A stretch of 64,000 nt of DNA, from positions 51,961,206 through 52,025,205 of the forward strand of contig CM055901.1 of assembly GCA_029582155.1 (NCBI GenBank), in the 5' to 3' direction. Under the pieces are notes generated by a model. That model was not told the origin of the DNA and did no database searches. It worked only from the letters and a program-made list of their open reading frames with translations. Both the position numbers and the translations under genes were made by a program. Origin of the DNA: Panopea generosa. Taxonomy: Eukaryota; Mollusca; Bivalvia; Adapedonta; Hiatellidae. Each line of letters opens with the position of its first letter. The stretch's first letter is position 1. Below, one piece after another: positions 1 through 64,000 of this stretch.

Positions 1-189
1 AACCACCCCACAATAAGTAGGTACAAAGGAGGTTACTAAGCAGCTGCTATCCTTGTATGCTCTGAAATGATAATATTTATAAAAAAGAAAAGAGAAAAAG
101 CAGTCTAATAAATAAGAAAGATTTTATTACAACTTTAACATAATTTAATATGGTTTTATTAAACCAGTCTCACTGATATGGTATAAGTT

Positions 190-295
190 GGAGCCAGGCT
201 TGGCATAGTAATAATGCAGCCGTTCATGTCTGACTGTTACTCCAGGGGTCTTGAGTTTGAATCCATGTCCAGTTCAACTATGTCCATGAATCTTT
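190..295 (+). mobile_element. Possible SINE head remnant
   Basis: GGGTCTTGAGTTTGAATCCA is B-box-like, about 35 bp after TGGCATAGTAATAATGCAGC. No body or tail match was recognised. Confidence 0.3.
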
Positions 296-1650
296 GTTTC
301 TGCTCTGTGTACAGGCACATTGTCCTGGTGGACTAGCACATATTCTAGATTGACGTCTGCTGTCTTCCACAAAAAGGCCCATGCAAGATCTCTGTAGAGC
401 ACATGAAAGTCACAAAGTTAGATGTTTCCATGTATAAGTGAGATATGAAATTATATTTTTGAGCTTTCTCTAAGGATGGTAGTTGTTTGACTGGAGATGT
501 AACTGATCAATACTTGCATTGGTTTTTTTCTAGCCATTTTTATAGCCATTATTGGGTCATATTCATAATGGCAAATAGTATCTTTTTTTCCCAATTGAGT
601 GGTTAAAATTTCCGATTGAAACCTTCAATAATTGTAAATTGAAACTTGCCATAATTCTTTGATAAAATACACAGCATTTTCCCCCATATTGAATTGAGTA
701 GGACATTGATTCTTTAATTAAATGGCCAGAGAAGCAAGTGAAGTCCTTTTTATGAAGTTGAACAAATATATTTAATGCAAAAGTTTCCCCAATGTTAATG
801 AAAATGCTGCTAAAATTCCAAATTCAAAGAGTATGGGTCATTTTCCCAAAATTGTGAAAAAAACACTGACTTGACCACTTCCTAATTGTTTCAAACTACT
901 CAAAAGAAAGTATTTTGTAATTTTTTATATATTTGCTGGATGAAAATGGTCTCTTTTCATTGTACGAAAAATAAACTGAAAATATACAAAAGTGTTTGAA
1001 TCTTGTTTTGATGTTTGATTTCCACAAAAGAAAACTATTAAATGTAGCAGGGCACAGAGTTGTAGGGATTTCTCTACTCCTTTAGTCTAATCGACATACC
1101 ATATTAAGAAAGTACTGCGTGAAAAATTGAACCTTTTGTCTTGATACCATGATTTCGGATTGACATTTTGTTGAAAAATGTTAATATTAACTTTAGAACA
1201 GTTCATTTGATTTATTAGTGGGTAATAAACTCTTGGATTACCTGTTTTTGCAATCTGAATGGGTTAAAAGGAGCAAATCTGTCAAAGGTTGGCAATAACT
1301 TCATGGGAAAGTGACATAATTTAGTTGGAAATGACAAAGATCTTGTATCTGTGGTTTGAAAGTTATACGATTTTCTTTCAAGAATCTCTTCTTAATGACC
1401 TTGTTTTTATAGCGTCCATATAATGGTAATCGATATTTGGACATGTGAAGTTTTTGGACAAATAAAATAGAACATGGATTCGTAGGCTGGGCAATTCTTA
1501 AAAAAAAAAATTCCAACATTAACTGACTTTTAAAGCTTCAGAAGTTTAGAGCAGCATATATTTGCATAACAAACTACCGGCAAGGGTTATAAAAAACACT
1601 TTTTTCTAATTCTTTGATTAAAGAAAATAATACATATCTAGTGTCTTAAC

Positions 1651-1858
1651 CCTTTACTTCATATGGACACCTTTGGACACCTCTAATATAGAAGGCTTTT
1701 GAATTATTGGGTGAATTATGTTTAAATTAACTGACAGAGTGGAAAACAGTGCAGGAAGTGTTCAGATTGCTCGTCACGAGCAATCTGAACTCTTCCTGCA
1801 CTGTTTTCAAACACCTTTTGTGATTGGTGCGGGAAAACGCGTATCTATGGAGTAAAGG
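1651..1858. mobile_element. Palindromic MITE, TTAA target (piggyBac-like ends)
   Basis: The 5' end is TTAA then CCCTTTACTTCATATGGA; the 3' end is TCTATGGAGTAAAGGG, its inverted match. The centre holds a long hairpin (GCAGGAAGTGTTCAGATTGC, then its complement around CACGAGCAATC). A second copy at 29824-30026 supports a family. piggyBac affinity is inferred from TTAA and CCCTTT ends only. Confidence 0.75.
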
Positions 1859-2643
1859 GGTAAAAGTTCCAGTGTTTAAACCACTGTTGTTTGTTCATTT
1901 CATTATTGCTACCTGCCACCCACAAGCTTATGGAAATGTTAGTTATACACTTCATATATTATTTTCACACAAAAAACATATTTTATAGAATCATTAGTTT
2001 TAATATTTGGAAGGAATAAAAAGTAAAAAAAAAAAGCTCCTTATTTTGCTGTTATCATTATTATGTCTGTGCTTGCTCTGTTCTTCCAAACTTTAACATT
2101 ACAGAAATCCTTGAAGGTTTCCATATTAACACTATCTAACTGGCTACTCTCAGGACCATAAGTCTTTGATTAGTTCTTTGTATTAAACAGCCCTCGAACA
2201 GCCCCACATATACTATATCATGTTGTGTTGACACAGCATCATTGCCTTCTGTACTTTGTGACCATGTTTATAGTTATAAATATTAAATCATTTCTTATAC
2301 TTTTCCACATAGAATGAAAAATACCATTGAAATGCAAAATTTATACTTTTATTTATATATATATTGAAAACTGCACTATTACATGTGAGATTGTATCTCT
2401 CTGATACGGATTTTAATTCTATATGGAGTTTAAAGTTACAGTCTGTCAGTGGCTCATTCAGGATGGACAAAAACAGCTATTGTTGAAGTTTTATATTAAA
2501 GCAAGGAATATAATGGTAGATGATATGGACATACCTGCCTTTGCTTCTGTATAACTTGCCTGTCACACTAACCATTCATGGTGTTGTGAGGCGTGACTGA
2601 CAAGACATCAATTTAATTAGTTTTTGCAAAATTCTAGGATATA

Positions 2644-2820
2644 CAGTCAAACCTGTGTAAGCAGTCACCTCTGTTAAGCAGCCACTTGTCTTAAGCAGCT
2701 ACGTAGCTATTTCCCATGGCTATGCTTTCAGGGCAAATTTACCAGTATTAAGCAACAACCTGTCTTAAAAGGCTACTTTTGCTCATTCCCTTGACTGGTT
2801 GCTTAAGACAGGTTTAACTG
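2644..2820. mobile_element. MITE with CAGTCAAACCTG inverted ends (copy 1)
   Basis: Starts CAGTCAAACCTGTGTAAGCA and ends TTAAGACAGGTTTAACTG, flanked by TA on both sides. Copies also lie at 10807, 26234 and 29768. CAGT ends with TA target sites suggest a Tc1/mariner-type non-autonomous element. Confidence 0.8.
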
Positions 2821-3315
2821 TACTTATTGACTTTTTAAACTGAAAAACAGAAGCAAATTATTTACGCAGCATTTTTGTACTCCAGTTATCCACTTTCATT
2901 GTGTTTCTGCATTCCAATTATACAAACTCCACATAACCTGTTTTTAAAAGACATCAGTCTGTCTACACAAGTCATATTTTTTATTTTTTTTTGGTAAAAA
3001 ATTATCAACTTAAAAATTGAAAAATACAAGTTGGAAATTAGTGCTGTGGCTGAAATTCAAGCGCATTAAACTCAAATAATAATTTCTAACCCTCACTGGA
3101 AGCTTGCTTAAAACACATCTGACTATCATTCCAGGCGTTGTTAGTTTGAAAATCTGTCTGGCCATATAGATATGCAACACAGTGTCTCATTGTCATTCAT
3201 CTCCAGGATCCATTTGTCAGCCCTCAAAAACATAAAAGAATAATGCTAAATATTCAAACAAAATCAAATTTGTTAATGAATGAATAATTCTATCAATAAA
3301 TATTATGTATTTTAG

Positions 3316-3489
3316 CTCTCAACAATGACCGTTGGCATGCATTGGATATTTTCATCAACATCACATCAGGGGAGCTAACTGTTGCTGTAGATGAACATAC
3401 AAAAGTTACTTTCCTTAAGTCTTACACAAGACAGGACATCACATCATTGTTGGACTGGTCGCAACAGGCGTCAGCTATATACTTCGGAG
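3316..3489 (+). CDS. Exon 1 of window: C-terminal half of LamG-a
   Basis: The acceptor is TTTTAG before 3316 and the donor is GAG|GTAACC. The frame enters in phase 1 and leaves in phase 1. The translation contains NNDRWHALDIFINITSGEL, the LamG strand with the usual W-H pair, and ends in SAIYFGG, the typical iGG strand that closes a LamG sheet. The first half of this LamG must lie in exons upstream of the window; I found no candidate in 1-3315. One N-glycosylation sequon (NIT) is present. Confidence 0.88.
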
Positions 3490-3574
3490 GTAACCTTTTT
3501 AGCAATGTTGTGCAATATGTTTTAATGGCAACAAATAAAGTATCCAGTAGTTTTGTAATTGTTTATTTGGTAAA

Positions 3575-6320
3575 TATTATGGTGGTACTGCTACTGCTGG
3601 TATGTACTGCTGGTATGGTTGTACTGCTACTGCTGGTATAGTGGTACTGTTGTTATGGTGGTACTGCTGGTATGGTTGTAATGCTACTGCTGGTATGATG
3701 GTACTGCTGGTATGGTGGTACTGCTACTGCTGGTATGGTGGTACTGCTACTGTTGGTATGGTGGTACTGCTACTGTTGGTATGGTTGTACTGCTACTGCT
3801 GGTATGGTTGTACTGCTGGTATGGTTGTACTGCTACTGCTGGTATAGATGTACTGTCGGTATGGTTGTGCTGCTGGTATGGTGGTACTGCTGGTATGGTG
3901 GTACTGCTACTACTGGTATGGTGCTACTGCTGGTATGGTTGTACTGCTACTGCTGGTATGGTGGTACTGCAGGTATGGTGGTACTGTTACTGCTGGTATG
4001 GTGGTACTGCATGTATGGTTGTACTGCTACTGCTGGTAAGTTTGTAATGCTACTGCTGGTATGGTGCTACTGCTTGGTATGATGGTACTGCTGGTATGAT
4101 AGTACTGCTGGTATGATGGTACTGCTGGTGTGATGATACTGCTGGTGTGGTGGTACTGCTGGTGTGGTGGTACTGCAGGTATTATGGTACTGCTGGTATG
4201 GCGGTACTGCTGGTATGGTGGTACTGCTGGTATGATGGTACTGCTGAAATGATGGTACTGCTGGTATGATGGTACTGCTGGTATGGTGGTACTGCAGGTA
4301 TGGTGATACTGCAGGTATGGTGATACTGCAGGTATGGTGATACTGCTGGTATGATCATACTGCTGGTGTGATGGTACTGCTGGTGTGATGGTACTGCTGG
4401 TGTGATGGTACTGCTGGTGTGATGGTACTGCTGGTATGATGGTACTGCTGGTATGATGGTACTGCTGGTATGGTGGTACTGCAGGTATGGTGGTACTGCT
4501 GGTATGATCATACTGCTGGTGTGATGGTACTGCTGGTGTGGTGGTACTGCTGGTATGGTGGTACTGCTGGTATGGTTGTAATGCTACTGCAGGTATTGTG
4601 GTACTGCTGGTATGATGGTACTGCTGGTATGGTTGTAATGCTACTGCTGGTATGATGGTACTGCTGGTATGGTTGTAATGCTACTGCTGGTATTGTGGTA
4701 CTGCTGGTATGGTTGTACTGCTACTGCAGGTATGGTGGTACTGCTGGTATGGTGCTTCTGCTGATATGGTGCTACTGCTGGTATGGAGCTACTGCTGGTA
4801 TGGTAGTACTTCTGATATGGAGGTACTGCTGGTATGGTATAACTGCTGGTATGGTGCTACTGCTTGTGTGGTGCTACTGCTGGTATGGTGCTACTGCTGG
4901 TATGGTGCTACTGCTACTGCTGGTATTGTGCTACTACTGGTATGGTACTACTGCTTCTGCTGTTATGGTGGTTCTGCTGGTAAGTACTGCTTGTATGGTG
5001 GTGCTGCTTGTATGGTTGTGCTGCTGGTATGTTGGAACTGCTGGTATGGTGGTACTGCTGGTATGGTAGTACTGTTGGTATGGTGGTACTGCTTAAATTG
5101 TAGTACAGCTGGTGTGGTGGTATACTGCAGGTATGGAAGTACTGCTGGTATGGTGGTACTGCTACTACTGATTTGGTGGTACTGCTGGTATGGTGGTACT
5201 GCTGGTGTGGTAGTACTGCTGTTTTGGCGATAATGCTGGTATGGTGGTACTGCTGGTGTGGTGGTACTGTTGATATGTACTGCTGGTATGGTGGTAATGC
5301 TTGTATGTTAGAAATGTGGTATGGTAGTGTTGCTGGTATGGTGGTACTGCTGGTATGTACTGCTTGTATGGCCATACTGCTGGTATAGTGGTACTGCTGG
5401 TGTGGTAGTACTGTCGGTTTGGTGGTACTGCTGGTATGTTGGTACTGCTGGTGTGGTGGTACTGCTGATATGTACTGCTGGTATGGTTGGCACTGCTTGT
5501 ATAGTGGTACTGTGGTATGGTAATGTTGCTAGTATGGTTGTACTGCTGGTATGTACTGCTTGTATGGCAATACTGCTGGTATGGTGGTACTGCTGTTGTG
5601 CTAGTACTGCTGGTATGGTGGTACTGCTGGTATGGTGATATTGTTGGTATGGTGGCACTGCTGGTATGGCGGTACTGCTGGTATGGTGCTGCTGGTGTTG
5701 TAGTACTGCTGGTATGGTGGTACTGCTGGCATGGTGGTACTGCTGGTATGGTGGCACTGCTGGTATGGTGGCACTGCTGGTTTGGTGGTACTGCTGGTGT
5801 TGTAATACTGCTGGTATGGTGGTACTGCTGGCATGGTGGTACTGCCAGCATGGTGGTACTGCTACTTCTGATTTGGTAGTACTGCTGGTGTTGTAATACT
5901 GCTGGTATGGTGGTACTGCTGGCATGGTGGTACTGCTGGTATGGTTGAACTGCTGGTATGGTGGCACTGCCGGTATGGTGGTACTGCTGGTATGGTGGTA
6001 CTGCTGGTATGGTGGTACAGCTGGCATGGTGGTACTGCTTGTATGGTGGTACTGCTACTACTGATTTGGTGGTACTGCTGGTGTTGTAGTACTGCTGGCA
6101 TGGTGGTACTGCTGGCATGGTGGTACTGCTGGTATGGTCGTACTGCTGGTATGGTGGCACTGCTGGTATGGTGGTACTGCTGGTATGGTGGTACTGCTGG
6201 TATGGTCGTACTGCTGGCATGGTGGTACTGCTGGCATGGTGGTACTGCTGGCATGGTGGTACTGCTGGTATGGTCGTACTGCTGGTATGGTGGCACTGCC
6301 GGTTTGTTTGTTCTGCTGGT
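3575..6320. repeat. 17-bp minisatellite array, 2.7 kb
   Basis: The basic unit is GGTATGGTGGTACTGCT, with frequent 6-bp ACTGCT extensions and many point variants. It lies in the intron after exon 1. The unit has no stop in most frames and its length is not a multiple of three, so each frame reads a 17-residue peptide period on both strands. This explains the long open frames seen here, including one of 410 codons on the minus strand. Confidence 0.95.
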
Positions 6321-6879
6321 ATAAATATAAAAAAAATTATATATACACCTACAGTTTGATTGTTTTTGTGAATTTGCTGTGTAGTGGCAGGTGACATAAT
6401 TTATATCTATTTACATATTTATTTGTTTACTATTCTGACTGGAATTCCTCCTGATCACACTTCCCCTAAATTCATTTACTAGGTGCTTCCTTTTTTCAAC
6501 AGATAAATCACTTACATTATTTGTGAAACATCAGTGTCAATGATTTAAATATGATTAACTTGTTACAAAAAATGGTGCGAAATGCATTTCTCTGTGTTTG
6601 AGATAAAACAGTTGCTAAACACAGAATGCTTAAAGTTTTTCCAAGTATCCACTTCCTGTCATTCCAATTGGAAATCCAATAAATCAGCAGATTGTAATGG
6701 TTGAGATCATTCACAGGCTGACATAAACAAATATGTAATAAATGTTCAACAGTTAAATGCTTGATTTATAAATGATCTGTTCCATGTGCAGTCAGAGTGG
6801 GTTATCTGTAGTTGAACATCTGGGAAGATGGGAACTCTAGTTAAACATTCAGTTGCAGACAATGTAGGTATAGGTTGGT
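6321..6879. other. Intron sequence, nothing recognised
   Basis: AT-rich; the only open frames are short and lack splice or domain support. Confidence 0.6.
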
Positions 6880-7191
6880 TATTGTTGTATGGTGTTTAGG
6901 GTCGCTTTAAACAATTGTTCAGTTATATTGAAACAGTGTGTACCTGAGATAGTATTTTAAGTACTGCCACACTGGAGTATCATGCTGCAGACACATGGTA
7001 TGATACTCCACCCAGTCACATGATACTGACACCAGGCCGACCAGACCTAGAACTATCCTCTTAATGCTGAGTGCCAAGGGAGAATGCTTCAAGTACCATT
7101 TTTTCAAGTCTTTGGTATGACATGGCTAGGGCTTGAACCCACAACCTTCTGCATACAAGGTGAATGTTCTACAATTGGACCACAACTGTGG
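6880..7191 (-). mobile_element. tRNA-derived SINE
   Basis: On the minus strand the head holds the B-box GGTTGTGGGTTCAAGCCC, then CATGTCATACCAAAGACTTG; the tail ends AAAGCGACCCTAAACACC. It shares the B-box-to-body segment with the SINE at 16690-17004. Confidence 0.65.
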
Positions 7192-7587
7192 TGTTATAGG
7201 TGTAGGATTCGATAGCAAGGCAGCGTGTGGTTGCATCTAAAATAATAATGTGGTTTTTTGTCCTAGTTAATGGTGCCCTTCCAATCTTTTAAACATTCCC
7301 ATGCATATGAATGCATATTCTGTTACAGTACATGTTTTTCTATCTGGGAGTATTTAGTCACCAAAATAACAATATATTACTGATATTATAATATTGCATA
7401 GAATGTTCTTTATTCAACTGAGAAGGGAGTCAATAATTTTTATTATAAAGTGTATCAAATGAATCATTTTTCACCAGTACCTTATTTTCATATGCTCACA
7501 AAGTGTTAATGGTCTACTGATTTTGCAATTTCATTTAGTTGATATTTTTTGTTATATTAACTAGCCTTTTAATACGTTGTTTTTTTA

Positions 7588-8037
7588 GGTCACCTGAGAC
7601 TTTGTCTCAAGGGACCTTTTGCGATTGCCTTTTGTCCATCGTTGTCTGCCGCTTGTCCGTAAACATTTGACATTTTCAACTTTTTCTCAAAAATCGTATG
7701 CTCAATCTTAATGAAATATTGTATGCAGCTTTGGTACCTAAGGATGAATCAAAATTGTATATTGCATGGTCCCCACAACCATAGGACCTTTGGGGCAGGG
7801 CCAAAACAGTCAATTTCAAGGTAAACTTTGAAAATCTTCTTCTAAATATAGAAGCACTGGGAAATAAATGGTGAGTATGATTATTGATGTATATTTATGG
7901 GTCCTTTATTAAAATTATGAATTACATATTCCTACTTTACTTAATCTATATAAGAGAAATTGACAATAAATGTTATTTTTGTGACTGAATAGACTTATAG
8001 GATAATCAGGTGACCGTTAAGGCCCATGAACCTCTTG
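7588..8037. mobile_element. ~450-bp dispersed element, GGTCACCTGA ends, next to exon 2
   Basis: Starts AGGTCACCTGAGACTTTGTC and ends near AATCAGGTGACCGTTAAGGC CCATGAACCTCTTG; the outer GGTCACCTGA is inverted at the end. A second copy lies at 42584-43085. It ends about 20 bp before the exon 2 acceptor. Confidence 0.75.
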
Positions 8038-8057
8038 ATTTGTATTTTTCTCATCAG

Positions 8058-8312
8058 GCACTGACCCGGATACATTGTTCTCCGACATCTACCCCCACTT
8101 GATTGGTTGTATGAAGGATATTAGATATGAGAACCAGAATGGAAGACTTGTACCTATACCTGTTACTATGCTGGAGGGTGTAGAGGAGGGATGTACAGAC
8201 AAATGTGCTGATAATCCATGTCACCATGGGGGCCTGTGTATAAACGATTACACCGAAGCAATTTGTGATTGCTTCAGCACAGACTATCAGGGAAAGTTCT
8301 GCTCTGATTTAG
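8058..8312 (+). CDS. Exon 2: end of LamG-a plus EGF-1
   Basis: The acceptor is CTCATCAG and the donor is TTAG|GTAAGC; phase 1 in, phase 1 out. The exon starts with the closing LamG segment (HLIGCMKDIRYENQNGRL). An EGF module follows, with cysteines in CTDKCADNPCHHGGLC and then CDCFSTDYQGKFC, the form usual in CNTNAP proteins. The last ~45 nt and the donor are the founder of the tandem array that follows. A dispersed repeat ends only about 20 bp upstream of the acceptor, so the branch point probably lies in repeat-derived sequence. Confidence 0.93.
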
Positions 8313-9925
8313 GTAAGCAATGTGTGACATGCCTTAGCACAGACTATCAGGAGAAGTTGTGCTCTGATTTTGGTTAGCAATGTGTGACTGCTTCAGCACA
8401 GACCATCAGAGGAAGTTCTGCTCTGATTTAGGTAAACAATGTGTGACTGCTTCAGCACAGACTATCAGGGGAAGTTCTGCTCTGATTTAGGTAAGCAATG
8501 TGTGACTGTTTCAGCACAGACTATCAGGGAAAGTTCTGCACTGATTAAGGTAAGCAATGTGTTACTGCTTCAGCACAGACTATCAGGGGAAGTTGTGCTC
8601 TGATTTTGGTAAGCAATGTGTGACTGCTTCAGCACAGACCATCAGGAGAAGTTCTGCTCTGATTTTGGTAAGCAATGTGTGACTGCTTCAGCACAGACTA
8701 TCAGGAGAAGTTGTGCTCTGATTTAAGTAGGCAATGTGTGACATGCCTTAGCACAGACTATCAGGGGAAGTTGTGCTCTGACTTTGGTAAGTAATGTGTG
8801 ACTGCTTCAGCACAGACCATCAGGGGAAGTTCTGCTCTGATTTAGGTAAGCAATGTGTGACTGCTTCAGCACAGACTATCAGGGGAAGCTCTGCTCTGAT
8901 TTAGGTAAGCAATGTGTGACATGCCTTAGCACAGACTATCAGGGGAAGTTGTGCTCTGATTTTGGTAAGCAATGTGTGACTGCTTCAGCACAGACCATCA
9001 GGGGAAGTTCTGCCCTGATTTAGGTAAGCAATGTGTGACTGCTTCAGCACAGACTATTAGGGGAAGTTCTGCTCTGACTTAGGTAAGCAATGTGTGACTG
9101 TTTCAGCACAGACAATCAGGGAAAGTTCTGCACTGATTAAGGTAAGCAATGTGTGACTGCTTCAGCACAGACTATCAGGGGAAGTTGTGGTCTGCTTTAG
9201 GTAAGCAATGTGTGACTGTTTCAGCACAGACTATCAGGGAAAGTTCTGCACTGATTAAGGTAAGCAATGTGTGACTGCTTCAACACAGACTATCAGGGGA
9301 AGTTGTGGTCTGCTTTAGGTAAGCAATGTGTGACTGCTTCAGCACAGACTATCAGGGGAAGTTGTGCTCTGATTTAGGTAAGCAATGTGTAACTGCTTCA
9401 GCACAGACCATCAGGGGAAGTTCTGCTCTGATTTAGGTAAGCAATGTGTGACTGCTTCAGCACAGACTATCAGGGGAAGTTCTGCTCATATAGGTAAGCA
9501 AAGTGTAATTGTTTCAGCACAGACTATCGGGGGAAGTTTTGCTTTGATTTAGGGTAGAAACAACACAGATTATCAGGGGAAGTTCTGCTCTGATTTAGGG
9601 TAGAAACAACACAGATTATCAGGGGAAGTTTTGCTTTGATTTAGGGTAGAAATAACACAGATTATCAGGGGAAGTTCTGCTCTGATTTAGGGAGAAACAA
9701 CACAGATTATCAGGGGAAGTTTTGCTTTGATTTAGGGTAGAAATAACACAGATTATCAGGGGAAGTTCTGCTCTGATTTAGGGTAGAAACAACACAGATT
9801 ATCAGGGGAAGTTTTGTTTTGATTTAGGGTAGAAATAACACAAATTATCAGGGGAAGTTCTGCTCTGAATTAGGTAAGCAATGTGTGGCTGCTTCAGCAC
9901 AGACTATCAGAGAAAGTTGTGCTCT
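8313..9925 (+). repeat. 59-bp array copied from the exon 2 donor border
   Basis: About 27 copies. Each carries roughly 40-45 nt of the end of exon 2 (CTTCAGCACAGACTATCAGG and CTGCTCTGATTTAG) and then the intron start GTAAGCAATGTGTGA. Most copies keep the GTAAGC donor. The distal block (about 9540-9860) is a shorter subfamily in which the donor has changed to GGGTAGAA. Variant units reading GACATGCCTTAG recur near 8326, 8735 and 8910, indicating block duplication within the array. Confidence 0.93.
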
Positions 9926-10149
9926 GCTATTTACAACCTATAGTGAAATCAAGTCAAAACTAATGAATATTTCTGATACAAAGCAAACGTTATTTTGTTT
10001 TTTTATTAAACTTATTATGAATAGAACATCATTTTTCACAATAATACATCTTTTTTAATGGGGTTAATAAACATTTTAAACACATAACAGGTTATATTTA
10101 TGTCCAGTATATGTATCCAGTTTCAACCATTGTGGAGTAAATCATTGTG

Positions 10150-10310
10150 GAAGATGTCAGAATAAACCTGAGTAAATCACCATCCTTCCCCAAGTTACTG
10201 GCAAACTTTCTCACATAAAGGTTTTGAACTGATCTTGGCTTGACCCATGACCTCAGTAGTGCATCAGACCACTTAACGCCAGAGGAACCCAAACCCACAT
10301 ATTGATGATT
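10150..10310 (-). mobile_element. SINE fragment
   Basis: CCTTCCCCAAGTTACTGGCA then AACTTTCTCACATAAAGG and CTTGACCCATGACCTCAG resemble 46735-46875 and 63440-63500. The order of parts suggests a minus-strand tRNA-headed SINE. Confidence 0.5.
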
Positions 10311-10679
10311 ATAAAGAGTCGTATTTGAATGTCCTAGTAAATAATTGTAATGAAAGAGATTAACTATTGCATAAATCTGCCTGCTTGATAAATGGATGAT
10401 GCTTTGAATCATGGAATAATATAACTTTTGCAATTATTACGATTATTATTATAATTGATTATTTATCAAAACCACAAAATTGTTTGATGCAATTATGCTG
10501 AACAAAGTACTTGTTAACATTTTCAAAAACTCTTACATTCACCATTTTCATGTGAAATTAGAAAAAGTCGAAAAACAAAATAAAGAGCAGTGGCTAACTT
10601 CAGGCAAGCTGTTCAATGATTTATATTGTTCCATGTTGTTATAATGCATTACATGACATATACATATCTAAATATTCAG

Positions 10680-10786
10680 GTCCTACCACGACGACATTAC
10701 GAGGGTATGAGTGGCTGACGTATTCCATGTACGAGGACGAAGTAAACATTCTGACAGACAAGATACGTTTCAGTCTTGAGTTCAAG
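10680..10786 (+). CDS. Exon 3: start of LamG-b
   Basis: The acceptor is ATATTCAG and the donor is TTCAAG|GTAAGC; phase 1 in, phase 0 out. It encodes GYEWLTYSMYEDEVNIL and then IRFSLEFK, the opening strands of a LamG domain in which aromatic and F-x-F-K residues precede the next strand. A 175-bp MITE lies just 20 bp downstream of the donor. Confidence 0.9.
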
Positions 10787-10806
10787 GTAAGCTTATATAT
10801 AAAGTA

Positions 10807-10981
10807 CAGTCAAACCTGTCTTAAGCAGCCAGTCAAGGGAATGAGCAAATGGCCTATTAAGACAGGTTGTTGCTTAATACAGGTTGGTATTCTCAGAAAG
10901 CATAGAAATAGAAACTAGAAATTTGGTTGCTTAAGACAGGTGGCTGCTTAATAGAGGTGACTTCTTGCACAGGTTTGGCTG
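10807..10981. mobile_element. MITE with CAGTCAAACCTG inverted ends (copy 2)
   Basis: TA|CAGTCAAACCTGTCTTAAGC at the 5' end and CACAGGTTTGGCTG|TA at the 3' end. It lies 20 bp downstream of the exon 3 donor. Confidence 0.82.
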
Positions 10982-11040
10982 TATATCTTCTGTCTCATGT
11001 CTGGTTTCAGTTTCCAATGTCATTATCTGTTCCTCATTTG

Positions 11041-11420
11041 GAATATGTTAATATGTAATACAAGTCAAGTTTGATATCTTACCAAGGTTAGTTACAGGAG
11101 TTATGGCCCCTTATGGACTCTGTTAATATTTTTGGTGTGAAGCTGTACAGTTATATAATACAGATCAAGTTTGATATATTACCAAGGTTAGTTACAGGAG
11201 TTATGGCCCCTTTTGTAATCTGTTAATATATTTGGTGTGAAGCTGTACAGTTATATAATACAGATCAAGTTTGATATATTACCAAGGTTAGTTACAGGAG
11301 TTATGGCCCCTTTTGTAATCTGTTAATATATTTGGTGTGAAGCTGTACAACTATATAATACAGGTCAAGTTTGATATATTACCAAGGTTAGTTACAGGAG
11401 TTATGGCCCCTTTTCAACTT
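11041..11420. repeat. 100-bp tandem repeat, 4 copies
   Basis: The motif GTTACAGGAGTTATGGCCCC occurs at 11091, 11191, 11291 and 11391, an exact 100-bp spacing. The downstream sequence to about 11490 (GTCAACAGACACATTTCT) also occurs near 28280. The array is therefore part of a dispersed repeat that has been locally amplified. Confidence 0.85.
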
Positions 11421-11649
11421 AACATTCAGTAAAAAATTGGTTACCAATCAAAAACAGGGTCATTCTTGTCAACAGACACATTTCTAGTCTTTTATAAATT
11501 ATTTTATTTCATATTCTTATACAAGTTATTTATTTATATTGCGCAACTTTACACAGTTTGTCTTAAACACATACAGTATGTACATTATAACATTTATCAT
11601 TTTCTAGCTGGAAATGCTTAAAACTGGAAATAAAAAAAATTGAGTTTAA

Positions 11650-11830
11650 GGCCATTAAAAATTAATATTGCTAGATTATCATCAAAATTTTTCTTAAAAA
11701 CGGGGAGGGCGGGATGTTTTTTTTTTTAAAAAAGATATCAACTTTTATTATGAAAATAAAAAGGATCAGGGCAGCATAAAAATAAGAGGGTGGGCGGGGA
11801 TGATAATCCAGCAATTAATTTATTATCGCC
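11650..11830. mobile_element. Palindromic MITE, GGC...TAGATTATCAT ends (copy 1)
   Basis: 5' side GCTAGATTATCATCAAAAT and 3' side GATGATAATCCAGCAATTAA are inverted matches. The middle is AT-rich with GGGGAGGGCGGGATG. A related copy lies at 46545-46717. Confidence 0.7.
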
Positions 11831-11924
11831 TAATCCAAATAATTTATTACAGTTGATGGTGTCTTGTATAAAGGGAATTTTTTGTCATTACAGAGTTTAG
11901 AGTGAAAGCAGCAAAATCTTGACT

Positions 11925-12035
11925 GAAAGCATAATGTTGATAATACATTTGGATTCTCAGGTTGTGGGTTTAAGCCCATCTCTGCCTGAGCACTTTATGT
12001 AGGAGAGTTTACCTGCTACTTGTGTTCAGTATGAT
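11925..12035 (+). mobile_element. SINE fragment with B-box
   Basis: GGTTGTGGGTTTAAGCCC is a tRNA B-box-like segment, preceded by AAAGCATAATGTTGATAATA and followed by CTGAGCACTTTATGTAGG. Confidence 0.4.
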
Positions 12036-12873
12036 AATGCTTCAAACGGCAATAATTACAAAAAAAATACAAACAAAAAGACAGTTTATAAGTTTGTATA
12101 TCAGTATACTTGTAAAAGGTACATTATGGTTTACCCAAAGATACAAGGTAACATACAACTATGTCCATTGTGTACAAGAATTAAAATGTCATCTACACTT
12201 CCACATAATTTCACATCATGTTTTCCCATTTATCATGTAAAGGTGAAGATAACATATACTCTTTTAATTGAAAGTACAACAGTGTGGGTTTTCCAGACAT
12301 TCTCCAATTATCAAGTCAAGGTGATAATGAAAAAGATGCTTGCATAGATTACATATTCAGAATACAACTGTCTGATCATGTTGACACAAATGATGGTATC
12401 ATCTTCAATGAAAATTATCTGTTGAGCACTTGGAATGTGTCATAAATATTAAAAATGGTGCATTTGTTCTACGAAAGTTGTTTATTTAATTGCGAGTACA
12501 TGTATATTTATATCAACATATTCATATATGAAAGTAACTGACAAATATTTTTTTATATTTATTGATTTTTATTATTACACAGGCTTTCTAGCAAATTTTT
12601 AACATTAAAATCAGTAAATAAAATTATGTAACTTAGAAGTGCTATATACTCTTATAATCATTTATTTATAAGGAAAAGCTTTTTCACTTTGTCAATAAAA
12701 AATGATTATTAAATCAGCAAATTTATAAATTCTATATAATTACTAATTCTAACAATACAGACATTATGTGTTTATAAAACAGCAAAATTCTTAATTTATA
12801 ATAACTGTGTATATTAATAATACATGTTTGTTTATATTATTTTTCTAACAATGGGCACCAATAAATATTTCAG
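12036..12873. other. Intron sequence, nothing recognised
   Basis: AT-rich sequence before exon 4. Two overlapping ~70-codon open frames show no domain match. Confidence 0.6.
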
Positions 12874-13031
12874 ACCAGTCGTGGCTCTGGTGTTCTGTTC
12901 TATGCTGCTGGTGGCACTCCCTACCACAGTCACCTGACTGCCTCAGTGCATGCTGGGACAGTATGGGTGTCCCTTGGATTTGGAGATGAAGATATTGATG
13001 TTAAGACAGGGATTGGTTTGGATAATTACAG
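12874..13031 (+). CDS. Exon 4: central LamG-b
   Basis: The acceptor is ATATTTCAG and the donor is TTACAG|GTAAGG; phase 0 in, phase 2 out. It encodes SGVLFYAAGGTPYHSHLTAS, the 'G-vLfy' strand of LamG, followed by VWVSLGFGDEDIDVKTGIGL and DNYR, whose last codon is completed by the next exon to give R-W-H. The ORF is open but under the length cutoff of a simple ORF scan. Confidence 0.9.
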
Positions 13032-13272
13032 GTAAGGAAAGCTTAACCTGGAGAGAATACTTTATGTAATGAAACTGATTAACAGTAACTCTACTTACTG
13101 CTAGTTACAGTGCAGTTCACCTGTTCAAAATCATGATACCTCTGTGGTATAATACTTTATATGGATAAATACTATTAAAAAAAAAATCTGCTCTGCCGTG
13201 TTGCATAAATCATTGCCTTATGAAGCTGTTCAATATTTTTGTATGTCTAAATTTGTGTAGTACTCTCGGGTC

Positions 13273-14152
13273 TAATTATAACGCAGATCTTGGGGTCCAC
13301 AAAATGAAAACGTGCTATACGTGGACCGCATTATAGAGATACTTATCTTGAAAAAATTGATGTTGGTTATTCACACCTATCATGCTGTCCGACTCTAAGT
13401 GAATGGTATTGTTTGCATTGTAATGTGGTACAACCCATATTTGGTTACAACAGATACGCTAAGATATGTATATAATTAATATAAAAAAGAAAAGAAAAAA
13501 AAAACGTTTTCGTGTTTTGATAAAACTAAAATTGGCAGCCATTTCCTTGTAACCTGTAAGCAAAAAAACAGTGTCTATATAAAAAATCGTGCTTCAATTT
13601 TAACTCAATGCTATTAGTGTTAAAATATTAAAAAATATATCAAGAGTGTTAACAACAATAAAATAATAAAAATTGGTTAATATATTGTTTATGATGTGAT
13701 AAAGTACCAGTGGTATATTTATACCTGTCAACCGCTTGGTTGCTTGATCACATGATCACTTGATGAATAGCAAAGTTTGCAAATGGCTTCCAGTGTTTGG
13801 CACGTGTCAGCATTTATTGAATCACTCAAACTGTTAATACTCATGCTGGCATGAATCAATCACTTAAACTATCCTTTAAACTACCATGAGGTAAAGGTTA
13901 TAACAGTTTGTTCTAATCAAGGCTAATTAGTGAGTAGAAGATAAGCAATGATCAAATCAATACATGGCGACTGATATATTGTTTGGTTGTCATTTGATCA
14001 TTCACGCATTTTCAGGTTTTATATCATGACATTCCCATGCGATTCCCCCCCCCCCCCCCCCAAAAAAAAAAATAAAAAATTAAAAGATTGAAGCCAAACA
14101 AAAAAAAAGCATTATAATGGAGTTCCATAATATCGGACCGCGTTATAACTAT
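13273..14152. mobile_element. Possible ~880-bp DNA element with TAATTATAACGC ends
   Basis: TAATTATAACGCAGATCTTG at the start and an inverted GGACCGCGTTATAACTA at the end. Inside is a C-run followed by an A-run (14045-14075). No transposase is readable. The ends match over only about 12 bp, so this is tentative. Confidence 0.35.
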
Positions 14153-14764
14153 TATGTCTATTTCTCAAGTTACTATTTTCATCAGGTATCAATTTCTACC
14201 AAATTCTAATGAAATAGACAAAGATTATCCTCATATAACAAACTTTTGACAAAAAGACAGAAGAAAAAAATGCATTAAATAAACTTAAAACCGCATCATT
14301 TCTCTCGTGAAAGTAGGTCTGTTTATTGACCTTCATTTTGAAAGGAATATAATTTTATAACGGAACAATAACCCCTCCATACTTGCAACTATTTAACTTA
14401 CTATTCACAATTTCTGGAATAGATCTTCACTCTCATATTTGAATCCTTAACCTACTGTCTCATTACCTATCTTGTCATCTATCATTTTGCCGCCATTTAT
14501 AGCCCCGAGGGGTAAGACAACCTGCGCATGAACTTTTATTTTTCATAATACATTTTGTTTTTCATACCTTCCATCTTATCAGTGCAATACAAACATTTAG
14601 TAGCATGACATATTTTTTTATTCATTTTTGTTTGCTTTTTGTTCTGTACTACTGTAGAGCCATTTTGTACTCTGTCTGAAGTTATTTCTATTTTATTTTT
14701 TCCCCACAAGATAAAGCTTTTAAGGTTGACCATACAGAATTTTACTAGAAAACAAATATTAAAT

Positions 14765-15000
14765 GTAAACAGCCAGTCAATGTCTGCATGGACAGTTCGT
14801 TCATGAGCATGTTAAACTGCTAAAAATAGTGGTGTCATACCCATGTCAGTATATAATGCTGGTTGTATGTATCTGCATAGACGATTCAGTGATGAGCATG
14901 TCAAACTGTTATGTGAAAATAGTGGTGTCAGACCTATGTCAGTATGTAACATTGGTTGTTTGTATCTGCATGGATGGTCCAGTGAATGTTAAAGCCTCAT
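14765..15000. repeat. ~110-bp imperfect tandem repeat, 2-2.5 copies
   Basis: Segments with ATAGTGGTGTCATACCCATG and ATAGTGGTGTCAGACCTATG, each followed by TCAGTAT and a GGTTGT...GTATCTGCAT stretch, are spaced about 110 bp apart. A related fragment (GGTGTCAGACCCATGTCAGT) lies near 16070. Confidence 0.7.
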
Positions 15001-15687
15001 TAAACTTCTGAAATGCAACCTTTTTGATATAACAAAAATGATTGTAATTAAATGTTTATAGTATTGCCAAAACAATTCCTGTAGACCACTTAGTGACTGT
15101 TTTAAAAAAAAGCGAGAAAATAAATAACTTTGATCGAAATGTGTATTTGTTAGATGAGAGGACTGAGCTTTTAACTTTTGTTTACATTTTTGTAATTCCG
15201 TAAATTACTCAGTTGCTGTCCGTCTGTACCTCCGCCAGTGTTAGGAAGTACTCAAATGAATACTGCAGTGGTAGTGTGCGGATTAAGACCGTTGGATAAG
15301 GGGGTTAATAACAAGATTAGTAAAGTTATGACTTCACTGATATTATGCATCGTTATTGTGTTTTCTTTTTTTTTTAAAAATATATTGATGTCTGCAATAA
15401 AACTGTTTCGAACATAGTATGCATTATATTATTTATACGCACTGAAAAGCAATGAGTACAGAATACTAGTTTAGTCTAGTAACTCTTGCTCAGGATTCTC
15501 CCTTACATATGCGTGATATTATCGCACACGCTATTACATCACAAATCACTTTATCGCAGTCAATATTGAGAGGCTACTAAGGGTGGTTTGTTTATGTTTA
15601 TAACAGGTTATTAAAAATTTAATATTTAATTTTATATGAACGATTACGTGCAATAAATTAGCTTGTGGGTTCCAGTTCATTGATACA

Positions 15688-15775
15688 CCAAGGGGAATAA
15701 AGGGGATGTTGTTAAAAACTATCTTACTGCAAGCGGTTATTTAATTTTTAACCGCATCCCCTACAATTCCCCATA
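15688..15775. repeat. Imperfect hairpin / short inverted repeat
   Basis: GGGGAATAAAGGGGATGTTG and the downstream TTTTTAACCGCATCCCCTAC then AATTCCCC pair with a few mismatches. It is MITE-like but no second copy was noticed. Confidence 0.55.
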
Positions 15776-16125
15776 CCAGGTTTCTTTCTGAAGTGAATTG
15801 ATCATATATTACCAACCAGCGCGTTTCCGAAAAAGCTTCGTAACTCCCTGTTTTCTGCCGAAGGTGTTTATTGGAAAGAGACAAACATTAATTTGTAAAC
15901 AAAACCCGTTCTCAATTATGTACTAATAATGTGTTTATATTTATTTTGCAAAGTTTCTCAGTGATCAAATAAATTATGTGTTCTATCATCTGGAAGAATA
16001 AAATTGACTTAAATTAAAACTAAAAATGACCGTTTCGGAAGTTTAATGAGACTGTAAGTGATGTTAGTGGTGTCAGACCCATGTCAGTGTGTATTGTGTT
16101 AGTGCCAGAGATATTATTAAATTGT

Positions 16126-16510
16126 TAGCTCATCTTTTTGGAAAAAACAAAAAGTTGTTGTCATGACCCTGGCGTTGTTGTTGCCGTCGTCTGCTGGTTA
16201 AAAGTTTGATGTTTAGCTCAGCCTTTTTCTCTGTTTCTGAACAAACAACCTATGTTGTAGTAACTAAGCTGCATAAACATTTTCATATTATGTTATAGAA
16301 ATAATGTATATAGCTAACTTACCTAAATTTTCATACTTTGGGCTCTAAACCTTTAAGTTTAAGTTTTTCATTTTTCCTTTTTGATTCATTTTTATTTTTC
16401 ATTAATACTATTGATCACCCTCATGTTTAAAAAGTTTATATCACTGACCTTGACCCACTTAATAGATTTTGAAAAAAGCCGAGCATCTGCACCCTCTTGC
16501 AGTGCTCTTG
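16126..16510. repeat. Dispersed repeat related to 60840-61105
   Basis: TTAGCTCATCTTTTTGG followed by TGTCATGACCCTGGCGTTGT matches in order AGCTCACCGGGACGAAG and TGCCATGACCCCGGCATTCG at 60840. The end is not clear. Confidence 0.5.
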
Positions 16511-16689
16511 TTTTCACTTCAACATCAATGAATACCATCCACGTATAGCATATGGTCAATGACCAGTAGTGTGTAGTGTTTGTCTCTCAGTCACTTCTTA
16601 TATCCCTTCTGTGATATGTCAAATAATTCCACTGTTCTTTTCTTGAAAAGGACTATATTACAGATGTAAACAAACAGTAAATGATATCT

Positions 16690-17004
16690 CAATTAGTCTG
16701 TTTTGGTAAGATAGGCCTATTGACTTACACACACGCCAGAAGGTCGTAGGTTCGATCCCAAGCCATGGTCATACCAAAGACATGTAAAATGGTACTAGAA
16801 GCTTCTTGCTTGGTTCTCAGTATTTATAGGATTAGTCTGTTTGGTCTGGTGTCAGTATAATGTGACTGGGATGGGGTATTATACCATGTGTCTGCGGCAT
16901 GATTACTCTATGTGTGGCAGCACTTATAATACTGGCTCAAGTAGAAACCATTGTGCGATAGGACTGAAAATTGTCGAAAGCGATGATTAACACCAATCAA
17001 TAAC
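16690..17004 (+). mobile_element. tRNA-derived SINE, reference copy
   Basis: The B-box is GGTCGTAGGTTCGATCCC. The body has GGTCATACCAAAGACATG and CAGTATAATGTGACTGGGAT then GGGGTATTATACC. The tail is GACTGAAAATTGTCGAAAGC then GATTAACACCAATCAATAA. Its body segment is the likely ancestor of the 43-bp unit at 21642. Confidence 0.7.
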
Positions 17005-17714
17005 ATGGTGTACATTCATAGTAATAATTGTAGGAATTATACACAAATAAGACAAATCTAGAATTATAATGGATGCAGCTGTCTAGTTCCAGGAGTACAG
17101 GGGGGTGTACTCTTAATCGCTTTGAAGTTAAATATATAAAGAATGTGAAAGGAGGACAGATCTGATAGTTATCTACTCAATATTATACAACTAATGTTAT
17201 AACTGGTATGATACTGTACCATAGGTTATGTCCCAGATGGGTTGTGATCTACTTGATAAATATCTACATCTGTGATAGTTTATCATAGAGACAAATCATG
17301 TGTCCTAGTGTGTTTTTTTTCTATGGTCATGGTAAAACCCTGTATTTGTTTCAGATATTCTTTATAATTTTGTTATATACTATATTATATTGTTTGGTTA
17401 TTTCCTTCTACCTATTTTTCAGTTTGTTATACTATAGACCAAATGTGACCAACTCTGCTCTTTCTATTGAAAATAACTTTATAATTTTTTGCCGTAATCC
17501 TGTTATTATGATGCCACTACATTAAAGATGCTGTTCACATTATAATGCTGATTATTTAAGTGTATAAAGGTTATTATTTATAAATGTGTTTCCATTTATA
17601 CTATAGTAAAACACAGGTATAGCAATCTCCAGGACCTTTGTTATATTCTAGGCTCACTATTTGATGGCCATTAATACATGTGTTCATCATATCATAAGGG
17701 TGTATGTTGAAATA

Positions 17715-18490
17715 AAGATGACTGTGTTCATTATAGTGATTATTTTACATTATAATGATGACTGGTTACATTATAATGATGACTGTTTACATTATAATGA
17801 TGAATTTGCATTATAATAATGACTTTACATTATAATGAAGACAGTGTTCATTATAATATCGACTGTGTTCATTATAATGTTGACTTTACATTATAATGAT
17901 GACTGTTTGCGTTATATTGATGAATTTGCATTATAATGATGACTTTGCATTACAATAATGACTTTACATTATAATGATGACTGTTTACATTATAATGATG
18001 ACTGTTAACGTTATAATGATGAATTTGCATTATAATGATGATTTTACATTATAATGATGATTGTTTACATGATAATGATAACTGTTTACATTATAATGAT
18101 AACTGTTAACAATATAATGATGACTTTTTACATGATAATGATGACTGTTTACATTATAATGATGAATTTGCATTAGAATGATGACTGTTTAAAACCATTA
18201 TAATGGTGACTTTACATTATAATTATGACTGTTTACATTATAATGATGACTTGTAAACATTATAATGATGAATTTGCATTATAATGATGACGGTTTACAT
18301 TATGATGATGACTGTTTAAAACCATTATAATGATGACTTTACATAATATTATGACTGTTTACATTATGATGATGACTGTTAACATTATAATGATGAATTT
18401 GCATTATAACGATGACTTTACATTATAAAAATGACTGTTTACATGATAATGATGAATTTGCATTATAATGATGACTGTTTACATTGTATA
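17715..18490. repeat. ~21-bp AT-rich minisatellite
   Basis: The unit is near ACATTATAATGATGACTGTT, with interspersed GAATTTGC variants and a longer form containing AAAACCATTATAATGG. It lies in the 12.8-kb intron between exons 4 and 5. No coding signal. Confidence 0.9.
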
Positions 18491-19859
18491 CATACACATT
18501 GCAGCAGTATTTCTATTCATTACCAGAAGTCATGTGGGGATGTGAGTTGCCATTTTCTTGCATACCAAACATTGATTTCCAAGTTTTTTTTATTGGGTAC
18601 AGAACCTTATATTGCCTTTCCTGTTACTCTCCTTGTTCTGTGACATGACATATTATAAACTTGTATCATAAGTTATATGATGTGATGTCCTAGAAGCTAT
18701 TGTGGTAAAAAAAAAAAGGATAATGAATTAAAATGGAATTATCATTCAATGTGTTTGGTATGCAAGAAATAGACTCATTCATGCTTTGTTTCTTTTGATC
18801 AGATAAAAAAATCTTTCAATCTAGGGACAACTGTTATACATGGTTACTCAACAGAGCCTTGTTCCTGTCAAAACAGTTTTCCCTTGGGACACAAATTTTC
18901 TATTCGAACCTCAAACCCATGATTGATTCTTATAGCATCACATACCTGAATAAAAATCATTTGACATCATTAATATTCCAATGTAATGCCTAGTTCGAAT
19001 TTACTGTTTTTAATGGTAAATTCAAGTTGTTACATGTTTATATCTTGGTAGATGAGAAAAGTATGAATTGTAGATGAGAAATTAGCAAAGAAGTTGTTTC
19101 TTTGTATAAACTTCCCTCATCCATTGCAAAATGCCATTTTAGATTCACTTTGTCGTCACTTTGTTTTTAATTTGATATTAAGCAGCTAACAGTCCAACAA
19201 CTACTGCAGCAACCCTTATAGATTTTTCTGCAATCAAACATACATTATGTATAAGCTGTTTTATTCATAGCTGCATTTCAGCAACAAATAATACATGCTT
19301 TTTTGTTTCTTTCAGACATTTACCGTATGTAACCAGATAATGGGCACTTATTTTTGCAACCCCTTAATACCCTACGTTTTTTTTTTCTTTTACAACAAAA
19401 TATTTAGCTTGTACATTGTATCTTGATACTCTCCATATTTTTGTATCTGTAACACTTCCGAGTATGGTTGTTGTATTTAGTCATAAAGATTGCTTTGGTC
19501 ACATTTGGTACTGTAATTTGCCAAATATTAATATATATTTTATATCCATGTATGATATTGTAGGTATACCATTTTGAGCGAGGACATATTTTGTAGTCCA
19601 AGTGCTGTCTGGTATCCATAATCATTCTTAAATCTTCAACCTGCTGTATACTACACTTGAATTGATCTTGGTTTGACTCCGATCATGTTTAATTGAATAC
19701 TGGAAACTTTTAACAAATGGGAAACTTGGGGAAGCTTTCTGGGTAGTTTTGGTTTGGACTGGTTACAAAAGTTGTTGAGTTTATGTTCAGCAGGGCAGTG
19801 GTTATACAATTTCTCTTCTGAAAATGTTTCAATAAAAGGGAGACCTCTGGGGCTGAGAG

Positions 19860-19990
19860 ATCTAAGGTACTGTTGTCAAATGACCTCTCACCTCTAACTG
19901 CTGAGGTCATGGGTTCGAGCCCTGCTAGGTTTAAAAACTTATGAGAAGGACAGTTTTTCTACTGATTCATCCTTTCTGCACCAATAAAAC
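19860..19990 (+). mobile_element. SINE fragment with B-box
   Basis: GAGGTCATGGGTTCGAGCCC is a B-box-like segment. The following AACTTATGAGAAGGACAG resembles the body of tRNA SINEs near 46735. Confidence 0.45.
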
Positions 19991-20911
19991 TTGATATGCC
20001 ATATATAACTTATTGTGGGTTGAAAATGCCTAAAACTTCAGTTTATAAAAAAAAAATTCTGTACATACTTTCTTGTTTGGAACATGTTTTGACACCCATT
20101 TGCTGTTGTTGTTGGTCCAGAATCGAAAGTCATTCAGTAAATTCTATTCTTATAATTATTCAACTGACAGTCCTTCCATCTATTCAAAAAATATTGCTAA
20201 GGCATATTTTATTTATTACTGTTTTTTTTCCAAATTTAATTTACAACATTAGAGAAACATTCAGTTGATGCCTGGATCAGCTTTAAAATATAACTTGCCC
20301 CCACCAAATCCTGCTTATTGCCTTATTTTAAAATAACAATGGAATTTAATTAGTTCTGCATTAATTAATGGCACCCAACATTAAGTTATGGTAACTCCTC
20401 CCCCACAATGGCAGCACTCTTCTTCTAAACACCTGGCCATTAATTAGAAATCAGTAAATCTTAAATCCATCATGAAAGACCTGCAATATTTATTTTACTA
20501 ATTTACTAATGCATCAAAGTCATAACCAAACTTTTAAAGGTGAATTGATAAAGTGCTTGCTGTGTTTAGAGCGCCACATTGATGTAGGCTTCAGTAGTAG
20601 CTGTCTCTCGTGCCACATTTATGTCGAGTTTTAATCTCTTATTTAACCATTATCTATATCATTTCATATTTTTAATTGTGTTGTAATTACATAGTAATTA
20701 TGAACCTGTCATCACAATGATCAACAGGGGACATTAGTATGTCGTTCAGTTTTTATTTATGTATTCCATATTTCATTTGTTTAATGTGTTGTACCATGTG
20801 GTTATCTCACTGAAATAGGTTCATGTTGTGATGTTTGCATTTATGTTTTACTCCATTGTTTATTATTCCCATTGAAAGGACTATAAAATTTGAGTCTATT
20901 TTGAAATTATA

Positions 20912-21418
20912 CTGAGTTCCAAAAGTTTTGTACCTCTTTTTGAAATGGCCATTTTTCGAAGATCAAAGATAAAAGTATTATGCTTAGAGCAACATTTAAA
21001 TCATCGAATTTCATCACACACATCAAATTTTTATGACAAAGCAAACACTCCGATCAAAAGTACAGACTTAGTCAATATTAGGAATGACCTCCATTGGCGA
21101 CTATACAGCTAAGGCACCAATATTGCAATGATCGTTCCACTGTCCTTATTGTCGTGCATTGTCATGCTGGATGGAACTATATACCACAAAGGGGTATAAG
21201 AACAGTGGTACAATCAATGTGATCACGATTCCTAAGCTAAGAATGTGTGACGGTTTATGTGTTTACATGGATTTGCTGTGTCGTAAAATTTGATGTGTGT
21301 TATGAAATTCGCTGAATTAAATGTTGTTCTCAGCATACATACTTTTATCTTTCATCAACCTTTAACTGTTTCGAAAAATTGCCATTTCAAAAAGAGGTGC
21401 AAAACTTTTGTGACTCAG
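20912..21418. mobile_element. 507-bp non-autonomous Tc1/mariner-type element
   Basis: Flanked by TA. The 5' end CTGAGTTCCAAAAGTTTTGT and the 3' end AAAACTTTTGTGACTCAG are inverted matches that continue inward for about 50 bp (TTTTTGAAATGGCCATTTTT against ATTGCCATTTCAAAAAGAGG). The interior has no transposase frame. It ends a few bases before the SINE head at 21431. Confidence 0.85.
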
Positions 21419-21430
21419 TATATAAGAAAA

Positions 21431-24400
21431 GTGGAGCGTGTGGTCCAGAGGTAGAGCATCGAATCGATCGGAGGGTTGTGGGTTCAATCTCTACCCAAAC
21501 CCCCCAGCTATGTGTAGTGTCATTGAGCAAGATATTTTTTCCACATATATTTGTTACTGGTTCTACCCAGGAAGACTTTGAGTGTGATTTGTGTCAGTTG
21601 AAATTACTTGTTTTACAATCAAAGTAAAATAAATAAAGTCCCAGTGTAGTTTGACTGGGTGGGGTGTCATGTCAGGCCAAGTCCCAGTGTAGTGTGACTG
21701 GGTGGGGTGTCATATTGTGCCAAGTCCCAGTGTAGTGTGACTGGGTGGGATGTCATGTCAGGTCAAGTCCCAGTGTAGTGTGACTTGGTGGAGTGTCATA
21801 TTGTGCCAAGTCCCAGTGTAGTGTGACTGGGTGGGATGTCATATTGTGCCAAGTCCCAGTGTAGTGTGACTGGGTGGGGTGTCATGTCAGGCCAAGTCCC
21901 AGTGTAGTGTAACTGGGTGGGGTGTCATGTTGGGCCAAGTCCCAGTGTAGTGTAACTGGGTGGGGTGTTATGTCAGGCCAAGTCCCAGTGTAGTGTGACT
22001 GGGTGGGGTGTCATGTTGGGCCAAGTCCCAGTGTAGTGTGACTTGGTGGGGTGTCATATTGTGCCAAGTCCGAGTGTAGTGTGACTGGGTGGGGTGTCAT
22101 GTTATGCCAAGTCCCAGTGTAGTGTGACTGGGTGGGGTGTCATATTGTGCCAAGTCCGAGTGTAGTGTGACTGGGTGGGGTGTCATGTCAGGCCAAGTCC
22201 CAGTGTAGTTTGACTGGGTGGGGTGTCATGTTAAGCCAAGTCCCAGTGTAGTGTGACTGGGTGGGGTGTCATATTGTGCCAAGTCCCAGTGTAGTGTGAC
22301 TGGGTGGGGTGTCATGTCAGGCCAAGTCCGAGTGTAGTGTGACTGGGTGGGGTGTCATGTTATGCCAAGTCCCAGTGTAGTGTGACTGGGTGGGGTGTCA
22401 TATTGTGCCAAGTCCCAGTGTAGTGTGACTGGGTGGGGTGTCATGTCGGGCCAAGTCCCAGTGTAGTGTGACTGGGTGGGTTTCATGCCAGGCCAAGTCC
22501 CAGTGTAGTGTGACTTGGTGGGGTGTCGTATTGTGCCAATTCCCAGTGTAGAATGACTGGGTGGGGTGTCATGTCAGGCCAAGTCCCAGTGTAGTGTGAC
22601 TGGGTGGGGTATCATATTGTGCCAAGTCTCAGTGTAGTTTGACTGGATGGGGTGTCATGTCAGGCCAAGTCCCAGTGTAGTGTGACTGGTAGGGATGTCA
22701 TGTCGGGCCAAGTCCCAGTGTAGTGTGACTGGGTGGGGTGTCATGTCAGGCCAAGTCCCAGTGTAGTGTGACTGGTAGGGATGTCATGTCAGGCCAAGTC
22801 CCAGTGTAGTGTGACTGGGTGGGGTGTCATGCCAGGCCAAGTCCCAGTGTAGTGTGACTGGGTGGGGTGTCATGTTGGGCCAAATCCCAGTGTAGTGTGA
22901 CTGGGTGGGGTGTCATATTGCGCCAAGTCTCAGTGTAGTGTGACTGGGTGCGGTGTCATGTCAGGCCAAGTCCCAGTGTAGTGTGACTGGGTGGGATGTC
23001 ATATTGTGCCAAGTCCCAGTGTAGTGTGACTGGGTGGGGTGTCATATTGTGCCAAGTCCCAGTGTAGTGTGACTGGGTGGGGTGTCATGTTGGGCCAAGT
23101 CCTAGTGTAGTGTGACTGGGTGAGGTGTCATGTCAGGCCAAGTCCCTGTGTAGTGTGACTGGGTGGGGTGTCATGTTGGGCCAAGTCCCAGTGTAGTGTG
23201 ACTTGGTGGGATGTCATGTCGGGCCAAGTCCAAGTGTAGTGTGACTGGGTGGGGTGTCATACTGTGCCAAGTTCCAGTGTAGTGTGACTGGGTGGGGTGT
23301 CATGTCCGGTCAAGTCCCAGTGTAGTGTGACTGGGTGGGATGTCATGTCGGGCCAAGTCCCAGTGTAGTGTGACTGGGTGGGGTGTCATATTGTGCCAAG
23401 TCCCAGTGTAGTGTGACTGGTAGGGATGTCATGTCAGGCCAAGTCCCAGTGTAGTGTGACTGGGTGGGTAGTCATACTGTGCCAAGTCCCAGTGTAGTGT
23501 GACTGGGTGGGGTGTCATGCCAGGCCAAGTCCCAGTGTAGTGTGACTGGGTGGGGTGTCATGTTGGGCCAAGTCCCAGTGTAGTGTGACTGGGTGGGGTG
23601 TCATATTGTGCCAAGTCCCAGTGTAGTGTGACTGGGTGGGTGTCATGTTGGGCCAAGTCCCAGTGTAGTGTGACTGGGTGGGGTGTCATATTGTGCCAAG
23701 TCCTAGTGTAGTGGGACTGGGTGGGGTGTCATGTCAGGCCAAGTCCCTGTGTAGTGTGACTTGGTGGGGTGTCATGTCAGGCCAAGTCCCAGTGTAGTGT
23801 GACTTGGAGTCATATTGTGCCAAGTCTCAGTGTATTGTGACTTGGTGGGATGTCATGTTGGGCCAAGTGCCAGTGTAGTGTGTCTGGGTGAGGTATAAGG
23901 TGGGCCTAGTTCCAGTGTAGTGTGACTGGGTGGGATGTCATGTCAGGCCAAGTCCCAGTGTAGTGTGACTGGGTGGGATGTCATGTCAGGCTAAGTCTCA
24001 GTGTAGTTTGACTGGGTGGGGTGTCATGTCAGGCCAAGTCCCAGTGTAGTGTGACTGGGTGGGGTGTCATATTGTGCCAAGTCCCAGTGTAGTGTGACTG
24101 GGTGGGGTGTCATACTGTGCCAAGTCCCAGTGTAGTGTGACTTGGTGGGATGTCATGTCGGGTCATGTCCCAGTGTAGTGTGACTGGGTGGGGTGTCATA
24201 CTGTGCCAAGTCCCAGTGTAGTGTGACTGGATGGGGTGTCATGTTGGGCCAAGTCCCAGTGTAGTGTGACTGGGTGGGGTGTCATATTGTGCCAAGTCTC
24301 AGTGTAGTGTGACTTGGTGGGATGTCATGTTGGGCCAAGTCCCAGTGTAGTATGACTGGGTGGGGAGTCATATTGTGCCAAGTCTCAGTGTATTGTGACT

Positions 24401-24750
24401 TGGTGGGATGTCATGTTGGGCCAAGTTCCATTGTAGTGTGACTGGGTGGGGTGTAATGTTGGGCCTAGTGCCAGTGTAGTGTGTCTGGGTGAGGTATAAG
24501 GTGGGCCTAGTTCCAGTGTAGTGTGACTGGGTGGAGTGTCATGTTGGGCCAAGTTCCAGTGTAGTGTGACTGGGTGGGATGTCATGTTAGGCCAAGTTCC
24601 AGTGTAGTGTGACTGGAAAGGGTATCATGTTAGGTGGAGTTCCAGTGTAGTGTGACTTGGTAGGTTGTCATGTCATACAGTTTTAAATATATATGACTGT
24701 TGTCATAGAACTGAAAAATGTTGAAAGTCACATTAAACATCATGTAATTT
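21431..24750 (+). mobile_element. SINE with internally amplified body
   Basis: The head is GTGGTCCAGAGGTAGAGCAT (A-box region) and GGTTGTGGGTTCAATCTC (B-box). The tail at 24700-24750 is AGAACTGAAAAATGTTGAAA then GTCACATTAAACATCA, like other SINE tails here. Between them lie about 3 kb of 43-bp copies where a normal SINE body would be about 200 bp. Confidence 0.65.
21642..24670 (+). repeat. 43-bp array (~70 copies) inside a SINE
   Basis: The unit combines GCCAAGTCCCAGTGTAGTG, TGACTGGGTGGGGTGTCAT and GTCAG. It is flanked upstream by a tRNA-like SINE head (about 21431) and downstream by a SINE-type tail (to about 24750). The unit resembles the body of the intact SINE at 16690-17004 (CAGTATAATGTGACTGGGAT), so it is best explained as internal amplification of a SINE segment. 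Confidence 0.93.
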
Positions 24751-25874
24751 AATGTCCGTCCTTCAGTATACCCGCTGCCCGATTAGCCGCTTTCTTACTG
24801 ATCTATTTTGTCACATGCAATAATAAACCAACTATGTAGTTAAATTGGGTATGTGTGGTTTTAGCATTGATGCCCAAAGGTTACACCAAACACCAGCTTG
24901 ATTAAAATATGAAGTGTTTTATGTTGTGCCAAAGGCTATCAATTTTTGCAGCTTTTTGCTTGCTGGTAATTTTTGTCTTCCATCTGTAAATTATTTGTAA
25001 AGGTTTATATAATAAAATAACTAAAGAACGTGCTATTAAAAACAAAATCATCAATATATTATTTATGTCATATTCCTTTGATGTTACTGAGATTAAATCA
25101 CTTTTTCATAATATTCATATTTCATCTTCAGTCCAAACTAATCCAGATAAACAATTTCATTTTTCTTTCATTAAAATAACCATGACAGTTTGATTAAAAT
25201 TATTTTACTGATTAATAATATTTATTTTATAATATTATATCTCACCTACTTAAGAATTAACTGATTGTATATTGAAGTGTGAGGGACGTTCAAGAAAAAT
25301 ACATGGCAAAATAATGATGAAGAAAAAATAATTGTATATATTGAAATTAATTGGACATTAATTGTCGTTAGTAAGATATATGATTGTAAATAAAAGTTTG
25401 TATTATATGATCATTTTTGTCTGATTTCTCAACGACATTTTTTTGAATGCTAGTTTACAAAAATTGACATTCAATTTTTGAAAAATCAACAGAAATACGA
25501 CAACAAAAACCTACTGCAACAATCTCCCAGTTTGTAAGAGGTATTACTCCTTAGTATGCCAGGAAAGGCAGTTATACAGTGTGAATCCTTTTGATGTTTG
25601 TAAACTTTATTTTATGGATTGTCAAAATGTTGAAAATTAATAAATATGTTTATACCAATTTACAGATTTTGGTATTAAACTTAAAAATGTGTAACCGAAT
25701 CATTCTGAAAAAAAGTCCAATTAACAAAACATCACATTAATTTTAATTTTATGGATTGGTTTCCATATTTCTTGAATGCCCTTTTCACTGTTGTTCACAA
25801 TTCAATATACATGAATTTTTAGTTGTATATAAGAATTATAACAAAATTCATGTTAATCTTTATTAATTTCATAG
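24751..25874. other. Intron sequence, nothing recognised
   Basis: AT-rich; leads into the exon 5 acceptor. No repeat copy or coding segment noticed. Confidence 0.6.
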
Positions 25875-26029
25875 GTGGCACAACCTGACAATTCTCCATG
25901 ACAACCACACAGTTTACGTGTACCTGGACGGGCGGGAACACATGCGGGGTATAAAGGGCAACACACGTTATCTTGGACTGGGCACCAACATATTTATAGG
26001 CGGCGGAGAAAATTTTGTTATCACAAGAG
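25875..26029 (+). CDS. Exon 5: C-terminal LamG-b
   Basis: The acceptor is TTTCATAG and the donor is AGAG|GTATGA; phase 2 in, phase 1 out. It encodes WHNLTILHDNHTVYVYLDGR and ends GLGTNIFIGGGENFVITRG, the standard W-H...V-x-v-y-l-D-g...l-yiGG pattern of LamG. It follows a 12.8-kb intron filled by SINEs, MITEs and two arrays. NLT is a possible N-glycosylation site. Confidence 0.92.
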
Positions 26030-26233
26030 GTATGACATTTTAACTTGTTATTTCTTTAAAAATGTTGTAATGCTACAATTATGGGGCTATGTTAGATTGA
26101 TTTTTATGTCCTTGTATAATAAGTCGGAGAAAATTATAAGTTATAAAACAGAACTTAATATACTGTTGAATTCAGTGAAATACTATTTTATTATTAAGTG
26201 TTTGCCATAATTGGTGTTCAGTAAAATATTATA

Positions 26234-26411
26234 CAATCAAACCTGCCATAAACAGCAAGTGAAGGGAATGAGCAAAAGTGGTCTTTTATGACAGGTTGTT
26301 GTTAGATGCAGGTTACTTTGTTCTGAAAGCATATAAATGGGAAATAACAAATATGGCTGTTTGAGGCAAGTGGCTGCGTGATAGAGGTGACGGCATATAC
26401 ATGTTTCACTA
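26234..26411. mobile_element. MITE with CAGTCAAACCTG inverted ends (copy 3, degraded)
   Basis: CAATCAAACCTGCCATAAAC at the 5' end and ACATGTTTCACTATA at the 3' end. It aligns along its length with the other copies but its ends are mutated. Confidence 0.7.
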
Positions 26412-26608
26412 TAAGTTGTTAAGTTGTTAAGAAATACAAAGAAAAATACTGATATTTTGACAGATTTCCAACTTATATATTAAAATTATTCTTCAAGACT
26501 TTTTTCAATCTTTGATGTTCACAAACCAATGGCCTTATTACAATATTATAGTATAATGGTGAAGATTCAAAATAATATTTGACCATTTACTTTCTTTTCA
26601 AATGTCAG

Positions 26609-26940
26609 GTTTACAGGTAACTCAAAACTTCGTTGGCTGCCTGAAAAACATTTACATCAATGATGTCTCCATCTTGTATCAACTACACGAAGGTGATTCC
26701 TCGGTCACATATCATGGTGGAGGCTCCACACGCCCTCAATACACATGTCAGGAAGTGGTGAACATTCCCATTTCATTCCCGACATCAGCAGCCATGTTGA
26801 TGCTTGATTCTACAGCGGAAATGAAACAGAACTTCAACATCGAGTTTGATTTTAAGACAGTCCGGTCTGAGGCCATTCTGCTGTATGTCAGTCTCGTGGA
26901 CACAGATACCTCCATGGCATATCACTTTGGATTTATTGAG
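26609..26940 (+). CDS. Exon 6: end of LamG-b and start of LamG-c
   Basis: The acceptor is AATGTCAG and the donor is TTGAG|GTAAAA; phase 1 in, phase 0 out. It begins with NFVGCLKNIYINDVSILYQL, the closing segment of LamG-b, has a cysteine at PQYTCQEV, and runs directly into the first strands of the next LamG (NFNIEFDFKTVRSEAILLYV). No EGF separates the two LamG domains, as in CNTNAP LamG1-LamG2. At 332 bp it is the longest exon in the window. Confidence 0.94.
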
Positions 26941-27830
26941 GTAAAACCAAAAGCTATCACTGACCATGTTGCATACATTGTGATACTTTCCTTTGCACAT
27001 AAAATGCTAGGAGTTTGAATAAATATGAAGTTACTATCCCTTACACATAAATGAACCTATTAACATACATCGCTTTGATACATCTCCACAACTACCTTTT
27101 CACATGCATGTAAATTTGTTTCTGGGATTTGTTTTTTTTTTCTCTATTGAATTGTTAGTACCTCAAATTCATTAAAACAGATCTTCATACTTATTATAAA
27201 GATTCTTTTTTTCTTTTTGAGCTACCCTTAGGTTGCCTGTTTTTTTACCTGTAATGGGTCTGCAGGGGTTGGGGTCATCCCGCTGCAAACCGCACAATAA
27301 TAGCAAGTCATGTATATTATTTTCGCAACATTTTGCAAGATGTATATTGTCATAATATTTAAACCACGAATACATTTATTAGTATTTCGTTTTGATTTGC
27401 ATAGGTGCAAAAAATTAAACATTCTTGGCTTTAAGAAAGCCAAATCTCACACACAGGATAGTAATCGGTTCAGACAAACCTACAATCTGATCCTAACCGA
27501 TATCCTAGCATATATCGAAATTGTTTATTTGAATTGATGTTTTTCTAATTTCATATATGTTATGTAAACTAAAAAAAAAGCTAAATGAAAGCATTAAAGA
27601 ATTTATTATTTTGTTCTTTTCCATTATAAAGATTCTTGATGTGAAATATGTCTGAACAATGACTATTAAGTAATCTCTAGTTTATTTAAGTTATTTGTGT
27701 CACAAAATTGTGCCCGTAAACAATGACTGCTTTAAATAAGATATATATTATTGATCTTTTCATATCCTTATTTCAAAAATTTTAAATTTTGCTTGGGAAT
27801 TAATGGCCACATCTTCACTGTGTATTTCAG

Positions 27831-27967
27831 GTGTGGATCAGACAGGGTCGTCCCTTCCTGAAGTTTGTTCCGTCAACCTTGTATTTGGATCGAACACAAA
27901 ACCTCACCATCCCCATCGTAGTCAACAACAACGTCTGGAACACTATGCAGGTCTCCTTCAAACATGG
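27831..27967 (+). CDS. Exon 7: central LamG-c
   Basis: The acceptor is TATTTCAG and the donor is ATGG|GTACAG; phase 0 in, phase 2 out. It encodes VWIRQGRPFLKFVPSTLYLD and then VVNNNVWNTMQVSFKHG. V-W-N replaces the commoner R-W-H at the start of the strand. NLT is a possible glycosylation site. The exon ends two bases into a Gly codon. Confidence 0.88.
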
Positions 27968-28019
27968 GTACAGTGAATTTGGCAAACTTTAAACCTACCA
28001 TTTGATCATTTTTATATTA

Positions 28020-28300
28020 TTATGCCCCACCCTTTGTAGAATGGTAAATGGCATTAAGTGATATCCCTGTTCTTCCGGTTTTTCATGCATCAATGGTCAA
28101 AATTTGGTTTCCAATCAATATTCTGAAGAGATGTATGTATTGAAATAATTAAGATTTTGTTTCTTACCTGTAAAATATTAAATATAGTAAAATATTCCAG
28201 GAGCCATGACCACTTTTAGACTTTATTTCAGTAAAAAACTGGTTTATGATCAGTAGAGAGGGATTGGTGTCAACAGACACATTTTTGGTTTCTTATTTTA
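28020..28300. repeat. Dispersed repeat related to 11041-11490
   Basis: Starts TTATGCCCCACCCTTTGTAG and ends GGTGTCAACAGACACATTTT. The last part matches 11430-11490 (TTGTCAACAGACACATTTCT). It lies in the intron between exons 7 and 8. Confidence 0.55.
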
Positions 28301-28648
28301 TTAATTGTAAACTATTTTAACTTTATATATGTATTATATATAAACATTCCTGGTAAGATGTAATTTCGCTTCTACATGACACTTTTTCAATCAAATTGAT
28401 ATGATAAAAGCTCTATTCATATTTTTAAAAACTTAAATTTTAGATTTTAATTGTTAATTATAGATTAAATTAAAGAAAAAGCTAAGTGTTGAGCCTCAAT
28501 GATATTGTAGTTTGTCCTATTAGTCTCAGTTTAAGTAATTAAAACAATTAATAAACACCAGTCAGTGAATATGTAAAGGATGATCAAAATGTCCTAACAA
28601 CCAAACTGATAAAGAATGATAATGTCATGTAATTCTTTTTTTGTTCAG

Positions 28649-28758
28649 GCAAGTTAAACTGAAGGTCAATGGTATTTCCATGACGACAAAAGATACTGGA
28701 CGTACTTTGGAAATAACAAGTCAAGTTGTCGTTGGTTACGGTTTTAACAAATACAAAG
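28649..28758 (+). CDS. Exon 8: LamG-c, following strands
   Basis: The acceptor is TTGTTCAG and the donor is AAAG|GTAATG; phase 2 in, phase 1 out. It encodes QVKLKVNGISMTTKDTGRTL and ends VVVGYGFNKYK. V-G-Y-G occupies the place of the usual yiGG strand of LamG. It is short, but it is joined in frame on both sides. Confidence 0.87.
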
Positions 28759-29171
28759 GTAATGCACAGCCAAAAGTTATGTAGATTTTTTGTAAATTAA
28801 TGTGTAAATTTTGATTTGTGTAGATTAAAATGTAAATTGTGCCTTTTGAAATAATTACAAAATATTTGTTTGAAATATTGTTTTAGCAAGTCCTATTTTC
28901 AATGTATTTAAAATTTTGTTTGGCAGTTTTATGCTTTTATTTGTACCTGATCAAGACCAACATACATGCTGTAATAACATACACATATAGTACATTGTAA
29001 CAACATACACATATAGTATACTGTATCACACACTAAATATATTTTACTGTAGAACAGTTTGAGTATGCCCATAGTGTTGCATTGTCTCACTCTGATGTTT
29101 GATGGCAGTTTCACAGTCTACTAATGAATGTTTGATAATTTTTATTTATTTACTCTATCAAATTGTTCTAG

Positions 29172-29408
29172 ACTCGGAGGGATTTGTTGGGTGTATACGG
29201 AATCTGAAATACCAGGGTGACCTTCTAGATGCCCTTGACCTCATGGAAAGCCGATCTGTATCTGGGCTTATTATCGATGGTTGCAACATCACAGACTACT
29301 GTCAGGATAACCAGTTGTGTAAACATGGCGGTATATGTCTGTCAGAATGGACGGGCGTGGCTTGTGACTGCTCTGAGACGGACTACACAGGACACACATG
29401 CCATTTCT
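29172..29408 (+). CDS. Exon 9: end of LamG-c plus EGF-2
   Basis: The acceptor is TGTTCTAG and the donor is TTTCT|GTAAGT; phase 1 in, phase 1 out. SEGFVGCIRNLKYQGDLLDA closes LamG-c. EGF-2 follows with CNITDYCQDNQLCKHGGIC and CDCSETDYTGHTC. The CDCSxTDYTG form is very typical of the EGF that precedes the fibrinogen-like module in CNTNAP proteins. Confidence 0.95.
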
Positions 29409-29767
29409 GTAAGTATGGTTCATGAATCCAGTTGGTGAACCTATCTAATATTCAGATGAACATGTACCAGATTTTGGTACATGCACATTTACACAGATCT
29501 ATGTGCTTGAAATTGAAATGAAATAATCATGTGTAAACAGTAATCTAAACACAAGCCATATAAATGATTATTCAAATGGCAGAAGAAAAACACCCTGATT
29601 ATATTATATCGCATGACTATGGGGTTAATATCAACCAAGTGTCCACCATGCTAACTAGCTTCACATCAGTGTTGTCATAAAAACTGCTTGCACGCTAGCA
29701 TGCATGAATTTTGTCATAAAAACTAGCTTGCATGCTAGCATGCATGAATGTTGCCATAAAAACAGTA

Positions 29768-30151
29768 CAGTCAAATCTGTCTTAAGCAGCAAGTCAAGGG
29801 AAGGAACAGAATTGTCCTTTTAGCCCTTTACTTCATATTGACGCCTTTGGACACCTCTAATATTGAAAGCATTAATTCACCACAGATCAGCAATGGGTGA
29901 ATTATGTTTATATTAACTGACAGAGTGGAAAACAGTGCAGGAAGTGTTACGAGCAAACTGAACTCTTCCTGCACTGTTTTCAATGACCTTCTGTGATTGG
30001 GAAAATGTGTATCTATGGAGTAAAGGTTAAAAAGGCTGTTGCTTAATACAGGTTAATTTACTCTGAAAGTATGTAAATGGGAAATAGAAAATATGGTTGC
30101 TTAAGACAGGTGGCTACTTAATACAAGTGGCTACTTACACAGGTTTGACTG
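29768..30151. mobile_element. MITE with CAGTCAAACCTG inverted ends (copy 4), interrupted
   Basis: TA|CAGTCAAATCTGTCTTAAGC at the 5' end and ACACAGGTTTGACTG|TA at the 3' end. It is split by the TTAA MITE at 29824-30026, so this family inserted first. Confidence 0.82.
29824..30026. mobile_element. Second copy of the palindromic TTAA MITE, nested
   Basis: About 200 bp matching 1651-1858, with CCCTTTACTTCATATTGACG at the start and TCTATGGAGTAAAGG at the end. It is flanked by TTAG and TTAA, the likely target duplication with one change. It sits inside the TA-flanked MITE at 29768-30151. Confidence 0.78.
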
Positions 30152-30569
30152 TATTTATAAATTTATGCCCCAAAATCAATACCCCATCCCCACCCCCAGG
30201 TGATGCATTTTACAAAAAGAGGACGTTGATTGGTTTAATAAATCTTTTTTTTTTTTTTATGAAATGTGTATAAAATGCCATAAACATTCTGCCAATAATA
30301 AAACATTGATTCAATTTTAAAATGTTTAAACAAGATGTGAAATCTTCTTATAATTGTTGTATTACAAATCTCCTGAGTATCAAGTCATTATGGTAATTAC
30401 ATGTATATATCCCTTGGTGTGTAGTTTCTAGAATCATTTTGATGTTTGTGAACTGTTTAAGTCTTTCTGTGCCATAGGTCTGTTTATGTTTTTTCTTAAC
30501 CATAGGTCTACTTAAGTTTTTTTCTGTGCCATAGGACTTTTTCATCCTAACTAAATGCTTATCTTTCAG

Positions 30570-30804
30570 CAAAGTATAGGCGCACCTGTGATGATTACTA
30601 CCAGTCAGGGGTCAATGTGACAGGGGTCATGCTGATTGACCTTGATGGCAGTGGACCACTAGAACCTGTTCATGTGCAATGCAACATGGGATATGAGACA
30701 GGATATGAATTTTTTGGCAAAACAAGTGTCGAGCACAATTTTATGTCCAATACCTTGGTGCGTAGACCATTAATGCGAAATATGAAGAAAATGATATCCT
30801 ATAG
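30570..30804 (+). CDS. Exon 10: fibrinogen-C-like module, N-terminal part
   Basis: The acceptor is ATCTTTCAG and the donor is TATAG|GTAAGT; phase 1 in, phase 2 out. It encodes RRTCDDYYQSGVNVTGVMLI followed by DLDGSGPLEPVHVQCNM. This matches the fibrinogen-like region of CNTNAPs, where a C-x-x-Y-x-x-S-G motif leads to D-x-D-G-S-G-P and V-x-C-N-M. NVT is a possible glycosylation site. This exon is the key evidence for the CNTNAP/axotactin assignment over plain neurexin or agrin. Confidence 0.95.
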
Positions 30805-30904
30805 GTAAGTCGGAAATATTATCTAAACCGAAATTTTATAAAGAGTCAACTAGATAATTATTTATTTGAATGAAACAATGAATTTAAAAAATGTCTGGTC
30901 AGGA

Positions 30905-31640
30905 TTAATGGTAGGAAAAGATGTTAAAATGTGAGACAATGCAAGAAACTGATGTTAAAATGTGAGACAATGCAAGAATCACATGTTAAAATGTGAGACA
31001 ATGCAAGAAACAGATGTTAAAATGTGAGACAATGCAAGAATCACATGTTAAAATGTGAGACAATGCGAGAATAACATGTTAAAATGTGAGACAATGCAAG
31101 AATCACATGTTAAAATGTGAGACAATGCAAGAAACAGATGTTAAAATGTGAGACAATGCAAGAATCACATGTTAAAATGTGAGACAACGCAAGAATCAAA
31201 TGTTAAAATGTGAGACAATGCAAGAAACAGATGTTAAAATGTGAGACGATGCAAGAATCAGATGTTAAAATGTGAGACAATGCAAGAATCACATGTTAAA
31301 ATGTGAGACAATGCAAAAAACAGATGTTAAAATGTGAGACAATGCAAGAATCACATGTTAAAATGTGAGACAATGCAAGAAACAGATGTTAAAATGTGAG
31401 ACAACGCAAGAATCACATGTTAAAATGTGAGACAATGCAAGAAACAGATGTTAAAATGTGAGACAATGCAAGAATCACATGTTAAAATGTGAGACAATGC
31501 AAGAAACAGATGTTAAAATGTGAGGCATTGTAAGAATCAAATGCTAAAATGTGAGGTATTGCCAGAAACATATGTTAAAATGTGAGGCATTGCAAGAAAC
31601 AGATATTGAAATGTGCAACAATACAAGAAACCATAGTAGA
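30905..31640. repeat. 31-bp minisatellite with dimer pattern
   Basis: The unit is near ATGTTAAAATGTGAGACAAT followed by GCAAGAAACAG or GCAAGAATCAC. The two endings alternate over much of the array, giving a 62-bp higher-order unit. It lies in the short intron between exons 10 and 11 and decays toward the 3' side. Confidence 0.92.
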
Positions 31641-31741
31641 AGCAGATGTTAAAATGTGACATATAGCAAGAAAATGTTTATGTTAGAAACAAATATTAAA
31701 ATGCAAGAGACAGTTTGACTGAAATTGATTATGCATTTTAG

Positions 31742-31834
31742 GGAGTTGAACCGGAACCAGTTAGTTCGGCTTACCAGTGAGTCCGGTTGGTGTGAACAGA
31801 GCATCCAGTATGATTGTATACACTCACCTATCAG
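31742..31834 (+). CDS. Exon 11: fibrinogen-C-like module
   Basis: The acceptor is GCATTTTAG and the donor is ATCAG|GTAATA; phase 2 in, phase 2 out. It encodes LNRNQLVRLTSESGWCEQSI and then QYDCIHSPIR. The pair C-E-Q-S-I-x-Y-D-C is the conserved cysteine pair of this region in CNTNAP proteins. The exon is only 93 bp and sits between two minisatellite-bearing introns. Confidence 0.9.
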
Positions 31835-32194
31835 GTAATAATATCACTCACTAACAACCAAAGAGACACACTCCAACAAATGTATTTTGTTAAAACATTG
31901 AATATATCACAGTTGTCACAATCGTCAACCAGTGTACTAAAGGCACTGGCCACATGACACAGCTCAGATACGATTTTAACCTGTACCTTTATTTTAGATT
32001 ATACATGTAATCAGGACAATTTGGAACTATAATGATTTTGAATATCAGATAGATTTTTATTCAGATGACTTTTACTTTATTTTTTTTTATTTTTTTTATA
32101 TTACATCAATTGCACATACCTGTGAATTAAGTGATTATTTCAAGGGAGATTCATGCTTATAAAAGGGACATTTTATAACATTTATTTTAATGCG

Positions 32195-34630
32195 CGAAAT
32201 TCAAGGTATTACACCATATAGTCATGGTGAGTGAACTTAAGGTATTACACCATATAGTCATGGTGGGGTGGACTTAAGGTATTACACCATATAGTCATGG
32301 TGAGTGAACTTAAGGTATTACACCATATAGTCATGGTGAGTGAACTTAAGGTATTACACCATATAGTCATGGTGGGGTGGACTTAAGGTATTACACCATA
32401 TAGTCATGGTGGGTGAACTTAAGGTATTACACCATATAGTCACAATAGGGTGGACTTAAGGTATTACACCATATAGTCATGGTGGGTGGACTTAAGGTAT
32501 TACAACATAAAGTCATTGTGGGTGGACTTAAGGTATTACACCATATAGTCATGGTGGGTGGACTTAAGGTATTGCACCATATAGTCATGGTGGGTGGACT
32601 TAAGGTATTACACCATATAGTCATGGTGGGGTGGACTTAAGGTATTACACCATATAGTCATGGTGAGTGAACTTAAGGTATTACACCATATAGTCATGGT
32701 GGGGTGGACTTAAGGTATTACACCATATAGTCATGGTGAGTGAACTTAAGGTATTACACCATATAGTCATGGTGGGGTGGACTTAAGGTATTACACCATA
32801 TAGTCATGGTGGGTGAACTTAAGGTATTACACCACATAGTCACAATAGGGTGGACTTAAGGTATTACACCATATAGTCATGGTGGGTGGACTTAAGGTAT
32901 TACAACATAAAGTCATTGTGGGTGGACTTAAGGTATTACACCATATAGTCATGGTGGGGTGGACTTAAGGTATTACACCATATAATCATGGCGAAGTGAA
33001 CTAAAGGTATAACAACATAAAGTCATTGTGGGTGGAATTAAGGTATTACACCATATAGTCATGGTGGGGTGGACTTAAGGTATTACACCATATAATCATG
33101 ATGAGTGAACTAAAGGTATTACAACATAAAGTCATTGTGGGTGGACTTAAGGTATTACAACATAAAGTCATTGTGGGTGGACTTAAGTTATCTCACCAAT
33201 CAATTATGGTGGATGGACTTAAGGTATTAAACCAATCAATCATGGTGGGAGGACTTAAGGTATTACACCACATAGTCATGGTGGGTGGACTTAAGGTATT
33301 ACACTATATAGTTATGGTAGTTGGACTTAAGGTATTACACCATATAGTCATGGTGAGTGGACTTAAGGTATTACACCATATAGTCATGGTGGGTGGACTT
33401 AAGGTATTACACCATACAGTCATGGTAGTTGGACTTAAGTTATCACATCAATCAATCATGGTGGGTGGACTTAAGGTATTACACCATATAGTCATGGTAG
33501 TTGGACTTAAGTTATCACACCAATCAATCATGGTGGGTGGATTTAAGGTATTACACCATATAGTCTTGGTGGTTGGACTTATGGTATTACACCATATAGT
33601 CATGGTAGTTGGACTTTAGTTATCACACCAATCAATCATGATGGGTGGACTTAAGGTATTACACCATATAGTCATGGTAGTTGGACTTTAGTTATCACAC
33701 CAATCAATCATGATGGGTGGACTTAAGGTATTACACCATATAGTCATGGTGGTTGGACTTATGGTATTACACCATATAGTTATGGTAGTTGGACTTTAGT
33801 TATCACACCAATCAATCATGATGGGTGGACTTAAGGTATTACACCATATAGTCATGGTGGGTGGACTTAAGGTATTACACCATACAGTCATGGTAGTTGG
33901 ACTTAAGTTATCACACCAATCAATCATGGTGGGTGGACTTAAGGTATTACACCATATAGTCATGGTAGTTGGACTTAAGTTATCACACCAATCAATCATG
34001 ATGGGTGGACTTAAGGTATTACACCATATAGTCATGGTAGTTGGACTTTAGTTATCACACCAATCAATCATGATGGATGGACTTAAGGTATTACACCATA
34101 TAGTCATGGTAGTTGGACTTAAGTTATCACACTAATCAATCATGATGGGTGGACTTAAGGTATTACACCATATAGTTATGGTAGTTGGACTTAAGTTATT
34201 ACACCAATCAATCATGGTGGGTGGACTTAAGGTATTACACCATATAGTCATGGTGGTTGGACTTAAGTGATCACACCAATCAATCATGATGGGTGGACTT
34301 AAGGTATTACACCATATAGTTATGGTAGTTGGACTTAAGTTATTACACCAATCAATCATGGTGGGTGGACTTAAGGTATTACACCATATAGTCGTTGCAG
34401 TTGGACTTAAGTTATCACACCAATCAATCATGGTGGGTGGACTTAATGTATTACACCATATAGTCATGGCAGTTGGACTTAAGTGATCACATCAATCAAT
34501 CATGGTTGGTGGACTAAAGGTATTACACCATATAGTCATGGCACTTGGACTTAAGTTAGCACACCAATCAATCATGGTGGGTGGACTTAAGGTATTACAC
34601 CATATAGTCATGGTGGGTGAACTTAAACAT
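32195..34630. repeat. 36-bp minisatellite, ~67 copies, A/B dimer in 3' half
   Basis: Type A: ACTTAAGGTATTACACCATA then TAGTCATGGTGGGTGG. Type B: ACTTAAGTTATCACACCAAT then CAATCATGGTGGGTGG. The 5' half is nearly all A. From about 33420 on, A and B alternate as a 72-bp unit. Because 36 is a multiple of three, all copies read in the same frame, which explains the open frames on both strands. The array ends about 30 bp before exon 12. Confidence 0.94.
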
Positions 34631-34653
34631 GTCTTTGTTTTTTCATTATATAG

Positions 34654-34790
34654 GTTGGGTACCCTGACATGGTTTAGATCAGCCAATGGGGACATGGTAG
34701 AATATATAGGAACAGATGACAAGGCACCAGGCTTTTGTACATGCTCACTTACAGATTCATGTGCTGGAGATCGGTGTAATTGTGATAATG
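34654..34790 (+). CDS. Exon 12: fibrinogen-C-like module, cysteine-rich part
   Basis: The acceptor is TTATATAG and the donor is AATG|GTAAGT; phase 2 in, phase 1 out. It encodes TLTWFRSANGDMVEYIG, then APGFCTCSLTDSCAGDRCNC and D-N. The C-x-C-x6-C-x4-C-x-C cluster matches the CxCG...CNCD segment of the CNTNAP fibrinogen-like region. The 36-bp array ends about 30 bp before the acceptor. Confidence 0.93.
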
Positions 34791-34989
34791 GTAAGTACTG
34801 GTTACCTGTTAAATATTCATGTACTGGAGACTGTTGTACATTTTAAGTCAGATGTGTGCCTAGTTGTGGACACAATAATTTTTTGAAATTCACTTTGGAT
34901 CTGTAACAAACAGAAATTTGCCAAATAACTAATTGTTTACATGCTATTTTATCAATATTTAGGAGAGAGATGCAAGTCTTGAGTCCTTC

Positions 34990-35870
34990 TAATCATTGTC
35001 TCTATAAGTCCTTGTCTCTATAAGGCATTGTCTCTTTATAAGACATTGTCTCTATATATAAGTCCTTGTCTCTATATAAGTCCTTGTGTCTATATATGTC
35101 ATTGTGTCTATATAAGTCATTGTCTCTGTATAAGTCCTTGTGTCTATATAAGGCATTGTCTCTCTATAAGTCCTTGTCTCTATATAAGTCATTGTATCTA
35201 TATAAGTCATTGTATCTTTATAAGTCCTTGCCTCTATATAAGTCATTGTTTAAGTCATTGTATAACGCCTTGTCTCTATATAAGTCCTTGTCTCTATATA
35301 TGTCCTTGTCTGTATATAAATCCTTGTCTGTATATAAGCCATTGCCTCTATATAAGTCCTTGTCTCTATATAAGCCCTTGTATCTGTATAAGACATTATC
35401 TCTATATAAGTCCTTGTCTCTATATAAGTCCTTGTGTCTATATACGTCATTGTGCCTATATAAGTCATTGTCTCTGTATAAGTCCTTGGGTCTATATAAG
35501 GCATTGTCTCTCTATAAGTCATTGTCTCTATATAAGTCATTGTATCTATATAAGTCCTTGTTTAAGTCCTTGTATAGCTCCTTGTCTCTATATAAGTCCT
35601 TGTCTCTATATACGTCCTTGTATCTACATAAGTCCTTGTCTCTATATAAGTCCTTGTCTGTATATAAGCCATTGCCTCTATGTAAGTCTTTGTATCTATA
35701 AGTTCTTGTTTCTATATAAGTACTTGTCTCTATATAAACCCTTGTCTCAATATAAGTTCTTATTTCTATATAAGCCATTGTCTCAATATAAGTTCTTGTT
35801 TCTATATAAGTCCTTGTCTCTTTATAAGTTCTTGTCTCTATATAAGTCCTTGTCTCTTTATGTTGATGTA
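34990..35870. repeat. 18-bp minisatellite, ~48 copies
   Basis: The unit is TCTATATAAGTCCTTGTC with CATTG variants. It fills the intron between exons 12 and 13. Eighteen is a multiple of three, so long sense and antisense frames with a 6-residue period (S-L-Y-K/I-S-L type) result. The stretch near 35110-35340 is echoed near 35460-35690, suggesting a block duplication of about 350 bp. Confidence 0.94.
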
Positions 35871-35913
35871 CAATTTTTATCTAAGTGCAGATTTATCTGA
35901 TCTCTCTTCACAG

Positions 35914-36060
35914 AATCAATGACTTTGCAACACGATTATGGATACAACAATGTGAGTAAACACCTTCCCTTGACAGAGGTGACCATTAAACAAGATCCAA
36001 ACCCGATGGACCCTGGCTCAGCCAATATGACACTGGGACCACTCATTTGCTGGGGAAACA
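35914..36060 (+). CDS. Exon 13: end of fibrinogen-C-like module
   Basis: The acceptor is CTTCACAG and the donor is AAACA|GTGCGT; phase 1 in, phase 1 out. It encodes SKHLPLTEVTIKQDP and ends ANMTLGPLICWGN. HLPLTEV and LGPLICWG correspond to the K-LPV...GPL-C-GD end of the fibrinogen-like region. The donor GTGCGT is weaker than its neighbours. NVS and NMT are possible glycosylation sites. Confidence 0.92.
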
Positions 36061-36362
36061 GTGCGTATGATGTTATAGCTTGAAATTGATTTTAACCTGT
36101 CCATATTTTTTCTTGACTGTGTAGCTGTGATTGGTTCTTACAGCTCACTTTTACAGCCAAAAGAGTGATAAGCAGCCAAGCAAGGAATACAGACAAGATA
36201 GACAAGATATATGACTACATTATACATCAAACATAGATCTATGTAGTTCAGAAAAAGCTCTAGTAGCTGTATAGTGATATTGAATTATTTGTCCTTGATT
36301 AAATAGAGGAATTAATATTAAGAAGATAGCTTAAATGGAAATTGTGGTCTTTTGAGGAAGGT

Positions 36363-36585
36363 GACTGCTCTTAGTTAATTTAGATTACAAGTTCTTACAA
36401 CTTATGACAAATCACACTCAAAGTCTTTCTTGGTAGAACCAGTACTAAGCATATGCATAAAAGGTGCCTTGCTTAAGCACAGCATAACTAGCCATGGAAA
36501 AGGATCAAACCCATAACCCTCTGGTCATGGGATCGGAGCTCTACCACTGAACCACTTGCTCCACATAAAGGTGCTCATAGTGGTG
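36363..36585 (-). mobile_element. tRNA-derived SINE
   Basis: On the minus strand: GTGGTTCAGTGGTAGAGCTC (A-box) and GGGTTATGGGTTTGATCC (B-box), followed by CCATGGCTAGTTATGCTGTG. Lies in the intron between exons 13 and 14. Confidence 0.68.
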
Positions 36586-37260
36586 ACTCCAAACCTAGGT
36601 GTGAGTTTATTTCATAAATTAGAGAATAACTCACATTTACATGTAGAAACATGAATTTGGATTTCAACCTGCATTGATATGAAATATTAGTTCGAAAAAG
36701 ACTCCAAATCTTGAATTCAAGTGAAAAATGATTTACGATGTATTTTTATGTAAAATTATTTTTTGGCTATGTTAAAACACTTTAATATGGTACCTTGCCA
36801 TTCATAACTGCATATATGAGTAGAAAAATTTGTTAAAGTTAAATCTTTGGTTATAAAGGGTGCCATGTTTTGTTAAGGGTCATCTAGAATCATTGGATTC
36901 AGGAATAAATTTACACTTGTAGCCATATGTGGCATAAACTTTAATAAATTAAAAACAGAATATAAACATATGCCCTTACCAGTTGTTAAAGAAAATTTTA
37001 ATACAAGATATTGATACTTGCTTCAGTAATACTAATTTATTTTATCATGTCAATGCATTTATTTCTGTTGATAAACTGCCTGCCTGATAAACATAGGTCT
37101 ATCATGTCAATGCAAGTTTATCAGGACACATGACATTATTATGTATAACTATACATTTTGATATTGATGGAATATCTACAGGCTGTAACAAAAGTTTGAT
37201 GCTGATTTTCAATTTTATAAAAAAGACAAATTAGAAATATTGACATGATAAAGAGAAAAC
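36586..37260. other. Intron sequence, nothing firm
   Basis: AT-rich intron between exons 13 and 14; short TTTATCAGG-type fragments only. Confidence 0.55.
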
Positions 37261-37400
37261 CATATTAGTGTCTAATATTATCAATTTCATCAGGTTCGGC
37301 AAGAAAAAAAAGAACTTGGCAAAGTCTCTTCCTGTTGTTGTTTTTTAAGCCTCACCTGATAAAGTTGATAATATCTGACACTAACATGATCATTTTTATT
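37261..37400. repeat. Inverted repeat, MITE-like
   Basis: ATTAGTGTCTAATATTATCA then ATTTCATCAGGT pairs with ACCTGATAAAGTTGATAATA then TCTGACACTAA. The loop is about 60 bp. Related TTTATCAGG fragments lie at 37045-37135. Confidence 0.65.
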
Positions 37401-37604
37401 CTCTCTATAGCTTGATTGTAAAGAATATTCTTTAATGGCTTTAGACAAGTCTGATTTCCAGGTAGAACCAGTAATTATTATATTATTTATATATTAGTGT
37501 TGTTTTGAGAGATATTACTATATCTTGATTATTAGCAGCCAACATGCTATCCACTTCTCCACTGCAGCATATAGGTATATACTTCAATGTTCTCGTTCTT
37601 TAAG

Positions 37605-37784
37605 GGAACTACATGCCAAAGACAGCAGTAACATTCAGCAGTGATGCTGGATTTCTGCTGAGTCAACCATGGAAGTCTGGTGATATAAAGATCAGTTTCC
37701 GTAGCCATCACAGCCACTCCCTGATATTGTACCAGACTGGAACAGAGGAAAACATCAACTTTTTCTTGGTGGCTGTCACATCAG
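37605..37784 (+). CDS. Exon 14: start of LamG-d
   Basis: The acceptor is TTCTTTAAG (AAG rather than CAG) and the donor is CATCAG|GTATGT; phase 1 in, phase 1 out. The first codon completes R in GN-R-NY. It continues AVTFSSDAGFLLSQP and then DIKISFRSHHSHSLILYQTG, the opening LamG strands with S-F-R and L-I-L-Y. Confidence 0.92.
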
Positions 37785-38524
37785 GTATGTGTTCTGAAAG
37801 CATTGCTTTTGAAATCATCTTACTAAAAAGATAAAGATTTTAAAAGCAAATAAAAGAATTCATTTTCAATTTTGTCCCTTGCAGAGAAAATGGCATCGTC
37901 ATCACAATAACTTATTAATGCATTGAGATTTTGAAGTAACAAATTTGAAGGCATAAATGTTCACCATAATAAGACATTGTGCCACGTGCAAGATCTTGAT
38001 CTGTGGCTTAACGTCAAGGTCGCATTTAGAGGTTTGCTGTCAGAAACGGGTACAAAATTTCGTGTCTACTCTATAAATATTCACCATAATTAGACAAGGT
38101 TTTATCACAGGTCAGGACTGGTGGACTTGACATTGTAGCCCTTTGGTATCTGCTCTGCTGGCTTGCATCTTGCTCTCAAATAAAAAGAATGATAATTTCA
38201 GTGTTCTCATAGATTATAATTTCCCTTAAAAGACATCTAATGTACTATTTACGGATAATATCAAGAGGGTATTTATGAGGAGGTTTATAAGAAAACAAAA
38301 ATAAAAAAAGTGTATAATTATTTTAAAGTCTTATTTTTTGTGTGTGTTTTCTTTTTTAATTCTTTAGGAATTTCACATTCCTCTGCAACTTACATATCTA
38401 TCAATTACTGAAATATTTGGGCAAGAAACAATTAACAAATTGGTTCTTAATAATAAAGTGTTTTTTTTTAATATTTGTTTCAGTTATCTGTTATGGTAAC
38501 TGATGTTTCATTATATTTAAACAG

Positions 38525-38753
38525 ATACAACTGTAAAGTTCTACTTTCGTTGGGGTCTGAAGAAGCTTGAAGTGGACATTGTTAGCCCAGTACCTATCAG
38601 CAATGGTCAATGGCACCAGATCACCATAGAGACTGACCAGTTCAACATCCGCTGTATGTTGGACATGTCTGAGAAGATACTTTCCATACCAGATGGTGTT
38701 CCCAGGGTGATGGCTTTCTCTGGTACCCTGTATATTGGAGGGGTTCCAGATAG
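38525..38753 (+). CDS. Exon 15: central and C-terminal LamG-d
   Basis: The acceptor is TTTAAACAG and the donor is GATAG|GTAGGA; phase 1 in, phase 2 out. It encodes VKFYFRWGLKKLEVDIV, then ISNGQWHQITIETDQFNI and GTLYIGGVPD. N-G-Q-W-H and LYIGGVP are canonical LamG motifs. The last ~41 nt with the donor are repeated three more times immediately downstream. Confidence 0.95.
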
Positions 38754-38935
38754 GTAGGATGCAATGTCTTTCTCTGGTACCCTGTATATTGGAGGGGCAC
38801 CCGATAGGTAGATTGCAATGTCTTTCTCTGGTACCCTGTATATTGGAGGAGTACCAGATAGGTAGGATGCAAGTGTCTTTCTCTGGTACCCTGTATATTG
38901 GAGGGGTACCAGATAGGTAGGATGCAATGTCTTCA
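38754..38935 (+). repeat. 54-bp array copied from the exon 15 donor border
   Basis: TGGTACCCTG occurs at 38721 (in the exon), 38775, 38829 and 38884, spacing 54-55 bp. Each copy repeats about 41 nt of exon (ending GGTACCAGATAG) and about 13 nt of intron (GTAGGATGCAATG). All copies except possibly the second keep the GTAG donor. Reading past the true donor meets TAG at once. Confidence 0.92.
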
Positions 38936-39367
38936 TATTTTTATACAGAATGATGCATCTCCACCGTGCTTAATCAGCATTTTCAAGTTTTCATCTTTAC
39001 CTGTTGAAAGAGTTTTTTGTGTTGAAGATGTCCAGTTGCTGATTTTAGAACATTTACCTCTCACTGCCAGTAACTTGTGGAGCAACTTATTCCCACAGAT
39101 TTCAGGAATTGAAACTTTCAGCACATGAATCAAAATGAAGTATAGATGTGCTTGACACAAAAGTTTGTGATGCTGTCTTAGTTCCATGAACAGTTGGCTT
39201 ACTGTTACACTAAGTTATTTTTTATTGGTTTGTCTGTTGATCAGTCTTTCAGCAACATATGAATCACGTTTAGTGATAGGTCTAGTTATATTTAGATGTA
39301 TACCTAACATAAATGCATTTATATTGTGCAGAGTGACCTGTGAATTACATTTTTTTTTGTTTTATAG

Positions 39368-39475
39368 TGTGCAGAAGGACAAGATTGTGACCGATATCCC
39401 GGGTACGGTGGGATGTATGAGGGGCCTTCAGTACAACAACAGAGCCTACCCTCTCAGTGACCTCATTGATTCCAG
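39368..39475 (+). CDS. Exon 16: end of LamG-d
   Basis: The acceptor is GTTTTATAG and the donor is TCCAG|GTATAT; phase 2 in, phase 2 out. It encodes VTDIPGTVGCMRGLQYNN followed by YPLSDLIDS, the closing G-C-M-R-G-L segment of LamG. An ATTC microsatellite begins within about 20 bp of the donor. Confidence 0.92.
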
Positions 39476-39480
39476 GTATA

Positions 39481-39640
39481 TATTTCTATTATTTATTTAT
39501 TCATTCATTCATTCATTTATTCTTCGTTCATCATTCATTCATTCATCATTCTTTCATTTATTAATTTATTTATTCATAAAATAAATCTTTATTCATTCAT
39601 TCATTCATTCCTTAGTTTGTTCATTCGTTTTTTGTTCATT
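39481..39640. repeat. ATTC/ATTT microsatellite
   Basis: Runs of ATTC and ATTT (TTCATTCATTCATTCATT) begin immediately after the exon 16 donor and continue for about 150 bp. Confidence 0.85.
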
Positions 39641-39710
39641 TGTTTGTATTGAACCAGGATTGAATCCACAACCCACTTATCTGAGTGGAAGACAACCACC
39701 AGACTCGTCC
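39640..39710 (-). mobile_element. Possible SINE head remnant
   Basis: On the minus strand GGGTTGTGGATTCAATCC resembles a B-box. Only about 70 bp can be argued. Confidence 0.3.
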
Positions 39711-40002
39711 TTCTACACAATGAAGATAATTGCTGCTTGGTGCAGACTCTGTTTTGTACATAAAGTTTTATAACTGTTCACAGTAATTCTAATTGTCTTG
39801 GTGATAAACTCAGCCTTAAGCAGCCGCCCTGAAGGGAAATAAAATGAACAACTGGTTAATGATATTGCCAGAATGTATATATTAGTCCTTTCGCAAGAAG
39901 TGGCTAGATATATTATTTAAATGGCGATATAAATTTTTGCTGTTTTTAAAAAGAATTGAGAAAAAAATATTTGACGTGAACTTGTTGATTGAATATTTAC
40001 AG

Positions 40003-40145
40003 TACTCAGGGAGTGTTCAAGTTCTGTATGGCATCGTGTTGGCCTAACCCATGTCAGAACGGTGCCGAATGTAACGAGGAGTGGGGGTCACACACATGCG
40101 ATTGTCTTAACAAATGGGCTCACTCTGGGAATGACTGTGAAATAG
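40003..40145 (+). CDS. Exon 17: EGF-3
   Basis: The acceptor is TATTTACAG and the donor is ATAG|GTAAAT; phase 2 in, phase 1 out. It encodes FCMASCWPNPCQNGAECNEE followed by TCDCLNKWAHSGNDC. It has six EGF cysteines plus one pairing back to the LamG. The CWPNPCQNGAEC spacing is standard EGF. Confidence 0.94.
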
Positions 40146-41314
40146 GTAAATATGTATTATAAATATAAACTGTACATTTAATTTAGTTATTTTCTCATGA
40201 TATTTAACATTTAATTGTATATGAATTGTGGAAACCACACAAACTCTGATAATGCACCAACTTTCCCTTTACATTTGTAACAATTTATTATGTCCACCTC
40301 CTCACCAGTAGATATGTTGAATTTCATGAATTTACTTTCAATATTTATGCCAGAAAAAAAAAATACCTGTATTTAAGATTACCCAACCAACCTTAAAATT
40401 GAGTCTCCGACCCTAACATTTTTTTAATCTTGATTTTTTTCAATATAAAAGTACAAAATTAATTTAGATTTTTATAGAATAGAAAAACAGTTGAAATCAA
40501 TACGCTCATAATAGTTCCTTTTTATAATATTTTCTTCATACAATAAAAAATAGAAAAGAAAAAAATGCCTACCTACTTACCCTTTTTTTGGGAGGTCAAG
40601 TAACCCTAAACACAGGTATTATTTTTTCTGGCCTTCTATAAAATTGGTATTCATTTGAAAATTCACAAATACTGAATGAAAAATATAAATTTCTTCACTA
40701 CAGAATCTAACATTAAAGATACAAACATATCAGTTGTATCTTTTAAATATGACAAATTGTCCATTATTTATTCATTTTTATGGCAACAGTATTCTAATAT
40801 AGAATAGAAACCCATACTAGAACATGCATCATTCATGAATGCTAAACTTTAAACATTTTCAATACAGAGTGGATACCCAAATATTTAATATAAGAAAGCA
40901 GAAACAATTCAAACATTAAAAAATATATTGTGGACATGTATTATGTAAGTTTTAAAAAATGTTGCATAAAATAAATCAGATGCTACAATAATATCAATAA
41001 CCTTAAGACAGCTTATGGATATTTAGTTATTTATTCATGGCTATTGGTACTTTCAGGTACTTTGATTTTATGTAATGCCTATTGCAATGATTGTTTTGGC
41101 AGCTAACATGACATCAAATGTGGCCACTAATTTTTGTCTTCCCTCCAAAAATTGTTAATTAAACATTTATGAAACTACTCTTTAACTATTAGGTTTTACA
41201 TTGGTCATTTAACATTATTTTATGAACACCTCTATCAATGAATTTTTTAATAGACAGTTTCACTTAACTTAAAAGGATATCTGTAGAAGTGACATAAAAT
41301 TTTAACATTTTCAG
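40146..41314. other. Intron sequence, nothing recognised
   Basis: AT-rich intron between exons 17 and 18 with homopolymer runs; no exon-like segment. Confidence 0.6.
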
Positions 41315-41566
41315 ACATCAACACTGATTCTGTGACCTTCACTGGAGATTCCACATCACACTTACACTTCGAGAGATCTGTCACCTCTGGACTCTTGGAT
41401 TCAACAATTGTATTCAGTTTTCGCACATTTCAAAAAGATACCTTGCTCCTTTATGTGCATGACCAATTCAACAACTTCATGCAAGTTGAACTTCAGGATG
41501 GTCGTAAAGTCGTTGCTACGTTTAACAACTTTAACGTAATCTTTGATCAGTCCAAACTTGTCACAG
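41315..41566 (+). CDS. Exon 18: start and centre of LamG-e
   Basis: The acceptor is ATTTTCAG and the donor is CACAG|GTAAAG; phase 1 in, phase 1 out. It encodes DSVTFTGDSTSHLHFERSVT, then STIVFSFRTFQKDTLLLYVH and FMQVELQDGRKVVATFNNF. F-S-F-R-T and L-L-Y-V are LamG core strands. Confidence 0.94.
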
Positions 41567-42069
41567 GTAAAGTGCCTATCTTTATGGTTACATTACTCTT
41601 GCTTTCATTGCGTTTTGATATGATGTTGTCTCCAAATAATCAAAAGTATTTTTTATGCCATTGCTATAGAATTTTACTTCAAACTTTGTTGGTCCATACA
41701 TATATACAGTCTAAACTTGAAAAAAACCTTGATATAACAACTCCCTGTCTTTTGCAACTGTATATTTCTCCCGATAATTAGTTTTAAAAATGATCTCATT
41801 TTCATTATTAAATAAAATCCAAACAGTTTGATATGTCAAATCCACCAAAACATGACAAATAAATATATTTAAATTAGAGAAGTAAACTTTACACAAAGCC
41901 ACCATTCTTAAAATAGACAGCTCTTAAAAATGCTTGATGGCATTCACATCATCATTTGGACTCTTTTATGAAACAATTTTACTACATGTAATCTGAACTT
42001 ATCTAATCTGTTTATCATTTAAAATGTCACAAAATTTGTTGGAATTTTAAGTGGGAAATCCATTTTAGT

Positions 42070-42258
42070 CCAACACAGACAACTATGTAGCCCAAGTTAG
42101 GAAATCCCTTTCCAATATACTATTTTTGCATATTTAAATATACATGTATATCTTATTAGCTAAACATGGTCAGAGATTACATAGATATGATAACTTGGAA
42201 AAAAGTTGACAATTTTAAAATTTTGAAAAATCCTGATATATTCCATTTAATGTCTTAT
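42070..42258. repeat. ~170-bp dispersed repeat abutting exon 19 (copy 1)
   Basis: GCCCAAGTTAGGAAATCCCT then CAATTTTAAAATTTTGAAAA and ATCCTGATATATTCC. A second copy is at 43808-43980. It runs almost up to the exon 19 acceptor. Confidence 0.65.
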
Positions 42259-42260
42259 AG

Positions 42261-42410
42261 ATGATCTAGATGATGGACAATGGAACCAAGTAATTATAGA
42301 CAACGATGGCGGCTACATCAAGGTCATCGTCAATGTGGATGACGACAAGATGCGTAACTCATACAGGAAGCAGTTACTGGAATCGTACACCAAAACACCA
42401 TTTCTTCAAG
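42261..42410 (+). CDS. Exon 19: LamG-e, W-N strand
   Basis: The acceptor is GTCTTATAG and the donor is CAAG|GTACAA; phase 1 in, phase 1 out. It encodes DDLDDGQWNQVIIDNDGGYI and KVIVNVDDDKMRNSY. D-G-Q-W-N-Q-V is the LamG R/Q-W-H-x-V strand with N in place of H. The exon lies about 20 bp downstream of a ~170-bp dispersed repeat. Confidence 0.93.
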
Positions 42411-42583
42411 GTACAAGTGTTTGGTTAAATTTTTGTTTCCTAATATTTTCCTTAAGCATTTAAAATCTTGACTAAACTTTGACTGGTACAAATACACATG
42501 TATTCTAAAACTAGTGTGCAACTATTCTTCTGGAATGGATATCATGAAACATGCAATGTGTTCCTTTAATATGTGAGCTTATT

Positions 42584-43085
42584 AGGTCACCTGAGACTGT
42601 GTCTAAAGGGACCTTTTGCAATCGCCTTTTGTCCATCGTCGTCCGTTGTGTGTCCGTAAACAATTTACATTTTCGACTTCCTTAACACTGTAAGCTCAAT
42701 TGTAATGATATGCTTTGGTACCTAAGGATGAATTACATTGGGGGTGGGGCCAAAACAGTCAAATTTAAGGGAAACATTGAAAATCTTCTTCTTACTAAAT
42801 GAAGCACTGGGAAACAAATGGTGAGCATGATTATGGATGTACATGTATATGTGTCCTTTATAAAAGTTGTGAATTGCATGTCCCTGGATCTCACAGTTTG
42901 GCCTAATTTACTAAATTACAAATTTCTGATGACTGAATAGACTCATTTGAATGGTTTTTGGTGTGATTTGTTGTTGCTGATATGCAGTTCTTATGGTTTA
43001 TTAACAATAGTTTGAAAAAAATATTCATAGAGTTTTATGTCATCAAGGATAATCTGGTGACCGTTAAGACCCATGGACCTCTTGT
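42584..43085. mobile_element. Second copy of the GGTCACCTGA element
   Basis: Shares GGGACCTTTTGCAATCGCC, TTTTGTCCATCGTCGTCCG and GGTGACCGTTAAGACCCATG with 7588-8037. It lies between exons 19 and 20. Confidence 0.75.
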
Positions 43086-43327
43086 TCTAATTTTGTGTTC
43101 TTTTTTTGGTGAAAGAAGAGTTCTCTATGGCATCTTCAAAGAAGCTTTTTTTTCAGCGCTAACAGATATGTGTTCTATAGTTAACCTTACATGTCTTGAT
43201 GAGTTATAGATAATAAAATAAACTTTTATTAGCCAGTGCAAACCTGTACAGGTGAAAAATGTTTCAGATTTCTTATGATGAAAATTTTTGATATCTTACT
43301 CAATGGGTACATTCCTTTTATTTGTAG

Positions 43328-43537
43328 AGCAAATAAAAATAGATGACAGAATAGAGGAAACTGTGAAGCCCATACGTACGGACAAACCCTCAGCCCCTGG
43401 CATGCATGTGTATGTGGGCGGGGTACCAGATACCATGTCAACAGACTCTACACACCCAAACCTACATGGTTGTATACGTGGACTGAAGATTGGCTCCAGA
43501 GTGTTTAAACTGCAGAAAAAGGCAGCAAAAACTCCAG
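43328..43537 (+). CDS. Exon 20: end of LamG-e
   Basis: The acceptor is TTATTTGTAG and the donor is TCCAG|GTGTGT; phase 1 in, phase 1 out. It encodes GMHVYVGGVPDTMSTDS and then LHGCIRGLKIGSRVFKL. V-Y-V-G-G-V-P and G-C-I-R-G-L are the LamG closing motifs. The last ~12 nt with the donor are repeated five more times downstream as a 23-bp array. Confidence 0.95.
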
Positions 43538-43665
43538 GTGTGTAAATGCAAAAACTCCAGGTGTGTAAATGCAGAAACTCCAGGTGTGTAAATGCAAAAA
43601 CTCCAGGTGTGTAAATGCAAAAACTCCAGGTTTGTAAATGCAAAAACTCCAGGTTTGTAAATACT
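43538..43665 (+). repeat. 23-bp array copied from the exon 20 donor border
   Basis: ACTCC recurs at 43531 (exon), 43554, 43577, 43600, 43623 and 43646, exactly 23 bp apart. Each unit is about 12 nt of exon end (AAAAACTCCAG) plus the donor and intron start GTGTGTAAATGC. The last two units change GTGT to GTTT. Confidence 0.93.
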
Positions 43666-43807
43666 CACTTGTTAAACAGTGAAACATTAATAATAATGAA
43701 TTGTTTAACCTACAGAATAAGGTCATGATTGACTTTCTTATGCAAAGCTGGAGGTTACATTATTAAATAGGATAATTAAAATATGCAATAGGTCTGGGAC
43801 TTGATGA

Positions 43808-43980
43808 GCAGCCCAAGTTAGGAAATCCTTTTTCAGTATGCAATTTTGTCATGTTTAAAAGGTATCCTTTTGGTAAAATGGAATCAGTGAGTATATATAG
43901 GCATATTGGAAATGAATGTTTATTGACGATTTTAAAATTTTGAAAAATCCTGATAATTATATTCTCTTTAATATATTGTT
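43808..43980. repeat. ~170-bp dispersed repeat (copy 2)
   Basis: GCCCAAGTTAGGAAATCCTT then CGATTTTAAAATTTTGAAAA and ATCCTGATAATTATATTC, in the same orientation as 42070-42258. Confidence 0.65.
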
Positions 43981-44456
43981 TCTATTATATTTAGCGATAA
44001 TTTGGACAGAAATACAGTTGTTTTCTAACAAAACATTCTGCGTCGGCCATATTTACACACTTTACATCACATGACCCGCACATGATTCCAGTGAGCCGTC
44101 AATGTTAAGCCTCCCACTGGAAATACTGTATTATATCCAGTGTAAACAACAGGCTTCTTACTGTCCAAACACCGCTCATTTGCAAACAAACCTGATGAAA
44201 AATGTGTGATAAACCAGACTGACCTTTGTTTGTCCATGTAAGTCAATTAAAAGTGATGTGCATAACCGTCAATAGTTATCATCATGTTAGTCTGGATTAA
44301 TAACTAAGTGAAACTGAGGAACAAATTAGATGGAAACTTCGCAATTTAGTGGTTATAATGTAATTTTTTCATTAATCTGGTTGAAAATATCAATAAAAAA
44401 TAGTATGCTTATTACTAGTAGTATTATTATTACATCTTTTTGTCTTATATACGTAG

Positions 44457-44594
44457 GTGTGTTGCCCCTATGTGAAGAAGGATGTAAACATGTCCCATGT
44501 AAACACGGAGGTATATGTATGGAGCTATGGCAGGACATGAAGTACACATGTGATTGTTCTTACAGTGAATATGCAGGACCAACGTGTAATACAG
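44457..44594 (+). CDS. Exon 21: EGF-4
   Basis: The acceptor is TATACGTAG and the donor is ACAG|GTATAT; phase 1 in, phase 1 out. It encodes LCEEGCKHVPCKHGGICMEL followed by YTCDCSYSEYAGPTCNTG, a complete EGF module of the same CDCSxxxYxGxxC type as EGF-2. Confidence 0.95.
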
Positions 44595-44987
44595 GTATAT
44601 GTAACTACACATTTACACGCTTGTAGCGCTTTACGTAATACTTACGTGTTAGTCAGTAATTGACCTGATGCAAGAATGACTTTGTCACGTGACATTATTA
44701 CTATCCAAGTAAAGACAATGTAGTGTTTACTTAAACATTAACAGCTTGACTAAGGAAAATGGTAATTCCACTAATATCAACCACTGATTTGATTATCAAC
44801 TTGTTTCAGGTTCAGATTCAGGTTTCTAACCTTTTCCATATCAAGGCCATACCACAAAAGTTATATATTCATGTTTTTACAGCAGATGTTTTCTTCATCT
44901 TTTTTTTTAAGTGAAGAAAATTAAAATTAACTTACATATTTTAATATCTGAGCATTTTCAAAATCGTTTTTTTATTACTTATTGCAG

Positions 44988-45144
44988 AGGCTTCTGGTTT
45001 ATTTGGCGGGAAATCTATTCTACAGTACAAGTATGACCCGCCCCAGGAAGCAGAGGAAACCAAGACGGAACGCCTTGAACTTGTTTTCAAGGTGGATAAA
45101 GGTGCAACAAGGAACATGATTCTGGTCTTCATCTATAGTGACAG
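44988..45144 (+). CDS. Exon 22: start of LamG-f
   Basis: The acceptor is TTATTGCAG and the donor is GACAG|GTAAGT; phase 1 in, phase 2 out. It encodes EASGLFGGKSILQYKYDPP followed by TERLELVFKV and MILVFIYSD. E-A-S-G right after the last EGF is also how the final LamG of vertebrate CNTNAPs starts, so this is probably the membrane-proximal LamG. Confidence 0.93.
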
Positions 45145-46544
45145 GTAAGTGTCATAGCTACACATGGTGATTATTTACTTTTAAACACTGACCTTGAAAA
45201 GAGCAGGTTATCTTGTATCTTGTTTGTGTTTAATATCTGCATGTTTTATCACAAGTATTAATTTATTTAAAACAAGTCTTGAGAGATTTTTTTCTGTTTG
45301 TGTAATAAAAATAATAAAGTTTCACAGTTGACTTCATTTATATTTAAAGATTTCTGTTTGTATCGACTTTCTTTATAAATGTATCGTGTAAATCAGTAAA
45401 TAACAGTCAGACTGCAATAAATTAGTTTTAATGGACCTGTGTACTTGGCATAACAGCCATGATATTTTTCCTCTTCCAATAAGTGACAGATACCTAAAAC
45501 TTGAGTGTACTTTTATCCAGCAGGAACTAAATTCTAATTGTTAGGAGCTATAAACTGTTCTTAAAATACCAGAAATATTTTCACAAAACTTAGAAGATAT
45601 GATTGCATATTTGTTTCTGATGAATTTGTACCAGTTGTTTAGTAGCTTCTGTGGTATACAATATCCTCATGTAACAAGACCACTACTGGGTGTATCTCTG
45701 TAGTTGTAATATAATATTAACTATGGTTGCCCAGTGCCGCCATCTCTACCTATTACTTTCACATTAGACAGATGACTAAAACAGACATGTTTAAAACTGT
45801 TTTTGTGTTTAGGGCCAACAGGTAAGATAATCTTAACATATCTGGGAAGTAAATTGGTAATTACTCCGAAATCGTGGGTAATAGATAGTGGTCATTTGTT
45901 TTTTAAACCACTATTCAATATTTGCTTGAGCGACGGATGTAGTATTAGCACGCCTGCTGCACATATCTCCATCTCAAGAAAATCACAATACATTCATCGA
46001 GATGCACATTGATAGTGTTTTTATCAAACTTGGCAGAAAAATGAAATTAGTTTGGACATTTTTTAAAGAAATACTAAGACTTTTGTTTCTATTAATATGG
46101 CAGATAATTGTCAAACACAGGAGCATAACATTGTAGTTAATCAACATCTTCAAAATGTATTCTTAAATACTGTAGGATTGTTTGTGGTTGGGGGGTGGGG
46201 GGGGGGGGCATTACTGGTTTGATTTATGTGGGTACTTACTCAGATATTGTTCAAAGCATCAGAAAATGTTGCTAGTGTCATACCCATAGTGTCCTGTAGT
46301 TGTAGAATACCTTCAGTCCTACCTGCTTACTCATCAAATGTATTTGTCTCCATATTACTGTTACATGTAATACCTCATAAAGTTTGCCATATGTCTTATG
46401 TTGCATATTGTAGATATTGACAGGGTAGATACTTTATAAAAAAGTAAATATTCATATTTTCTTGTCATTTTATCACATTCGGTGTAACATAAATGAATAA
46501 TACATTCATATAAAATATTCAGACTGTACAGTTTAGAATACTTA
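45145..46544. other. Intron sequence, G-run
   Basis: AT-rich except for a G-run at 46190-46208. Short open frames have no domain match. Confidence 0.55.
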
Positions 46545-46717
46545 GGCCATAATAAATGAATTGCTAGATTATCATTTCTGCCCTCCCCCTTATTTTCATG
46601 CCGCCCCTCCCTTTTTATTTTCATAAAACAGAAAAAAAATTAAAAATAGAAAATAAGAAATAATAAAAATAATAAGAATAATTTGGATGATAATCTAGCA
46701 ATTAATTTATAATGGCC
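46545..46717. mobile_element. Palindromic MITE, GGCCATAATAAATGAATTGC ends (copy 2)
   Basis: GAATTGCTAGATTATCAT near the 5' end pairs with ATGATAATCTAGCAATTAAT near the 3' end, and GGCC closes both ends. Confidence 0.75.
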
Positions 46718-46734
46718 ACAGTAGAATCTGAGTA

Positions 46735-46875
46735 GAACCACTGTCCTTCCCCAAGTAACTGGTAAACTTTCTCACATAAATGTTTTGAGTGAGGAGGACT
46801 CAAACTTAGTGGTGAGAGGTAAATGATCATGAGATGGCGCTTAAGACCACTTAACCACGGGGGACCCTACCTAGA
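46735..46875 (-). mobile_element. SINE fragment
   Basis: CCTTCCCCAAGTAACTGGTA then AACTTTCTCACATAAATG and GACTCAAACTTAGTGGTGAG match the 10150 copy. The 3' end of the segment (CCACTTAACCACGGGGGACC) would be the head in minus orientation. Confidence 0.5.
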
Positions 46876-46924
46876 AATAACTATTGATGGTATAGAGGAA
46901 AACTTGTAATAGTAGTAGTGAGGG

Positions 46925-47800
46925 GCTAAAGTTCAGGTTTACTTGTAACACAGATTGTCACCTATAAGTAGTAGTGAGGGGCTAAAGTCAGGTTTAATGG
47001 TAACACAGATTGTCACCTATAAGTAGTAGTGAGGGGCTAAAGTCAGGTTTACCGGTAACACAGATGGGGCTAAAGTCAGGTTTACCGGTAACACAGATTG
47101 TCACCTATAAGTAGTAGTGAGGGGCTGAAGTCAGGTTAACCTGTAACAGATTGTCACCTATAAGTAGTAGTGAGGGGCTAAAGTCAGGTTTACCGGTAAC
47201 ACATATTGTCACCTATAAGTAGTAGTGAGGGGCTAAAGTCAGGTTTACCAGTAACACAGATTGTCACCTATAAGTAGTAGTGAGGGGCTAAAGTCAGGTT
47301 TACTGGTAACACAGATTGTCACCTATAAGTAGTAGTGAGGGGCTAAAGTCAGGTTTACCGGTAACACAGATGGGGCTAAAGTCAGGTTTACCAGTAACAC
47401 AGATTGTCACCTATAAGTAGTAGTGAGGGGCTAAAGTCAGGTTTACCGGTAACACAGATTGTCACCTATAAGTAGTAGTGAAGGGCTAAAGTCAGGTTTA
47501 CCAGTAACACAGATTGTCACCTATAAGTAGTAGTGAAGGGCTAAAGTCAGGTTTACCGGTAACACAGATTGTCACCTATAAGTAGTAGTGAGGGGCTAAA
47601 GTCAGTTTTACAGGTAACACAGATTGTCACCTATAAGTAGTAATGAGGGGCTAAAGTCAGGTTTACAGGTAACACAGATTGTCACATATAAGTAGTAATG
47701 AGGGGCTAAAGTCAGGTTTACCAGTAACACAGATTGTCACCTATAAGTAGTAATGAGTGGCTAAAGTCAGGTTTACCAGTAACACAGATTGTCATCTATA
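46925..47800. repeat. 55-bp minisatellite, ~16 copies
   Basis: The unit contains CACCTATAAGTAGTAGTGAG, GGGCTAAAGTCAGGTTTACC and GGTAACACAGATTGT. Short units starting ATGGGGCTAAAG occur near 47065 and again near 47370, a sign of block duplication. It lies in the intron between exons 22 and 23. Confidence 0.93.
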
Positions 47801-48016
47801 ATGTGAGAGAACTTCAGTATGATAAGTATATGTGCTAGTTACCATGGGAATGGTGAATTATTGAGGTGGTGGAGACATTTATCTCTAAAGAAAAATCAGC
47901 AGCCTTCTAGTTATCTATGACCAAGCTAAGGGGGCAGGTCTGCTTTCTGTTGCTGTGAGGAGTTAGCTGACATGCACATTGCTGCAACACCCACAGTTGT
48001 TATGGTGTTTATGATA

Positions 48017-48805
48017 CTGTGAAATCATTTATGTTCATTGTTTTTTGCTCAAGGACATATTCATGGGGACTTAATTTCGTTGAAAACAGATTCTAGGAAA
48101 AAAAATGTTATAGTGCATATATTTGAATTTCGAGTACTTCTAGTTACATATCGCATTTTAATTAATGACTTATACCAGTATTAAGTTCGCTACCTGCACC
48201 TACACATGCATTAATAAATGCTCTTCACAATATGGGGCAATCGTGGGGAGAGGAGTTGGCACTTTGGTGTTTGATCAAAATGTTATGAAAATAACAACTG
48301 GAGAGAACCTGTCTCAAGTTGAAGGTGTTAGTAGGTTGAAACCAAAGCAAAACACATTAGAAATATTTATTCTTCATAGACAAAAAAGAAATAAAAACAC
48401 AATAGTCTGGTAGGCTACTTTTTAATTAAATACTAGAAATCTGTATTGTATTTATCACCCTGACATAAAATGGATTCATCAACTATTGTTATTGACGTAG
48501 TCACTTAGGAAACAGTCTATTTTTAGGGCTTTCCACAGTGATGAAAATAAAATACATGCGAGTAAACACATGACTTTTATGAAATGAAATGGATAATATT
48601 AATACAGTTACCTATATTTTAACTTAATCAGTGCACTAAATTAAAGGTTTTATATTTAACTTTCAATAGATCTAATAACTAAATATGCACCTTAAACAAA
48701 AACTATCGAGTAACATATAGCTCTAGATAAGACAGGTAGATCTACATTTTAGATACAGGTAAATCAATGAAAATTAGTACCCCACGAAAATGAATGATTT
48801 CACAG
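48017..48805. mobile_element. ~790-bp non-autonomous DNA element, CTGTGAAATCATT ends
   Basis: TA|CTGTGAAATCATTTATGTTC at the start and ATGAATGATTTCACAG|TA at the end are inverted matches with a TA on each side. The interior shows an 82-codon frame but no recognisable transposase motif. Confidence 0.7.
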
Positions 48806-49519
48806 TATTTGTTCTTCATTTGACTGACTGTAAGATAAGTTATTCATGACCAAGAATCACACTACTACTTCCTAGCCCTAACCCCAAGGTTTAGCAAGCA
48901 TATTCATTATGTGGCTTTTGTGATGTCCTTTGAAATGTATACCAGTAATTATTCCGAAAATTTGTTTGTATATATTGATAAATAACTCAGCGAAAATAGT
49001 AGTACATGTATATGCAATATTTTAGAGGATGAATTTCATTTTATGTTAGTGCATAATTTATATAATGACTTAAGAAATTGTTTCATTCCAAGTTATTACT
49101 GGGAAAGACAGAATATGCTGAAACTTTTTCAAACTTTTTAATAATGATAAAGAAAAGGTTATAGAAAAAACTAGGAATGTATATACATAAAGGTTTTGAC
49201 CTCAGAACCAGTATTTAGTTACAATAATGTGGGATACTGAATAATATGAACTGCTGAAACAAATGTTACTTTGTTGTAATATTTATCTTAGCAAATAATT
49301 AATATTATATGTTTAACATGTTTCTTTTAATTGGTGTTGTTGCAGCCAGTGACAAGATCAACTACATGGATATATGAACTTAAAAATGAAATCTAGATTT
49401 TAATGTATATGTTCCATCGTTTGATCTTGTTATGTATGTTTTGATATCAGATATTATCAAATCGATATAGATTTTACCATTTTACCTAACTTATATGTTA
49501 AGTCTAATGATATAAGTTA

Positions 49520-50455
49520 CGAGGGGTAATCAGAAAGTTTGTAGACTTTTGCCATAACTTTTTTATTTATCATTGTATTCTAATAATTCTCAGGGAGCCT
49601 GTGCCTCTATATATTTGCAGTAATTTTGCAAAAAAAAATGATCATTTTTTTCATCATTAATTTATATTCAATTGTAACTATGGAAACGTTGATTTACAGT
49701 AGTCGGGGCAGTTTTGCTTTTTCTGTACCTCTACTATCATAATAAGCCAAAACTGTGTTTAATTTTTAAATAAAAAATATCGATGTGTGCTGTACCGTAT
49801 GCTTGTTTACATCCTTTATAATAATGGCACCAATTATGCGCATTTCAAAATGATATCAATATTATGATGCTACTGTATGCCATTTTGTTTAAAACAAATT
49901 GACGTTGGGGCACTTGAAAAATGGATTAGCACACGGAATACTGCAGTTCCATAAAGTTCTGCTCCATGTTAGGTAATACATCTGCTCAAACAGAGAAACA
50001 AAAGTATGTATGGTGAATCTAATATAAGGTCTCTAGTGTTTAAATGCCACAAAATTAATGTTTTTGAGATGGCAGGGAATCAGTGATTAAAAAAGAGCAA
50101 ATGGGATGTCGATTTGAAGACACATTGGAATTAAAGCATGTTTTACAGAATTTTGTGTCTAGTATACCATCTTCACATCTTCAACATGTTCACTGGTGTA
50201 AATGCATGTAAAGCACTTATTTAAAACATGGATGTCAGTTTTTGTTGAATACAACGTCATTATTTTGCCCAGACATATCTAACTACTATGCTCTGAATCA
50301 CACCTTATTTTTTTAATAGTTGATGTATCATGCCAAAAATTTCAAAATACGTTCCATATATATATTTATTACAAATACAATAACACTATTGTGCATTGTA
50401 TAATAGATATAAATAAGTTATGGCAAAAATCTACAAACTTTCTGATCCCCTCTTG
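49520..50455. mobile_element. ~936-bp deleted mariner-type element
   Basis: TA|CGAGGGGTAATCAGAAAGTT at the start and AACTTTCTGATCCCCTCTTG|TA at the end are inverted matches extending about 40 bp (GTAGACTTTTGCCATAACTT / AAGTTATGGCAAAAATCTAC). This end type is common in mariner elements. The interior has no intact transposase frame and is shorter than a full element. Confidence 0.8.
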
Positions 50456-51888
50456 TATGTCATAGTTTTATATATGTATATATATATAGTCAAACAAAGC
50501 CTGAAACTCCAATCTGCATATTTGTTAATAATACATTGTATAATGTGTTAATTGTTTTATGATATCGTATATAATTATGTTATATGTTGTTTATTGGATT
50601 TTGTCACCATATTTGTAATCATATATATATATATATGTGACTATTCCCTCAATGGCTCTCAGACCTTCTGGAATTGTAATGGAAATAAACTTGTCAAATT
50701 TGTCATATAAAAGGTCTAGGAAACCAGCAAAATGACAGACAATTGGTTGCATAATGGAACATAGAATTCATCACTTGACAAGTATGAGGTCAACATTTAC
50801 AAAATACATGCATTTAAATTTTCAATTTTTACTTCATTTGCTTGTAAATTCAAATTTTTTGTTGGATGTATTTCATATCGATGGTCCTCATTTAAACATA
50901 TACATATTTTCCTTAAAAAATATATGTTAATAAATTTCCAATCAAAACGAGAAAGTGCAAATGGCACACCATCCCCTTTCCTTACATAAAGCATATTTTG
51001 TAAAGACTGAAAATTATCAATAATATTAATGCGTAATTGAACACAGAAATTCCTTAATTGTCTTAAATTTTCATTTAGAATTGTCAAAACAACAGATTGT
51101 AAAATTTGAAGTTCAATAAATTATTTCATAACATTTATTGTAAAGTCAAAAAATGTATTAGTTTATACTAATTTATTTATTTAACTACATTGTGATGAAA
51201 GCTGATGCCAAAATATGTTTTGATATCATAATCTAAGTCGATAATAGTTCTAACATTGCATCAGTCTCAGTTGCAATGTCTTGGACACTGAATTTACATA
51301 AAGAAATTCAAGTAATATAAATTGAAGTTTATTTGGTTACTTGCCAAATAAACCTAAATTTATTCGGTCCTTCCTTTATTATGTCTTATAATGACTAGTG
51401 ATAGGATTACATAAAAATGACAGACATATTGTTACTTCTTGTTGGTGGATGTACATGACTGTAGTATACTTAATATCCTTTTATTAATTGTGTCCACACT
51501 ACTTGGTGGCTGACCAGTCCTTGATGGTTGACCTGTCCTTGGTGGCTGGCCTGTCCTTGGAGGCTGGTCTGTCCTTGGTGGCTGACCTGTCCTTGGTGGC
51601 TGGTCTGTCTTTGTGGCTGACTTGTCCTTGGTGGTTTTTATATACCATTCAAAAAGATTGTTAATCTGATGCATACTGTTTCATTTTCACTAGATCAAAA
51701 ATAACTTTTGCTGAAACATGCTCCTCAAACAATAGTGATTATAGGTTAGGTAATCAGTAAATCTGTCAGTGTGTAACATGTTGTACAAGTGAATATTTAC
51801 AAGTCCAGTAAACATGAGGTATTTATAAACAAAAAAGGGGGGGGGAAATAGAATAGATATAACTATATCATGATTACAATATTTTCAG
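50456..51888. other. Intron sequence with one small tandem repeat
   Basis: Contains TA-rich dinucleotide tracts near 50620 and the 18-bp repeat at 51505. A 96-codon minus-strand frame at 50797-51087 resembles no family I recognise. Confidence 0.55.
51505..51640. repeat. 18-bp tandem repeat, ~7 copies
   Basis: The unit is near GGCTGACCTGTCCTTGGT. On the minus strand it reads as repeated P-P-R-T-G-Q or P-P-R-T-D-Q within an 80-codon open frame. No start context or splice support makes it a convincing gene. Confidence 0.75.
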
Positions 51889-51971
51889 GTACTTCACCCA
51901 TGATTTCCTGATCGTGTACCTGGATCCAAACACAGGAGTGTTCCTGAATACAAACCAGGGGTACAATATAC
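51889..51971 (+). CDS. Exon 23: LamG-f
   Basis: The acceptor is TATTTTCAG and the donor is ATAC|GTAAGT; phase 2 in, phase 1 out. It encodes YFTHDFLIVYLDPNTGVFLN and TNQGYNI. The pattern D-F-L-I-V-Y-L then G-V-F fits the LamG strands after L-V-F-I-Y in exon 22. At 83 bp it is isolated between a 6.7-kb intron and the 5.2-kb intron that holds the 40-bp array. Confidence 0.9.
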
Positions 51972-52049
51972 GTAAGTCAAAAGTCGATTACTTTTCATCC
52001 CAAATTTACAAACTAAATAAACATATCTTATAAACTGGTTTTCAGTAAT

Positions 52050-52215
52050 ACATGCAGGGTCATTGACAGTCAACAGGTAGAGGTTCTGTCTCAAAGAACC
52101 TTTCACCAAGAAGGTCATGGGTTTGAGCTGATTTTGGTTCACATACTTTAGGTTAGAAAGTTTGAAAGCTGTTTAAAGAAGGAGTGGGCTCATTCATTCT
52201 TAGGTCTTTCATCAC
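52050..52215 (+). mobile_element. SINE fragment with B-box
   Basis: AACAGGTAGAGGTTCTGTCT (A-box region) and AAGGTCATGGGTTTGAGC (B-box), then AAAGAAGGAGTGGGCTCATT. Lies just upstream of the 40-bp array. Confidence 0.45.
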
Positions 52216-52446
52216 TAATAAAAGTGGATGCCAAATACAGTCGGTAATATTGTATTGTTGAGGAGACAGCTTGACTGTTGATTTCATCTGCTCTTCTAGC
52301 CATGGGTTGTGACCTGACAAAGACACTTTTTTTTCAATTTTTATCATCACTATGCATGTTCTTGTTTTTGGTTCACACATGCACAAAGTATGATTCAACT
52401 TGGATTTCAATGAGATTTTTTTTTTTTGTAGGAGGGTGAATGGGAA

Positions 52447-55400
52447 TAGAGTGGATATGATGGGAGCATTTGCTTATGTTTTCAGGTGGAGTTAGTAAGA
52501 TTGGAATATTTGCTTATGTTTTCAGGTGGAGTTGGTAAGATTGGAATATTTGCTTGTGTTTTCAGGTGGAGTTAGTAAGATTGGAATATTTGCTTGTGTT
52601 TTCAGATGGAGTTGGTAAGATTGGAATATTTGCTTATGTTTTCAGATGGAGTTGGTAAGATTGGAATAGTTGCTTGTGTCTTCAGGTGGAGTTAGTAAGA
52701 TTGGAATATTTGCTTATGTTTTCATATGGAGTTGGTAAGATTGGAATATTTGCTTGTGTTTTCAGATGGAGTTGGTAAGATTGGAATATTTGCTTATGTT
52801 TTCAGATGTAGTTGGTAAGATTGGAATATTTGCTTGTGTTTTCAGGTTGAGTTAGTAAGAGAGGAATATTTGCTTATGTTTTCAGATGGAGTTGGTAAGA
52901 TTGGAATATTTGCTTATGTTTTCAGATGGAGTTAGTAAGATTGGAATATTTGCTTGTGTTTTCAGATGGAGTTGGTAAGACTGGAATATTTGCTTATGTT
53001 TTCAGGTGGAATTGGTAAGATTGGAATATTTGCTTATGTTTTCAGAAGGAGTTGGTAAGATTGGAATATTTGCTTGTGTTTTCAGATAGAGTTGGTAAAA
53101 TTGGAATATTTGCTTGTGTTTTCAGATGGAGTTTGTAAGATTGGAATATTTGCTTGTGTTTTCAGGTGGAGTTAGTAAGACTGGAATATTTGCTTGTGTT
53201 TTCAGATGGAGTTGGTAAGATTGGAATATTTGCTTGTGTTTTCAGATGGAGTTGGTAAGATTGGAATATTTGCTTGTGTTTTCAGGTGGAGTTAGTAAGA
53301 TTGAAATATTTGCTTGTGTTTTCAGGTGGAGTTAGTAAGATTTGAATATTTGCTTATGTTTTCATGTGGAGTTAGTAAGATTGGAATATTAGCTTATGGT
53401 TTCAGGTGGAGTTAGTAAGATTGGAATATTTGCTTGTGTTTTCAGGTGGAGTTAGTAAGATTGGAATATTTGCTTGTGTTTTCAGATGGAGTTGGTAAGA
53501 TTGGAATATTTGCTTGTGTTTTCAGGTGGAGTTGGTAAGATTGGAATATTTGCTTGTGTTTTCAGATGGAGTTGGTAAGATTGGAATATTTGCTTGTGTT
53601 TTCTGGTGGAGTTGGTAAGATTGGAATATTTGCTTGTGTTTTCAGGTGGAGTTAGTAAGATTGGAATATTTGCTTGTATTTTCAGGTAGAGTTAGTAAGA
53701 TTCGAATATTTGCTTATGTTTTCAGGTGGAGTTAGTAAGATTGGAATATTTGCTTGTGTTTTCAGGTGGAGTTAGCAATATTGGAATATTTGCTTATGTT
53801 TTCAGGTGGAGTTAGTAAGATTGGAATATTTGCTTGTGTTTTCAGATGGAGTTTGTAAGATTGGAATATTTGCTTGTGTTTTCAGGTGGAGTTAGTAAGA
53901 TTGGAATATTTGCTTGTGTTTTCAGATGGAGTTGGTAAGATTGGAATATTTGCTTGTGTTTTCAGATGGAGTTGGTAAGCTTGGAATATTTGCTTGTGTT
54001 TTCAGGTGGAGTTAGTAAGATTGGAATATTTGCTTGTGTTTTCAGATGGAGTTAGTAAGATTGGAATATTTGCTTGTGTTTTCAGATTGAGTTAGTAAGA
54101 TTGGAATATTTGCTTGTGTTTTCAGGTGGAGTTAGTAAGATTGGAATATTTGCTTATGTTTTCAGGTGGAGTTAGTAAGATTGGAATATTTGCTTGTGTT
54201 TTCAGATGGAGTTGGTAAGATTGGAATATTTGCTTATGTTTTACAGATGGAGTTGGTAAGATTGGAATATTTGCTTATGTTTTCAGGTGGAGTTAGTAAG
54301 ATTGGAACATTTGCTTGTGTTTTCAGGTGGAGTTAGTAAGATTGGAATGTTTGCTTGTGTTTTCAGATGGAGTTGGTAAGATTGGAATATTTGCCTATGT
54401 TTTCAGATGGAGTAAGTAAGATTGGAATATTTTCTTGTGCTTCAGGTGGAGTTAGTGAGATTGGAATATTTGCTTGTGTTTTCAGATGGAGTTAGTAAGA
54501 TTGGAATATTTGCTTGTGTTTTCAGGTGGAGTTAGTAAGACTGGAATATTTGCTTGTGTTTTCAAATAGAGTTGGTAAGATTGGAATATTTGCCTATGTT
54601 TTCAGATGGAGTTGGTAAGATTGGAATATTTGCTTATGTTTTCAGGTGGAGTTAGTAAGATTGGAACATTTGCTTGTGTTTTCAGATGGAGTTAGTAAGA
54701 TTGGAATATTTGCTTGTGTTTTCAGATGGAGTTGGTAAGATTGGAATATTTGCCTATGTTTTCAGATGGAGTTTGTAAGATTGGAATATTTGCTTGTGCT
54801 TCAGGTGGAGTTAGTAAGATTGGAATATTTGCTTATGTTTTCAGGTGGAGTTAGTAAGATTGGATTATTTGCTTGTGTTTTCAGATCGAGTTGGTAAGAT
54901 TGGAATATGTGCTTATGTTTTTCAGGAGGAGTTAGTAAGATTGGAATATTTGCTTGTGTTTTCAGGTGGAGTTGGTAAGATTGGAATATTTGCTTGTGTT
55001 TTCAGGTGGAGTTGGTAAGATTGGAATATTTGCTTGTGTTTTCATGTGGAGTTAGTTAGATTGAAATATTTGCTTATGTTTTCAGAAGGAGTTGGTAAGA
55101 TTGGAATATTTGCTTGTGTTTTCAGATAGAGTTGGTAAAATTGGAATATTTGCTTGTGTTTTCAGATGGAGTTTGTAAGATTGGAATATTTGCTTGTGTT
55201 TTCAGGTGGAGTTAGTAAGACTGGAATATTTGCTTGTGTTTTCAGATGGAGTTGGTAAGATTGGAATATTTGCTTGTGTTTTCAGATGGAGTTGGTAAGA
55301 TTGGAATATTTGCTTGTGTTTTCAGGTGGAGTTAGTAAGATTGAAATATTTGCTTGTGTTTTCAGGTGGAGTTAGTAAGATTTGAATATTTGCTTATGTT

Positions 55401-57126
55401 TTCAGGTGGAGTTAGTAAGATTGGAATATTAGCTTATGTTTTCAGGTGGAGTTAGTAAGATTGGAATATTTGCTTGTGTTTTCAGGTGGAGTTAGTAAGA
55501 TTGGAATATTTGCTTGTGTTTTCAGATGGAGTTGGTAAGATTGGAATATTTGCTTGTGTTTTCAGGTGGAGTTGGTAAGATTGGAATATTTGCTTGTGTT
55601 TTCAGATGGAGTTGGTAAGATTGGAATATTTGCTTGTGTTTTCTGGTGGAGTTGGTAAGATTGGAATATTTGCTTGTGTTTTCAGGTGGAGTTAGTAAGA
55701 TTGGAATATTTGCTTGTATTTTCAGGTAGAGTTAGTAAGATTCGAATATTTGCTTATGTTTTCAGGTGGAGTTAGTAAGATTGGAATATTTGCTTGTGTT
55801 TTCAGGTGGAGTTAGCAATATTGGAATATTTGCTTATGTTTTCAGGTGGAGTTAGTAAGATTGGAATATTTGCTTGTGTTTTCAGATGGAGTTTGTAAGA
55901 TTGGAATATTTGCTTGTGTTTTCAGATGGAGTTGGTAAGCTTGGAATATTTGCTTGTGTTTTCAGGTGGAGTTAGTAAGATTGGAATATTTGCTTGTGTT
56001 TTCAGATGGAGTTAGTAAGATTGGAATATTTGCTTGTGTTTTCAGATTGAGTTAGTAAGATTGGAATATTTGCTTGTGTTTTCAGGTGGAGTTAGTAAGA
56101 TTGGAATATTTGCATTATGTTTTCAGGTGGAGTTAGTAAGATTGGAATATTTGCTTGTGTTTTCAGATGGAGTTGGTAAGATTGGAATATTTGCTTATGT
56201 TTTACAGATGGAGTTGGTAAGATTGGAATATTTGCTTATGTTTTCAGGTGGAGTTAGTAAGATTGGAACATTTGCTTGTGTTTTCAGGTGGAGTTAGTAA
56301 GATTGGAATGTTTGCTTGTGTTTTCAGATGGAGTTGGTAAGATTGGAATATTTGCCTATGTTTTCAGATGGAGTAAGTAAGATTGGAATATTTTCTTGTG
56401 CTTCAGGTGGAGTTAATGAGATTGGAATATTTGCTTGTGTTTTCAGATGGAGTTAGTAAGATTGGAATATTTGCTTGTGTTTTCAGGTGGAGTTAGTAAG
56501 ACTGGAATATTTGCTTGTGTTTTCAAATAGAGTTGGTAAGATTGGAATATTTGCTTATGTTTTCAGATGGAGTTGGTAAGATTGGAATATTTGCTTATGT
56601 TTTCAGGTGGAGTTAGTAAGATTGGAACATTTGCTTGTGTTTTCAGATGGAGTTAGTAAGATTGGAATATTTGCTTGTGTTTTCAGATGGAGTTGGTAAG
56701 ATTGGAATATTTGCCTATGTTTTCATATGGAGTAAGTAAGATTGGAATATTTGCTTGTGCTTCAGGTGGAGTTAGTAAGATTGGAATATTTGCTTGTGTT
56801 TTCAGGTGGAGTTAGTAAGATTGGAATATTTGCTTATGTTTTCATGTGGAGTTAGTAAGATTGGATTATTTGCTTGTGTTTTCAGATGGAGTTGGTAAGA
56901 TTGGAATATGTGCTTATGTTTTTCAGGAGGAGTTAGTCAGATTGGAATATTTGCTTGTGTTTTCAGGTGGAGTTGGTAAGATTGGAATATTTGCTTGTGT
57001 TTTCAGGTGGAGTTGGTAAGATTGGAATATTTGCTTGTGTTTTCATGTGGAGTTAGTTAGATTGGAATATTTGCTTATGTTTTCAGATGGAGTTAGTTAG
57101 ATTGGAATATTTGCTTATGTTTTCAG
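52447..57126 (+). repeat. 40-bp array (~117 copies) copied from the exon 24 acceptor border
   Basis: The unit is (A/G)TGGAGTT(A/G)GTAAGAT then TGGAATATTTGCTTGTG and TTTTCAG. It equals the end of the preceding intron (TTGTGTTTTCAG) plus the first ~28 nt of exon 24. Nearly every copy keeps the TTTTCAG acceptor and a GTAAGA donor-like site 9 nt further on. The unit length is not a multiple of three, and reading on from an upstream acceptor meets TAA or TAG in the next unit. A block of about 2 kb is duplicated inside the array. Confidence 0.96.
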
Positions 57127-57212
57127 ATGGAGTTGGTAAGATGGGAAAATTTGCAGACGGACGTCCACATCAGCTGCTGTATCAGCGCAAAAACAAAGAA
57201 ATGATTTTGACG
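57127..57212 (+). CDS. Exon 24: LamG-f, at the end of the 40-bp array
   Basis: The acceptor is TGTTTTCAG, the last copy in the array, and the donor is TGACG|GTAAAT; phase 1 in, phase 0 out. It encodes HGVGKMGKFADGRPHQLL and YQRKNKEMILT. D-G-R-P-H matches the N-G-Q-P-H strand of the last LamG in CNTNAPs. The first ~28 nt resemble the repeat unit (GVGKMGKFA against GVGKIGIFA in the copies), so the array came from this exon border. The codons GGT AAG create an internal cryptic donor. A later AG at 57156 would drop the conserved A-D, so 57127 is preferred. Confidence 0.85.
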
Positions 57213-57636
57213 GTAAATAATATTTATAATGTGCCGTTTAATTGACAAGGCATTGACAGCATGGGAGATGTTCTAAACAAACAGATTTTAAGATCGTTTT
57301 AATCACATATTGAAACAGAGTTTTGATAAGGCATGCATTTTAATTTAATGTTGATTTTTCTTTTTTAAAAAATGTTACAAAACCATGAAAGTTTTGAAAT
57401 GATGAATGATTGAAGAATAAAATCTTTAGATAATTACCTGAAAAAATACCAGTAAGTAAGAGTCTACGCTCTACAGTTTATATACTATTAATAAAGTATC
57501 TTTTTTTTTTTTATTTCTTAACTTTTGTACGTCTTAATTTTGGAAATTTTGTTTTGGAAAACATACTTGACTAGAAAATAATTTAATGCATGGTTGGTAT
57601 GCTTGATTCATGATACAGTCATATGGATTTACCAAT

Positions 57637-57920
57637 TTGAGATATCACTTCATAAGGATATACTGATCAGTAACCTTGGCAAACATTCCCACCAATTTGA
57701 GATATCACTTTATAAGGATATACTGATCAGTTACATTGGCAAACTTTCAGAGCAATTAAAGATATCACTTTATAAGGATACACTGATCAGATACCTTGGC
57801 AAACTTTCCAAGCAATTTGAGATATCACTTTATAAGGATATACTGATCAGTTACCTTGGCAAACATTCCCACCAATTTGAGATATCACTTTATAAGGATA
57901 TACTGATCAGTTACCTTTGC
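57637..57920. repeat. 60-bp tandem repeat, ~5 copies
   Basis: The unit includes CAATTTGAGATATCACTTTA, TAAGGATATACTGATCAGTT and ACCTTGGCAAAC. Sixty is a multiple of three, which accounts for a 115-codon open frame with a 20-residue period. Confidence 0.92.
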
Positions 57921-57924
57921 AGCC

Positions 57925-58225
57925 TTTGCAATATTTCCTAGTATTTTGAGATTATCTCCAATGTGGTGGTACATACAATATTTCTAAGCATTTTGTGATT
58001 TTTTCCAATGTTTCTCTACATGCAATATTTCCCAGCATTTTGAGATTACCTCCAATGTTTCTCTACATACAATATTTCCCAGCATTTTGAGATTACCTCC
58101 AATGTTTCTCTACATACAATATTTCCCAGCATTATGAGATTATCTCCAATGTTTCTGTACATACAATATTTCCCAGCATTTTGAGATTATCTCCAATGTT
58201 TCTGTACATACAATATTTCCCAAGG
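57925..58225. repeat. 47-bp tandem repeat, ~6 copies
   Basis: The unit includes CAATATTTCCCAGCATTTTG, AGATTACCTCCAATG and TTTCTCTACATA, spaced 47 bp (58023, 58070 and on). Confidence 0.9.
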
Positions 58226-60179
58226 ACGTAGGGTAGCTGAATGTATGAACGAGTTACAAGATTGTCTATAAACATTATGTTGAGCTTTGTCAAGGTAATG
58301 ATGTCACAAATTGGTATAATCCTGTCTTGATCGTAACGGTGAGGTACATGTAGATGTTTAGTGTACTTATTCAAGGTGTCCCTTTGTGTGGTCAGTCTAG
58401 ATTAACTGCATGTGATACATGTGGTCATTCATTAAACAGCATGGGCGCATGTGAAAACAGTAATACTTGTTTAGAAATATTTTACCTAAATCTAAAATAT
58501 CGTTGCCTATATATACATGTGTTGTATTTTGTTTTGCTAATTTCTAATCTGAAAATTGACATTTTTAAATAAAAAGAAAAAATAATTGTGTTTTTTTTTT
58601 TATGATCATCAAACAATTTTGGATTTTATTTTGGAAGGACATAATATCATCTCATCAGTTGATTACGACTTATTCATGAAAGTGACTTCATTGATTAATA
58701 TTGTTAAATGTACGCAGCGAACTGTCAAAAGTCACACTCACATATACTCATCTATTGAACTCAAATTCAGTTTAGATAAAGGTCACATATGCCTAGTCTT
58801 GGAGTAATACCAGAATGCATAAAAATTCAATATAAATTTCTTTTTTGTATCAAAAAATGATAAGTTTTTTTTGTTTTTTTCTATAGACATAATCAGCAAC
58901 CGGCGTCAGATAATATTTTCACCCCTGCACTCCCCCTTTAGAATTTTTAAAAAAATGAACACAACTACATAATTATAATGAGTAAGAAAGTATTATATAG
59001 TTTAATATACTGTGTGTATCTTATCAACTTTATATGGCTTCCTGACCTAATTCTGAGTATTTGACATAAATAATAATTTGAGTACAAATTTACTGAAGAA
59101 GAAACAAAGTTATAAAACAGGTCAAGTCTGTTTCTCGAAATCATGTAAATTTCACAAAATCATTTCAGTTTCTACAAATCATTTCTTATTGAACATTGGA
59201 AGTGAAAAGTGATGAGTAATGGACACATTATTACACACATAAACGATTTATTTATAGAACTGATGTCATGCCTCCCAGCTACCGAGGCGATATATAAGCC
59301 TAAAATATTTGTAAATTCCTGTTATTATTTACTGTATGGTTTATTTTACTATTTTAGCATGATTGTTATTGCTATTGATGATGTTTTGTATTCATAAACA
59401 TATATCTATATGAGCTTGACATAATTAAAGCATCAACGATTTACTGCACTTCCGTACAGGTTAGAGGTGAGAATCATCCAAAATATAGACGCAAATCTAT
59501 TAGCGTAAGTAGAAACACGGGGATGGCGTCCATGTTTGTTCTGTAGCGCTAATATTAAGTTACATCTGCAGCATTCTGCTTTAAGCTTCAAATTCTGTAT
59601 TTCTTAACCTGTTTTATGTAAAACTTTGAGATTGGTACACTATAATACCCTTTTCTCAAGATTTCTTGTTAAATATTGTTGTTTTGAGTGTATTTCTTCC
59701 CTTTGTTTCTTATTGACAAATTTCTTATAAATTTCTTATAAATAAAAGTGGAATTTGTGAGAGGAGGTATATCTCAGATTTCCTTTTTTAATTTCTTGTT
59801 TTATTGACATATTTCTTGTGTGAGTCCCTTTTAACTCTGTACCTTCTATTACCTGTAGTGTTTTGCTCGTGCATGTTGTTTGTTTTGGCATAGTGTTGTG
59901 TGCCATATTTTGTCTCTGCATGTGCATAATGTCAGAGTGTTATTTTGTGTGTGTTTTTGTTGTGCTTTTACAACATTTAATATAAACATAGCAATGTCTC
60001 CCTCCAAATGATCACCAAAACTGTAACAAGATGAGTAGAAATTCTTCCAAACTGTTTCCCATAACTTCCCATTGTAAACTACTTATGGCCCAGAGTGGTA
60101 GATAATATGTCACATGACACACTATAATAAATAAATACCAAATAAGTTAATTGATTTATTTCAGTTAAGTTTAAGACAA
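58226..60179. other. Intron or flank, nothing recognised
   Basis: AT-rich. Short open frames at 58354 and 58586 show no LamG, transmembrane or cytoplasmic pattern expected for the missing end of the gene. Confidence 0.55.
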
Positions 60180-61600
60180 TCTTTTTTTTTCCATTTTAAA
60201 TATTTGCATTTAATTGTAAGACTTCCGTCCGTCCATCCGTCAGTAACACTTTTGTCTAGAGTATAACTACAACTACTACTGTTCAAGCGATTTTGTTGAA
60301 TCTTCACACAACTACAGAGGAAATTGAGAGGAAATGCAGTGTACAAGAACCAAAACTCTACCTTGCTTTCTTTTTACGCTACCTCCTTTTATTAGATTTA
60401 CATGTCCAGAGCATAATTCCAAAACTATTTAAGGAATTTGTTAAATCTTCACACAATGACAGAGGACATTGAGAGGAAGTGCAGTGTACAAGAACCATAA
60501 CACTACCTTGCTTACTTTTTCAGTTATCTCCTTTTATTAATTTGTGTGTGTGCGTCTGTCTGTAACGATTTTGTCTTGAGCATAACAACAAAACTATTCA
60601 AGTGATCTTGATGAATCTTCATGGCAGAGGACATTGAGAGGAAGTGCAGGTTATAAGAACCATAACTCTACCTTGCTTACTTTTTGACTTATTTCCCTTT
60701 CTTAAATTTACTTGTCCTGAGGGTAACTCCAAAACTGTTCAAGGGATTTTGTCAAATCTTCATTCAATGACTGAGGCCATTGAGAGGAAGTGTAGTGTAC
60801 AAGAACCATAACTCTTAACTCTACATTGTTTACTTTTTAGCTCACCGGGACGAAGTCCAAAGAGAGCTTTTGCCATGACCCCGGCATTCGTCTGTAGACA
60901 CTTAGGTTAAACTTTTGCGTTTAAGTTTAAGATATCTATGCAACCACTCACTGGATGTGAATGAAACTTCACATGTGTGTTCACCATCATCAATGGAACA
61001 CACACAGACAAGAACCATAACTCTGGATTGTATTTTGGCACAGTTATGGCCCTTTTTGGACTTAAACACCCAGAGGCAAGCTTTGTTGTCTTCTGACAAC
61101 TCTTGTTAATTATCACCCTTTATTAGATAACTCAGAACTATTTGAGGGATTTGGTTGATATTTCACACAATGATAGAGGACATTGAGAGGAAGTGCAATG
61201 TCCAAGAACTAAAGCTCTACTGTGCCCATTGTTGAATTATTTCATTTGAATTGTTTATTATATTTTATAATGCTTGTTCGAATTATAACTCAAAAAGTGT
61301 ATCAGGGATTTGGTTGATATTTCACACAATTATAAAGAACATTGAGAGAAGGGGCAGTGTGCAAGAACCATAACTCTTTATTCTGTCTTAACATAATTAT
61401 TCCCTTTGTTATTTTATTTTATTATGCTAGTCTTGAACATAACTCAAAAAGTGTTCAAGGGATTTAGTTGATATTTTACATATTGATAGAGGACAATGAA
61501 AGGAAGTTCAGTGTGTAAGAAGCTAGCTCTTCTGTCTTCACAGAATTATTCCCTTTAATTTTTGCTTGTTTTGAGCATATCTTGAAAAGCTTTGAAACTG
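60180..61600. repeat. ~160-240-bp degenerate tandem of a dispersed repeat, ~7 copies
   Basis: Copies share TTCAAGGGATTTTGTTGAAT-like, CATTGAGAGGAAGTGCAGTG and ACAAGAACCATAACTCTACC segments, seen near 60320, 60480, 60640, 60790, 61180, 61350 and 61500. A different repeat (about 60840-61105, starting AGCTCACCGGGACGAAG) is inserted between copies. Confidence 0.8.
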
Positions 61601-62999
61601 CATACAATGAGGGAGCATTGACAGGAAGTGGACAGTACAATTGTTTGCCTAGATGGGGGGGGGGGGGGGCCTTTAACAACATAGTTTTTGTTATCACAGA
61701 AAAACAAAATGGACACTATTTATCAAACATCTATTACTACAGTGCTGATAAACAAGCTTTGGCCTCATAAAGAAAGATCTTGGCTTTTCTGAGGCTGGGA
61801 AATCCCATTTATTATCTTGTAATAAGCTGTTCAGAAATTTTTATTTTCCCCAGTATTTTCTGATGCTCAAATACCATACATGTACCTGTAATTGAACATT
61901 GTTTTCCTTGGTAATTTCTTATACTTGTAATAAAACATCGTTTTCAAAATATTTTCTGATATGTTATCACATGGACCTGTAATTAAACACTGTTTTCCCA
62001 GTATTTCTTGATACTCATTTACATAAACCTGTAAATAACATTACTTGTTGTGTCCAGCATTAAGGTAATAGGTTCACATGTTATCAAACAGCTGTTCTGC
62101 TATGTGCTGGTGTTATTTCATTTTGTGATGTTTCTCTTCGTGCCAGTTTAATGTCATCTCGTAAGTACTATGTGACATTAATCTCGGCAACCGCATAACT
62201 AACTTTGCAGAGCCATTCACATACTAAACAGTATGCCAATGAGGCTACCTTTCCATGTGTATCATATCATATGTGTATTTGTCATGCATACATACAAAAT
62301 ACTCAAAAATATAAAAACTAAAATATAAAACATCTAAATTAGCATCTGCATGGAATAGAATTAATTCTCATATAAATCATTTATACATAACTATAATATA
62401 ACTGGTAAATAAATCCATATATAAGGTTCCTAAATGGATTAAACAATTCTGAAATAATATGAATCTCAAATTCAGCAATATAATAATTATGTCCTATATG
62501 GAATGCCTACATTAAACCAGTAACATTGTATTTTTGTAACATGCCACAGCATGCCCCTCGATCTTTTTCAAATTGCAAAAATTGTTCTCAGCCATGCATT
62601 TGATTTTGATGCAACTTGGTAGAAACTGGCACTGTAAAGTTCATTTGTGTCAGTTATATAAAATTATATTCTTCTCTAATAATTTTTATGTAGTGTTTTT
62701 TAACCCGTATATTTATTTAAGATACAAAGGTTGTCCAGGACTTGTCCAAACCATTTATGCTATTCAAAGTGTCCGTATGAAATGTCTTGTTAATATTACC
62801 CAAATACATACTTTGATATTATTGTTTTACCTATTTATTGTTTCTTTGCAAACTTAACCCTTGTCCAGAGGAAGCCTAAAAATGACTTACAAATTGCATC
62901 CATCATTTTGGGGGGAGACATCAGTGTCTCTTTATAAAAACAGTAAAATATATTGATTAAGTATTCCTGACATAGTTATAGTATTGGGAATACAGAGAG
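61601..62999. other. Intron or flank, nothing recognised
   Basis: AT-rich with a G-run at 61656-61670. A 94-codon frame at 62573-62857 is hydrophobic but AT-driven and has no splice support. Confidence 0.5.
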
Positions 63000-63310
63000 A
63001 AATGTTGATGTTACTTTTTACTTTATTTAGTAGTTTGATGTATTTTTACAGTCCTGCTAAGGAAAGGGTGTCACTAGTAATAATTTGATGTATTGTTACA
63101 GTCTGCGTAGGATAAGCAGAGACTATTGATAGTTTAATGTATTTTTACAATTCCTGCTAAGAATAGGGAGTGACTATTGATAGTTTGGTGTATTGTTGCA
63201 GTCCTGTTTAGGATAGGAAGTGACTATTGATAGTGTGATTTATTGTTCCATACTGATTGGGATAGGAAGTGACTATTGATAGTTTGATTTATAGTTGCAT
63301 TCCTGCTTAA

Positions 63311-63375
<65 letters not shown>

Positions 63376-64000
63376 TTGAGCATCATCAAGGGCTGACAGA
63401 TGATCAGTTAACCTAACCATTGTTACCTGGGATTAACCAGTACTCTAGCACGACCCATCTCCGCAAGTAACTGATAACTTTCCCACTTGAATCAGCAGTG
63501 AGAGGCTTAAAATAGGAAGTGACTATTGATAGTTTAATGTATTGTTACAGTCCTGCTTAGGATAGGGAGTGACTAATGATAGTAAAATGTATTGTTACAG
63601 TTCTGCTTGGAATAGGCTGTGAATATTGATAGTTTGATTTATTGTTTCAGTCCTGCTAAGAATAGGAAGTGACTATTGATAGTTTGATGTATTGTTAAAG
63701 TCCTGGTCTGGATAGGGAGTGACTATTGATAGTTTGATGTATTGTTACAGTCCTGCTTAGGATAGGAAGTGACTATTGATTTTTTTTATTTATTGTTGCT
63801 GTCCTTCTTAAGAAAGGAAGTGACTATAGATAGTTTAATGTATTGTTACAGTCCTGCTTAGGATAGGGAGTGACTAATGATAGTTAAATGTATTGTTATA
63901 GTTCTGCTTGGGATATGCAGTGACTATTGATAGTTTGATTTATTGTTTCAGTCCTGCCAAGAATAGGAAGTGACTATTGATAGTTTGATGTATTGTTACA
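63000..64000. repeat. 50-bp array running off the window end
   Basis: The unit includes TATTGTTACAGTCCTGCTTA, GGATAGGAAGTGACTATTG and ATAGTTTGATG. It is interrupted by a SINE insertion at 63311-63504. Each unit carries a TTACAG that resembles a splice acceptor; the next exon is not in the window. Confidence 0.92.
63311..63504 (-). mobile_element. SINE with CAAT tail inserted in the 50-bp array
   Basis: On the minus strand it ends in about 14 copies of CAAT (63311-63371 seen as ATTG/GATT). It is bounded by GCTTAA at 63305-63310 and 63505-63510, a likely target duplication, with array units on both sides. It resembles the fragments at 10150 and 46735 (CTTCCCCAAGTAACTGGTAA against TCTCCGCAAGTAACTGATAA). 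Confidence 0.68.

Follow-up and report, generated by a model that had tools for sequence, protein, structure and literature searches.

The 40-bp tandem array at 52468-57154 of the window (the whole 64,000-nucleotide stretch of Panopea generosa DNA that was analyzed) is a real and extreme example of an already described kind of repeat, the mirage, in which a minisatellite lies over an exon/intron boundary. It repeats a predicted 3′ splice site of a neurexin-like gene, and an open frame leads onward solely from the last copy of the acceptor. We consider it highly probable that the array is a mirage-type minisatellite that originated by slippage or unequal exchange and grew neutrally, and that exon definition picks the acceptor nearest the exon.

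Relation to known boundary-spanning minisatellites

Mirages were described in amphioxus as minisatellites over the exon/intron boundaries of Adh3, BflGb6, BflGb9, TnC and PGBD5, on the acceptor side in BflGb6 and on the donor side in BflGb9 (PMC3087553, PMC3902484). According to these two reports, the boundary-spanning unit repeats the splice site of the 5′ or 3′ edge, the arrays are unstable in length and regular splicing is apparently undisturbed; one of them proposes mirages as a route to new introns (PMC3087553). In the array described here the unit likewise spans a predicted boundary, and the splice signal survives in many copies, though not in every one (106 of 116 have AG). Counting the arrays reported below, either exon edge is affected and several genes are involved, with nine donor and three acceptor cases. 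The copy number differs, about 117 against six and three in the two BflGb6 haplotypes. As for length instability, a 2-kb duplication inside the array would be an indirect sign of it, seen in one assembly. In contrast to the amphioxus mirages, a frequency across sampled exons was estimated here. In the human gene IFI6 (6-16/G1P3) a minisatellite offers several splice donors, of which downstream units are reportedly used (Turri 1995, as cited in PMC4526556), whereas the present array is on the acceptor side and its sites are predicted.

The original prediction treated the array as a puzzle of one locus. That framing is not supported, since mirages had already been described and, elsewhere in this genome, were present at 8 of the 80 exons that we sampled from other genes. 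No mollusc case was recognised in a literature search of titles and abstracts, with most subscription journals outside its scope; the present data extend mirages from lancelets to a mollusc genome with a frequency estimate of 8 in 80 sampled exons. The array also amounts to a natural experiment in splice-site choice, with more than one hundred acceptor copies whose differences from the real site lie mainly in the exon part; RNA from the gene would reveal the weight of exon-side information in that choice.

Structure of the array

The following features were assigned to the array and the exons on either side of it:

51889..51971, + strand, coding exon upstream of the array, number 18 of the 19 modelled, with donor ATATAC/GTAAGT; reads YFTHDFLIVYLDPNTGVFLNTNQGYNI
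52446..52485, + strand, first unit by the 40-bp register, degenerate and ending in the first decoy acceptor
52486..57126, + strand, 40-bp array of 116 units, with 106 decoy AG positions and 113 GT at +10
53046..57126, + strand, segmental duplication within the array, 53046-55085 against 55086-57126
57127..57212, + strand, predicted real coding exon, exon 19 of 19 modelled, with donor TTGACG/GTAAAT; its first 28 nt correspond to the exon part of the array

An approximately 117-fold tandem multiplication of one 3′ splice site had been predicted, and this was confirmed: TRF gave 117.2 copies with 92% matches, and cutting at the acceptor yielded 116 units (52486..57126) ahead of the coding exon at 57127. 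The parsed units are mostly 40 bp long (107 units, with five of 41 bp and four of 39 bp) and comprise 50 distinct sequences. As had also been predicted, the unit joins about 12 nt of intron end to about 28 nt of exon start. Each unit consists of 28 nt resembling the beginning of the exon and a 12-nt intron end, the latter mostly TTRTGTTTTCAG; when the first 28 nt of the exon were compared with the 116 units, 22 to 26 positions were identical.

The proposed array start at 52447 proved sensible, as it falls in the degenerate unit 52446-52485. Within this unit, positions 52450-52473 agree with the exon at 19 of 24 positions and with the array consensus at 18 of 24. A score of 19 was reached by none of 59,246 positions outside the array, where the best was 16. 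The degenerate unit has the exon-like GATGGGA at the place where the array interior has GATTGGA.

Most of the array is a pair of near-identical 2-kb blocks. The blocks 53046-55085 and 55086-57126 show 99.4% ungapped identity, with 11 mismatches and 161 gap columns, and identical units recur at lag 49 (19 of 67) and at lag 51 (19 of 65). This near-identity suggests a recent doubling of about 50 units, provided that the assembly is correct.

The host gene

Nineteen exons were modelled in the window, with matching phases apart from a single gap left by a missing exon; further exons are probably missing in the gap 8312-26609. The number 24 originally given to the exon at 57127, here the nineteenth, may or may not be right. 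Exon 51889-51971 leaves one base, which is completed by the exon at 57127. LamG and EGF domains were found in the gene, and the closest solved relative of the assembled pieces is neurexin-1-alpha, the listed alignments ending at residue 299 of 358, short of exon 57127-57212. The last three exons together gave a weak LamG match (E 0.0096, below the Pfam cut-off), and the best match of the last two exons alone to solved chains was an unrelated receptor (E 0.72). The gene thus appears neurexin-like, and the exon at 57127 would fit into it in phase; its predicted use is founded on frame, phase and the sub-threshold LamG match. A fibrinogen-like part and a Caspr-like label for the gene are our presumption from domain order, and Pfam searches with the two pieces concerned gave no match. 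Searching the 1.47-Gb genome at the protein level with these exons produced four candidates, three being the window itself and the fourth weak (C7, E 0.12). In the 37 kb that follow (57213-94000), a crude motif scan recognised no downstream exons or remainder of the gene.

The region preceding the array contains other repeats. A 24-bp repeat is present in two copies at 51914-51959, within exon 51889-51971, and a dispersed repeat at about 51209-51422 has 41 further scored matches of 76-87% identity on many contigs. A DNA search with 51000-57600 of the window, in which 40 of 364 candidates were scored and simple repeats skipped, gave 42 matches, namely its own place and these 41, all inside the dispersed repeat; given that scoring and the skipping of simple repeats, copies of the array could still exist elsewhere in the genome.

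Decoy acceptors

It had been stated that almost every unit keeps a good TTTTCAG acceptor. The exact TTTTCAG was found 99 times, the real acceptor included, and AG precedes 106 of the 116 decoy positions. Sites were scored with a simple table that we wrote from general knowledge and that also served to place the edges in the survey described below. By this rough measure 61 of the 106 AG decoys equal or exceed the real acceptor; the mean decoy score is 4.4, and the 19 modelled acceptors of the gene range from -0.6 to 7.2. The abundance of good acceptors therefore stands, but not the idea that they are kept. According to column counts, the final G of the acceptor is altered in eight of the 107 forty-base units, and this makes it one of the two most variable columns, three A/G-alternating columns aside (column 3 is the highest, with nine). 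The acceptor copies show no sign of upkeep for splicing and appear to be still present because the array is homogeneous, not because they are maintained. Selection against decoys near the exon was considered and rejected: the AG is missing from 3 of the 11 units nearest the exon and from 7 of the remaining 105 (P 0.053), and owing to the duplicated block the units are not independent.

None of the 106 AG decoys has an open frame to 57212, as a stop is met first in every case, which agrees with the claim that the frame is open solely from the last acceptor. The predicted difference between the exon (GVGKMGKFA) and its copies (GVGKIGIFA) was also found: the copies join as HGVGKIGIFA, RGVSKIGIFA and similar, and the real exon joins as YNI-HGVGKMGKFADGRPHQ.

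Comparison of the junctions revealed two decoys identical to the real site from -25 to +9 and six identical from -20 to +3. Among the decoys compared none matched from -30 to +9, and no decoy match extended beyond the first 16 nt of the exon. With the near-upstream sequence also present at some decoys, the real site would be set apart mainly on the exon side; as no decoy shares -30 to +9, an intron-side cue may also be present.

A GT 9 nt after the acceptor (+10) occurs together with AG in 103 of 116 units, in a phase that fits both neighbouring exons. In 100 of these 103 the product would be three in-frame residues without a stop, and AG/GT is read in 54 units. The GT sits in the coding triplets GTT GGT AAG (V-G-K), and the real exon has the same at 57136, so we take it for a chance by-product of coding triplets that could still matter. 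As for the expectation that a wrong choice would likely lead to transcript decay, 103 of 116 units have an in-phase GT of their own 9 nt downstream, and decay need not be the sole outcome. Recursive splice sites and RS-exons are known in which an acceptor is closely followed by a donor. The array resembles RS-exons in having a candidate donor close behind the acceptor and differs in that this predicted pair is repeated in tandem more than 100 times, with a spacing of 9 nt.

Proposed origin and splice-site choice

The unit runs from an ATTTGC in the intron to an ATTTGC located 28 nt inside the exon, each present once, and the multiplication lies on the intron side of the last junction. The presence of ATTTGC at both ends of the unit fits a start by slippage or unequal exchange between two short direct repeats. 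The array would then have grown neutrally, with the exon-proximal acceptor still working. If the exon was the source and the array interior was subsequently homogenised, the exon-like GATGGGA of the outermost unit is as expected. The mechanism is likely to have been ordinary minisatellite growth. The spliceosome would pick the last copy by exon definition, guided mainly from the exon side, by the remainder of the 86-nt exon together with the donor at 57213; no decoy would have a partner donor at a normal exon length free of stops.

Several other explanations were weighed against neutral growth. The copy number could in part be an artefact, the 2-kb duplication representing two haplotypes or a misjoin, as might be suspected from the 99.4% ungapped identity of its halves. 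We regard this as unlikely, given the 11 substitutions and 161 gap columns between the halves; even without one block about 65 units would be left, and the mirage nature of the array is independent of the duplication.

The remaining alternatives assign a role to the decoys. The 103 units that combine AG with GT at +10 (100 of them in frame without a stop, 54 with AG/GT) would allow an upstream copy to be used now and then, either as a 9-nt microexon or as a recursive stepping stone, splicing then continuing in frame towards 57127. We see a small chance of this, since the donor consists of coding triplets found equally in the real exon and need not be an adaptation, the readable units of the two acceptor arrays found in other genes (L029 and L041) have no GT at +10, and nine-nucleotide exons are hard to define. 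It is very unlikely that the units form a splicing ladder, in which the donor 9 nt downstream would neutralize each decoy and mis-splicing would be repaired stepwise and in frame, so that more than 100 false acceptors would be carried at no cost, with an occasional three residues in a LamG loop. We likewise give little credit to a leaky poison element, in which decoy use would produce stop-containing transcripts and lower the output of the gene to a level set by the copy number. The absence of an open frame to 57212 from all 106 decoys would suit such an element, as would decoy scores within the range of the modelled acceptors of the gene by the rough table, but acceptor conservation left no sign, nothing ties copy number to expression, and amphioxus mirages are reported to be without aberrant mRNA (PMC3902484).

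Other arrays at exon edges

Three further arrays in the same gene lie over a modelled exon edge:

8256..9874, + strand, second mirage; 59-bp unit made of the end of exon 8058-8312 and the donor AG/GTAAGC, followed by a 46-bp derivative
38710..38933, + strand, third mirage; 54-bp unit made of the end of exon 38525-38753 and the donor GATAG/GTAGGA
43525..43662, + strand, fourth mirage; 23-bp unit made of the end of exon 43328-43537 and the donor CTCCAG/GTGTGT

The second of these contains 15 copies of AGGTAAGC. Multi-kb minisatellites without a modelled exon edge are also present in the window, at 3578-6322 (17 bp), 21636-24673 (43 bp) and 32203-34626 (36 bp).

Other genes of the genome were surveyed through 80 family matches, each counted as one exon: 30 of 81 myosin-head and 30 of 57 ABC-transporter matches, taken with 1.5-kb flanks, and 20 of 49 LamG matches with 200-bp flanks. 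An array spanning a predicted edge together with its splice site was present at 8 of the 80 exons, or about one in 20 edges. Six are on the donor side (L024, L042, L048, L049, L057 and L090) and two on the acceptor side (L029 and L041), so that with the four in this gene there are nine donor and three acceptor cases. Among the 60 long loci, 13 had an array near the exon and seven of these arrays straddle an edge; those of L021, L038 (which misses the acceptor by 8 bp), L064, L065, L072 and L074 were not counted. Four of the 20 LamG stretches contain an array, and L090 alone straddles. Six of the 20 are open to the end of the stretch, and fewer than 160 edges were therefore really seen; 15 of the 60 long matches contain a stop and could extend beyond a single exon, and some survey loci overlap or share one gene. 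The longest array in the survey was the donor mirage of L048 (1710-3285 in the coding orientation, 80 bp x 19.7), which adjoins an ABC-transporter exon.

In eight of the nine donor mirages the next copy repeats the junction, and its use would lead first to a stop (five cases) or to a frame shift (three cases); the exception is the mirage at 8312, whose next unit does not have the same junction. In the three acceptor cases the upstream frames are closed within 70 nt. The exon-proximal copy is therefore a plausible candidate for the site used in each mirage.

In the 195,780 bases of the 60 long loci there are 88 arrays with a period of 10 or more, which make up 14% of this sequence with overlapping loci counted twice. 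Under a null model in which the starting unit may fall anywhere, 7 of 120 edges were straddled against 3.3 expected (P 0.053), and with the 20 LamG exons included, 8 of at most 160 edges against 4.4 expected (P 0.08). Enrichment at exon edges was accordingly not accepted, as the excess in this outside survey is not clear. Within the span of this gene 4 of 22 arrays straddle an edge, against a placement null mean of 1.13 (P 0.019); with the 14 arrays that measure 100 bp or more, the null mean was 0.60 (P 0.004). Both figures come from the discovery sample. The window is richer, with four against 0.5 expected, but this array was the reason for choosing it. A combined count of 11 against 3.9 (P 0.002) was set aside since it includes the discovery sample. 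Overall, arrays at exon edges are not clearly commoner than a genome so rich in minisatellites should give, and the frequency is compatible with a near-random by-product where minisatellites make up about 14% of the sampled gene regions. We infer that such arrays escape selection because one good splice site survives when an exon edge is duplicated.

Two further observations were made during the genome searches. On the minus strand of C9 (63446809-63451292), 27 exact matches of a pattern coding for FMRFGKRFMRFG lie within 4.5 kb, in what looks like a very long FMRFamide-type precursor; a large precursor of this type is a trait of lophotrochozoans and would probably set the genome apart from that of a lancelet. 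A FARP family search, in which no control came out positive either, found nothing. On C8, two pairs of LamG matches that are identical in score and spacing lie about 251 kb apart (52506795-52509066 and 52758153-52760424), apparently a recent duplication or an assembly duplicate.
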